Shown here piece after piece: positions 1 to 64,000 of a stretch of 64,000 nucleotides of DNA. Below the pieces are notes generated by a model. The model saw only the letters and a list, made by a program, of their open reading frames with translations, made no database searches and had not been told where the DNA came from. The translations under genes and the position numbers were made by a program. The first letter of the stretch is position 1; every line of letters starts with the position of its first letter. The stretch comes from Siderastrea siderea (lineage: Eukaryota > Cnidaria > Anthozoa > Scleractinia > Rhizangiidae): contig OZ034966.1 of the NCBI GenBank assembly GCA_964030785.1, positions 1,062,501 through 1,126,500 on the forward strand. Reading direction: 5' to 3'.

Positions 1-951
1 GCATTGCCTTAGAAAACCTTAAGTGCTCTATTTCGGCCATTAATTGGCCAATGCAAACATTCTTTTCGGCGAACAGATAAAATTTTGGACTCAGTATAGC
101 GGCTAGTTAAAGAATAGGTAAAGCAATGTATATTTTCATTGCAGTGCTGCATGCATCAGGACTAAACAGCCATCTTTCAGTTGTTGTAGCATGCTCTGGT
201 TTATACGTTCTGGCCTAACGGATCAACATCTTGAGTTTCTTAGTAAAATGTTCCCGGTTTACGTACTTCAGTAAGAGGGATTGGGGAATTGGCTAGGAAA
301 GCAAACGATGACTTTGTGACGAAGCTTCTCTAAGAAATTAGCAGTTCCAGTACATCGCACATTTTAAAAATCTTCTTTATTGTTAGACATGTTAGAAAAT
401 ACGCCCAATTTCAGTTATTTGGTTCCTTGAAGATTCTGATCTGTTTTCAGTTCTCGTTGAGTCATTTACGTGAATCAATAGTCTCGTACAATACAACATG
501 TATTTTCAACATGTATTGTAGTTCTTTCAGCCTGCATATGTGTTGTTAGCCGTTTAAGTTGCGGTTAGTGGTCTCACTTTATATCGTAATAACTCAATAA
601 ATAAAGTAAAATTTACTTTAAAACTCTGATTTATTGTTGTTGCCAATTGGTTTTATTTTTTTCACGTATGTTTTATTTAATTTTTTTTGGCATTTATTTC
701 TTTATTTCTTTATTTTTTCATTGTATTTTCTTTTTTCTTTTTTTTTTGTTGTTATTCTATTTTATTTAATTTTTTGGTGGTTTGTTATTATTTATTTATT
801 TATTTATGTATTTATTTATTTCATTTTTCTTATTATTTTATTTTATTTCTTTTTATTCCGCCCGTCCGCCAAAATATTATTTGCAAAAAGAATGTTTGCA
901 TTGGCCAATTAATGGCCGAAATAGAGTGCTTTAGGTTTTCTAAGACAATGC
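1..951. mobile_element. TIR element, left end cut by the window
   Basis: Bases 1-66 are the reverse complement of about 886-951 with only a few mismatches; both arms carry the block ttggccaatt(a)atggccgaaatag. The interior (about 630-870) is very T-rich and encodes no recognisable transposase, so this is a non-autonomous DNA element. The left arm may continue outside the window, so no target site duplication can be read. Confidence 0.7.
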
Positions 952-1353
952 CGGTGGTAGTCCCAGTTTTCCCGCCATACAAATGCGTGTTTGAGACGAT
1001 TGGGTGACCTATACACAGTGCGATGATTATGGAACTGATTTGTGTACTCTGTTTCTTTTCAATGACAGCCAATGAATAGTTCTTTTTTCTTCGTTTTAAG
1101 AGTGGAATTTTTTAGGCTTAGTTTACGGTTGTGATTAGCGCCCGTTCTCAGGTAGGAGGTTATTTTGGCCTCATTTTTTGGTTTTTAGTTTATTATTTAT
1201 TTTATTTTTATTTTGTTTCATTTGGGTTTATTTTTATTTTCATTTTGAAATTCTTAAAATTGTTTTTATTTATTTTTATATTTTATTTCCGCTCGTCCGC
1301 CGTCCGGTGTCCGCGTCCGCCATCCCTTTCGGCCTCTTTTAGACTTCCTATAC
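952..1353. other. Intergenic, no feature recognised
   Basis: AT-rich sequence with a second T-rich stretch (about 1175-1290) resembling the interior of the element to its left. I see no conserved ORF, RNA gene or splice-bounded exon. Confidence 0.5.
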
Positions 1354-3140
1354 TGAGTCGTTCACAATCAAAGGGCTTCAGATTATAAGGGAGTGGGAGC
1401 GTCGTAGTAATGACTGACAATCTTTTTGTTAAGTTGTTTAAAGAAACAGCAGCTTAATGGTTTGTAACCATTACGGTTTTCAAGAAACTGCAAAACAAAC
1501 ACGAATACACGAATACACGTACACACGTACACAGCTATACACAGCTAACAGTTCGTGTCTCGCGTAAAAATCTGAAAATGACAGAGGCTGCAATACTGTA
1601 AACAGGGATCCTCGGCAGCAAGAAGTGCCTCAGTACTTGTGGGAGTTTGTTATAGAATATAAAGCATGATTCAGGTCTAGCTTATTTGGTACTTAGCCAC
1701 ACACTTGTCTAGTAATAATGAGGTGTTGCATAAACTTGATACAGGATCGGAATTGTGACTTTCGCCTTCTTTCAGTTATGATTATAAGAACGTTTTCAAG
1801 CTTTATGATTCACACAATGTAGTCAGTGAAGAAGATGTCTGTGTATTGACTTCAAACGTCTCAATAACTGACTGATTAGTCTGAATAAGTTGGCTCTAAG
1901 CTATGGTTGTTTACCATTGACATGGGCAAACCGGTCGGATCACGGTATGGGCAAATGGTAAACAAAATTCAGGACTGGTAAATTTTGTTCCGGACTCGCG
2001 TTTATCATTTTCGCAAATTGGTCCCATTTACCAAAAACTGACCGCGAAAGCCTGAAACTGGTATCAAAGATGGATTTGAAGAAATGGAACACGAATTTCC
2101 GTTGGGAAAATTCCGACCGGGAAAACAGGACTACCCTTTTTAGACGTTCCGGCGTTTCTTTCGGAAATTTTCCACTGGAATGACCCGAAAACTCGTGTCC
2201 CATTTACTTTCAAACCGGATTTTTCGGTTAACACTGTCGATTGAAACAGCCAAGGAAGTAAGGTATCGTCAATGTCTGCTTATAATTAACAGATATTAAA
2301 ACGGACGCTATGTCGATCGAATCCTTTGGGATGAATTTGTGGGAATTTGTCTCTGACCAGACAAAGAACTGTAAGAGCATTATAGTTGAGAAGACTTGCG
2401 GTTGGTTTATCTCCCATGCTATTGAAGAAGACACTCGTATCGTAACTTTTAAGCTAAGGTCATTTGTCTGTATCTGTAATTAACAGTAAGCCCATGTCCT
2501 GTAATTAACTATATATATTTTTGCATAAGACCACAAAAATCATATCTGTTCTCCTTCTGTACACACAAGTTAATTTATATTTCCTCCCGACCTCTGGGTG
2601 TATAAATGGGTACTACAGCACTACATCACGGATCGCTTTAATATTCAAGCGGCTTGCAGCATACTAACTCAGGGAAGGGGCAGTATTTTGCTGTCAGCTA
2701 CTTATCCTAGGCGCTACAGAAACCTACACTCCAGCTTTGAGACGGTACGACTCCACCCTGATGACGAGGTAACCCGGTTTCAAAGAAAGAGCATGACCCT
2801 ATGCCTCGGTTTATGACATCTTTATAACCAGATCTTTCCAGCGCGCTTTGTTCTCTTGATAGACTGAGACGGTAAAGTACCCATTTTTACTCTCAGGGTG
2901 TCCTTTTGTAAACTTTGTCTGCTGGGACGGGGAAGCGATTTTAGTATTTTAACTACACATCGAAACACTTCAGTGACTATACAGCAGGAAATAAAGTTAG
3001 TATTCTCGACATCCTTTTCTCTGTTATGCTGGACACTTCTCTTGTAGTAATAACCTTTTAAAAAAGCACAAGGCAGCAAATATTGGTGTAAAATAACGTG
3101 AAATTTTAATGGTTTTTTTCCTATCTGGCCTTTTTTTATA

Positions 3141-6100
3141 GTCTAGAAAAGATATCGCGATAAAGTACCGTGAGGTCAAAATGCTCGCAACAGAATTTTT
3201 CTTTTCACAAACCTTTCATTTAAGGACTCCAGATAAACATACTAAAAGTCAACAAAAATCAACTCATGCGAAATACGAAAAAATCCCAGTTTTGTTCTTC
3301 CATCATTTTTCCCTGTAGACGCCATGTTTTTTATGCAAATTAGCTGTATTAGAAGAATGTTTTACAAGAAAAATTTCCTTTTCAATCGCATTCAACATTT
3401 TAATAACAATAGGCGAATGAATGTTTCCGCCCACTGATGGAAGGAGAAGAGCACCTTATAGCGTGTAAGGCATTTCCTCAGTAGAGTGTTTTCCTACTCA
3501 GTGTAACCTATGTAACGACGTGCGTTATAATCCTTTATCACAAATGCCAATTTACAAATGACAAGATCTGTTATACAAAAACACGGCGAGTTAGTTGATA
3601 TAGTGCTGAATCAGAGGATAGGCTATAAGTTCTGGGGAGATTTGGCGTAGTTTATCCAGGCATGACGTGCAAGTCCAGCTAGTCCTGCTATTCAAACTTA
3701 TTTTTGATGTAATGCTTGTTGACAATATACTTTGTATAAGACGATTTGTGCAAGTTATGAGTGGTTTCAGGATCGATATCCCTGGCAATTAAACAATGTT
3801 GTATCTGGAGGGGTATAACGAATTTCACTAGACTGACAATCAAAGTAGATTTCATAGAACGAGAGGATCGACCGGCTTATGCTGAATTATTGGATAACCG
3901 TCAGTTTCCACAATTATAGCTTATACAGAGATACTAAATAACTGTAGTTCCCTTTATAATATGATTCGTTTCTGAACTGCATTGATATCTGCAGCAAAAT
4001 ATAAAATCGTGAAATCTAAAGTAACGAAAATAACAATAAAAATGTAATCAAGAATTATGACCAAGTTAAAAAAAAGCGTGATATGTCATGTCGATCGTGT
4101 CTATGCTACATCGATCTCCAGTTGCAGTAGCTTCAGCCAGCTGCATGAAATTAAATTTGGCCTTCTGCGCAACAAGCCGAGGATGTGCCCGGATATCCGC
4201 AAGAAGACATTATTACCCTTCGCAATATAGGTGTTACTGTTAGCCAAACAAAAGCGAAGAAGGGGCAGTGACCTACGCACTCAGGAAGGACAATATGTCT
4301 AGAAGGAATGCAGGAATAAAATGGGGCGTTACCTATCACATCCAAGCTGCAAGAAGCAAGGTGCAAATCAACGCCTCATTTCCATTCAAGCTAAAATTTA
4401 AGAAGGGCTGTAAAATAGGAGTTAAAACGCGTTCCAGTGAAAAGCACTGCGTTTGATACATCAATAAAACTAGTCTACGAGGAACGTAATACCGTGCGAA
4501 AATGCAGTTTACCATCAGTGCAGTAAAAAACATAGAGTGGTAGAAGTATTTCCCAGCAGTAAAACGTGAACTATTCTGATTCTGAAGAAAGAAAAAACTC
4601 GAGAAATCTCAAGCAACCTTAGATAGATAGATACAGAAAGATTAAGTTACCTACCGAAATAGTTTATTTGCCCTGATGATGGAGTTGGGGAGCGGCGGTC
4701 AGATTACAGTCTATGAAGATGCGCTGGTTTACTTCAAACTTTAATTTCTGACTCCGGGCAGCTGCTTTAAAACAATTTAGAGATGTAGCACTAACTACTT
4801 GACTAGGAAGTAAATTCCGCATTCTAATGCATCTTGGTAAAAAAGAGTAACTGAAATTGTTGTAAACTGTAAATGTGGCGTCGAATAGATGTAGTATTAC
4901 CCAAGCCAGATATACAGTTAGGAAGCGTACATGGAATTAGCCATTATAGAACATATAAATGAAAACAGTTTGATTATATAATCGCCTGACTCCTAGCGCT
5001 TCCCATCCCAGGGAAAGAACTAGTTCAGATGAACTAACATTGTAATTATTGTAGCTGTTGCAAACGAATCTTGCTGCCTTCCTCTGCACCTGCTCCAGCC
5101 ACGACACCTCGGTATCAGTGGAGGTCAGGCTGCTCAGGCTACAAAAGCGTACTTCAGGGAGGGCCCGACGAAAAAAAAGTAGGTACTCTCTTTAACAGAA
5201 GGGTTGCAGAGCTTCAGAGACCTGCGTATTACGACCACTTTGCGTTGGCAATGACCCTACTGCACTGATGCGCCGACCCCCAAAGAAGAGACTCTCCAGA
5301 TAAACCTATTCAGATAGCTGGGTCAAGGAAGCTGTCTCGGCCATGTAAGAAAATTGGAATGCTTGCTTTCCAAAGACGAAAACGTGTCTTTCTGCCTTGT
5401 CGCAAAATATTGCAAAGAAAACGATGATGAGCACATAACAGTTACTAAACTAACCAAATACATTTAGGAAACTGGTTCAATGCAGAAACCGTGCGTACAA
5501 CAGTATCAATTTAGAAGGCAAGGCAAACGTTGTGACATTGGGATACATTGTTTCTTCCATATTATATCAGTTATATGACAAATATCAGCTACCAAAGTGC
5601 GATGACGGTGGACAGGTTTCAAGGAGAATTATCCAAACAGTAGCTAGTACAATGCGCTCAATTATTTAATTGCATGTCCCATTACTGAAAAGGCAGTGAC
5701 ATGTTTACCAGACAGCGTAAAGTTCTTTCTACAAATCCTGTAGGAAGAAGCAAGCTTCTCAGGGTCTTTGTACTAGTCAAGCTACAAGGCCGAGAGGTTG
5801 TGCTGTGGGCTAGTAGTCTAGTTACTTCGCTGTGTGTTCTTTTTTGCAGAGCTTTGTCAAAAACGGTCCATAATCGAACCAAGTAAATGCCTTACTGTAA
5901 CATACACTTTAAGGGGGCAATATGGGTGAATTTTTAGGAAATAGGATAAGACTTTTAAAAAATAAAAGAGGGATAAAATTTATGTACACACCCCCAGACA
6001 GACCCAGGACCCCCACGCGGGAACACTTGGGTTCGTTTGTTGCCTGTTTTGGTGTCTATCTATCAATTATTCACTTTAAATTTTAATTTTAACACACCTT

Positions 6101-6389
6101 TAATTCTTAACAATTTCCAGTTTTCTTAAAATTCAACAATTCCCCTCTCCCTTCTTCTTCTAGAGTTAATTATAACCAAAAAATGCAAAGATTCGCTGCT
6201 AAGATTTTTTTAGTGGCTAATTAGCATTAAAACATGGCGCTCATCAACCTATTGATTTTTTTAAGTATTTCGCCTGGGTTGATTTTTGTTGACTTTTAGT
6301 ATATTAATATACATGCCTCGAAAGTAAAAACTATGAAAAGAAAAATTCTGTTGCAAGCATTTTGACCTCCTGGCGTAACCTTCCTGGAC
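3141..6389. mobile_element. 3.25 kb DNA transposon with about 190 bp TIRs
   Basis: The ends are inverted copies: 3141-3347 matches the reverse complement of about 6214-6389, including gaggtcaaaatgct and actaaaagtcaacaaaaatc. TA dinucleotides flank both ends (3139-3140 and 6390-6391). The homologous place in duplication copy 2 (near 39419) lacks the element, so it is an empty site. No transposase ORF is recognisable; the interior holds a LINE remnant. TA targets suggest a Tc1/mariner-like or related superfamily, which is inference. Confidence 0.75.
4655..5110 (-). pseudogene. 3' end of a CR1/Jockey-type LINE reverse transcriptase
   Basis: Read on the minus strand from about 5101, the translation begins LEQVQRKAARFVCNSY and continues with LGWEALGVRR. 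This is the C-terminal pattern of non-LTR reverse transcriptases (LE.VQRRAARF followed by LGW..L..RR). In-frame stops appear in the last third (MH*NAEFTS*). It is nested inside the 3141-6389 TIR element and is a dead fragment. Clade assignment is approximate. Confidence 0.6.
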
Positions 6390-8880
6390 TATCAGTTTTG
6401 TTTTCACCGCTACGGTGTTTTCAGGAATTTAGCACCACTTAATCGCCAAAATTGCCACAGAGAATTATGATGCGATAACCCAACATTTTTGTACTGACTA
6501 GAATCACAAAGAACAAAATATTTGCAACCTGACAATGAGCAGAATAGCCCAGTTTTGACTGACCTAACTATTTATCAGGCTTCCAGTTCACTATCAAAAC
6601 TCGATTGCAGTGTCTTTTCACTACGAATTGTCGATGGGCAATTTTTACAATTAGCCTAGACACTGTCTAGATTAGTCTGTGTTGATATTATTTACCTCAG
6701 GTAAAATCACAAAACATCGAACTCAGATAAGAAAGAAATGACTCAAATTTGATCTGACCACCGGTGTTGCTACCCCCTATGCAGACGTAATTTCAATTTG
6801 TTTGAGTAGTCCGACAACTTATCTAGTTTGTTTATAGCCATGTTTTATCAAACAAAACGAAGTATCTCAACTGAATGACTTTTTACTTTGATATCTCAGG
6901 ATGATTAGTTTCACAAATTTAAACAATTAAGACAAACCCTTGAATGATCCCTTATTAAAATAAACAAGTTCGCCCTGTTGGTATCCTGATACCAAGTTTG
7001 ATATTAAAATAGATGGACGGTTTCAAACAAGGAATAAAGATCATTTAGTGCATCAATCACTTCCAGAAATGCCCTTTCATCCCCTCTCAAACCTCCCTTC
7101 CCCTCCGCCGAAAGTGTCCTTCAGCCAACTCCCGGAATTAAACATCTTTTGGAAACACAAAGGCAAATGCGTTGGACCGGGACAGCGAGTGTTCAACTAT
7201 CCGAGGCCGTGACAACAACAACAAGCTAAGAGGCCAGTTTCGTCGTCTCAAGACTTTGTACACATAGGGGAGTCTTACTTCCCAGACTGTAGAAACCCCT
7301 TTGTTCTGTTCTGTTACCCTATTATGTCTCTTCACTAAAAGGAAGCCACAGTTCCAGTCAGGTAAAAGTCCTCGACGCCGTAGTAGAAACATGCCCAACC
7401 CCCGAGAAGTTTGACGTGAGAATTGTCCTACTTCTGTCAAAGGGAGATGGGCACTGCTAAAATTGAGTCATGAGTACACCGCAGTCTAGAACCACCGCAG
7501 CATATTTTGGCACATTTACCTTGATGCATTTCTATTTATTTTATACTGAAGAGGAAAAATAGGCCACCCATTTTGCCACTTGTGTCATTATTTTTGACAC
7601 GACTCAAAACAACTTTTAGAAATCATTGATCTAGTCATATTCTGTGGAATTCTGAAATCTCCGAACTTTCGAGATTTGACGGCAAGGAACCGACAGCTAA
7701 TTTTAATCATATTGAGGTAAGTTAACTAAAATAATCTACGAGGCTGCGCTTAAAGCGACGACTTTTTAATGAACTTCAATCAAAATTTTCTTTGGGTTGA
7801 TTCTGTGATGCTTACAAAATTTTATATGAATATCGTATCTATGGTAGTATGTTTTAATCAATGGCTTATTATTGTATTGCATTGTATTTTCAACTTATTT
7901 TTTTTAACATATATTTTTGAAAATTATTTTAAGTATTTTTCTTATGTTTCGATGTGGGGTGTTGTTACAGTTGATATGGTTTTATGTGCCCTTGATAACC
8001 GCGCCAGGGGTTCCGTCGCTACACACACTGCAATGATTCCGAAGGCCGGTTGGAATCATTTGCAGAGTTTTGTTTTCTTTCTTTTCTCGCGTTTCTTAAT
8101 AACTAAAAATGCTTCAAGTGCTGGTCCATTTTGCCACTATAAGAATCCTTTGTCAGTACATCTGGAAGACCGCAAACAGGTCTTTTGGTCTTTTGAAACT
8201 AATTAAAAACATTTATAGCTTTAAAACTTCGATACGAATTTTGCAAGAAAAATAGCCATGAAATAGGTGACTAAGTTAAAGAAATATATATCTTTGCGGC
8301 TATCTATTTGATTTTGATTTAGGCCATGATGTGGCGAATAATAACTCAACATGGGCAATCCGGAAGGATTTAGTCAGAAGGATAGAGTTAAGTTACTTAC
8401 AAACGACTTTAATAGCTTTTACAAAAGCGCCGAGTCCTAAGGCGCAAAATAGCTTTTTTCTTCGTTGAAGTGGCCTCTGGGTTTGAGTTTAAATAAGAGA
8501 ATCCCTACGGTCTAGAGATGTAGTTTAATTTCGAGAAGATGTACCATACATTTGAACCCGTTAAACCTTTTGGGTGGAAGACCCCTCTCAACAATCCACT
8601 TCCCCTCAGTCTAACCGCACCCCTGGGCTTAAACCTATTTTACCGTTGGTAGTCACCTGGATCAGTATGTGACTGCTGACACACAGACCACTTACGTACA
8701 CCACGGTATCCGTTTTGAAAGCTTATCGTCCAAATTGCGAATTTTATACTGCTGGAATGGACTACAAGCACAGGCTACGATACTCGTAGAGTTTACCCAT
8801 TTGGCGTATCACTTATATTTGGCTGACATTTCTCCGCCTACGGGACAAAAGGGTTGTTATAAAAAAGTTACAAGTCTAAT

Positions 8881-9231
8881 CATCATGGCGGGCTCTGCAG
8901 TTCTTTCCAAATGGTACGGCGGATATTTAAAGGATACTTTGGAACGATCAATAGAGTTACTGACAGATTGGAAATCCTGCAATCTGCCAAAAGCCTCCCG
9001 TGCCAAGAGTAGCTGCAGTCCAAGATGAGAAACCCGACTCCAGCAAACTTTCTAAAGGGGCTCAAGTCGACCTCGTAAAAGATTTTTTTTCTTTAGACAT
9101 AGTAACAAAGGGGGAATTGTACAAACTAGAGGTCCACTGTTCTCTGTAAAGACTCTGGATGAAATCGTGAGGACAGTTGGTGTGAACAATGTCCGTCTGG
9201 TCAAACAATCAAACTTCTCCCAACTAAAATA
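8881..9231 (+). pseudogene. Frameshifted copy of the 28350-28699 terminal exon
   Basis: Pieces in different frames match the intact exon at 28350. AGSAVLSKWYGGY (8886 on) matches AGSAVLAKWDGRY; a second frame gives GTINRVTDRLEILQ, a third gives LVKDF, and the end gives NNVRLVKQ against NNVRVIKR. Frameshifts near 8930 and 8985, plus stops, break the reading frame. Similarity continues into the 3' untranslated part: 9310-9375 matches 28780-28845, including gaatttgagagtgctg against aaatttgagagtgctg. It lies immediately after duplication copy 1 and upstream of the active protease gene. Confidence 0.75.
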
Positions 9232-9375
9232 GTACATATAAATGCATCGGATAAAATTTTTCTTAGTTTAACACCTGGGACGATAAAGACAATACATCTT
9301 CTTAATTGTTTGTCACTGGAAACTAACATTGTATTAAACTGAATTTGAGAGTGCTGGTTGCATTTCGTGTTTATA

Positions 9376-11231
9376 CAAGTTACCTTTTATTTTCTCAGAA
9401 ATTTTTGTTATATTCCCCCAAGATGACATTATATTAAGTCATTCGATCATGTTGTGGATCCCAAAGGAAACAATGTTTGACTGACATAGATTTATTTCCA
9501 TGGCTTTATTACTCCCGGCGTGAAGGAGGAGGCACTTTGGGATCCCCTCCCCCTCCCCCTTCTCCACAGCTGGCAAATGAAATCCAAAACAGCCCAGGTA
9601 AAATAGGGTTAGCTAGCAAACTGCTTGCTAGTACAGATAACAGCTAATCATATAACTTCATAGCTGCAGTTTGGCATATCATAACATTTTTTATTGCATG
9701 TAAGATACTGAGCGATGTTGAATAAAACATGTATGAAAATATATGAAAGTGTGTGCCTTTAGTCATGTTTTCTTACCCTGTCCTTCTTTAATTCCCTAAG
9801 CCAGAGATACATAGGTTGGTTAGTTGGTCAGTTCAAGAACTTGACCGTTTGCCAACTTTATGTTCCAGGCTAAAACTATTTAATATTATTCAGTCATGGA
9901 GAGTTAATCAGTTTACATTTCTTCCTGTTGCTTATTTGCTAGTTTTGCCTTTCTGTAAGATTGAGACAGTACAAAAATCAGCGGGAGGGGTCGGTTGCAA
10001 ATGTGTTCCAAATACTGAAGCTAAAAATAAGTTACATATTCCTCTCAACCGTGACACAAATAATGGTTCTTTCAGGGTAATATGACTGAGATTTTACATA
10101 AGGCCTTCATGTCACGTCTGTGTTACCATGGTTTTCGTTTAAATGTCTTTCCTTGTGACTGATTTACATTTCTTTCCTTATGAGTCACTCGCATCAACAA
10201 AAATATATTTATGAACGTCAATGGTTATCCTGATAAATTCGCTTGAAAAAGAGCGGAACACATTTCCTCGTCCGCAGATCAGAGCAATACTGTAGATTTT
10301 TGGCTTGAAATTGTGTAAGAATTTGACCTTCCGTCATCTGGAAAGGATACCTGAAACTGATAGCAGTATTATTCTTGCCAAATCGTTATCGCTTTGGGCA
10401 ACAGAAATGTACAAGGCATGAAGATTGTCTAACTTTGTTGCACGAGCTTTGCAAACTAACATAATCATAAAAATCATAAAATCAAGGGTGATATCAAGAG
10501 TTCAACATGTGCATAGCAGGCTTCAAGGTAAGTTTCCTCACTTGGTGATTGTTTGTAACCGATGGCGTTTCTATTTCGTGGTACAGACTAGCATAAACTG
10601 GTAAAAAGCATTAGTTTATAGTGTTTTAGAGGTCAAAATTGGACCTTAAATCTGTGCCTTAAGCATTCTAGATTTGGAAAGAAATCTCCTGAAAACGATA
10701 AACAAACAACAACACAAATGTAGCCTGGGAAGTACTAATGCAGAGTCGTAAAGCCAACTTAAGTGAACAACATGACACGCAGTTTCGTGGAGATGGACGA
10801 TGGATTCGGTCACGCATTGAATATAATATAAGATAGCTCCGCTATGTTACGGCGTCGTTAAGTAAGTGGATGAAAGGCCAGCTGCAGTTTTAAGAGTCTT
10901 GTTCCTCGAAAAAAATGTTTCGTCGGTAACAACGTACGCTCTGAACTTCGTTTCAGTATCAGTATGAAGCCGCAATACTTTAAGCTTGTCATTAATTTTT
11001 TGGAGAATGAGTTTCAAAACACTCAACCGAACGAAAAGATCGGCAAAGTGGAAGGAGAGACAGGGAGGACGGAAGGGATGGGAAAGCTAACGGAGACAGA
11101 CGCCAGGTCGAAAATGCTCTGGAATGAAGCCAGGGATAATGAAAACGGATGGTCGCAATTTAATCAAAAAAAGTTGATGTTGATTGTCGCGTAGAATTCC
11201 TGGTCACATCCGGGGATTTAACTGGCTAGAC
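9376..11231. other. Long stretch without recognised features
   Basis: Short ORFs occur (for example 9816-10085 and 10964-11194), but none resembles a known family or has splice-site support. No EGF, CUB or sushi cysteine pattern that could form the missing N-terminus of the protease gene was seen here. Confidence 0.4.
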
Positions 11232-12491
11232 CAAAGAAGTCTCGCAACAATTTTTTTGGCCTTGGAGTGTATCTCTTGAAATCAAAATCTCGCACTGAAG
11301 TCAAACTTTGATTTCCTTGATACTAAACCATCTTTTCGACATATGACCAGTTTGGTTTTTCATTCGTTTCCTAGCAACAGCTATCACCATAGCAACGGTA
11401 ATGTCATAGCATCGTAGTTTATCACGCGGTATTGTTTTCTTAGAACATTTCAGTATTGCTTCGAAGTTAAATTCAGACCAAACCTAGAACAGATTAAGTT
11501 CCCTCCGATGAAATAGACCGTTAAAAGGTTTAATCCATGTTATATTTTTGGGCAAGCGCTTTATTCCTCTAATTCAACCTATTTTTAAGAATAGAATCAC
11601 AAAATGGACACAAAACTTTATTTTGACAATGCTTTAAACAAACCTGACGAACACGACGCGCGTAACGGTGACTTTTATTTCTCGTTCATCCTGCACCCAT
11701 GTGTGTGTGTCAAAATTGCATACGAGCGATAAGGCACGCGTGTCATTTGGCACGCGTGCCGTGCGATAAGACACGCGTGCCGCTTGGCACACCACCCAAG
11801 ACAAAGGGAAACAAAAGCTACCGTGACGCTTTCCGTTTTGCTTATTAAATGTGCGCACATCCGTGACATTATAACGCACCTAACGTGCCGTGTCATGGCA
11901 CGCGTGCCCGTGCGATCACCTTTTTACCCAAAGTCCTGTGGAGGGTGACATTCATGCAAATTACGAACTTTTTGATTGATTTGTGCTTCATTTTGGCAAT
12001 TTTTAAATACAAATATCTTAAAATCGCAGCCACCTGGGAATTTCAATGTACATTAAGAATGTTTTGCATTCATACAAGATCTTTTAACTGAAAAGAGAAA
12101 GTGTTAAATTTTATTTTTCTTGAAATATTGGAGAAAATTCCAGGAATGACCAAAAATCAGCCCGTAAAAAATGATTCAAGATTTACTTGAAAACTTGAAA
12201 TCTTATTTCGCATACAAGTTGTGTAGGTTGAGTGGTTCAAATACTTCAAGTTTCGTGATAAAGTGTCTGATTGTATTTCGAGATAATCGACATTGTTTAA
12301 AATAAGGGGCCGTCCATTACCATTGCTATGGTGACAGCTGTTGCTAGGAAAGCAATGAAAAACTAAACTTCGGTCAGATGTCGAAAAGATGATGTAGTAT
12401 CAAGGAAATCGAAGTTTGTCTTCTATGAGAAATTTTAATTTCAAAAGATACACTGCAAGGCCAAAAAAAAAAGTGTTGCGAGCCTCCTTGC
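11232..12491. mobile_element. 1.26 kb non-autonomous TIR element
   Basis: About 180 bp at the left (11232-11412) is the reverse complement of 12313-12491. Shared pieces include ctcgcaaca next to an A/T run and ggcc(a)a, and the block ctagcaacagctatcaccatagcaa. The interior holds GC-rich palindromes and no transposase ORF. Confidence 0.7.
11735..11906. repeat. Cluster of CACGCGTG palindromes
   Basis: The 8-mer CACGCGTG occurs at 11735, 11751, 11772 and 11899, mostly inside the wider ggcacgcgtgcc palindrome. It sits in the middle of the TIR element at 11232-12491, in otherwise AT-rich DNA. It could be a binding-site array for a transposase or a host factor; the function is unknown. Confidence 0.6.
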
Positions 12492-14428
12492 ATTAAGCCA
12501 TGTGGTGACCTTTAAAATATGGCGGATTTATAGGATTTGAACAGCTTTCAGTGGATCTTGCCTCTTTTTGAGACTAATTCGTAACGATTTCTAAATAGCT
12601 AACTTAACTTAACTAACTTGTATTTTTTTTCCAGTAAAAAATACAAGAATTGTTGTATTAAAACTGCTGGGAAAAACCCCAAACAGGATTTTGCAATCCC
12701 TTACAAGGAGGTCATCAATAGTAATTAACTAAATTAAGAGGCTATGTACAAATTAATATATATCCCCTACACTGTAGAAATGTGATTGTGATTTAAGATC
12801 AGGTTTGAGTGGATCTTAATCTAGGCACCTGGATAGAAATGACGAGAAACATCACATGCCAGGTTATGGGATCGCTGTGATTTTTCCGCTAAAAATCAGC
12901 CTCCATATTGCCATTTTTGTGTGGAGAAGACGGCTTCGAGGAAATGATTAGGGCCAAAAGTAGCGGAAAATTCGAAGAGTACCAGTGGAAATGTTGACAC
13001 TTATCTTATGCCTCCAAAACCATGACAGTCTTTCAAAACCAAGGAATATTACAGAAACTGGGTTTTTGTTTTCCTTTGAAGACTTTGAGTTTAGCCTGAG
13101 CCCGTGAGGGGAGGTCTGCGCGAAGAGAAAGTTCAGAAAACTTCTTTCAAAGTCGTGAAAATTTTTTCAGGAAACGAGCCGCCATTTTTTTTGGTTTTTC
13201 CAACTAATTTCCATTACTGCACGGCTGTTTTGTTGTGTTTACCTCATGTATACCTTATGTAGTAACGTCACGGAAAAACACGACGCAACACTAACCCCCT
13301 CCCGGACGGGATTTTCTGTGTTGACAATGGACTGGGAATTCTACGCGACAAAACGTTAGGAATCCTACGGTTTGAGCTTAGTTCCTGTCATTGTTTTCTC
13401 TGGGGGGGGGGGTCTTCTTCTTTAACTATTCTCGCGAGAGGGGATTTAACAAGTTATATCATTGATAAAAAAAGATATCATGGGTAGATTTCTTCTGAAT
13501 CGCCCCCAGGTGTCCTTTACATACTTATTTTGATCGCTATATGGATGTTGTTCAGTCATAGTACGGAGAGTTACAGTAAGTCTTCAGGTTGTTCTAGTCT
13601 TGGTAGTTTAAACATGCAGTGACGTTATCATACACCGTCTGACAGAAAGTAAAATCTCTGTAACCAATTACAAATATGGCCAAGCATTGACCGTACATGG
13701 CTGCAAAACTTCCCAACACGTGCAATGCCTTCCATTTTTAATACATTTGCAAACCCATGAGTAAACCTGTTAACCCTCGGACGTACAATTAATTTCATAT
13801 CCCTACCTTGGTACAAGGAGGAGGTGCGGGGGGAGAGGGGGTGTTGGTTTGAGGCACGGTTGATGTCCTCCACTTATATTTTTGTTGTGTTCAGATGTTG
13901 TGAAAAGATTTTTCCTTAAATAGATAGCCTTTAAGGCTCTTTAGAAGATGAGGTACGATATTGTACTGGGTGTGACATTGCTGGTGGCCAGTGACGTTAT
14001 CCAAAATGGCGGTCAGGTTGGCCATCATCCTGCATTTCACTCAATGCAAAATTGCAGTTTACCAGCAATTGCATTTTTTCATGCTAGATAGGTAGAATGT
14101 CACATGGCCAAATGACATAATTAAACATTACGCTGGTTTTCTTCACCGATGAAAGTTGGAAAAAATACATCCTTATTTTGAAAATGACTAGGCTTCGTGT
14201 TACGTATGACGTTATGCCTTGTAACCACGGCAGCCAATCTCGTCAAACTTTGCCAAAATGTGTGTTAGGGGTAAAAGTACGCCTAACGAAAATGACAGGA
14301 GCTGATAACATCTCCAGGGGAGATTGCATACAACTCCATCGTTAATCCAAGGGTTAATCAGTTTGACAACGAATTGCTTGTCTCATGCATTCAGTACAGA
14401 ATTTCACTAGATATTTCATATGTTACAG
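12492..14428. other. Upstream region of the protease exons, nothing recognised
   Basis: AT-rich sequence with a G-run near 13403 and no convincing exon. If the protease has a signal peptide or other N-terminal modules, their exons are either farther upstream, lost, or too diverged for me to see. Confidence 0.4.
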
Positions 14429-17400
14429 AAGAGAGAAGTACCTGTGGCGACAGTTCAGTAAATTTTAGGCATCGCATCGCCAGTGGAAAAATCTCCACAA
14501 AAGGAATGTGGCCCTGGCAGATTGGAATCTACAGAATCAACGACGACGGAAAAAGTACAATTATAAATAATTTCTTGAGTTTAAGAGTGTTACAATTGGC
14601 TTTGAAGGCTCAAAGATTCCGAAGAAAGGTCTGTTGTTAAGAGAGGTCTGTTGTTATTCCTTAGGTGGCACACTTCCAGCCAAAATTTCAGAAAACCACT
14701 AATTAAAAATTAATTACCAAAAAGCAATAGAAAACGCTGCAAGGATAAAGAGCTGTGATAGCCAGAAGGAAAGGTTACATTATTTATCATTTGCAATCAA
14801 AAAGATCAATATTTGAAAAAGAGGTATGTGGAGATATATTGGTTTCGTGAAAACGCCAAAGTTCATAAACACTGAAACGACCTGCCAAACTGTTGCCATA
14901 TAAACGTTGGCAAAGTTCATAGTTTGGTGGTATTTGCTTGGATATTGATGAAAGTGATAAACGTGGTACACTCCCTCTCCCAGGCTGAATGGGGGACAAA
15001 GTTGCAAAATTAGAGGACTCTTAGAGCCTACGTTGTAAGCATGATTGTTACCTAAGTGATCCACTAACAACCACGATATTCTCTCTTTAGACTTTATCAT
15101 TTGTGGTGGTGCTCTTATATCTCGTGACTGGGTTTTGACCGCTGCACACTGCTTCTATGAGAAAGTTTTGATTCCTTTATTTCAACTGCAGTTCATTATT
15201 CACCTTTAATGAATCAATATTCCTAATCTGCTTCACGCTTTTTATAGCTCGTAAACTCTTCCTTTCCCTTCCCTACTCTTGGCTTAAAATCAAGAGAAAG
15301 AAGAGAAACATTTAAAACCATGGCACATAAAAATATATCGTTGCATCGAACGCAATGCAATATAAAGTAGTCCAAGCACTTATAATTATATCTTTGTTAA
15401 TCATCTTAGCCAATATTAAAAAGCAATTTTAATGTCAATCGTCTTTGGTAGGTATGGAATTATCCTTTTAGCGGGGAAATATTATTAATTTTCGGGGGAA
15501 TACATTAACGTCAGTGACGTCAAAGGCTATTGTCGGTATATATCTTATGATTAAAATGTCTCATTAGGGTGTACCAAGGCGAAGAATACATTATCTTCGA
15601 TAACGCCTTAGGCTACTCTTTGTCATGATTCAAAGTCACTGAGCCGTGACGTAATTACGCACGCTTCCGTTCTTTCTGCTTTCATTACCCGCTGCAGACA
15701 AGCATTGTTCTCAACAGCTCAGTTATGCATGTTTACGTATCCCCCCCCCCAAAAAAAAAAATTGTGTTTCCCCTCTTGCATAATATTATTTCCCTCTTCC
15801 TCCTGCACAATTTCGTTTCATCTTTTCCTACTCCTCCACCGCTACTGCCAACACCACCACCACCACGTGCACCACAATTCTATTTTCACCACCTCCTCCA
15901 CCGCCACCGCCACAATTGTATTGTCTTCACAACCTCCACCCCCTCCAAAAATGGAATTGTGGTGGCGGTGGTGGCGACGGTGGAGGAGGAGAGGGAGGAG
16001 ATAAAACAAAACTGTGGAGGAGGAGGCATTACACAGCACAATTTAGCTGCTGAGACTCAATAAACCGAATTTTTTTATTGTTTAAGAATAATACTTGTCT
16101 GCAGGGAGTAATGAGTGTGGGAAGACGAGAAGAGTGTGTAATTACGTCACGGTTCACTGACTTTGAATCATAAATACGAATGGACCATGACGTCATCAAC
16201 CTTAATGTATTCCTCTTCAAATTAATGAGATTCCTCCGCAAAAATAGCTAAGTTCCTTCCCTCCTTGACTACTAATGTCTCGTTGTCAACCAACACACAG
16301 ACAATATGCTGTCGTTATCGTTACTGAGGGTCACCTTCAGTAACGATAGAACTGATTGAGGATTCAGTGACTTCGAATCATGAATACGAAGAGCCTTTGG
16401 TGTCATCGAAGACAATGTATTCCTCATCTTGGTATACGCTTATTAGAATCCACTGCATTTTATTCAAGTGATACCGACAGCAGCCCATGACATTATCGAC
16501 GTTAATGTATTTCTCAGCAAATTAACGAGATCCCCCGCAGAAAGAGGTAATTCCCTCCCTCCTATACTAGTAATGTCTTTTAATCAGCCAACAGACAGAC
16601 AATAATCTGTCGTTACTGAGGGGCCACCTTCAACTGATTGAGAATTAAATATCCAAACAGATTTCCCAGGAAAACCCAGATTGCAACTGATTGCATTTCA
16701 ATTGTTTTAAGCCAATGTAAATCAAGGCTAATCACCTTTGGGAGCACGCGACAGAGACAGGCAAGAGCTTGCTCCTACTTTGCATGAATACAAAGCAACT
16801 AGATGATGGAACCCCCCCCCCCCCCCATCCGCATCCCTTACTTTAAGTATATTGCTTTTTCACAGGTACTTAATCAAAGCAGGGGATCACAACCTGTCCA
16901 CAAACGAAATATCGAAACAGGAGAACGTACCGGAAAGATTTTTCTCCCATCATGAGTACCATTACACTTCCTCTGTTGACTTTGACATAGCTCTTGTCAA
17001 ACTTAGCCACAACGTAGATCTTAACAGGTTTGTACAAACAGTGTGTCTCCCGGAAAAGGATGAAGGAGATTTGGCGATTCCTACGACCGATGGTATCGTT
17101 GCAGGGTGGGGAGTAACGCGAGCTTTACGACATGGAGAGTTACCCAAACGTGATGATATATCCATAGTCCTTCGTCGCTCTGTTTTCACCATTCAAAAAG
17201 ACCAGGTTTGTTTGAACAAAACGGTACTTCATTACAACTCAATGATGACATTTTGTGCGGGGGATGGTAAGGGAGGAAGTGACACATGTCAAGGTGACAG
17301 TGGAGGAGCTTTCGTTCGTGAGATAAGAAGAGGACGTAAATTGCAATGGGTCGCAGCTGGCGTTGTCAGCTGCGGAGAGGGATGCTCCCAGAAGGATAAG

Positions 17401-17469
17401 TATGGATACTACACCAGAGTGTATCCATTTATCGACTGGATAAAGAAAACTATGGAAGAACTTAAGTAG
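14429..17469 (+). CDS. Trypsin-like serine protease (S1A), C-terminal exons
   Basis: Three exons are inferred: 14429-14554, 15091-15190 and 16866-17469 (stop TAG). They splice to about 275 residues in frame. Exon 1 gives an activation linker with one Cys and the cleavage region RHR/IASG followed by WPWQ. Exon 2 carries CGGALI and TAAHC (His57, 15147-15149). Exon 3 carries DIALVKL (Asp102, 16984-16986), CQGDSGG (Ser195, 17299-17301) and Asp189, which predicts Arg/Lys specificity. Tyr225 is present, a feature of clotting and complement proteases. Oddities: residue 215 is Cys instead of Trp (17371-17373), the activation site is IASG rather than IVGG, and the donor after 15190 (gttcat) is weak. 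Signal peptide and prodomains were not found. It is probably secreted. Confidence 0.85.
15445..16290. mobile_element. Foldback element in the protease intron
   Basis: Arms around 15460-15720 and 16085-16260 are inverted copies, for example attcaaagtcactgagccgt against its reverse complement near 16150. The centre (15840-16025) is low-complexity ccacc/ggtgg repeats that are also self-complementary. A further diverged arm copy lies at 16375-16600. The arms contain CRE-like sites: TGACGTCA at 15515 and 16188, and TGACGTAA or its complement at 15647 and 16142. It lies wholly within the last intron of the protease gene. Confidence 0.6.
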
Positions 17470-18719
17470 CCTTTTTTTCTAATAGTGAACCACACTGTAG
17501 ATACAGTGTTTATCTCAGTATCCGAACACTTCAGCTTGCGACAACTCTATCTCCCCTAACTCGAGACAAAGTTTTAAAATTTTGCCCTTAAGCAATACAT
17601 TTAGTTATTAGTATCATGTAAAAGAGGTTCACGTTCAGTTTGTTGGCACAATTTTTTTTGTAAAGCTTGTAAAGACAGTATTCGTACAGCGGGCCCAGTG
17701 TTCGATTCGGAAATAGAAATTGTTTGCACCCGAGGATCAAACATCATGACACCTAGCCCGTAAGGTTTATGATAAGGAAACATGTAGAATAATGAGATGT
17801 TTTCAATCACATGAATTGAAAAAAACACCACCCGTGGATTCAGTAAAGCTGACTCATTGCATATATAACAACTCTTCCGCTTCCATATTCGTTTCCATGC
17901 TGTTTTTTGCCTTTTAGCGGTTTCAGTTCGCAGTCAATGCTTATCTTAGACCGATATGCCTCATCCCAAGTAGTCAATAAAACGCATGATATATATTTTT
18001 GAAGGACGCAAACTTCCCAGGTCAGTCGTGAATTTTCGTGTCCTTCCTAAAAAGTGTCTTCCCTTTCCTTTCTGCACACGGAAAATAATTTGTCTGGAAT
18101 TTCCTGGTTGGTATTTTAATACCAGTTTTGGAAGCACTGAGGCGAAATGCAAGCTAAAATGATTGGCTTTTTTTCGGGATACTTAGCTTGCCGCAAATAT
18201 CTGACTGATAGCGGTTGGATAGTGGGCAACATACTGTATGGCTATGTTTTTTTTCAATATAGTTTTCTTTAGTGCATTTTTCCTTAAATGGAAGTTTCAT
18301 TTTTTGATGTGCACCTTTTTGCGTTGTAAACGTATAAAACTTTTTTCACTTTCAGCGGTTCATTGATTTAAAGTTAAAATCAAAAACATCTGAAAAAGTG
18401 GACAGTTGAATTTTTTTTTGGATTTCAATTTAATATGATTTCTTTGTGACAGCTCTCGTAAGTTTCCAGTCTTTTTATGTATGTAATTGTTAAGTACTTG
18501 AATGAATTAAATACTGTACTAATGAAATAAGTACATACATAACGGTGTTTGAATTAATACTGCTCGTATGTAAATCTTAAGGTAGCTGCGCAAATCCGTT
18601 TTGTAATAAATAGCTGCTTTTGTTTGCAAAATAAAGTTTAACATTGCAGTAATCTACCACTTAATAAGCATATTGAAAAGTAGGCGAAACACAACTGGTT
18701 TTTTTCCTCATCTTTTCAG
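17470..18719. other. Intergenic or intronic, nothing recognised
   Basis: Separates the protease stop codon from the first sushi exon. No signal-peptide exon could be assigned with confidence. Confidence 0.4.
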
Positions 18720-18893
18720 CAAAAAGTTGCGGTAACCCGGGAAGCCCTCGAAATGGTAAAGTTTTATCTTACACCTTCACTTTCAAGAGTAAAGTATATT
18801 TCCAATGTAACTATGGTTACCAAAAGGTTGGAGACAAATTTAGCCAATGCCAAACAAATCAGAAATGGAGTGGACGATTGCCGACTTGCGAAC
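18720..18893 (+). CDS. Sushi (CCP) exon 1 of the sushi/discoidin gene
   Basis: After the acceptor tcttttcag the frame reads KSCGNPGSPRNGK and ends KWSGRLPTCE, with the four cysteines and the Trp of a CCP module. No GT donor follows. A GC donor (aac/gcaagc) at 18894 gives a 174-base phase 1-1 exon, matching its neighbours in phase. If that donor is not used, the frame stops at TAA 18905-18907 and this would be a terminal exon. Confidence 0.75.
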
Positions 18894-19743
18894 GCAAGCA
18901 CATTTAAATTGAGATAGTAGCATTTCTTTAAAACTAGATTTAAGTTTCCCAGCCTATATAAATGAAAATGCTAAAACTTTCCCCCTTATCATAATTTTAA
19001 AGACATTCGGGCCAAAAATCTTTCCACGTTCAGATTTTTAAAAATCTTTTAGGTATTGACCAATCAATGCCAGAAAAGCAAAAAAAAAAAAAACCTGAAA
19101 AGTCGCTGAGCTCTTTTCAGAGATATAGCGTATTAAAGGCAGCTGATGTCATTCCTTCACGTAGAATTAGCTTCACAAAAGGATACTTAGAAGGCATGCA
19201 CGCTCTCATTTGTAGAAAAATCTGATCACGCGCAAGTAGGAAAAGCGAAGTAATTAAAACTTCTCACCAGAATTTTGGGGGTTTTGGCAAAAAACGGAGA
19301 GAATCGGAAAAGGAAGTAAACGATCGAAGGAAAACCTGGGAGTTTTAACTCATTTCATCCTCAGTGCACGCTCGATACATGACGTGGCGTGACATTGCGA
19401 CGTGAACAGCGTGCGCAGTAAGGATGCGCAAAAACGATAAGCGTCCTCAAGGACTTCTTGTATAGGCAACGTAAGATGCAAAGAAAAAGGTAAAAATAAA
19501 GGTTTTTGTTCGCCATTGCCAAAGCTCAGCATCTAGGAATAAAACAAGTAACCATAACACCAAGAGCCTGCTCACTTACACTGTTTTAAAACATGACCTC
19601 CACATTTTAAAACAAGCACGTTTGTTTAGTGTGGCATGGTCATTTTAGTGACGACACGTCATACAGACAACCACTAGTACGGTAACACATAAAAGTAGAA
19701 TTTTCTATAATTTATTTTATCTACGTAGTTGTTTTCCCCTAAG

Positions 19744-19923
19744 CAATTGATTGTGGAGTGCTTCCAATACCAGACAAGGTTGAAAAGGTTTTGGAAAGCC
19801 ACACAAGAGTTGACGGTGTGGTCAAATTTAATTGCAAGGAAAAAGGCTACGAGATCATTTGTTCAGAAATGAAGACTTGGCAAAACAATGGTTTATGGAG
19901 TGGAGTCACAACCTCGTGTAAAA
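19744..19923 (+). CDS. Sushi (CCP) exon 2
   Basis: 180 bases, phase 1-1, donor gtaaga. The translation starts IDCGVLPIPDK, has FNCKEKGY and EIIC, and ends LWSGVTTSCK, giving four conserved cysteines and the Trp. It is open throughout. The module is expected to be extracellular and to mediate protein binding. Confidence 0.8.
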
Positions 19924-20585
19924 GTAAGAACGTAAGCCTCCTTGGGTGTAAAATCGCTTTTTTACTTATATTTGCATATATTTGTAGAATTGTTTAAGCT
20001 TCAAATTAAGAAAGGGGACAAAACTATCACTGAGGCGATTTTGTGTTTAATTGTTCCGATATCATTCTATCAGGTCAGCCACCCCCACCCTCACCCCCTC
20101 TTCAAAAATTTGGATGCGCCACTGAAATTAGAACAACGTATTCAAGAAGACCTGATCTTTCACAGTTAGCATTGTGAGATCAGAAGAAAGACAGCGAAAT
20201 TAACTTTAAACTGTAACTATTGAAGTGTGCTGTCTGATCTTGTGAGATGTTGAGCAGTTTCATCAGCCTGAAGACAAAATGGTGTTGGACTAGCTCATGT
20301 TTCATTTGTATAAATTTTTGAGATACAGAGAGACAATGTGCCGCCTCAATTCTAAATACTTATCGGAAGTTGCACTTCTTTCTTTCATTTGGACTTACCA
20401 CTCGCAAATCTAAATAGCTTTTTATCTCCGATTTAATTCATTTGTGGCTTACTTAATGTTCGAAAATACACCCACCTTTAGCGTATGCCCTAGAGTGAAT
20501 AAAAACGATCAGTCAAGTTCCCCGTTTGAAACGCATAATTTGTATGTTTGTTTGTATCTTGTTGATATCTCTTATTTTGTTTTAG

Positions 20586-20765
20586 TCATACACTGCGGAG
20601 ACCCAGGAACTCCATTGAACGGTAAACAAGTAAATGTCCAGAACAAGTACAACTGAGGAGGATCGGTGGAATTCGCTTGTAATGATAACTACACGTTAGC
20701 TGGGAAGCGAAAAATTACCTGCGAAGAAACTCAAGACTGGAGTTCGCCTATACCTCGATGCTGGT
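20586..20765 (+). pseudogene. Sushi (CCP) exon 3 with in-frame TGA
   Basis: 180 bases, phase 1-1, donor gtgagc. It starts VIHCGDPGTPLNGK and ends SSPIPRCW, with all four cysteines, but a TGA at 20654-20656 interrupts the middle of the module. Because the exon is a multiple of three and symmetric, skipping it would keep the gene in frame. Otherwise the gene is truncated here. Confidence 0.8.
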
Positions 20766-21460
20766 GTGAGCTTTATGTTATGCTTACCTTAATTTTCAAT
20801 TTAGGCCAAACCACTTCCCTAATATTCTAATTTGAAACTTGAACTTACTGAAACACGCTCAGGAGAAGAGCCCAAGAGTTGCAGGGGTTCTATTTTTTCT
20901 TGCCTTTTGTCCTTGCTCAGTGTGCATGATATCTCTGTACGTCTGTAATTTGTGATATCTCATACAGACAAGCATGAGCAGTGATAATTTAATATAGGTT
21001 TAGACCATATTTCAAAATGTCAACAACTGTTGGAACAAATTGTAAACCGAAATGATTAGACGTAAAGATGAAGTCACAGTGAGACAATTATTTATTTTCG
21101 TGTAAAACGGTATAGATGTTGGTGTTTGGGGAGTAGAGTCAGTTTTCCCAGGCTACAAATCTCTTAAATTTGTAGCATCGATAAATTAGAAGCCTTCAAC
21201 ACCAGAAACCTCAAACGTTCCAGAACAGCATAGATTAAGGTGTTTTTTTAATGATGTTAATGAATTCTTGGCAAGTTGCGCCAAACAAAGAAAGCAAAGA
21301 GACGCCGTTTTTGGTAAGAAGTTTTTTTTCATTTAACATGATATTTGTAAGTTAAATGACTGACATAGCGATGTTTTATTGATAATTTTTTCCCCAGATA
21401 ACGGTAAAATCATCGTCAAATGCCCAAACGTTTTAACACAAAATAATACTATGTTTTTAG

Positions 21461-21628
21461 CACCATGCTCTGACCCTGGAGTACCAAGCAATGGAAGCAG
21501 AACCGGGAATAATTTTCTGCATGGTAATTCTGTGAGCTTTAAATGCCATCACGGCTTTTAACTCGAAGGAGATAAAACCGTGACATGCACTGACGGGGGA
21601 TGGAGTGGATTTAAATCACAGTGTAAAG
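21461..21628 (+). pseudogene. Sushi (CCP) exon 4 with in-frame TAA
   Basis: 168 bases, phase 1-1, acceptor gtttttag, donor gtaact. It reads PCSDPGVPSNGS, then FKCHHGF, then TAA (21559-21561), then LEGDKTVTC and GGWSGFKSQCK. The sushi fold signature is complete apart from the stop. Like exon 3 it is symmetric and could be skipped without a frameshift. Confidence 0.8.
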
Positions 21629-22064
21629 GTAACTTATAATTCAGTGCAATGATAATTTTTAGTTATGACGAAGGGCTGAATTCTTTGTCCCTTGTATTCA
21701 AAAATAAAGCTTAATAATTGCCAATGTTAGGAACACTTTTAAAATTAAAACAAAATTTGAAAGTGACTGGAACAATGATTTTCAGATGGATTTCCTCGAA
21801 TTCTAATTCGTTCCAAAGTCAATTGTGTTAGGATTAAAGATGCCGTACCACGTAGCCACGTTGTAATAGACATGTATAAGGATTGATTTGTGCGAAGCAA
21901 GTCAAAATGCCCATACGGATAGACCCATGCAGACCTCAGACACCGTCACTATCATTCCTTTTCAGAACAACACTCACCCGGACGATCATATACAATCAAA
22001 TGTTAAGTACCGTAAAATCGTGTTCTATATTCCACTTCTTAATAACAAGTGTTTTAATGTTCAG

Positions 22065-22244
22065 CTGTTTCATGTGGAGATCCAGGAACTCCGTTACATG
22101 GCCGACAAGCGAAAGTCACCAATGACTATTCCTATGGCGGATTCATACGGTTTAAGTGCGATCAAAACTACACCTTGGAAGGAAAATCAAAACTTACTTG
22201 TCAAGCAAACAAGGAATCGAATGGCAAAATTCCTAAGTGTCTAG
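22065..22244 (+). CDS. Sushi (CCP) exon 5
   Basis: 180 bases, phase 1-1, donor gtaaag. It reads SCGDPGTPLHGR, then FKCDQNYTLEGK, and ends NGKIPKCL. The four cysteines are present, but the usual Trp before the last Cys is replaced (KESNGK). It is close in sequence to exon 3, so the two probably arose by exon duplication. Confidence 0.8.
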   Translation: MFHVEIQELRYMADKRKSPMTIPMADSYGLSAIKTTPWKENQNLLVKQTRNRMAKFLSV

Positions 22245-22765
22245 GTAAAGATTTTAAGTGGGACGTAACGTCATAAAAGATGGTAATGTTACAGCTCACC
22301 AGTTTGGCAATAACAAAAGGAGCTTTTCGATTCGTGTATAAATCAGGGATTTAATCAGGGATCTGATTGGAATGTGCATGTTTTATTAAAACCAAAAATA
22401 CGTTACGCAGTTGTATGCATGGCCGTTTTGCTACTGAAGCCACAGAGCTGTAATGGGTGTGTATACTTCAAGTTTTGTGAAATGACACTTCTAGATCTTT
22501 CACAATTCATCTGCCACCTTATTCACTCAATATTTACGTTTGCCGATCAATATTGAATGAGGAAATATGCGAAAGAGTTACGAATATGACCCAAGGACAC
22601 ACCGAAAACAACATTTGATACATGTATACGTTTTCTTCGTTGCTCATGATTGGTGGTTTTTGTTATACTCAACATTGGGCTCAATGGTTGGTTGCCATCC
22701 CCACTATAAGCTGTGTAAAGACATATTTCAACATGTCATACTCTAATTTCACTTTATTTTCAAAG

Positions 22766-22933
22766 CACCCTGTCCTAAACCTGATCAACCGTTACATGGA
22801 AAAACTATCGGAGACGATTTAACACAAGCCGCAGTTATCAAGTTTGGATGCTTCAGAGGTTATTTCTTGAAAGGCCCCACAGCTATGAGATGCAACAACG
22901 GGCAGTGGAACACAACTTTGCCAATATGTACAG
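22766..22933 (+). CDS. Sushi (CCP) exon 6
   Basis: 168 bases, phase 1-1, donor gtaaac. It reads PCPKPDQPLHGK, then FGCFRGYFLKG, then MRCNNGQWNTTLPICT, a complete CCP pattern including the Trp. Its phase-1 end can join the discoidin exon at 26970, so the modules may form one secreted protein. Confidence 0.8.
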
Positions 22934-24819
22934 GTAAACTTTACACATTGCTTATAGTTTAACGCAGGTGGTGTGCGTGCTACGACCGCAATGCACGCTG
23001 GTATTTGTTTCGGTTTCGCATCATTTGCTCATGGCGGCCATCGTGTGAGGATCTCTTGTGAACGCCAAAATTACTTCTTTCCGTTCAAAATATCGCAGCT
23101 TTTGTGATTTTTGGGATGGATATCCTAGTTTTGACATGTTGTCGATCTTAGGAATCAAAGATTTCCTCAGACTTCAGTGCGTGGAGTTTAAAATATCGGT
23201 TTTCTGTGTCGCGACGCCTCGACGGGACTTGTATGCATTTAAGCCCGAGGTAAGAATCATGATTGTAAACATAAATATTTAGATAAGAAACCTATATTTA
23301 AACACGATGTAGGATGTAAGCTTAAATTTAATGATGTAATGTTCGCAAGAGGGCTGCCCTTTAGCTTTATTAACCACTACGAATAAGTATATCGTATCTT
23401 GAATTGAAACAAGGGAAACATATTTTTCACATGTTGATGTTATGGTACGTGTCCTGATTTATTTTGTATTACTTAGACTAAGCATTAAAGCTAGCAATCT
23501 TCGTAATTGCTTAGCTTTTGTTTGTAATTTCTAATTCTTGATTTCGCAAAATACTCGAGGAATTATATGTTTCAAAAGTTTTTTTTTTCTCTCATAATGA
23601 CAGTATCTAGCAACATCGAAGAAAGTTCTGGTTTTACATAATTGCTTAGCTTTTGTTTCTAATTTCTAATTCTTGATTTCACAAAGTACTCGAGAAATTA
23701 TATCTTTCAAAAGTTATTTATTTTTTTCTCTCATAATGACAGTATCTAGCAACATCGAAGAAAGTTCTGGTTTTACGACACTTCAAATGTTCAACAAAGA
23801 TACTTCCTGCGACAAACTACGATTTCAGTTTACAGTTATTTAGTTAGATTTATAAAAAAATGCTGTGTTCTTGTAAATTAGTTTGATATCATTGTTCGGG
23901 TTTGATTTTGATCCAAAAACATATCAATAAGGCAAATTAAAAATATTTGTCTACTGGGGTGAAGTAAATCAGTGGTAGTCTAAACAGCAAATCTATCAGC
24001 TGAGTTTTATTTATTAGCACTTTTAATCTGGCTACATACCTTGCAATGTAGGCTTGATTACCAGCTGCCATTAGGGAAATAAGCTCCTCTGGATCTGGTT
24101 CGAAGGATGACTGGGGGTGTTTTGTGTTATCGAGCAAGACACATATAATCTCACAAGTGACTCTCTCAGCTATACTAGGGCAACCTAATGTAATGCAAGG
24201 GGTAATCAGTGATGGACTAGCTTCCAGGGCTGCTAAGCTGCAATGGTGTAGGCCAAGTGCAGTATTTTTCACAATTTTAAATAATTGCTGGATGCTTGAA
24301 ATTGTTGAAGGTATTTGTCTACCATGCTGTCAACCAATGTTTATGTCTGACCTAGCCAGTGTAATTTTGAGCCAACCACAGTTATTTGCAAAACAGCTCG
24401 TACTTTTAACTTTTGTGAAAATCGCACTGGAAGCCCTCCTCCTGCTATTGTTGTGTGTATACAGACCGTGATAGTTTACTTCGCTTTATTACTGCTACTT
24501 CACTTACATAACTGGTTTATAATCAAGTTATTTTTTGTTCTTTATTCAGAGATATTACACTGCAACAGCAGCTGAATATAAAATGCACAGGTCTGGAGGA
24601 TAACTTTGGAGACAGAATTTTTTTTCTCCAAGGGAAGCTTCATAATCAAGAATAAACCAACTAGATAAAGCAACACATCAAGTGACAACCTATTCAGATA
24701 CATTTAAATATCTTTCCTTAAGGTTGCTGAATTTGTATAAATAAAACATTGTGAAAGAAACACTACATGTATGTCATTTCATAACAATAATAATATTTCC
24801 ATAGTGTCTTGATAATTTG
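22934..24819. other. Intron-like stretch with one tandem duplication
   Basis: No further exons recognised. A minus-strand open frame at 23937-24272 has no ATG at its start and no known family. The only clear structure is the tandem duplication at 23505-23776. Confidence 0.4.
23505..23776. repeat. Tandem duplication of about 136 bp
   Basis: 23505-23639 and 23640-23776 are adjacent direct copies differing at a few positions and in the length of a T-run. Both contain cttagcttttgttt and gacagtatctagcaacatcg. Confidence 0.85.
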
Positions 24820-25050
24820 AGGGCGGCATGGTTGACTAATGGTTAGTGCGCTGGACTCTGAAATTGAGCAGTCCGGGTTCAAACCATGGCCAGGGTAACT
24901 GGGGTAATTGTGTTGTGTTCTTAGACAAGACACTTTACTCTCATAGTGCCTCTCTCCACCCAGGTGTGTAAATGGGTACTGGCAAGTTTACTGCTGTGGG
25001 GTAACCCTGCGATAGACTCCCATCCAGGGAGAGGGGGGGAGAGAATACTC
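24820..25050 (+). mobile_element. tRNA-derived SINE
   Basis: Begins with a tRNA-like head: box A region near tggttgactaatgg and box B ggttcaaacc. It is followed by the body gacaagacactttactctca, tctccacccaggtgtgtaaa and the tail ccctgcgatagac. This arrangement is common in cnidarian SINEs. The anticodon arm is degenerate, so it is not a functional tRNA gene. Confidence 0.7.
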
Positions 25051-26969
25051 CTAGTCTTTTCAAGCTATTGAAACTGGTATAAGCTCCCGCCTGATGGGAC
25101 ACTAGGCTGGAATACAGACTTGAAAAGTTGACATCAAATGAGTAGGAGGCAGGTCTTATTTTTACCAAGCTCGACAAATTAAATGAAATACTTTTGGTCA
25201 AACAGCTTGAGGCCTGTGTCAGAGACAAACTAAACACCAGGGTTTTGCTCTTCAGTGATGCAGGCTAACCACTTGCAAAATAATGAATTAAACCCATTTG
25301 AACCTCATTAAGTTTCGAACCATTTATTGAACTTCTCACCTTTCCACAACAGGCGATTTGCTGTACATGAAGTCTCCACTAATGAGTTGTTGTGGAATCA
25401 CTTTTTAGTTACAACAGATGCAATAAAACATTTCAAAGTGACCTTCAGTGCATGGGTAATCAAAATGATAGTATGAAGCTCTAATGATGCCAATTATGGA
25501 CATCAGTAAACCCATTTATCATGCTAGAGCCTGGAACAGGCTATATAGGCCCACTCGGGTAGAAGCAATTCATGCAGCAGAAATAGCAGTTTGTTATCTT
25601 CCCAGTCCCCTAAATAAACTGGAAAAGACTGAAAAGTTATTTTGGGTGTTCTAAAGGTACTATAATTCAACTGTGACATGAGAGTCAGTACAGTACAAAC
25701 AAATAATTCGCTGGCTTCTTCAGTAAAGCAATGCTCTTTTGACGTCCATCTTGATCATCTACGGGAACTTATTCTTCTAAATTGGATTCTCCTAGTCCCA
25801 AAGAACACATAATTAAATCATTTTGAAGGAAACTATATAACTCCCAAAAACAGTGGAAGATCGTGGAATGAAAGTGCTTAACTCGACGCATGAAACTTCA
25901 AAAGTACAGACGGTTAACACTCAAAAAAGGGACATTTTCGTTTAGTCGAAACGGCGTAGATCGACTGGTGCATACTGGTGCATTATGTTTCCCATATTGG
26001 AAAATTTCTAAGCTTTTGATTTATTATAATTTTACGCCAAGCACCACTAGCTGAAAGCCGTGTTAGACAAAAACTTACGACCTACTAGACGAAGAGAAAA
26101 ATCGGCCATTTTACCTTGTTCGAGAAATGTCAAAATTTACCATGATAAGATCTAAATGTAAGAACTTCGACGCCAAAACCTTACTTTACTATTCCCGAAC
26201 TTTCCAAATCTAATATTGTAGCAGAAAAAAGGCCAGCGAAAGTTGTGCAAACGATGATCAAACTCACCCGAAAAACCGCTCGCATCACAACAAAATTCCG
26301 CCATGTTGGAAATTCATCAAAATAATGCATTGCGGTCTTAGTGCGCACACCACCTGAGTTTAACGTTTGAACAGGAATGTCAGGCATTCGGCCGTCATGT
26401 CGGGGTTCGGCCGTCATCCCCTCCAGTTGTTAATCAACAAGACAAACAGCGATATATCTTTTTTACGGCCATTAATTTTGCTTCTAATAGAAATAGTCCT
26501 TCAATAATTAAACGGGAAAAAGTCTCGACTTCCGAGATTTCTACGAGCTGTATTTAACTCTGGCATTTTCTTACGTCAGAATACAATTTCCATGGTGCAC
26601 TGGAGCGTTGTTACCTCAGGCTGTCGTTAAAAACAGACAAGCTTAATAAAGTACAAAAATTTGTGTTGCTTTCCAGAAGATATGCTACAAAAGAGGAACG
26701 TCTTCAGTTTTCCAGAAATGGAAATGTTGAGTAAGGCTTTTATGCTGAAACGTGAGAAAGAAAATGACTGAGCCAAACTTGAGTAATCATAGATAGTCCA
26801 AGCTCACTTTACGGGGAGTGCACAGTGCTGTAGGATTAGTTTGTTGTTGCTTTACCGTCTCTTTGTGGTTTTGCTCTGACTGAGAGGGGAGGAATGGGCC
26901 TCCATGTGAAGTTGCAAATTAAAGCTGAGGTTCACTTCCTTGATGCATTGATTTATTCCAATAATCAAG
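25051..26969. other. No recognised feature
   Basis: Noncoding-looking DNA upstream of the first discoidin exon. Short ORFs (for example 26181-26417 on the minus strand) show no family resemblance. Confidence 0.35.
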
Positions 26970-28699
26970 ATTGTGATGGAAGAGGTAAACCTCTCAGTGG
27001 AATGAGCAATGGAGTGATCCCAGACAGCTCCATCAGAGCCTCCAGTCAAAGAGACCAGAATCATGCTGCTCACTATGACCGGCTTGGAGGAAACAGCTAT
27101 TGGTGTTCAAAGATCGAAAGTAGCGGCCACATGGAGATAGATCTTCCAAAGAAATACAAGATTACAGCAGTAACGATTGAACTCCGAGATAGTAGCAATA
27201 TCAAATGGATTCTACTGTACAGTCACCTTTTACGGAAGTGGGCTCATTATCACACCGAATACGTAACAAATGCATTATAGCTCTTTAAGATAAAGTTAGT
27301 TAAATTGGAATGGAAAATGAAAGATATTTGGCTTATGGGCGGGAACTGGAAAGCATACAAACATGATTGTGGACCTAATGGGAGTTGCTTGTGTCAATTT
27401 AAATAATCTATGGACAGATGGGAAACACCGAAGCCCAAGAATTTCTTCAACATTGTTTGAGATCGATGTTGGGAAATTTCAAATGTCTTTAAAATCATTT
27501 CATAAAATCCTTCCGTATGATTCTTGAAAGTTGGCAGAGTTCCTCTAGTTCCAACATGAAAAGGCAAAATGAATATGCTTGCGGTCCACTGACGTAACAG
27601 AAAAAGGAAAGAATAATGATATTTTATCGTCATTTGATGTCATATTTTCTTTATGCAAGTCTCCGTTGTATGCCAAAGAATCAGTGTAGAGAGTTTGACG
27701 TTAACTGAAATAGCTGTATGTTTTGTTCCCAAACAGCCACCAATCAGTCCAGGAAAGCATCAGATCGTGGTGACTGAACCATTTGTTGCAGACAGGATAA
27801 AACTTCGACTAATTCGAACTCCAAGAAAGAAAGATTCTCTTTGTCTTAGAGCCGAAATATATGGATGTGAAGTTCCCAGAGGTATAACATTTCTCGTAGT
27901 ATTCTTTGTTTCATTAAATCGTTATACTGCAGCTACATTGCCTTTAAACCCTCGATATTATTACAGTATTCATTATTTTTTCTATATTTTTTTCTATCTA
28001 TATCGACTGAATCTCTTTATAAACTTCTGTTGAAAGAAAAAGGTGAAAGTTTATCACAGTGACCTTCCAAAGAGGGAAAGAAGAGACTACTGCCACCTAT
28101 TTTAATCTCACGTTATTCAGACCGTGCATTTCCAGGGTCTTTTTGCCACCTTTCCCATATATCTTATGTAATCCACCGTGGTTATTTCTAATATTCCTTT
28201 GACATGTTTTCTGTCGATTATTACCATCATTTTTTTTTATCCCAGGTTGCATCAGGTTTTACTTGGCATAATCTCCTGTCTAGCTCTCTGGGTCTACAAC
28301 ATACCCGTTTGTTATCGTTTCATATCGTTTAATTTTTTTTCCTTTGTAGGTTGTATCATAGCGGGCTCTGCAGTTCTTGCCAAATGGGATGGCAGATATT
28401 GGAAAGAATATGTTGGAACGATCAAAACAGTTACTGACACATTTGAAATCCTGCAACCTGGCAGAAGCCGCGCCGTGCGAAGAGTTGACGCAGCCCTAGA
28501 CGAGAAGGTTGATTCCAACGAACTAACTAAACGGACTTTTGTCCTCGTTAAAGACTTTAATTCAGACCTAATTAGAGAGGGGGAAATTGTACAAACTGGG
28601 ACCCCATGGTACTTTGTAAAGACTAAGGATGGAATAGTGAAGAGAGTTCACGCAAACAATGTCCGCGTGATCAAACGGTCAAGGTTCTGTCCGACTTAA
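26970..28699 (+). CDS. Discoidin (F5/8 type C) domain plus unknown C-terminal domain
   Basis: Three exons are inferred: 26970-27262, 27737-27881 and 28350-28699 (stop TAA). The phases agree (1-0, 0-1, 1-end). The first two encode an F5/8C domain of about 146 residues, opening with DCDG and GMSNGVIPDSSIRASS and closing with CLRAEIYGCE. These are the two disulphide-forming ends typical of the fold, which often binds lipid or carbohydrate at the cell surface. The last exon encodes about 115 basic residues starting CIIAGSAVLAKWDGRYWK, a possible small beta-barrel that I do not recognise. By phase it can follow sushi exon 6, giving a sushi-discoidin extracellular protein. The whole-gene join is inference, and two upstream sushi exons carry stops. 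Confidence 0.7.
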
Positions 28700-29820
28700 A
28701 TAGCACTTGTAAAATGTATTCGATTAAGGAATATGTTGCACTTGAGATAGCTTTAGAGATAATACACGTTATAATAACTGTTTATCACTGGCAACTACCG
28801 TTATTCTAAAAGAAATTTGAGAGTGCTGTTTGCAGTTCATCCTTATTGTATTACTTTTGCTGTTAGACAGTTAAAAGTTTCGTAATACTATTCTCTAAGG
28901 TTATCTCTAAAAATAGAAAACAAGAGAACGGGGACGAAAAGAACTTTTTAAAAGACCAGAAAAGCCTGCAAAAAAAAAAACAACCAAAACAAGGGCAGAC
29001 TCTCTTCCAAACGTCTCTCATTATTTGATGTGTACCACTGTTTTGAATCTTGTGTCCCTGAGCTATTTTGAAATGTTATAGATTCGCATAAGACGAAAAC
29101 TTATACTTAAGTACAACAAAACTCAAACACAAAGACGAGGAAAACAAATAATTAGAGCCGTAGATTTTTTAGGGAATCGTAAAAGAAGAAAATTAAAAGC
29201 AAAAGCGGTAGGTTACAGATTCACATTGAGTAATTGAATCTATCTGCTTTAATATGTATACGCTTAATGATGCAACCTACGATAATTGACGTTACTGATT
29301 TATGCAGATCTTTGTCGTTAGTGATGGCGGGGATTTTGACGGCGTGTTCTGAAAAGCATGCTTCAAAGAATCGAACGAGGGAGAAAATTCTCCAACCAAA
29401 AGCATCATTGAAGATGAAACGACTCCAAGCTGGGTTCGTTTTTGTGTAGCTTCGGAATTGTCATCGTGCCTGTGCGTTGTACCTCTACCCAGACCTGAAT
29501 AACGCTTCTGATTGGTTGATACAAAATTTACTCTTACGGCAGTAATAAGAAAGTTCAACTCTCGCGTGTAAACATTTTTTCTCCTGTTTGTCAACCGTTT
29601 TCTGATCCAAATACGCCATTTGAAAGCCAAGAGGAAAGTAGTTTCCTACAGCGAAACAAATTTAAGAAGATCCTGGAATATCGGGAAAATGTTACCCTGT
29701 TTACTGTTGTAACAGCGGGGAGAAATTTTCAACTTTTATATCAAATACATACACCATTTGAAAACGAAAATAGGATAGATTTCCATACTTGAAACAAATT
29801 TGAGGTCACGATACGACAAT
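28700..29820. other. 3' flank of the discoidin gene, nothing recognised
   Basis: Contains the probable 3' untranslated region, whose first 150 bases resemble 9230-9375. A weak direct similarity links 29575-29650 with 35115-35195 (gccatt-gaaagc, agaggaaag). No gene seen. Confidence 0.4.
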
Positions 29821-31183
29821 GTTTAAGAGCAAATGTCGCTAAGGTTTGAGCAAAATTGGAAATGGTCAAAATAAGCTTCCCTTCATTTTTGTGTGAAGTT
29901 AGTCGTTCGGGTGGAAGTAATCATGATGCTATTTTTTTCATTTCTCGTGATAAACCGAACTTGGTATCAGGGGGGGAGGAAGTTCATGGCCAAAAATGCT
30001 TTTTTTTTTATGCCTTTAATCCTTGAACACTGACTTTTTGTTGGCTAATTTTATCAAAGCACAAGGGACTGGTTGAAATTCTATTCACATCTTAGCAACC
30101 GATCATCCTTCCACTTTAGAAAAATTTTATTAGATTTTTTCTTTGTTCCCCGGGGGACCCCTGCCCCTCCCTTCTTTGTAAGGGGGGGACTCTACTTTTG
30201 AAAAACTGAAAATGAGACATCTTTGACTAAAATAAAATCTAACTGGTATCCACATTTTGATTAAATTCGAAGATGTAAATAAATCATTGATCCTTCCTTA
30301 ATCTTTTGATGCTTAAAAGTCCGCGGGCACTCAAGTGGTTTTTTGCAGGGCACGTGATTTAAAACAGGCACCTAAGGCAAAATGACAATTTTCTACTATT
30401 TTAAGTGGCCACTCTTTAGAACTTAAGGAATGCTACAGGAGTTATATACCATCATGCTGTTTCTTTATCATCTATAGATTGCTATTATTTCCCTTTTGTA
30501 GGATAATATTACGCAAATTGAGAAATATTACTTTTTCAACATCACACTCTCGTTGGGGACTGTTAATTTATGCAAAAACAGTACTCAGTTAACCGGTTGA
30601 GAAAACTATAATAAGAAACTGGACAGTCGACTAAACTAAAAATATAAGCTTTACAAGAAACAACTGCTGTCTGACATACCATTTTGTAAAGTAATCAGTT
30701 CAAGAGCGGCCTTAGAGCCAACCCCAAGTCGCGCCGAATTCAGAGATCCTTCAAGGTTCCATTTCTGTCATGACGATAATTATCGCCAGATCGAAGAGGT
30801 CAGTTCTCATCCTTGCAGCAGCCGCAAATGGCTCCATTTACAAGGATCTTCTATCCAGTTTGCTGCAACCGCCAACAGATCAACCAAAACACTGCAAACA
30901 ACTCCCAGAGAAGCAAACATCACTTGATACTCCACCAATCCTGCTCTCGCCGCCATTGTTGGATTTCGTGACATGAGTACTTGGGGTATGTCCGGTATCC
31001 ATTTTTGTCACGCTGCTCAGAAATGCTGTTTAAAGTCAACTGGCTTGTTCCTTCAAATTTTTAAGCAAGTTCAAAGAATTAAACTACCACATTATTTCAA
31101 TAACATTCTTCTTACTCGTGCACGAGAATTGAAAGATTGAATGTTTACGATTGTTTGGTGTACCACTGACCGGAATCTCATTG
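29821..31183. repeat. Left arm of a large inverted repeat
   Basis: Two blocks are inverted copies of the right arm: 29821-29905 matches 34925-35008, and 30660-31183 matches 33078-33541 plus 34869-34915. The sequence between them (29906-30655) has no counterpart on the right. This arm also preserves the empty site of the foldback element inserted in the other arm. Confidence 0.8.
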
Positions 31184-31336
31184 CTTATCGCAGCAGCTGG
31201 AGGCGTGCTCAACTGCAGCTTCTACGAAGTCATTAAGTCCGATGCAATCTCTCCCAACTCTCTTCATACGTCATTAAACGGAGACAAGTTGGACATTCTG
31301 CTAAAATAGGAGGCCGCTTGATGGGGAATTAAAAAA

Positions 31337-31525
31337 TCAGATAGTTGAAACGCGCTCACTGTCTTCATTTTGTAGCGTTCCCGTCATCGCCTTTGCAACA
31401 GTTTCTGGGTTTGCTTTCATCTCTGTCTTCTCCCCCTCTTCGTAAATTCTATTTAGAAAATCTTTCTGCTTTTCGTTAGAGGATGATCTTGACTTATGAG
31501 ACTTAAGAGCCCATCCCTGTGCCAA
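31337..31525 (-). pseudogene. Fragment of a transposon-associated ORF (GWALK motif)
   Basis: A 62-codon minus-strand frame contains GWALK, then FLNRIYEEGEKT and ANPETVAKAM. I associate this pattern (GWALK, a hydrophobic helix, GE.T, then .P..VA..M) with repeated uncharacterised cnidarian ORFs found near mobile elements. It is short, has no start context and lies in the spacer of the large inverted repeat. Identification is from memory and tentative. Confidence 0.35.
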
Positions 31526-31996
31526 CGTATGTTGGCCTGGTTGGGTTTCATTGGGGTTTTTTAACGATGGGTTTGCTTTAAGGCCAGTTCCTGCAGCCTG
31601 CGTGCGTAGACCTGTTTCGCTATATCATACAGTGATTTCCCATCCGGTCGGATCTTGTGATCTCCGGTTTCAATATGTTCAGTGCCGTGGGCTCAGTGAG
31701 GAAGATCGGAAGTACGTTTTCGCACATCCATTAACTACAGGGCACGAGAACAACAAGGAGACGCCACTGGGAGTTGTTCCTACTATGGTGGTCACTGTCC
31801 TCTCCATGTTATTATTCATTCTCATCTTCAGGACCGGCTTCTTCGTGATTTTTCTTTTGTTTTGAGAAGGGCACAAAGTCCCCACTTGCTGAAGAGCTTC
31901 CTCGATGATGGAGGAGTTCTGTACGGTCTTCTTACCTTATTAATAGCGAGAGTAAGAATGCTTCCCTAGTAGTCCGCTAACCAGGATTGCTTGTAT

Positions 31997-33048
31997 ACCC
32001 CGGGGGGGGGGGTACTCCCTTATATAAGCAATGTAGGTATGTGCGGCGCCAAAGGGTATGGTTTTTGAGCCTTTTTGGTCTAAAATAGGGTATAGATTTT
32101 GCCCATTTTGGCCTGAAATACGGTGAGGTTTGCGCACTCTAATATGGGATCTGGTATGGTTCTTACAAGAAGCTATCTTTTTATCGGTTTTATTAATTTT
32201 CTTCTCCAGAAAACTGAGGTATGATTAACGTTGGGAATTTGAAGCCCTTCTCAAATGTTTACGCAAACGAAATAGGTTTAGCGTCTGGTCTGGAATAGGG
32301 TATCAAATTTTGGGTCAGGTCTGAAATAGGGTATGGAAAATCGCATATTTTGGTCTGAAATAGGGTAAGGGTTTCCAGATAGCCAACATAAATAGATAAC
32401 TCCACTTAAAAAGGAGGTTAGGATAGGAGTTTTGTAGGGCCTGGTAACGGCAGTACTGCACATGTAGTATCCCTTGTTATAAGTTTTATTTTCAACAAAG
32501 TGGCAGAACAACTTCGTGTTGCATACGAGCAGTGTTATTAAAAACATTACTATCTTAACATTTTGGGGGAAGTCGGAGATATGTATATAAATTTACATTC
32601 CTTGACACAATCCCTACGGTTTCTTAGTCTCGGTTTTACACGGGGAGGCTCCGCACGGAGGTTCAAACACTCACCTTTAATATACTCATTTTTACCAGAA
32701 TGGTACCCCTTTCATATACCTATAGCAAAAATTGTGCCCCTTTCTTATACCTCAAGGATAGGCCAAAACTATATGATTTCCTACAATTCTCACGTTTTTC
32801 TCGGACTTTCAGTCGTTCTGATCAGTTGCTCAAAGGGTGCAAGTTTTTATGTGTCATTTTTGCCAAATTTGGCACCCTTTTAGCCACCATTTCTTCCACT
32901 TTGTGGCCGATTTTGTGAACCTTCCATATATTAAAATGACAATTTTCCCTACCCTTTAGTATACTGCGATCTTAAAAAGGCACCACTTTCCAGCCGGGAC
33001 TCTCCGTGTAGCCCACTATAGGGAGTACCCCCTCTCCCCCCCCGGCCC
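31997..33048. mobile_element. Poly-G/poly-C-capped coral-type repeat
   Basis: Starts ccccggggggggggggtact and ends gggagtacccc followed by a C-run, giving short inverted ends. The interior has several degenerate units such as tctgaaatagggtatgg (32090-32390). It fills most of the spacer of the large inverted repeat. I recognise this as an abundant repeat type in corals; no protein is encoded. Confidence 0.65.
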
Positions 33049-33077
33049 TAGTTCAAAGTTGAAGAGCAGAAGATAAA

Positions 33078-35008
33078 GTTCCGGTCACTGGTACACCAAA
33101 CAATCCTTTCAATTCTCGTGTACGAGTAAGAAGAATGTTATTGAAATAATGTGGTAGTTTAATTCTTTAAACTTGCTTACAAATTTGAAGGAACAAGGCA
33201 GTTGACTTTAAACAGCATTTCTGAGCAGCGTGACAAAAATGGATACCGGACAGACCCGAAGTACTCATGTCACGAAATCCAACATGGCGGCGAGAGCAGG
33301 ATTGGTGGAGTATCACGTGATGTTTGCTTCTCTGGGAGTTGTTTGCAGTGTTTTGGTTGATCTGTTGGCGGTTGCAGCAAACTGGATAGAAGATCCTTGT
33401 AAATGGAGCCATTTGCGGCTGCTGCAAGGATGAGAACTGAATTCTTGATCTGGCGATAATAATCGTCATGACCGAAATGGAACCTTGAAGGATCTCTGAA
33501 TTCGGCGCGACTTGGGGTTGGCTCTAAGGCCGCTCTTGAACCATCCTCGGAGACCCAGGGGCAGCTAGTCGGGACGACGGGATTTTCATGGGCGAAAGTT
33601 TACAACAAGAGCGGGAGAGCCCCTGGGCACTTACTCTTACCGAACGAGTTACAGAAGTGTTTGAAATCCCGCCTTCTGATTGGCCAGAAAAATATTTTTC
33701 TGGCCAATCAGCGAAGAGGAACAGCCGGGCGACTCTCATGTCTTCTTACACGAGGTTGTTTTCCTCATCGAACGCCGTAGTAGCGTAGCCCGTTCAACGG
33801 GAACATTTTTGAGGAGAGCTTCAGAAAAAATAAATAAATAATAACTAAACGAAGTCGAGGAAATCGCAAACTATAACGTGGCCGCAATAAAACAAACACT
33901 CACAGGGAATTTTTCACGGCGGACTTATCGAAGGTATCGCAAATTTTTAGAGCTAGCGACTTCCCCTTTCTCCAATGTAACTAATTATTTCTCCTTCTTC
34001 GTTGATCTTCGTCTGAAACTTCCCATTTCTGATGCACGGGCCACGCAACTATGTTGATCGAGCGTGTCATGTCACGTACTAGAGAGAACTAGTTCTCTCT
34101 AGTACGTGACATGACGCATCGACCGTTAAGCAGAAAATCGCCCAGATCGGCCTCCAGAAGCTCGGAAAAGCAATAAAAACGCAGCAAACACATAATAGGT
34201 AATGTTTTTCAAACTGTATTTCCATTTTAATGCATTTTCAGCGGAAAACCGCCGATTACTTTCGATCGAATTTCAGTTCCATACAAACACTCATATTACG
34301 CTTTGGTTAACTGTGGTTCCCACGCTCGAGCGACCTAGTTGCGTGGCCCGTGCATCGGAGATTCCCGTGGAAAGTTTCAGACGTTGTTCAACAGTAACAT
34401 CGTTTACTCGAGTAGCTATTAGCCTCACGCAACACTTGAAAAAGGGGAAGTCGATAGCTCTAAAAATTTACGATACTTTCGATAAGTCCGCCGTGAAAAA
34501 TTCCCTGTGAGCGTTTGTTTTCTTGTGGCCACGTTATAGTTTGCGATTTCCTCGACTTCGTTTATTCATTATTTATTTATTTTTTCTGAAGCTCTCCTCA
34601 AAAATGTTCCCGTTGAACGGGCTACGCTACTACGGCGTTCGATGAGGAAAACAACCTCGTGTAAGAAGACATGAGAGTCGCCCGGCTGTTCCTCTTCGCT
34701 GATTGGCCAGAAAAATATTTTTCTGGCCAATCAGAAGGCGGGATTTCAAACGCTTCTGGAACTCGTTCGGTAAGAGTAAGTGCCCAGGGGCTCTCCCGTT
34801 ATTGTTGTAAACTTTCGCCCATGAAAATCCCGTCGTCCCGACTAGCTGCCCCTGGGTCTCCGAGGATGCTCTTGAACTGATTGCTTTACAAAATGGTATG
34901 TCAGACAACAACTCTTTCCCAAAGGACTAGCTTCACACAAAAAAATGAAGGGAAGTTTATTTTGATCATTTCCAATTTTGCTCAAACCTTAGCGACATTT
35001 GCTCTTAA
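33078..35008. repeat. Right arm of a large inverted repeat, interrupted
   Basis: Inverted copy of 29821-31183. The arm is split by the foldback element at 33542-34868. On joining, 33541 and 34878 reproduce the uninterrupted sequence seen in the left arm near 30690. Confidence 0.8.
33542..34868. mobile_element. Foldback transposon with about 510 bp TIRs and 9-bp TSD
   Basis: The element begins catcctcggagaccc and ends with its reverse complement. The arms 33542-34055 and 34335-34868 pair along their length. Flanking copies of ctcttgaac (33533-33541 and 34869-34877) are a 9-bp target duplication, and the left inverted-repeat arm has the single, empty copy. Each TIR contains a perfect 36-bp palindrome (33676-33711 and 34699-34734). 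The middle holds a perfect 50-bp palindrome (34066-34115). A 9-bp duplication with very long TIRs fits Mutator-like elements; no transposase is present. Confidence 0.85.
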
Positions 35009-35582
35009 AAAGTCTTGCATGCTATTGTTTCTGCCGTTTAATAATTAGTAATTGCCGCTTGCTATTCACCCGCGGTAAGAATTCACGGCTTAACGTTCGC
35101 CCGCATAATATTTCTTCTCCCGTTTGTATTAACTATAGCTAACTCAATATGCCATTAGAAAGCTCAGAGAGGAAAGATTTCTATAAGCGAAATGAAACTT
35201 AGGTACTGATGAGATAAATTTCGAAAACCGTTTGTCTTGTTTCCTAGCCGCAGTAATATCGTCCCTTACGAAATATTAAATGGCGTATTTAGCTAAAAAA
35301 AATAGTGGCAATATTAAGGAGTAATAAAAAAGGGCCTTTTTATGGAGCACTAAAAGAGGCAATTTTACGGATCTACGGTATTTTTATGACTTTAAGTTAC
35401 CTACGGTAGTTTTAAGAAATTACATAACTTTAGCTAGTTTAATAATTTTATTTAACAAATTTACAAAGGGGACTTTGGCCAGCTGCTTATAATGATCCGA
35501 AATTAGTTCACATCAAGTGGAGAAAAACATACGCGAGTGTTGAACTGAAAAATTGGCACAGGAGATTCCGGTAGGCGGCGAT

Positions 35583-35986
35583 GCCTATTTCCCTTGCGTA
35601 AACGGTCGTTGCCATTTTTGACGGTCGATGCCATCATTGGTAACCAAGCCTTTAAGTCATGGTGGAAGTAATGTATGCTCTGGATTAATGTACAATAAGG
35701 CAACAAATACATTTTTGAATAGTAATTAGAAAGATCAAAGTTTAAGCCCAAGTTGAATGTACGTTAAAAGTTCGGGAAAGGGCTAGGGTCACCTATTATA
35801 GATGTATCAGTTATGAAAGACAGGTATTGTAGTGGTAAGGGTACGAAATTAGCAGACGAAAGGACCAGGTTCGAATCTGGGTTGTGAAACTCTTTCCTTT
35901 TAGTGGAAAAAATTTCAATAATAGGTCAAAAATTTTCTAAGTGACTTAAAAATGGCAACGACCGTTTACGAAAGGGAAAATTGCGG
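35583..35986 (+). mobile_element. Small element with inverted ends and tRNA-like promoter
   Basis: 35583-35620 (tttcccttgcgtaaacggtc) is inverted at 35947-35986. Inside, 35823-35890 has an A-box-like tagtggtaagg and a B box ggttcgaatctgg, so it carries a pol III-type internal promoter. It resembles a SINE captured in, or forming, a foldback unit. Confidence 0.5.
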
Positions 35987-37104
35987 CGGCGATATAAACA
36001 GTGAAAAAATTAAGGCAAGATTTTCGTCCCATGTTTGTCGGTAGTTTTGAGCCACACGCTCCGAGTGAAATTTGTATCAACCAATCAGAAGCACTTTACC
36101 GTGATCTGGGTAGTCCACATCATATTCATTCCTCTGACGTAGAGCTCGAGGGAGAAGTACTAGTGGTGACGTGTGCGAAAAGTCGTCAGTTTTCGTAGGC
36201 TACTTCACACCTGCGAACAAAAGAAAACTTGAACCAACATCATTTAACTGGGTGGCGAAACGGGTTTAATGATGTTGAAATCAACAATGTTGAGAAAGTT
36301 GTTGAATGGATCAAAATCCTCCAATTATTACCAACCAAAGTGAGGAGTGTTGTTGTCCATCTCTCAACCCAAGAACAATGGTGACAGAAAGAGTACTATC
36401 GAGTTTTATACTGAATAAGGTCAATTATGCACGCATTTTGATTGGTTCTCATTTATCATCTATTAGCTTAGAGGACAGACGCATAGATTACGTCATTTTT
36501 GTTACTTTGTTTCTCAAAAACATCATTGACACAACTAGCCATCGCCTCGTGTACCACTTCGTTTTGTTCTTACCGCATTTTGACGTCATCTGAGACTGAA
36601 CAGACGCACGGCAACATGGAATCTATTTGTTAAATAGATGTACGCTGAAAGTTTGGAGAGCACGAAAGAAGCGTAGAGTTGCTCGAGACGATTAGTCCAG
36701 AGCAGCTCTAGTTTATCCGGCGCTCTGCAGACTTTGTGGGTGTATCTATAACTCGAAAGATGCACAGCAAAAAAAAAAAAACAGAGTTGAAATTTAGAGG
36801 AACTAATCAATGTTATCTTTTTAAAAAATAAAACGAATACTATACCCGGCGTAGTTTATTTTTTCTTTTTGAGCAATTCTAGCGTTTGGAAAGCTTATTA
36901 CATAGGTTAAAAATGTCTAGCAACATTTGTTTTTGTTTTTATGTATGTTTTTGCCTCGGAGAGCATTGTAAGAATGCCAGGATTTTTTTTAACTAACATG
37001 AATGACGACCCGTCTAGGGGGTTTTAAAATTAATAGCGATATGCACATCGATTTTATCCACAAGAGTCACAATCAGGAAGTAATGTTCAAGAAATGTGAT
37101 ATAG
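35987..37104. other. No recognised feature
   Basis: AT-rich sequence with short ORFs lacking family similarity. Near 36230-36320 there are several small self-complementary aacatcatt/aatgatgtt and caacaatgttg pieces that suggest an eroded MITE. Confidence 0.35.
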
Positions 37105-37993
37105 TGAGTCGTTCACAATCAAAGGGCTTCAGATTATATCGCAATAAGCATAAATGACATCTCGCCTAAGGGGGTTTTCAGTAACAATACAACAGGATAA
37201 GTTTGGTCGAGGGACAGTGCCAAGTGTTTTGATAACATCATTAGGTGTGTGCACTGATCTAGACTATTTTTGTGCCAAAAAGCATAGAAAAGAGATAATA
37301 ATAACTGTTTGTTTTGTGGGATGAGACAGAGGCTCAGGCTTTACCAAATTGATCCTTAATGCATGAATTGTATCTTTAATGAGAGATCATTATAATTCGA
37401 GAGGCATTTACTCTTTTCATCCCAAACCAATTTTGTTGTGTACCATGGTTATAACTAGGTTGGGCCCTTGTTGCTTATCAAACGAACTCGGAGTCATTGA
37501 GCAGTATTTTCTTGGTTCTGTTTGTGGTTCAAGGCACTAAAATGTGTGCTTGAACACTTAGTTAGTTATAAGGGAGTGAATTAGGGGAGTGTCGTAGTGA
37601 TGACTGGCAATCTTTTTGTTAAGTTGTTTGAAGAAATAGCAGCTTAATGATTTGTAACCATTACGGTTTTTAAGAAACTGCAAAACAAACAAAATTCATA
37701 AAATATGTTATACTCACACACGAACACACGAACACAGCTTTATACAGCTAACAGTTCGTGTCTGGGGTAAACATCTGAAAATGACAGAGGCTGCAATACT
37801 GTAAACGGGGATCCTCTGCAGCAAGAAGTGCCTCAGTACTTGTGGGAGTTTGTTGTAGAATATAAAGCATGATTCAGGTCTGGCTTATTTGGTACTTAGC
37901 CAAACACTTGTCTATTAACAATGAGGTGTTGCATAAACTTGATACAGTATCGGAACTATAACTTTCGCCTTCTTTCAGTTATGATTATAAGCA

Positions 37994-38726
37994 GGGTGGT
38001 TAAGGGGTTATCCGTGACACGTGATTTGAGCAAAAAATAGCGCGTGACACGTGAAAGCAGCTCAAATATTGCCGTGATCCGTGAATTTGCGATCCAGCCT
38101 GACGCGTGATCTTCTCACTTTAAAGACCGTGATTCGTGATTCCGTCCAAAAATATTCGTGAAGCCCGAAACTAAGTTAGAAAATACCGAAATTACTGAGC
38201 AAGAATCTGAATACGACTCTGCACCAGACAAAGGTGACCAACTAGTAGATGACAACCTGGGAGAGAAGCATAAACGAATGAGGTTGCAGTAAACTTTCTT
38301 TCAAAAACATTTTGCACTCGATCAGAGAGGGCAATCACCTTGTCAAATAGAGCATTGTCGTCCTACCAATGAAGCTAAGAACAGTTCAGTTACTAAAGAG
38401 TCTACGACAATTAAGCCTAGGAGAGATACCTCGACCCCTTTGCTTACTCGACACTTAAAAAAGACTGATTTTGTGTGAAGAACACGTTCATGAGTATGAG
38501 AACATTTTTCCGCACTCGAAGCTCCCCTAAAAGACTGTGTACTGAAAACTAAACGCAAAGCAAACTAATGAATCAATTAGGGACACTCTCTTTGCAATGG
38601 CGTATGTTAAAAACGTGATTCGTGAAATGTTTCAGGAAACGTACGTGATTCGTGATTTGAACGAAAATAGGCTCGTGATTTGTGATCGGTACCCCCCCCC
38701 CCCCCCTTTACCATCGGGATCCCCCA
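37994..38726. repeat. Copy-2-specific block with CGTGATTCGTGA repeats
   Basis: Replaces 1787-2411 of copy 1. Variants of cgtgattcgtga recur at both ends (38000-38155 and 38610-38680), and a C-run (about 38692-38706) closes it. Between them a plus-strand frame reads acidic residues (EITEQESEYDSAPDKGD) before a stop at about 38290. It is probably a repeat element with a degenerate ORF. Confidence 0.5.
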
Positions 38727-39906
38727 TGCTATTGAAGAAGACACTCGTTTCGTAACTTTTAAGCTAAGAACATTTGTCTCAATATCTGTTATTAACAGTA
38801 GCCCATGCCCTGTAACTATATATATTTTTGTATAAGACCATCGGAATCATATCTGTCCTCCTTCTGTACACACAAGTTACTCAGTTATATTTCCTCCCGA
38901 CCGAAAGGTGTATAAACGGGTACTACAGCACTACATCACGGATCGCTTTAATATTCAAGCGGATTGCAGCATACTAACTCAGGGAAGGGGCGGTATTTTG
39001 CTGTGAGCTGCTTATCCTAGGCGCTACGACTCTACCCTGATGACGAGGTAACCTTCTCAAAGAAAGAGCATGACCCTATGCCTCTGTTTATGACATCTTT
39101 ATAACCAGACCTTTCCAGCACAATTTGCTCTCTTGCTAGACTGAGACGGAAAACTAACCATTTTCACTCTTATGGTGTTCTTTTGTAAATTTTCTCTGCT
39201 TGGACGGGGAAGCGATTTAAGTCTTTTAATTACACATCAGAAACTACACTTCAGTGACTATACAGCAGGAAATAAAGTTAGTATTCTCAACATCCTTTTC
39301 TTTGTTATGCTGGACACTTCTCTTGTAGTAATAGCCTTTTAAAAGACCACAAGGCAGCAAATGTTGGTGTAAAATAACGTGAATTTTAACGGGTTTTTTT
39401 CCTATCTGACCTTTTTTTAAGAATTTTGTTTTAACCAGTACGGTGTTTTTATTCTTGCGACAAGTGTTTTCAGGAATTTAACACCACTTAATTGCCAAAA
39501 TTGCCACAGAGAATTGTGATGCGATAACCCAACACTTTTGCATTGACTAGAGTCACATAGAACTACTGTAACCTGACAATAAGCAGAGTAGCCCAGTTTG
39601 AACTGACCTGGTTCATCAGGCTTCCAGTTCACTATCAAAACTTGATTGTTAAGTGTCTTTTCACTACGAAATATCGATGGTGAAGTTTTACAGTTAGGCT
39701 AGACACTGTCTAGATTAGTCCGTGTTGACGGTATCCACATCAGGTAAAATGACAAAACATCAAACTCAGATAAGAAACAAATGACTCAAATTTGATCTGA
39801 CCACCGGTATTCCTACCCCCTGTGCAGATGTAATTTCAATTTGTTTGAGTATCCCGACAACTTATCTAGTTTGCTTATAACCATGTTCTATCAAACAAAA
39901 CGAAGT

Positions 39907-40100
39907 GTAGAATTATATGTAGATCATCGCAGTGAAGGTGCTTCAACCTAAGCGGTTGAAAAGAAGAAACCTGAAAAAATTCAGGCTTGAACGGGAATCG
40001 AACCCATGACCTCTGCGATACTGGTACAGCGCTCTAACCAACTGAGCTATCAAGCCAACTGGGATTCCCGTTCAAGCCTGAATTTCATATATTAATGTTT
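39907..40100 (-). mobile_element. 194-bp tRNA-derived SINE-like insertion with 10-bp TSD
   Basis: Flanked by aaaacgaagt at 39897-39906 and 40101-40110; copy 1 has the single empty copy near 6857. The tRNA-like body is 39984-40056 on the minus strand, with intact A box (tagctcagttgg) and B box (ggttcgattcc). The 3' acceptor side is repeated inverted beyond the tRNA: 39979-40001 is a perfect 23-bp inverted copy of 40062-40084. The whole thing can therefore fold back on itself. Confidence 0.85.
39984..40056 (-). tRNA. tRNA-like sequence (Thr-AGT-like) inside a SINE
   Basis: 73 bases that fold as a cloverleaf. The acceptor stem pairs fully (GGCTTGA with TCAAGCC), the D stem is GCTC/GAGC and the T stem ATGGG/CCCGT. 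The anticodon loop CCAGTAT would give AGT. Position 33 is C instead of the near-invariant U, and the last anticodon-stem pair is A-C. With the flanking target duplication this marks a retroposed tRNA copy rather than a working gene. Confidence 0.55.
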
Positions 40101-42072
40101 AAAACGAAGTATCTCAACCGAATGACTTTTTATTTTGATATCTCCGGATGATTAGTTTCACAAATTTAAACAATTAAGACAAACCTTAAACAATGATCCC
40201 TTATTAAAATAAACAAGTTCGCGCTGTTGGTATCCCGATACCAAGTTTGACGGATAGTTAGATGGACGGTTTTAAACAAGGAATAAAGATCATCTAGTGC
40301 ATCAATCACTTCCAGAAATACCCTTTCATCCCCCCCCCCCCCCCCATCCTTGGCCGACAGTGTCCTTCAGCCAACTCTCGGAATATCATGTTTTGGAAAC
40401 ACAGACGGCAAATGCGTTGGATAGGGACAACGATATGTTCAACTATCGAACGCTGTGACAACAACAACAACAACAAGACGCCAGATTCGTCATCTCAAGA
40501 CTTTATCCACATAGGGGAGTCTACTTTCCAGACTGTAGAAAACCCTTTGTTCTGTGCCCAATCTGTTATCCTATTATGCCTCATTACTGAAAGAAAACCA
40601 CAGTTCCAGTTGGGCAAAGACCACGACGCCGGAGTAGAATCACAAGGCCGGACCCCCGAGAAGTTTGACGTGAGAAGTGTCCTACTTATGTCAAAGGGAG
40701 ATGGGCACTGCTAAAATTGACTCGTCAGTACACCGCCGTTACGCCTTTTAACAGTGTTATCACCACCACCGCAGCATTTTGGCAAATTTACCTTGACGCA
40801 TTTCTACTTATTTTATACTGAAGAGGAAAAATAGGCCACCCATTTTGCCACTTGTGTCATCATTTTTGACACGACCCACAACAACTTTTAGAAATCACTG
40901 ATCTAGTCATATTCTGTGGAATGCTGAAATCTCCGAACTCTCGAGAATTGACGGCAAGGAACCGTCATCTAATTTTAATCATATTAAAGGTAAGTTAACT
41001 AAAATAATCTACGAGACTGCGCTCAAAGCGACGACTTTTTAATGAGCTTCAATAGAAATTTTCTTTGGGCCGATTCTGTGATGCTTACAAAATTTTATAT
41101 GAATATCGTATATATGGTAGTATGTTTTAATCAATAGCTTATTATTATATTATGGCAGCTATAAATTTCAAATCACTTACGATTCACCGGTTCTTAACTG
41201 TCCACTTCTTTTCAACTTATTTTATGTATGTATATATATATATTTTTGAAAATTATTTTAAGTATTTTTCTTTTGTTTCGATGTGGGGTGTTGTTACAGT
41301 TGATGTGGTTTTATGTGCCCTTGATAACCGCGCCAGGGGTTTCGTCGCTACACACGCTGCAATGATTCCGAAGGCCTGTTGGTATCATTTGCAGAGTTTT
41401 GTTTTCTTTCTTTTCTCTCATTTCTTAATAACTAAAAATGCTTCAAGTGCTAGTCCATTTTGCCACTACTATAAGAATCCTCTGTCAGTACATCTGGAAG
41501 ACTGCAAACAGGAGAGGATTTAAGACTTTGAGGTCAGGGTCTTTTGAAACTGATAAAAAATGTATGCTATCGCTTTTAAACTTCGATACGAATTTTGCAG
41601 AAAAATAGCCATGAAATAGATGACCAAGTTAAAGAAATATTTACCCCCCATTCCGGGCTTCTTTGCGGCTATCTGTTTGTTTTTGATTTGGGCAATGTGG
41701 AGAAGAATAACTCAACTTGGGCAATCCGGAAGGATTTAGTCAGAAGGATAGAGTTAAGTTACTTAAGAACTACTTTAATAGCTTTCACAAAATAATGTGC
41801 CGAGTCTAAGCGCAACTAGCTTTTTTCTTCTTTGAAGTGGCCTCGGAGTTTGAGCTTAAATAAGAGAATCTCCTACTCTGTCTCAAGATTTATTTTAATT
41901 TCGAGAAGATGTACCATACATTGGAACCCCTATAACCTTTTGGGTGGAAGCCCCCTCTTACCAATCCACTTCCCCTGCCTAACCGCACCCATGGGCTTAA
42001 ATCTATTTTACCGTTGGTAGTCAACTGGATCAGTATGTGACTGTTGACACACAGACCACTTACGTACACCAC

Positions 42073-42329
42073 TTTTAGCATTTAAGCCAGCCAAGAAATA
42101 CAACTAAACACATAATTCTCATTTTAGCCCGACAGCTTACAATTCCTGGGGTCGCCTACCCTCGTCATTAAGTCTGAAAAATAAACCCCAATCACTTCGT
42201 GTGATAAAAAAATATACTGGGCTTCTAATAAGTCACTGATGTTACGTTAAAGGTAATTTCGTGACCTTGGACTTCCGATTGCTTTCATTAAATTGAAAAA
42301 AGCCTAATATATTGATTCTTGGACGCCAC
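42073..42329. mobile_element. 257-bp insertion specific to duplication copy 2
   Basis: Absent from copy 1 (empty junction near 8704, cacgg). The insert is bounded by ccac on both sides (42069-42072 and 42326-42329), a possible 4-bp target duplication. No inverted ends or coding capacity were recognised. Confidence 0.55.
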
Positions 42330-42860
42330 AGTATCCGTTTTGAAAGCTTATCGTCCAAATTGAGAATTTCATACTGCTGGAATGGACTACAGGCACAGGC
42401 TACGGTACTCGTAGAGTAGACCCATTTGGCGTGTCACTTATATTTGGCTGACATTTCTCCGCCTACGGGACAAAAAGGTTGTTATTTTTAAAACGTTACA
42501 AGTTTAATCAACCAGAAGATAAACTTTTTTTTTTATTATAAGCTCGGATAGGATGTCTTGCACGCGGCAACCCGCGCAATGAAAGCAAGGACCTCCCATC
42601 GGGTGTTGATATCCTTGCTGTGCACGTTCACTTTATTTGTGAATGGGTTTCCTGTTACATGTTCTCTGGAAGATAAAGTTGCTTCATGCCGTTTGCTCTC
42701 TCTTTTTTCTCGCAGCCCTCTATACTTCAACCGTTATCAAAAGAGCTGTGTTGACGTGGCTTGTGAAAGACGTAAAGGGCAGTTATTTCCCTGAATAAAG
42801 AACCACAGTACCTACGAGAATTGTCTAGTGGCAAAGACAGTTTTCCTCGTGGAATAAACG

Positions 42861-45800
42861 ATGACCCTACCGAGATACTTTTTAATATTTTTCTTTGGGT
42901 TAATCGTGTTGAGAGCCGCCGAAGTGAGCTCTTTCGGAAGGAAACCGACTAAAGGTGAGTTGTTTAGTTGTCTTTGCAGATATGCCTTTTGATTTTATTT
43001 CTTAGAGTGTACGTTTGTTGGATTGGCTACTGCGCACAATATAAAATCGTCATTGATGTAAGTTGCGGCATTTCGTAACCGAAGAAATAATTTTGATTCC
43101 TTGTTGACCTTGAAGTGAGAGTCATAAATTTCACGCATCGTGTTATTCAGGCAACCTTGCGTATTTCATCTTCAATTTGAAAAATTGAATACAGTATTGG
43201 GTCCGATAAATTCGAAATCATCAGTTTTGAGAGGTTATCTCTGGCCATATGGAGTTGACGTGTTTACAGATACGAAAGCAATCAGGACATCTCTTAGAAG
43301 ATTAATGCTGCTGGATGCGATGACGATTTTGTATCTGAAAGCACGAGTTGTGCAAAGTTATGGCTACAGCAAGAAAGCCACGGATCTTATCTAGTATTTG
43401 TTGTTTACCTAATCTTCAATAGCGTTTGATAGATATCAAAACATATCTCCCCCAGACTTGAGCATCTTTATTAAAGACAGTTCTATTTATGGCGCGTACA
43501 GTAAAAACTTTCTGTCGCCTTCTGGAAGAGGGTTTATAAAGCTCTTTGGTGAGTGCCATCTAATCGTAACATGGAAAACACCACAAGTTGTATGGATGGT
43601 TTATTGCGCCATCGAAGGGTAACATGGAAGACTTCATTTGCAATGCTGCCTCTACAAATGGTTTGATATGAACCTTTGATGAGTATCGAGATAGCAATAG
43701 AGTGTATGAAGGCTTGTTGAAAGGCATTCCCCAAATCTCTTCGCTCTTTTATTCTTCAAGCCAAAGATCGAATAAATAAATCGTTTTCAGCGATCACATT
43801 TCGCGGGTCCTATTTCTCCAGAGATTCTCTGTGTTTTATCGTAGAATCTCAAGGTTGAAGCCTGTAAATTGTCAAAGGTTATGTTACGCTACATCCAGTC
43901 ATTCGATAGACTAGAAAAAGGGTTGTTTTGTATTTGCTTTAAAAAGATACGGCGTAGGTAGGGAGAGAGGTACAACGATTAAGACGACTTGGTTTTTGAA
44001 AACGTGCCTTACTTTCCATCTCATCAAATTCATCAAATTAAAGTTTTCGGTTTATTATTCCGTCAACGAGCGGCCGTGACTGGAATATGTGACGAGGCTC
44101 CCTTGGTAGTTCGAGTTCGTAGGGGGGAGGGGAGGGCATCTGAATGTCAGGCGTATCTCACTTCATACCCTTCGAGAAAAATTCGCCAAACGAAGAATTC
44201 CTGTCTTTGTAGTCTGCTTTCAAAATCGTATCGACAAAGGTAGACGAAGGTTTTAACCCAAGCCCTGCTTTTACGCCCAGCTGGAAATTCTGCTGGTAAC
44301 AATGCTTTCTCTTAAAATACCCTCGCCAAATCCTATCGGCTCAGGGCTGGCGCCTTCGTCCTAGCATTTTGCAGTATGGTTTTTATTTTCCTTCTGGGAT
44401 TTTCTGCGCTTAGCAAAAAATATATATATATTGCTTGCAGACAGCGCAGCTAGATTTCTTTGCATCTTCTGCAAGGTCACGTGTATTCAATTACTACCAA
44501 GTGTAAAATGAACATGCAAAGCTGTCCATCACACATTTGCTATATTCTGTTAAAACTGAGAAAACATGCACCATTTGTTAGCATTTTGTAACGTATTTAG
44601 ACCACACAAAGAAGTGTCTTTTAGTAGCGACAGTGTCCCATTCGTGTGTGCTTATAATCTCATGCTGTGCCGCGCGAGCGGCGGCTTTTGTTCATTGACC
44701 AGCTGTAAACAGGAAACTGAGAAATGTTAATTTATTTTACCGTCTGCCTCAGTGTGCGTTTCCGGAAAAACCTGGGAATAACCTAAGGGCTGAAGCAATA
44801 ATAACGTTGGTAGAAAAAGGAGGACGACACGTTTTAAACATCATTTAAAACCGCGAAATTGAATTATTATCAAAATTGATGGCGTATTCATCCATCCTAT
44901 ATCGAAAAGTATCTTTCAACGGGTTATTAGTATCCATCTGAGTTGCGGTTTGTGAAAATCATTGATGTCACGTTTGTCACAGGTTCTGTGCTCACCGCCA
45001 AAATATTGATCTTGGTAAAAGCAGTGAACATAAAACTCAGCTACATAGCTCTTGTGTGGTAGAATAAATAGAGGGCTGGCGTCTTTGGACACTTTCATTA
45101 ACGGCGAAAAAGGTCATCTCAGAGTACGCTGCAGTCATCGATCTCTGACCCTGCGACTACTTTCCTAGTTTGCAGAACTTTTTATATTTAATGTTGGCAC
45201 CAACAACAAAACTTTGTAAAATCGGTCTCCAAAAACAAATAAAGATATCCTGATTTGTTGCTGAGCAATGACCCTATTAAAGTGTTTAATCCTTTTTCTT
45301 TTCTGTTAATAAAAGAAGAATCAATATCTCAAATACTCATGAAATACTCGTAAGCTTGAACTTCTCGTTTGTAATAAAACCAAAATAGGAGTTCATTCAC
45401 CTCAGTAATTTAACCCTGATAACTCGAACGTTCGTTACATAAGTTTATGTTTTCCACGACGGCTTCATTTATTGAGACTCTACCGTATTTCTAAACTGTT
45501 TATTTATTTGTTGGATGTCATAATGGCGCAACCTTTCTTATCAGGAAATACTAACAGTAGAAGCCATGGTGCTAGGAAGATTACGAAACAGCTTGACTCT
45601 TTACTCTACTGGATTCAATCACCAATCGTCTAGCGTAAAAACACGAAAGCAAATATCCGCGTTCGGCGCCTAATTTTCGCGCCTTTTGTTTTACCGTACT
45701 ACAGTTGCAACCCAGGTTCAAGAGTGACGTTTTGCGCTTTTATACTTTGGAGTGATAAAGTGAAAAAGAGCACAACAATTATCATGAGTATAGGTTTATA

Positions 45801-48800
45801 GAATGGGATAGTGCAAGACATAAGTGCCCCCTTCACTAGCTGGAACATTATCAAGGGAAAAAGGCGTAGGCTGTCCTCTTTTTTACTATTGTGTCTTCAG
45901 ACTAGGGTCTGAAGACAGACTTAGTGTGGCCGCGAACGGAAGAACTGTAGATCTGAGTGCTTTCTGTTCAAAGTGGTTTCGCACGCAGCTTCTATTCTAT
46001 ATTGTTATATCGAACTAATGTGAACTTTGCTGTTCTAATTTTAAATTTGGCTAAAAAGGCCAATCGTAATATAACGCCGCGGGAAAAGGCGGATATTCAA
46101 CCCTATAATGATACATCGATCGGATAAATGAAAAGGAAATATGATTGGGAAAATGGAAGGTCACCGGTACAACGACTTAAAAATTACGAACATTTTTGGT
46201 TGAACGTTTGAAAAAATGATAGCATGCGTCAGGCCAAATGAGTTATTTTAACTTAAGTCTCCTTTGTGAGTTGAAAACTGACAGCTTTGTTACAAGGTGT
46301 TGGGGTAAAATCTTGTGTCCAATCCACTGGCGATGAGCCCTTTGGCTTTTGGCCATAAGCCATAAGGCTCAGTAAGGCCAGAGTTTAGCTCCGGTTTCTG
46401 TAGCATGGAGCGACTTGGAACATCACTGCATCACTACTCCCCCTGGATGGGATGCTAGTCCACCGCAGGGTTACCTCCCAGGTTTTCTGTTAGGATTCCC
46501 TAACAGTTATCGTGTACCCATTTATACACCTGGTTAGAGAAAGACCATATGGAGTAAAGTTTCTTGTCTGAGGAAACAACACGATACAATGCAGAGACCA
46601 AGCCTCGAACAACCGACCCTTTGATGTTGCAATCGTCGATCGAAAGCCTTACGCATTGACCACTACATTGCCGCACCTCCACAAAGTGCTAAGGATCAGT
46701 ACTAAATGTCGATGACTATTCTATCAATTTGTTTTTGTAGTTCTGTCGGGAAAATGTGGGGACCCAGGAGTTCCAAAGAACGGCTTCAGAGTAGGAGAGG
46801 ACTTCAGCTACCAGGCCACGGTGGAATATTTCTGTAATCCCGGATTTAAACTCGTGGAAGGTACTCGATTTAGAAGTTGTCAGAAAAACGAAAAATGGAC
46901 TGGAACTTTGCCAACCTGCCAAGGTTAGTTAAGCTATGGTGAAAATGAAAGAATGTGTGTGGGTCAAGACAACTTTATATATGGGTTTGTTCACACTACT
47001 TGAATTATACCTTCGTTTCCCTTTTTTTTTTTCAAAAGCCTCTGTTCCTCTGCTATTACTAGGTACGCCGATCATCGACCGTCCTTTTTTTTTCTCTCGC
47101 AATGCAAATTTCAGTCTTTGAACAAAGCTATATTTCAGGCAGTCACTCTACTGTCCTTTCCTCCATCCTAGGCAGTTCCATGTTGGTCCGGTCCCATTTC
47201 CCGCCACTTTTTTGCATGCTCAGTGACGTCTCAATGGTGTTATTTAACGTGGTGTTCCCAAAAACGCATCAAGGAAAGGTTTTGTTCACAAACACTAATT
47301 CCAACAACGAATTTCTTTGTGTCAAAAGCATGTTTTGCCTTCAATTTCACTTCACTGATTTGCTCACTTTTTTTCTGACATTCGACGCCATCTTACGGTT
47401 TGTAGGGAGAACGCAGTAATTGCTTAAGCTACATTATAATTATGTTATATACGAGTGATAACGTCTAGCTTGCAAACTTTCGTTTAACATCTCATTATAA
47501 CCCCTCCTCTAGGTTCTTCGTGTCTGTTGTTGTTGTTGTTGCTGTTGTTGTTGTTGTTTTTAGAATTGTTTATATTTAGAAAAGGAGTATAGCCTTGGTA
47601 ACAGTTTCCTTAAAGAACGATTTAACACCAAGATGGCGGCCATTAGTACCGGTTCCTTAGCCTGCGAGCAAGCTCTCTCGGGGGTGGGGGCGCGATCCCC
47701 CACCCCCGAGAGAGCTTGTTCGCAAGCTACCGGTTCCTAGAAAGCATTAGCGTCTCGCTAATCGACGATTTAAATTTATCCGTCGGCATGATTACACTAA
47801 TCAAGGGATCAATGTGGGGTAGATTTAATCCACTAGCAAAGTCGAATAACCTAGACTATCCTTATTTAAAAATTAATAAAACAAGAAAATCAGCTTCCGT
47901 AGTAAGCATTTATAAAAAGGTCTTTTTTGAGACTGCATTTAAAAATGTCAACTGATGCTGAATCTTTGACAGACTGGGGTAGAGCATTCCACAGCGACAC
48001 CGCAGCAACAGCAAAAGTACGCCCACCATAAGATTTAAGATTATAGGTAGGATTTCAAAGCAAGTTTTTTGCAGTTGAACGACGTAATCTCCGAATCAAC
48101 TGAAAAGCCACGCATTTCTAAGATATCTTTCGTCGCAAGCTATACAGCGGGAACAATGGAGTTTTTACACAACACTTTGCGGGTTTGGGTCTTCTACACA
48201 AGAATCCTTAAATGAAATAAGACATTTATAGCAATTTTGTAGAAGTAGGCGGAAACGTTAAACTGAAATGTTATAAACATAAGGCAAAAAGTTTGACGAT
48301 TGAAAGAGAAGGTAATGTCGTTCCCAAACAATGCAGAGCTTCTTCGTTGATTAAACAAAAAAAAACGAAATCTTAAGTGAGTTCTGCAAAACGGTTGGAC
48401 AAGAACTATCAGAGACAATTACCGGCACTCATCACTTCTTGAATGCCAAGAGGAAAATAAGTCGCCGGTTCTGAACAGCTTTAGCTTAATTTCACTTTGC
48501 TTGGCATCAACGTCACTTTGAACTAAATAGTGATTTCCACTTTGGCCGAAAGTCAAGTTTTGTTGAAAGAATTAAAACCTTTCTTTTCAAATGTATAGAG
48601 ATTTGCTTTAAAAACTGTGCCGCGGTGAATGTTGACGATACCCTGAGACTGCAACAGCTTGGTGAAACGACTATCGGAGTCGACTCTTTCCTAACTCTTC
48701 TACTCGCTAATTACTTGTCAGTTTATCCGGTTGAATGTGAGTTTCACCGAGGGATTGTTCATCGCAGAATAACGTTACTCTCCTTTCAGGAATGCTTTTT

Positions 48801-51800
48801 TTCTTATTCTAAGGAAAAGGAATTTAATTATCGATGTAATGTTAATTGAAGGATAGTTAAACCGGCTTTCCGGCAACCGGAGCCTAATGCGTAACAAGAT
48901 TGCATGAATCTCTGGTCTAGCTGGTGTTAAAGGGATTCATGTAATTCCTCGTTTTTTTCACATGCAGATATCAACGAATGCTTTGAATACAAGGATTATG
49001 CGATTCCTTACACCACTAACGATGTACGGGTAGAGCACGGTCACCTATGTCACGTGAAGGCCACGTGCTTCAACACCATTGGGTCGTTCCACTGCAAGTG
49101 CAACCCGGCTTACTATGGCGACGGAAAATACTGTGTGTCTAAGAAATATCTAACGACCGGTGCTCTGTTGCGAAGTAAGTGATTAGAGCAAACAAGGAAT
49201 AAATATTTCCAGACTATTACAGCATCACTGTAAGGTTTCGTATGGCTCTGATCATTTTGTACTGAACGAGTCCATTGCCCCACAGAGGGTCCAAGGAAAT
49301 CTTTTTTTTTAATTCTAATCTGCTTCCCGCAGTCATGCCGGTTTAGCCAGAATTCACATATCAGTCCTGTTTTGGCTCTTTTTGTATCCTCTTCTCCTAC
49401 CCTGTCTTCGCAAGAGGATGCTGACCCAGACTATTCATTACTTGTCCCTTGAAGGTTATATGTTGTAATGGGTAAAACAAGGAATCTGTTACGTTTTATT
49501 TTTAGAAAAACCCAAGGTTTCAGCGTACACTTGCGGCACCTTAGGAGAAATATACAAGAACTCGACTCGTATCAGACGCATTGTGGGTGGGATATCATCT
49601 TCTCATGGAGCTTGGCCTTGGCAAGTCGCTATATCCTACACCAGCACAAGTAAGTTATATTTTACATACGTTTTGCATGGACAAAACAAGAAGGAAAGAA
49701 ATTCGGTTGGAATTTCAAAGTTTTATTAAGCCATTAAATCGGGTGATGCGTTTCTTTTGGGCTTATAGAGTACACTTTATACCTTCTGTTAACCATTTTG
49801 CACTTAAAAGTGCCACTGTCTGTGAATCTTTGCGACCAAAATCGCATTGCCGATCGTGAAAGGGCTAGCACCCCAACACCCCTTCAAAAAAGCTTTTCTT
49901 TAACTAAATACGTCTGTGGTCACTTTACACACTAATACATGATATATACACTGAGAGGAGTCCAAGCTGAAACTTTCAAGGCTTAATTTGTCTAAATACC
50001 TCCATGATTAGAAATAGTCAGAGGGGAATAATCGGTAATTAGGTGTATAAGTCGATGATATAAGCTACAAAACAACATTGAGCATAAATCTCAGTTTTTG
50101 TGTATTTATCTCTTACTTGTGGGTAATTAAAAATGCATATTGCTTATAACGGGCTAAAGATGTCATCCCTTTACGGATAAGCCAGCAGTTTTCGCAGCTT
50201 GTGGCTGGATGAATAAGACCTTCACAGCGCTTACCAAGTCTTAAGTGCAGCATGCCATAATCACCTCTGAAATGCGCATTTAAGTAAGTGAGTAAATAAA
50301 ACCTTTAGTTAGACACGATGGTAATTAAATCTTGTACGGTCTTTACTCATGTTTTCAAGAACTTTGACACCTAGACAAGTTTATAAACAAAGACAAGTAC
50401 ATAGTCTACTCATTTTAAACATTGTTCCCCGAAAGGTGGTTAATCATGTCAAGGAAATATCGCGTGTTCGAACGCTACAAAGCACAAACATGACGACTAG
50501 ATTTATTGCAATGAGATGCTCTTAACTCTTCCTATTATTAATCTATTTTCCTTAGTTGGCGTTGCTCGTTTTCAATGCTCTCCAAAATAGATTTTTTCTT
50601 TATCCTTGTTTCAAAGGTATCACCAATTCCTAGCGACCGCTGGAGAGAGTAGCCTTCAAAGCATAATTATCAAAGATATCTTTAGTTAACCCTAAAGGAA
50701 TAGTCTCCAATTTCTATTTATTACTTTGCGTTAGGTTCATGGCGTTTCATGCGTGAGGTTGTGTTATATGGCTTGGCAAACGATGTGAAGAATTCAGCTT
50801 AAGAATAACTGACTTATCATTAAAGCTTATCGGAAGCGATTACCGCCACAGCCTACATCTTAACAACTAAAACGTAACAGTGAAAATAGAAATATTAAAG
50901 AATTTAATGCCTTGTTAGCTAGAGCTTGTCCCGCCAAAATGATTGATTGTATTAATGTGCTAAAAACAAACTTTCTTGTACATTATTGCAAACAATTCAT
51001 GTTTGTCGTTTGTATAATCCCCTCGATCTTCCCAGTAAAACAAAACCGCTTATGTTCCTATAAATAGCAGCCACTTTGCGTTGCTCAGTCGCGTTTAAAA
51101 CTGAAAGCTCTAGTTTATATTCCTCGAACATTGAGTGTCTTAATGGCGTCAACAGGTTCAGCAAATTGTAGTGTGAGACTATAATTCCTTGAAGTCTGAT
51201 TGGGACCAGTATACTCGTGATGTTGATATGAGGACTTAAAGCAATGTCAAAAGCAAAGTGAAACAATGTGTATTAGACACGAGGCGGACGTTTCCACTCG
51301 TGGAAAGGATATCATGTTGTTACTCATGTCTTTACCCCGTCGGTCAAATCTGCCCCTTACAAGATTATGGGTGTGTCAAAATTCACACTAAATTGATTAT
51401 TAAAAAACACTAATGAAAAAGAAAAAAAAGAACATTTCCAAATTCCAATTCGATCTGGATTTCAGTCTCCCCGATTAGTAGTGCACTAGTAGTAGTGCTG
51501 CTAGAAGACTGTGACTCTAATAAAGTTATTTATTTATTTATTCATTTATTTATTTATTTGCTTGTGATCAATATTTGCTTTTAGGAAGAGGATACTATCT
51601 TTTCAACGGAGCGCTCATCAAGCCTGGGTGGGTCCTGACAGTGGCAAACGTTCTTCAAGTCAAAAAAGGCGTAAAGCCAATAAAACCCAGCAAGCTACAA
51701 GTAGTACTTGGTAGGTAAATGCCAGTAAATACAAATTATGTCTCGGAACCTAACATCTTGCGATTGATTGAATCCTTAGTTTGTCAAATCTCCGATTAAT

Positions 51801-53628
51801 GACAAAGGGGTACGTTTTTTATGAAACTGTGGTACTGCGTCGTTGGGGGAGTGAGTCACAAAAATATGGATTTATCAACTGAGTTGATAAGGTAAATTGG
51901 CCACCGTAAGGAAATCGAAAGCTGAAGTTTCGAGCGCTAGCCCTTCGTCAGAGCGAGCGTGCTAACTCTCGAAACGTCAGTGTTAAATTTCCTTACGGTG
52001 GCTATAAATTTGCCTTGTCAACTGAGTTGATAAATCCAAATTCTAACTCTACGATTACTTTGACCAAGAGACACGGTCAGCCTCCCCAACTACTGACGAA
52101 TGGGGTTAGCAACTTTGTTTCATGCAATTTTGTAGGTACTAGAACTGATCTTAAAATCACACAGTTATTTCCTAAAAGGAGCCTACGTCATTCTATTATT
52201 TACATTAGTTACTAGTTGGGGATGGGCGCTGTGTCGTTAGCTAAAGTATTTGTAGATTTTTGTCTGTTTTGTTTTTTTCTAAGGAACACTTCTAGAACAA
52301 ACACAGTGAACGTTTGCCAGGTCCCGGTGCTTATTGGCCCAAAACGTAAAACTATATCAACTTGATTTTTGCACTCGACTTAGAAGGGCTTTAATTTAAC
52401 TTGTGCTAATTTGCTGCTGTCACAGGGGAATTCAACCGTGATAAACTGGACGGCACCGAAACACCCGTCCGTGTGAAAAGGATAGTTCGACATCCTGGAT
52501 ATGATGGAAGTGGGTTCGCTCATAACATCGCTCTTCTGGAGTTAGAAAAACCTGCCAAGCTTAATGATAATATACGAATGGTGAGTATGCCAGGTTTTTT
52601 GAAGTTAGTCAGTCGGTTTGTCAGTCAGTCAGTCAGTTAGTCAGTTAGTCAGTCAGTCGGTCAGTCAGTTAGTTAATGAGTATGCTACTTAGTTTTATTT
52701 GGTTTTGTTTCTTGGTTAGTAAAGCGACTGATGGAGGACTAATACGTGGGAGCTTTTTAGGGCTTTTTGCGGGACGACGTTTATATCTTCATGATCTATG
52801 GCCGAAGAGAGGTTGAATAATTGCCGACAGGGCCGCACGCAAACCCTCAAAGTCTCCTTTCCCGTGGTCGTATACAGATCTAAAAGTTTTTTTAGAAGCG
52901 TCTACTAGCTTGAATATCACTGTTGGTAACACTTCGTGATACTTTTGCATGAGGTATGGTACGACGTCGTCGTACGGTCGTGACCATCAAAATCATCTCG
53001 ATTGGATATATGCATTTCATGAGCACGCAGCTCCGCTTAAAGTCCAGATATATATATTTAAAATAATAATAATAAATTTCCAATCATTTTTACAAATAAC
53101 TTTTGCATAAACTCTATGATGAATTCTTTTGTTTCCTTTTGATGGTATTCTGAGCCACAAATGTTGACGGTATACAGTAACGTTTTGGCTGATATTTGTG
53201 TTGTTTAGGTGTGCATACCAAAACGCAGAAGGGATAAGATTTTGGAAAAACCGCTGCAGTATGGAACGGTGGCAGGATGGGGATCAACAAAAGCAATCAG
53301 ACTGGGTGAACCTACAGGACCATTGTCTGCCGAGTTGAGGCAGGTCACTGTCCCTATAATCCCGGATAAAGAATGCAAAGATGCCACCATCTACACCTAT
53401 AGGAAAGAAGACACGCTTTGTGCAGGTTTTAAAAGGAAGCCTAAAGACCCCTGTTTTGGAGACATCGGCAGCCCGCTTGTCATGCAGAACCCTCGCTCTG
53501 GGCGATGGACTGTGATTGGATTGTTTGGATGGAGCGAGGGCTGCGGAAAACCAAAAAAGTACGCATACTACACAAGAGTGTCCAAGTATAGAAAATGGAT
53601 TAATTCAGTTGTTAAAGGCCGACAGTGA
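42861..53628 (+). CDS. Secreted sushi-EGF serine-protease homologue (catalytically dead)
   Basis: Seven exons with matching phases: 42861-42954, 46741-46923, 48968-49174, 49506-49649, 51585-51710, 52426-52580 and 53209-53628. They total 1329 bases, 442 residues. Residues 1 to about 22 form a signal peptide ([17 protein letters not shown]). Next come one sushi module (about 32-92) and a calcium-binding EGF (DINEC, six Cys, [12 protein letters not shown] hydroxylation pattern). An activation linker with Cys170 leads to RIRR/IVGG (cut after Arg185), then the protease-like domain. The triad is Asn231, Asn285 and Ile389 (TVAN, NIALLEL, GDIGS). Cys42 and Cys58 are both lost; Asp189, Asp194 and Tyr225 remain. 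By analogy with HGF or haptoglobin it may signal or bind rather than cleave; that role is inference. Poly(A) signals follow the stop. Confidence 0.9.
46440..46681 (-). mobile_element. tRNA-derived SINE, minus strand, in intron 1
   Basis: Read on the minus strand from 46681 it starts with a degenerate tRNA-like head (ggtgcggcaatgtagtggtc). It continues with the same body as the SINE at 24820 (acaagaaactttact, aaccaggtgtataaatgggt) and ends near 46440. It lies just upstream of the sushi exon of the pseudoprotease gene. Confidence 0.65.
47529..47566. repeat. (GTT)n microsatellite
   Basis: Run of gtt units with one gct interruption, in an intron of the pseudoprotease gene. Confidence 0.8.
47658..47729. 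mobile_element. 72-bp hairpin MITE with 9-bp TSD
   Basis: Nearly perfect hairpin: tagc(c)tgcgagcaagctct through a G-run pairs with its complement across a 6-base loop (cgcgat). Flanked by ccggttcct at 47649-47657 and 47730-47738. It lies between the sushi and EGF exons of the pseudoprotease gene. Confidence 0.85.
47893..48095 (-). pseudogene. C-terminal LINE reverse transcriptase fragment
   Basis: The minus-strand translation gives [18 protein letters not shown] followed by [12 protein letters not shown] and [10 protein letters not shown]. This is the usual end of CR1/Rex-type non-LTR reverse transcriptases (the .LWN.LP motif). A stop occurs upstream (LL*NPTYN). It is a dead insertion in an intron of the pseudoprotease gene. 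Confidence 0.7.
51528..51560. repeat. (TTTA)n next to a splice acceptor
   Basis: Tetranucleotide run ending about 25 bases before the acceptor of the exon at 51585. Confidence 0.7.
51868..52036. mobile_element. 169-bp MITE with palindromic ends
   Basis: The ends ggatttatcaactgagttga and its near-perfect reverse complement at 52012-52036 frame inverted inner blocks (ccaccgtaaggaaat against atttccttacggtgg). The core reads gcgctagcccttcgtcagag, a sequence I recognise from abundant cnidarian MITEs. It lies in an intron of the pseudoprotease gene. Confidence 0.75.
52600..52676. repeat. (GTCA)n-type tandem repeat after an exon
   Basis: Imperfect gtcagtca / gttagtca run starting about 20 bases after the donor at 52581. 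Confidence 0.75.
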
Positions 53629-53796
53629 TTCAGGAGAAGCAAGTTGCCTATCAGTGAACAATACAAACATTTGTACAACAGTTGTGGCCTATATACTGTA
53701 AAACTGATGACGGATTTGAAGTAAATACCTTCACTTCCAAGAACACTCGCGAACAAAATTTGAAGAAGAACCCCAAATTCGTTTCAAGAAAACAAA

Positions 53797-53806
53797 AATA
53801 AATAAA
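53797..53806 (+). terminator. Overlapping poly(A) signals of the pseudoprotease gene
   Basis: AATAAA at 53797-53802 and again at 53801-53806, about 170 bases after the stop codon, are consistent with the 3' end of the transcript. Confidence 0.65.
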
Positions 53807-55380
53807 ACAGGTTGACAAAGCTTTTTAGCTTCAATTTTACCTCAAGATTAAAACGCAAGCTTTCAGGCGGCTTATTATGGTCTTCTGGGTGAACAGAAAC
53901 TATTGTCACAATCGTGCGTTTAGTAATATGTGGCTAGTACCATTCGGTCTCTCCCTCCAGTTCAGTCAATCGCTACTGAAAACCATCATTAGAAACTAGA
54001 TTTTTAGTTTTTTGTCTTTTGTTCTAAAATGCGTCATAGCATCTTTCGGTCATCCGATAGTTCATTTGCACAAAGTGTACATTTCCACTACGATAGACAG
54101 TCATTGATACGGGAATAAGCCATTTTCACAAAGGCGTCATTTCACTACAACTATCAGAATTCACTTTGTTTTTACTTACTTATTTCCATACACTTAATAA
54201 CAATAGCCTTAATTTGCATCAGCAAACACTTACTTCAAAACTGAAGGCTTCTGGTAGTTGCAGTGAACAGACGCCGTTGGAAAGTCGTAGTACTTGAGAT
54301 TGAAAAGCGCATGATTGGTTTTCGAAGGAGTTCACTGCAGTAACCCGCCTCAAATTGCGTTTATGGAAAATGCCATAAATTTATAGAAAATGCAGTAGAG
54401 CAGTACATCCCTGGAGACACAACTGTGATAACCTGTTAAAAATGTATGTTGGACATCTGAATCTCAGAAACCATAGTAACCCGCCTTAAATTGCATTTAA
54501 GAAAAACGTCTTACTGTATAAAGCTATTAGAGTGCAGTACACCAAACTATTCCTAGTTCGCTTTTGTTGGCATACATTAGAAAAGTAATAAGAAAAAAAT
54601 TAACGATACATGCGAGAGTTTTTATATTGATTTTTCCGCGATTATTTAATATATTTGTAAGTCCTAATCTGTTTTTATAAACTGAGACGTGACCATATCA
54701 TAGTGCTGAAAATTATCCATTTTGACTTGGTTTGTTTTACTTAAAACCCGTCGACAACTTGACACCAAACTGCTACCTTGCAAGCAATGCAGTGCTCGAT
54801 ACTCTTTCAATACTCATGCACACATGAGGATCTGCATTGCGTGGTTCAAATTTGATTTTGGGACGAGCTTTTGTGTCATAAAGCTTTATCGACCTCTTTG
54901 TCGTTTTCTTTTTCTTTTTTTTTCCTTTGTAATACTGTTGTTATATTCGTTTATCGCTAACGTTTTTTAAAAGAATATATAAAGGACAATGTAGAAGACA
55001 ACAAAATATCTTGGGTGTCCCTTTTTAACCGAACAAACTAACATCGGAACAGAGGTTAGATTCTTTTCATAGGTGATAGCTAATTACTTACTTCAGTTTC
55101 TTTAATCACGTGTATTCATAATATGGAAAAGGAAGACAAGGAAATGTCAATGTAATTTCCAAATGCGTTTGTGAAAAGATGAACTGCATGCGGTGTCAAT
55201 AGAACGAAAGACAATAAAGAAAAGCTTTCTATGAAAGCGTTTGCACAAAAAAGTAGCAGTCATTTGTTTTTATGATTTTCTTCGCATCCTTTGTCCATCC
55301 ACTCCTCTGTCCTTCCATCTGTACAGCCGTAGTTCTGTTCTGTGTACCCGCCCGCGTCTATCTGTATGTCTATTTCTTTC
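53807..55380. other. Downstream intergenic region, nothing coding recognised
   Basis: Contains a diverged direct repeat: 54338-54405 and 54476-54542 both start agtaacccgcct and end with a gcagtac. No gene or RNA recognised. Confidence 0.4.
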
Positions 55381-57500
55381 TTTTTTTTTTAACACTTTTT
55401 TTTATTGAATGCTATTACATACACTTACACTTACTGTTACATACTCTTCCTTACTTACAGTTCCACACATTTACTTTACTTACACATAAGTACTATATTT
55501 ACACACTCATTTACATATACTTACACTGACGCTACTATTACAAGGAAAAAATTAAATACTTCCTTACACTTAGTTACAGGAAAATAAATAAATAAATAAA
55601 AAATAATAGAGATAATCACCTATTTACTAAATAAACATTATGTTTCATTCTTACAGCATACGTTATTTTTATTTAATTAATTTAGTTGTGGAAAGTGTTA
55701 ACGAAAGAAGATGTTTAATTTGTTTCTATGTTTTTTTTTCATATTATTTGTTTTGAGAGCGGTAAGAACAAACTAGATGGCTGCTAATATAAGAAAAAAA
55801 AGATAGTAGAAATTTCGCTGTTCTCTCCACATCCAGGCGCAAAGGGAGACGACTAAAATAGAAAATAAAAAATCGTCCAAACTAAAGAGAAGCTAGTGTT
55901 CTTGTTCAGCGAGGAAAGCTCCTCATTTTTTGTTAAATTTTGTTAAAAGCCCATGTTTAATTGAAAAGTGTCTTTCTACTTCCAAGCAGGTGAAGAAGTT
56001 CTTGACAAAAAGTTCACGTGAGGGGCAGTGGTGCATTGATTTTGCCCAAAAATGTGATATCTGCTTATTAAAAGGGCGTGGTGGAAGAGGAGATCGGAAG
56101 CGTCTTCCACAAATCCCAAACATGACTGGAGGGTGAAACATTTTGTCGAAAAACAGGAGAAGGTACCCAACCAGTCTTTAACTTCGTTCCAGAAGATTTT
56201 GACTCGAGGACATTCCCAAAAGAGATGTAGGAGGGTTTCCGTTGAACTTTCACAGAAAGAACACACTTCACTTGATATCAGCCCAATTTTGAAAAGATAT
56301 CTGTTTGTGGAAAGTCGTCGATGGAGTAGTTTAAACTGGAAAATTTGCAGTTTGGATTCGCGAGTACATAGAAAAGGCAGACTGTACGACTTACTCCAGT
56401 CAATCATTTCAGCACCATGTACTTGGAAATCAGATTCCCATTTACTCTCACTTCTTTGCGGCAGGGATGCATGTCGTTCAATGAGTATTGTGTAGGCTAA
56501 TTTGCAAAAATCCTTTGACCCCAGTAGTGATTCAGTATTTAACATTTGAGAACAGTCAGAGTTGTGCTTCACGCCCAAAACTGCTGTCACAACGCTGCGG
56601 TATTGAAGAAAGTTGGCTTTCAGAGAATATTTCTCTCTGAAAGATTCGAAAGTCAAAACCTTTGACGAAGTCTCGTCAAGGAGATTGCTTACTTTTTTAA
56701 TTCCTGCCAAATAACAATTTTTGTAAAAAAGCGGCTTACCCTCTATACGTACAAGAGAATTGTACCATATTGGCATGTGTGAGAGAGATGGTGGGCTGCG
56801 GCTGAAATTGAGACGGCACCAAACCTCAATAAGTTCCTTAGTAAAGGGATCCTCAATTTCTAGAGAGGCAACATCCTTTGGATCAAGGTTACCGGAGAAA
56901 AGTGCTGTTGTGACGCAGTTTCCTAAGAAAAACTCAAGAAACAATTTCCATTTGCCTTTGTTGTTAGGGTCTAGATATCTTTGAGCCCACTTTGTCTTTA
57001 AGGCGTCATTAAAACTTTTAATGTCTAGCATTTTCAGTCCCCCTTTGGAATAATCATTAATCATTAGTGTTCTTTTGATTTTGTCTCCTTTACCATCCCA
57101 TAAAAATTTATACTGTTTATTTCCTTAACATATTCACTTGGCGTGGGAAGTGGAGATAAAATGTAAACTAATTGCGAAGCAAGCAGACTCTTGATAACTG
57201 TTATTTTCCCGAGAAGTGTAAGCCTTCTGAATTGCCAATTTTCTATTATTTTATTTATTTTTTATTTCTTCTCTTGGAGGTTTAAAGTTTCTGACTCTTC
57301 CTTGATTGTGGAAAACCAGACGCCTAGAGCAAAGACTTTGTGGAAAGACCACAGTATATTTTTATTTGTTTCAGTCTATTGTTCGTGTTTGAAGGCGAAA
57401 TGAGCCAATCCAAAGTGCTTCAGTTTTTTCATAATTAACATTTAGTCCTGAGAGCTCTGAAAATGAGTCCAACAATTTTAAGGAGGTATTCACGGAATTG
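55381..57500 (-). pseudogene. L1/Tx1-like LINE, ORF2 3' half, broken
   Basis: The open part at 55976-57064 (362 codons) begins INDYSKGGLKMLD and ends in a zinc-knuckle region, CSFCESSTETLLHLFWECP, typical of L1/Tx1-clade reverse transcriptases. Upstream, 57371-57500 encodes SGLNVNYEKTEALW of the RT domain. The two parts are joined by sequence with frameshifts and stops (57064-57371) that still encodes recognisable pieces (LLGKITVIKSLLASQLVYIL). A T-run at 55381-55391 may be the poly(A) tail on this strand. The 5' part is lost in or beyond the assembly gap. Confidence 0.75.
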
Positions 57501-57700
57501 NNNNNNNNNNNNNNNNNNNNNNNNNNNNNNNNNNNNNNNNNNNNNNNNNNNNNNNNNNNNNNNNNNNNNNNNNNNNNNNNNNNNNNNNNNNNNNNNNNNN
57601 NNNNNNNNNNNNNNNNNNNNNNNNNNNNNNNNNNNNNNNNNNNNNNNNNNNNNNNNNNNNNNNNNNNNNNNNNNNNNNNNNNNNNNNNNNNNNNNNNNNN
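57501..57700. other. Assembly gap (200 N)
   Basis: A round run of 200 N, probably of arbitrary or estimated length. Sequence on either side may not be truly adjacent; the LINE ends at the gap and the virus-like element begins shortly after it. Confidence 0.95.
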
Positions 57701-57883
57701 CGTGGAAACCATCACAAATTATTACACTACCTTCAAAGGTCCCCGGTCGGGGTTCAAGACAAAAATTTGGACCGACAATCCTTAACAGTAGATTTAACCA
57801 CAGTAGTAAGTCGGCCCCATATGGTCCACTTTACCTCGTTTTGATGCGAGGCTTCTGATTGGTTCACGCTGTTGCTAACCGGA

Positions 57884-58170
57884 AAGGCAACCGCTGACCA
57901 TTTGGTTGCTTAGGGATTGCGGGCTCAACCGGAAGTGGCCGAAAGTGACGTCACCAGAACCGGAAGTGACCGGAAATAGGAAGGTCACGTGATTTGGGAT
58001 GGAAAACCGCTGACCAGTGGTAAAAAGGGATCGCTGGCTCAGAAAAGAGAGGACATGTCCTGACGCTGACATGACGTGCCCTCTGGCTAGGGTGGGAAAC
58101 CGCTGACCAGTCATAAAAAAGGATCGCGGGCTCAGGGTGGGGAAAAACCGCTGAGGAAGGCGGGCTCAAA
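57884..58170. repeat. Degenerate direct repeats at the element end
   Basis: Four units with the frame ccgctgacc...gatcgcgggctca occur at about 57890, 58006, 58091 and 58146, spaced unevenly. Between the first two are ccggaagtg copies (57930-57975) around a TGACGTCA site. It lies beyond the polymerase stop codon and may be a terminal or regulatory region. Confidence 0.65.
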
Positions 58171-58471
58171 GTCCAAAGTCCAATTTGGACATCGGGGGAG
58201 GTCCATTGACTGAAAAAAAGAGACGCCATGTTGGAAAACAAAAAATAATTTAATTCCAGATTTCCTTGGGTTTTACAAACGTCCGACTGAATGGGAAAAT
58301 CCATTTGATGAGTGTTCCATTCAAGTCAGGATCTTTGTTTCATTCCATGCGATGTTGTGGACAGTGTCATGGTGAACTCAGAAGACAATGTTGTAAGTGT
58401 TCCAATGGAGGAGGTCCAAGCAAACAAGTAACATCACAGTATGATGGCAAGAGGGCGACGAAGAAGGCATC

Positions 58472-61400
58472 TCATAGGTAGCCGTAGGGGTAAGTCTTGA
58501 AGGTGTTTGGATTGACCACTCTCTTGTCGTACACCAATTTGTAAAACGTGGACTCGTGAAAGGTGTGGAGCTGATAGGTTTTAGGATTCCGCACGATCTG
58601 GTAGGTTTTGTGGACTGCGGTTTGGCGCGGTTTCTGGAGTGGCTTCTGGATTTCATCCAATACGTTCTGGCGCATGACGCTGTAATTCAATTGGGCTTTT
58701 CCTTCGCTGTTGAGGCGAAAACCTCTCACTTTGCATTCGATCTTTCCCTTCTTGGTTTTATACCCATAATTCTTGGGACCGCCTGACACAAATTCGACAA
58801 TGTAGTCGTCATCATCCAATTCACTCGTAAAATCGCCGAGGTAATTCCCCAAGACCGGACTGGGTTGGCCAGGTTCCTCTAAGTAGATGACTGAGTCGGT
58901 GTCGTAGTAGAGGACACGTTCTCCCAACTGTTCCAATGCCTCGTACAGTTTGAGACGGGCCCAACAGGTGGTAAACGCGGCCACGAAGATGTTCAGGTTG
59001 GGTGAGACGAGGATGTCTTCCTTTTGGTACTGGTAGAGTACCTCCACCATTTGGTCATTCATAATGGATACATGCCTGACATCCAGGGTATCGGTGTCCA
59101 AAAACCGATGAAAGGCTTGGGGGTCATCAAATTCTTGGACTCGGGTCTTGTTGAGCCGTTGTCCAAACTTGCCCCACATGGAATTGAGCATCATTTTTGC
59201 TAGGGTACGTAACCCAGGATTCTTTTGGATCTTGTTGTACTCCAGCTGGATGCCCTCCTTTTGGTGGTATAATTCCACGTACTGGTTCTTCTTTTCCTCA
59301 GTGGTACACCATGCGGGCCACCCACTGGCTTCTTGCTTGATTTTCAACCAAGTGTTGACGTAGTCTCGGAACAGTCCTTGACAGGTTTCTTGAAAATGCC
59401 AGACTTCGTAGATGTACTGGACTTGATATCCCAAGTCCACCGCTTTGTCTAATTCCGGGCTGCACCATGTCCCGGTCAGGACGCGTTGCTCGTCGGTGTG
59501 GTTGCATTCGGCCGTCCTCTCCCAGGGGCGTTTGGGCATTTCGTCTTCCACACAACTGGCACAGAGTGGAAAGAGCAGTTTGCTGTCATGGCGGTAAGGC
59601 AGGACGGGATGGTAGAGGTCACGGGGAGGCAGGACTTTGCACTGAATCAGCCCGAAGTACTGGTGGATGTCCGTGTGACCCGGTTGTGAAATGAAGGTAG
59701 GATGTCCTTTAGGGTAGACAGAGGTTTTGTTGACCCAAGGGTACAAGGAGGTGACATCAATGTAATGGATCTTTTGGTTGGGGGTCACTTGATGGTACAG
59801 TTTCACGGCATTGGTCCCACCTCCACAGAAAGCGTCACGAGGGTTGAGGGGGTTGTTCAACTCCAGGTTGTTGACGAAGGATCGGATCTCTGGGTTGGTT
59901 TCTTTGAGACGTTTCCATTCGCATTCCCATATTTGGACCACAGTGTACCCTTGTTCTCTTAACTGTTGGACCTTGTGTTGCGAGATTTCGTAGATATCTT
60001 GCATGGTTCGATCATAGTGACGCACATGTTTTTCGTGGCGGTTTGGATGACAGGTTGGGCAGCCATGGGTGAAACAACCTTGAAATTCGTACACGGTCTG
60101 GGTGTCGTGGCAGTAACCATCCGCACGGAAGTTGGTGCCGGGGATGCGATACTCGCCGGCATTTCTGGCATGTTGAATGTCCTGAGACTGTTCTTGGATA
60201 CACCAAGTGAGCCATTCGATGGACACCTTGGCGTGATTGATGCGATTCTTCCAACCAAGGGTGGGTTCACTGGCAATACTGTTAGGGATCATGCGGTTCA
60301 TACGTAAATCCATGTTGCAGGCAGAAGCAATGGTGATGTGATCAAAGGGGTTGAAACCCGCTTGAGCTTCAAACAACCGTTTGAAAGTCAGACATCCTTG
60401 TTTCAAGAGACGCACATCTGATTCACAGTACCCAACCAATTCTTTCTGGAAGTCAAATACCACCTCCTTCTCGCGTTGTTCTTGATGCCACTTTTCCAAG
60501 GCTTGCTTGCCTTCAGGAGACATGGTTTCGGGCATGTAGTAATCGAGGGCCGGGACGATGCCCACGTACGTTTGGTGTTCAGGGATATTGAACTTGTGTG
60601 GGAAGTAGCCTTTTTTCAATTCCGTTAATCCAAAGGTTTTGGGAAAGGCGGACAGGGGCATCTGGAAAAAGCTGAGAGAATCGATGAATCGGATACGATC
60701 GTGTTTGACTTCCAAGAGTTTACACCCGTTCCGGAGCTGTTCGACGATCCGGTTGTCACTATGGTATTGATGAACCACAAAGTAACCATCGTACCCTTGG
60801 AAATTATGAGCGAGTACATTGACTTGTCGGGTGTCGTTCAACGTGAGTGTATCCAGCCATTCGAGAAAATCTCGGGTACAATATTCGCCTGGGAAACGAA
60901 TAGGTTGATCGTCGTCTTCGGTTTCGGCCACGATGAGATTAGCAATGTGTTGTTCGTGGGGTTGCGTGGCTTCAATATCAAAAAACACGTGCAAGGGTGG
61001 CAGGTCGTCCCCATCTTCCTCCTCCTCCTCCGGTGCGGTCGCCGCCGCTCCTCGTTTCGCACGAGGGCCTCCTTGACGTTTCCTCTTTCTCTTCTTTTCT
61101 TGAGGCTTTGTGGGTCTTTGAATAAAACAAAGATGGGTTTCACCGTGCACGTACTCATGGCAAGAAGGGCACTCCACGTAGTAGCACTGATGCCTTGAAA
61201 TCTTTTGTAATCCAATGTCCTGTTTAAGACAGTTAGGACAGCGACGGCGATGAAAGCACACGGAGGACTGTAGGTTGGTCACGGGTTTGCCAGTATGGTC
61301 CTTGCCGAGATGTGCTTGGAAGCAAGTCTCTCCGAAAAAGTCCCGATGACATTGTTGGCAACGTTGTGTGGCTTTCTGGCCTCGAGGGTAAGCTGCCTGG

Positions 61401-62173
61401 AAATCAGGGCACTCTTTTTGGCGACAGGCCCCGCATTGCTTGTTCTTGTTGCAGCGATGCTGTCCTTGGGTGTTGTAGGGTTTCCAACAGTGGGCACATA
61501 CATAACTGGACCCGAAAAATCCTGGTAAACGGGTAATGACATCGTAATGGTCATGGTCGTGGAGCAAAATCAATTGTTTGTCTTGGGTGTCTCCAAAGGT
61601 GGTGATGTGAAAGGATCGATGGACGTCCACCAGGATGATCTGATAATGGGCCAGGGACGGGGCCGCACTGAAGGCCGTCAAAGCATCGTAGCTGCAAGGG
61701 CCCAAGGGCACCTTGGCTTCGTGATGGAGCAAGAGAGCCAATTCTTTTTGGAGGGGTCTTCCTTGGCGAATGGCTTTCTCTTTTGGGTGCTGGTCCAGGC
61801 GAGCTTTGGCAGTGACGAGGGCTCTAGCACAACAGAGCTCATCCCTGTTTTGGATGCGGATGACACTCCGTTTGTTGCTCGTTAAGATTTCCATCGTGGG
61901 GTGACCTGGTTTGCCACGACGGGGTTTGCCGGTTCCCTGAGGGGCATGATGGACTTGAGTAATGGACAATTGGAACGAGTCATCCATTTCAAATTGTTCA
62001 TTGCTGTTGAGGGCTTGCGCCAATCGATTGAAGAGGGCCTCCATACGTTCACCTCCTTGACGCCATTCTCGTGCTTGTAAACCCCAGCCGTGAAAGTTGT
62101 TGTGGAGCCTGTTGGAGCCAATGGTGAAGTAGAGGCGATCTTGATCGTTGAGGTCAGGCGTGGTGGCTAACAC
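58472..62173 (-). CDS. polB: Protein-primed family B DNA polymerase (main open frame)
   Basis: 1233 codons, longer than a bare polymerase. Residues 225-350 are a Cys/His-rich region (CAHC, CGAC, CQQC, CPNC, CPSC) followed by a basic then acidic linker. The 3'-5' exonuclease motifs are FFDIEA (397-402), NFQGYDGYF (457-465) and YCESDV (582-587). The polymerase motifs are A DVTSLYP (806-812), B KMMLNSMWGKFG (993-1004), C YYDTDS (1089-1094) and KxY KNY (1134-1136). An inserted segment (678-712) with FRADGY and YEFQGCFTHGCP resembles VSR-type nucleases. All catalytic motifs look intact. The role would be replication of the element's linear DNA from a protein primer. The frame continues upstream across a TAA; see the next entry. 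Confidence 0.85.
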   Translation of the reverse strand: MLATTPDLNDQDRLYFTIGSNRLHNNFHGWGLQAREWRQGGERMEALFNRLAQALNSNEQFEMDDSFQLSITQVHHAPQGTGKPRRGKPGHPTMEILTSNKRSVIRIQNRDELCCARALVTAKARLDQHPKEKAIRQGRPLQKELALLLHHEAKVPLGPCSYDALTAFSAAPSLAHYQIILVDVHRSFHITTFGDTQDKQLILLHDHDHYDVITRLPGFFGSSYVCAHCWKPYNTQGQHRCNKNKQCGACRQKECPDFQAAYPRGQKATQRCQQCHRDFFGETCFQAHLGKDHTGKPVTNLQSSVCFHRRRCPNCLKQDIGLQKISRHQCYYVECPSCHEYVHGETHLCFIQRPTKPQEKKRKRKRQGGPRAKRGAAATAPEEEEEDGDDLPPLHVFFDIEATQPHEQHIANLIVAETEDDDQPIRFPGEYCTRDFLEWLDTLTLNDTRQVNVLAHNFQGYDGYFVVHQYHSDNRIVEQLRNGCKLLEVKHDRIRFIDSLSFFQMPLSAFPKTFGLTELKKGYFPHKFNIPEHQTYVGIVPALDYYMPETMSPEGKQALEKWHQEQREKEVVFDFQKELVGYCESDVRLLKQGCLTFKRLFEAQAGFNPFDHITIASACNMDLRMNRMIPNSIASEPTLGWKNRINHAKVSIEWLTWCIQEQSQDIQHARNAGEYRIPGTNFRADGYCHDTQTVYEFQGCFTHGCPTCHPNRHEKHVRHYDRTMQDIYEISQHKVQQLREQGYTVVQIWECEWKRLKETNPEIRSFVNNLELNNPLNPRDAFCGGGTNAVKLYHQVTPNQKIHYIDVTSLYPWVNKTSVYPKGHPTFISQPGHTDIHQYFGLIQCKVLPPRDLYHPVLPYRHDSKLLFPLCASCVEDEMPKRPWERTAECNHTDEQRVLTGTWCSPELDKAVDLGYQVQYIYEVWHFQETCQGLFRDYVNTWLKIKQEASGWPAWCTTEEKKNQYVELYHQKEGIQLEYNKIQKNPGLRTLAKMMLNSMWGKFGQRLNKTRVQEFDDPQAFHRFLDTDTLDVRHVSIMNDQMVEVLYQYQKEDILVSPNLNIFVAAFTTCWARLKLYEALEQLGERVLYYDTDSVIYLEEPGQPSPVLGNYLGDFTSELDDDDYIVEFVSGGPKNYGYKTKKGKIECKVRGFRLNSEGKAQLNYSVMRQNVLDEIQKPLQKPRQTAVHKTYQIVRNPKTYQLHTFHESTFYKLVYDKRVVNPNTFKTYPYGYL

Positions 62174-62590
62174 TTAATTCACCGCTCGACGTAGGCCATC
62201 TTGTAGGGCTTCTGTGATGTTTTGATCTGGAATCAAGTTCCCCGTTTGGCGTAAACGGGTGTTGAAATGACGTTCACGAACACCCATTCGACTACTTAAT
62301 CGATCGACTTAATTCTCCACTTGAAACTCGAAAGCGCCCTCCGCACTGGCATCCAAACCTCCTGCTCCACTTTGTTGAAGGAGGTTGGTTTGAAATTGTT
62401 GTGGGCGTTCGAAGCGATCCAACGCCTCTTGACAGAGGTCATCCTCGTCACTGCAAGCCATCTCTTCAGGAGATAACAGGTTTGTCTCTTCTTCTTTCTC
62501 AGAGTCCGAGGTGTTCAGGCCTAGCAATTCAATCACCTCATGGTGGGCGAGGCCACTGGGCCCCGCCTCCTCCTCTTGGTGAGAGGACAT
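62174..62590 (-). pseudogene. N-terminal part of the polymerase frame, two in-frame stops
   Basis: In the same frame as the polymerase, an ATG at 62588-62590 opens 93 acidic codons (MSSHQEEEAGPSG..., SDSEKEEE, CSDEDDLC) ending at TAA 62309-62311. Open codons follow with an internal ATG, then a second TAA about 60 codons on, just before the polymerase frame restarts with LATTPD. The uninterrupted frame identity over 139 codons suggests one original gene with two nonsense mutations. Alternatively the acidic 93-residue piece is a separate small protein. Both stops lie in the same 9-mer, gaattaagt (coding strand). Confidence 0.65.
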
Positions 62591-62622
62591 GATCAGATGA
62601 ACTAGCTGGAGGTCAGTGCTCG

Positions 62623-62631
62623 TTTTTTATA
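62623..62631 (-). promoter_or_regulatory. TATA box of the polymerase-strand gene
   Basis: TATAAAAAA on the minus strand, about 33 bases upstream of the ATG at 62590. The spacing is similar to that of the two plus-strand cassettes. Confidence 0.65.
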
Positions 62632-62765
62632 GAGAAACAAAGGGTCACGTGGGAGGGTGATGAACCAATGAGAGGGAGTCATCCTATGGTCCTCAGGAGG
62701 GGGTGGGAGGACTCCCCCTCCCCCCCTCCTTAGATGGCCCATCAGGCTTTGCGGGGAACGAATTG
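62632..62765. promoter_or_regulatory. Divergent promoter region
   Basis: The short intergenic stretch between opposed TATA boxes contains an E-box CACGTG (62646-62651), a CCAAT box (62665-62669) and C/G-rich runs near 62698-62735. It is a compact bidirectional control region as in small DNA viruses. Confidence 0.5.
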
Positions 62766-62809
62766 AGAGACTATAAAACAGATCGAACCTCGGGGTGAGT
62801 CATCCCAAG
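62766..62809 (+). promoter_or_regulatory. TATA promoter cassette 1
   Basis: agagactataaaacagatcg followed by aacctcggggtgagtcatc. The TATA core (62772-62778) is 38 bases from the ATG at 62810. It is nearly identical to 63420-63463. Confidence 0.75.
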
Positions 62810-63256
62810 ATGGCCTCTTGTCCAGAGAAGTTGTTAGAAGAATTCGAAGAATTCCAAGTGGAAGAAATTTTATCAGAAATCAAGAAGGAGTGGGTGCTTG
62901 ACCCAGGAGTCAGTGAGTTTGGGGAGCTGTTGGAGGAGGAGAGAAAGAGACTGAGACGAGCAGCCCAGGCAGCCCAGGCAGCCCAGGCAGCCCAGGCAGC
63001 CCGAGCCACCTACGTACGTCAGCATTGGACCCCGGGTTGTTATCCGCAGTTGACCTGCGAGTGGTTTGTGGAGGGCCTTGATTACTGTTGGACCAATTGG
63101 CACCACCAATTCAAGCGCCCTCTCACACCCCCACCAGCACCGCCGCCATCTCCTAATGCCTCACGTAAAACGCGTCCAACAATGCTGTCGTTGCACGTGC
63201 CACCGACGCCCCACCACCACCATGACGACGACGTACCCACCAAGCCACGACGATGA
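62810..63256 (+). CDS. Small virus-element ORF 1 (acidic/basic, Ala-Gln repeats)
   Basis: 148 codons from the ATG after cassette 1. The N-terminus CPEKLLEEFEEFQVEEI is acidic and probably helical, followed by LLEEERKRLRR and five AAQ repeats (DNA repeat 62958-63004). Then comes a Cys/Trp-rich stretch (LTCEWFVEGLDYCWTNW), a Pro-rich part and a His/Asp tail. I do not recognise the family. Its start resembles that of the ORF at 63464, pointing to gene duplication. Position next to the polymerase suggests an early or regulatory protein, which is inference. Confidence 0.6.
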   Translation: MASCPEKLLEEFEEFQVEEILSEIKKEWVLDPGVSEFGELLEEERKRLRRAAQAAQAAQAAQAARATYVRQHWTPGCYPQLTCEWFVEGLDYCWTNWHHQFKRPLTPPPAPPPSPNASRKTRPTMLSLHVPPTPHHHHDDDVPTKPRR

Positions 63257-63467
63257 CTCCCACGACAACGACGTTGACTTTAACGACGACGACGACGAAG
63301 TCGCGGAGATCCTAGTCAAAGAAAAGCGACGACTGGAACTGAAACGGGCCAGCCAAGCCAGGTACCGGGCCAGGCATCCCGACGTAATAGCCGCCACGCA
63401 AGAACGGTGGAATGACCCCAGAGACTATAAAAAAGATCGAACCTCGGGGTGGGTCATCTCATCATGA
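63222..63467 (+). CDS. Overlapping small ORF with basic helix
   Basis: 81 codons in another frame, starting inside ORF 1 and overlapping the next ORF's start by four bases. It has a His/Asp-rich start, then DDDDEVAEILVKEKRRLE and KRASQARYRARHPDVIAA, a basic segment that could bind nucleic acid. Its 3' end contains promoter cassette 2. It may be a real overlapping gene, or the second half of a frameshifted ORF 1. Confidence 0.4.
   Translation: MTTTYPPSHDDDSHDNDVDFNDDDDEVAEILVKEKRRLELKRASQARYRARHPDVIAATQERWNDPRDYKKDRTSGWVISS
63420..63463 (+). promoter_or_regulatory. TATA promoter cassette 2
   Basis: agagactataaaaaagatcg followed by aacctcggggtgggtcatc. The TATA core begins at 63426, 38 bases before the ATG at 63464. 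It differs from cassette 1 at only a few positions. Confidence 0.75.
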
Positions 63468-63670
63468 ATCCAGAGCAGGAAAAATTATTAAATGAGTTTG
63501 GGTCCTTTGAGCTCGATCTGGAACCCTCCCCCCTTCTTGATTCTCCCATAATCCTTTGCGATCCACTCAGTATAAAACCCTTAGAAGAGTTCAAAGTCCA
63601 AACAGTGATGTACAAGTTAGGTGCACTCCACATTTTCTTGAGTTGTCATTTTCTTGACTGGACTTGTTAA
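63464..63670 (+). CDS. Small virus-element ORF 2
   Basis: 68 codons after cassette 2. The N-terminus NPEQEKLLNEFGSFELDLE parallels CPEKLLEEFEEFQVEEI of ORF 1, while the remainder is different (LEEFKVQTVMYKLGALHIF) and ends in a short hydrophobic tail. No known family. The shared promoter and start argue for a tandem-duplicated gene whose C-terminus diverged or was truncated. Confidence 0.55.
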   Translation: MNPEQEKLLNEFGSFELDLEPSPLLDSPIILCDPLSIKPLEEFKVQTVMYKLGALHIFLSCHFLDWTC

Positions 63671-64000
63671 TTTGTTGTGAAGATTCTTGCTTGGTTTTAT
63701 AGAGGAAGCGATCCCATCGGGATTCAATAAGCGATGATTCTTTTAGGTCCACTTGGTATCAGAAAGTGAATGGTGGGGTACAACCCTCCCCCTATTTGAT
63801 CAACCAATGCACCCAACAAAAGAGAAAAAAAAACTGAAGTCTCAGCCCACAAAAGCCTTAATGGGCAGGGGTCTTCTCTAATTGAGCTAGCCAGCAGTAC
63901 TCCCCATTGGGTCGGAGCTCACGATCCCAGTTCTCCAGAGAGCCTAGCCTGCTGGTTAGCAGTCTTTTTTCTGACCTGATCCTAGTCAATGGTCATATCC
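63671..64000. other. Element continues, no ORF recognised
   Basis: Contains ggttttatagaggaagcgat, a weak TATA-like site near 63697, but no clear ORF before the window ends. Confidence 0.35.

Follow-up and report, generated by a model that had tools for sequence, protein, structure and literature searches.

A cnidarian family of putative sushi-EGF pseudoproteases with a conserved convertase-type cleavage motif

The gene and its product

The forward strand of the window, the 64,000-nucleotide stretch of Siderastrea siderea DNA analysed here, carries at positions 42861-53628 a gene of seven exons whose 442-residue product combines a sushi domain, an EGF domain and a trypsin-fold domain (Table 1). 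In the window translation the joined exons amount to 1329 nt, that is 442 codons and a stop; all six introns have GT donors and AG acceptors, and the phases after exons 1 to 6 are 1, 1, 1, 1, 1 and 0. The domain assignment is not due to chance, since Pfam returned E values of 6.1e-48 for Trypsin, 5.6e-10 for Sushi and 1.2e-9 for EGF_3. The hydrophobic N-terminus, judging from its predicted structure, is likely a signal peptide.

Table 1. Exons and selected codons of the S. siderea gene, in window coordinates
Feature	Position	Strand	Support or remark
Exon 1: start codon, hydrophobic N-terminus	42861..42954	+	predicted helix 4-26
Exon 2: sushi (CCP) domain, residues 37-91	46741..46923	+	Pfam E 5.6e-10
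Exon 3: EGF domain, symmetric phase 1-1	48968..49174	+	window translation, Pfam
Exon 4: linker Cys171, sequon, cleavage site, start of S1 domain	49506..49649	+	
Linker Cys171 codon (position 1)	49532..49534	+	expected partner Cys305, putative bridge
N-glycosylation sequon N180-S-T, 7 residues ahead of cut	49559..49567	+	
R183-I-R-R186, furin-type consensus immediately N-terminal to Ile187	49568..49579	+	
Exon 5: positions 42-58 region; F216/Cys42, N231/His57, V232/Cys58	51585..51710	+	
Asn231 at position 57, codon AAC	51647..51649	+	
Exon 6: position 102 region	52426..52580	+	
Asn285 at position 102, codon AAC	52524..52526	+	
Exon 7: second barrel, Cys305 (122), Asp388 (194), Ile389 (195), stop codon	53209..53628	+	
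Ile389 at position 195, codon ATC	53464..53466	+	

An earlier note on this stretch had proposed an open 442-residue frame, which the seven exons and their GT-AG introns bear out, as does a database protein, P0001 (442 aa, 11 member sequences, 1602-nt contig), that is identical to the window protein at 440 of 442 residues. The match spans all six splice junctions, and its only differences, at residues 140 and 239, fall at none of them. The P0001 contig is too short for a locus of 10.8 kb, and we therefore take it to be a transcript.

Loss of the active site

Chymotrypsin positions 57, 102 and 195 correspond to N231, N285 and I389, so that the triad reads Asn/Asn/Ile, as the earlier note had stated. 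Its account of the retained elements is equally accurate: position 16 is I187, directly after R183-I-R-R186 in the RIRR/IVGG site, Asp194 is D388, Cys122 is C305, and the linker cysteine, Cys171, is present. With a predicted trypsin fold and a lost triad, the window protein shows two characters of an S1A serine pseudoprotease; as far as residues can tell, the gene product is a catalytically dead trypsin-fold protein. Beyond the earlier note, RIRR is a furin-type consensus, and Cys42 and Cys58 are both lost (F216, V232), the loss of this pair being unusual, as cysteine occupies these positions in 217/221 and 219/223 of the other S1 domains with a residue there, a control set made up of search hits and no random sample. 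The Cys136-Cys201 bridge is also missing, position 136 being G322; we rejected this absence as an informative loss, because position 201 is Cys in just 85 of 218 other S1 domains.

There is no sign that other exons of the window restore the triad. When the protein was searched against the entire window by tblastn, S1-like matches fell only in its own exons and in a gene at ~14430-17469, and no further S1 exon emerged within the introns with four relatives as queries.

A cnidarian family without the triad

Relatives from corals, sea anemones and one jellyfish fall together in a single supported clade (support 100/99, 18 rows); on this evidence the family is not confined to a single coral but extends over hexacorals and into at least one scyphozoan jellyfish. 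Orthologues with an intact triad, which the earlier note had named as a refutation, would speak against a dead lineage, but the outcome points the other way: among the relatives found, His57 is kept in 0/18 rows and Ser195 in 0/19, and the Cys42-Cys58 bridge beside the former active site is lost in 18/18. Asp102 behaves differently, its loss being confined to the hexacoral side (Asn in 11/11) while the other clade has Asp in 7/7. In these counts P0122, a gene-model fragment whose first part is unlike the family, was left out at positions 42, 57, 58 and 102 and kept from 195 onward. In a profile alignment, position 57 of P0142 came out as His; we rejected this assignment, as MAFFT alignments give Ser there, with conserved flanks. 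P0011 has a His one residue past position 57.

Residual or unconventional catalysis through other residues could be suspected from P0143-P0146, which combine a His at 195 with a retained Asp102. However, the residue at 195 varies by lineage (I, V, L, H, G), either N or S stands at 57, and the S1 pocket has changed at 190, 216 and 226 in 19/19 rows, all of which makes such activity very improbable. Equally hard to sustain is a decaying gene or an artefact of the gene model: the triad is indeed gone, but the frame is open through seven exons, a transcript-like match exists (P0001), 18 more family proteins are found, the Nematostella relative is identical at 92/132 residues of the second barrel, and the cleavage motif is invariant. 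Since the frame is open, P0001 resembles a transcript and conservation reaches as far as jellyfish, we rejected a decaying pseudogene and consider it extremely unlikely.

Among the domains, the S1 part is not consistently the best conserved, which counts against the reading preferred below. The sushi domain of P0003 (49/55, 89%) is level with the second barrel (118/132, 89%), and in P0011 it stands (34/55, 62%) above both barrels (58% and 59%). The EGF exon is missing from 4 of 12 relatives.

A fixed cleavage motif and sequon

All 17 relatives that reach the cleavage site carry the furin-type consensus R-x-R-R/[IV][IV]GG, and hence the proprotein-convertase motif R-x-[K/R]-R ahead of the cut (17/17), rows that are related to one another and do not represent 17 independent events; P0122 and P0146 stop short of the site and were left out. 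By comparison, R-x-[R/K]-R precedes the cut at only 2/126 sites in other S1 proteins, controls that are likewise search hits and no random sample. A glycosylation sequon lies 7-12 residues ahead of the cut, again in 17/17.

These observations modify the idea of an activatable dead protease put forward in the earlier note. The dead active site, cleavage site, cysteines and Asp194 all stand; 'activatable' had to be amended, since the invariant R-x-R-R fits cleavage by a proprotein convertase. The cut may be a routine, possibly constitutive, maturation step and not a switch. Moreover, in 11 other S1 domains lacking both His57 and Ser195, Asp194 is present in 11/11 and Arg-Ile-Val-Gly-Gly is kept in 3, so that the two features by themselves are weak evidence for activatability.

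The retained cleavage site, linker cysteines and Asp194 would also suit a regulated pseudo-zymogen: an inactive single chain, once secreted, would be cut after Arg186 by an extracellular cascade protease and act on a receptor in the manner of HGF and MSP. Trypsin-like proteases require P1 only, and such an enzyme could cut after R186 too; yet the P4 and P2 arginines, superfluous to it, are invariant (17/17), and the present data point to no receptor candidate. According to an excerpt of PMC5017023, activation of Met by HGF requires such a cut, and convertase cleavage could take place outside the cell, as for MASP-3 (PMC9296861, in excerpt). We regard this possibility as unlikely.

Placement among S1 proteases

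The S1 domain groups with factor B/MASP (89/86), represented by factor B of Nematostella and a MASP1-like protein of amphioxus, in trees that included neither haptoglobin nor HGF. A grouping with factor IX/VII/protein C stays within the confidence set (p-AU 0.171), and the sequences place the family only loosely with factor B/MASP proteases. MASP-1/3 is the top multi-domain match by sequence and, among the matches listed, by Foldseek. The 50 structure matches listed are mostly thrombin; haptoglobin and HGF are not named among these 50, which has no bearing on either.

This grouping would fit a non-catalytic cofactor or decoy in a complement-like cascade, which might for instance compete with or dock a catalytically active protease of the factor B or MASP type. 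The gene at ~14430-17469, with an intact S1 triad, lies ~25 kb off in the same window, and pseudoprotease cofactors do exist, protein Z being an example (PMC13194640, in excerpt). Against this, the linkage is known from one window only and the sister group is ambiguous, given the factor IX alternative. We therefore hold a cofactor or decoy role to be improbable in this specific form. It agrees with the explanation preferred below and differs by naming the partner.

A proposed two-chain binding protein

We consider it slightly better than an even chance that the gene encodes a secreted two-chain S1A pseudoprotease acting as a binding protein, a reading based on the gene structure, the catalytic loss across relatives, the retention of the cleavage motif and sequon, the single clade and the predicted trypsin fold. 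The chain would enter the secretory pathway and probably be N-glycosylated just ahead of the cleavage site, and a furin-like proprotein convertase would cleave it behind R-x-R-R, within or just outside the cell. The sushi-EGF light chain would remain linked to the heavy chain via Cys171-Cys305; the new N-terminus, Ile187, would probably insert beside Asp388 and order the loops as in true S1 proteases, and the ordered domain could then offer a stable binding surface. The protein's place would most likely be in extracellular recognition or a complement-like setting, where it would serve as ligand, scaffold or cofactor.

A broader proposal, which we put forward tentatively and at less than even confidence, is that activity had already been lost in the ancestor shared by corals and jellyfish, the protein being a convertase-matured, glycosylated two-chain ligand or complement cofactor with an origin separate from those of haptoglobin, HGF and protein Z. 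If true, dead trypsin-fold binders with a protected maturation cut had a share in the extracellular signalling or immunity of early animals.

Comparison with known pseudoproteases

S1 pseudoproteases are well known from vertebrates and arthropods. In vertebrates, haptoglobin has a dead S1 domain after its sushi domain. The window protein has the sushi domain too, with an EGF domain between it and S1 that is present in most cnidarian forms, and other substitutions; likenesses to haptoglobin would extend to secretion and to the role of a scaffold capturing a partner (PMC13194640, in excerpt). HGF and MSP likewise have a dead S1 domain behind a retained cut, with flanking cysteines joining the chains (PMC5017023, in excerpt), as R186/I187, Cys171 and Cys305 would do here. 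They differ in their kringle front end, as against sushi-EGF, and in having an extracellular activator and a known receptor, as against a furin-type consensus; Pfam found only sushi and EGF ahead of S1 in the window protein, and no PAN/N domain or kringles.

Factor B and MASP resemble the window protein in the tree grouping and the best multi-domain match. MASP-3 is cleaved by the convertase PCSK6 (PMC9296861, in excerpt), and in one factor B of Aiptasia, EGF and CCP domains form the front part (PMC4840205, in excerpt). Unlike the window protein, with its lost triad, they are active and carry CUB domains or, in factor B between the sushi domains and S1, a VWA domain; Pfam found neither in the window protein. 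Arthropod serine protease homologues are also secreted S1 pseudoproteases, some of them in immune cascades according to partial sources, but typically bear clip domains; Pfam finds none here.

A cnidarian sushi-EGF pseudoprotease family is not described in the titles and abstract openings of the literature surveyed, which included few subscription journals, nor mentioned in the excerpt of PMC12549020. Among Nematostella trypsin proteins, 61 of 72 have the full triad and 11 lack it (PMC6767649, Babonis et al. 2019); in the part considered here, that study makes no mention of a family spanning cnidarians with an invariant convertase site. P0009, the relative in Nematostella, may belong to those 11.

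An anthozoan and scyphozoan pseudoprotease with a fixed convertase-type cut and sequon amounts to a long-running natural test of what a zymogen cut is for once catalysis is gone. It also offers, outside the bilaterians, a concrete candidate for a binding protein linked to complement or resembling a growth factor, approachable in Nematostella through P0009, which has been named automatically 'coagulation factor IX isoform X2'.

Gene structure and transcript

The dead protease gene has seven exons on the forward strand; GT and AG border each of the six introns, and phases of 1, 1, 1, 1, 1 and 0 lead to 442 residues and a stop codon, bearing out the open protein that an earlier note had deduced from exon phases. 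P0001, a database protein of 442 amino acids that has 11 member sequences and lies on a 1602-nt contig, agrees with the window translation at 440 of 442 residues; because the mismatches, at 140 and 239, lie away from splice junctions, the exon joins are independently supported, and from its size we infer the contig to be a transcript. Residue 140, in the EGF domain of exon 3, is Ala in the window and Gly in P0001 (NPGYYGDG), as in the remaining relatives with this exon shown in the first family alignment; Ala140 could be an allele or reflect an error in the assembly. The EGF exon, which is symmetric (phase 1-1), is lacking in 4 of the 12 proteins of that alignment (P0007, P0008 of Acropora cervicornis, P0010 of Actinia tenebrosa, and P0011), a pattern likely due to exon skipping or to differences between gene models.

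A family without His57 and Ser195

Asn231, Asn285 and Ile389 occupy positions 57, 102 and 195 of the window protein, as the earlier note had read them, and the features it listed as retained are all present: RIRR directly followed by Ile16, the linker Cys171 with Cys305 (122), and Asp194. The 168-182 and 191-220 cysteines are also kept; Cys42 and Cys58 are both gone (F216 and V232), as is the Cys136-Cys201 bridge, an ordinary loss since only 85 of 218 other S1 domains have Cys201.

Three word-based protein searches, two of them covering the best 120 of 594 and the best 120 of 640 matches, gave at least 19 family proteins among the matches listed: P0001-P0012, P0122 (a fragment that covers exon 7) and P0141-P0146. 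They include Nematostella vectensis (P0009), the scyphozoan Rhopilema esculentum (P0146) and P0144, whose identifier we take to be that of the Aurelia genome. In the family alignment, N or S stands at position 57 in 18/18 rows, and position 195 varies among I, V, L, H and G (19/19), so His57 and Ser195 are replaced in every row scored there; at position 102, Asn is confined to the hexacoral side (11/11 rows) versus Asp in 7/7 rows of the other clade. An intact-triad orthologue, which together with relaxed selection here would have spoken against the earlier note's reading, was absent among the relatives found, word-based searches being liable to miss a more distant member. Cys42 and Cys58 are both missing from 18/18 rows, and P190, S216 and A/S226 are present in 19/19. 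Among 197 other S1 domains covering all ten scored sites, the triad is complete in 175, neither Cys42 nor Cys58 is present in 4, and P190, S216 and A/S226 occur in 5, 6 and 22. Position 197 carries S or A in 19/19 family rows versus 7/197 others, one of which is Nematostella factor B (S).

Ancestry and constraint

A maximum-likelihood tree of 62 rows unites the 18 family rows in a single clade (100/99) divided into 11 (97/85) and 7 rows (100/99). If this tree is right, the loss of His57 and Ser195 would predate the split, with that of Asp102 following in the hexacoral-side clade. The S1 part of the second protease gene joins Nematostella factor B there on a long branch (83/48). With the long-branched neighbour gene left out, the family reaches 100/100 and, at 89/86, clusters with Nematostella factor B and a MASP1-like S1 domain from amphioxus, the branch deciding which is nearer having 55/0. 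Because the tree rows are search matches, this grouping is a lead and not a placement; the test does not reject a topology that joins the family to the rows of factor IX/VII/protein C (p-AU 0.171).

Domain conservation is non-uniform across relatives. Against P0006, nearly identical to the Acropora protein, identity is 9/36 in the first 36 residues, 40/55 (73%) in the sushi domain, 48/69 (70%) in the EGF exon, 86/110 (78%) in the first barrel and 120/132 (91%) in the second. Corresponding values against Nematostella are 33/68 (49%) for the EGF exon, 72/115 (63%) and 92/132 (70%) for the barrels. In P0003 the sushi domain and second barrel are each 89% identical to the window protein; in P0011 the sushi domain (62%) exceeds the barrels (58% and 59%).

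Cleavage and possible function

The cut reads R-x-R-R followed by [IV][IV]GG in 17/17 family rows reaching it, with P4, P2 and P1 invariant and P3 variable (I, T, V, N, F). Among 126 comparable sites in 113 of 174 other fetched proteins, R-x-[R/K]-R occurs in 2 and R-x-x-R in 8. In 17/17 family rows an N-x-S/T sequon precedes the cut by 7 to 12 residues (exactly 7 in 10/11 hexacoral-side rows); among other sites, 12/116 have one within 20 residues. Furin prefers R-x-K/R-R, the complement protease MASP-3 is activated in blood by PCSK6, and convertases process C3, C4, C5 and factor I (PMC9296861); given this match, the cut may be constitutive. The protein had been called activatable: the cut and Asp194 are indeed kept, but activation is just one possibility, as the furin-type motif fits constitutive cutting and Asp194 does not discriminate, being kept in 11/11 other S1 domains in which His57 and Ser195 are both missing (Arg-Ile-Val-Gly-Gly in 3/11).

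Its anatomy suggests a putative secreted two-chain binding protein that could work like HGF, which has a dead S1 domain cut between disulfide-linked cysteines and whose receptor is activated by the two-chain form only (PMC5017023). S1 pseudoproteases act as ligand, cofactor or scaffold (PMC13194640). The altered S1 pocket of the family (P190, S216, A/S226) would favour another surface over a retained substrate trap. Among Nematostella trypsin proteins, 61 of 72 have the full triad and 11 do not (Babonis et al. 2019, PMC6767649), and the family member may be in that paper's supplementary list. Literature searched by title and abstract start gave no description of a cnidarian sushi-EGF pseudoprotease family.

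Neighbouring features

The second S1 protease gene lies about 25 kb upstream of the dead one. The sushi-like stretches and the F5/8 type C match downstream of them (18710-28033) are possibly one gene. The second direct-repeat copy (37585-42510) ends about 350 bases upstream of the dead protease start codon. The zf-RVT frame adjoins a stretch of N at about 57.5 kb.

Features of the window and domains of the dead protease
Feature	Position	Strand	Detail
Dead protease gene	42861-53628	+	
Sushi	residues 37-91		Pfam
EGF_3	residues 118-148		Pfam
Trypsin	residues 187-434		Pfam, E 6.1e-48
Second S1 protease gene, intact triad	14430-17469	+	Pfam Trypsin, E 1.4e-31; TAAHC at 15102-15158; DIALV and GDSGGA in 16870-17451
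Sushi-like stretches	~18710, 20546, 21466, 22073, 22750	+	2/5 with in-frame stop
F5/8 type C match	26840-27277	+	E 4.7e-7
Collinear direct repeats	1395-8882; 37585-42510		86-91% identity
~440-base repeat	30698-31139; 33101-33978; 34432-34868	opposite orientations	~97% identity; probably a young mobile element
1233-residue open frame	58475-62173	-	DNA polymerase B match, E 1e-46; presumably a Polinton-type element
Open frame with reverse-transcriptase zinc-binding match	55979-57124	-	zf-RVT, E 7.4e-9
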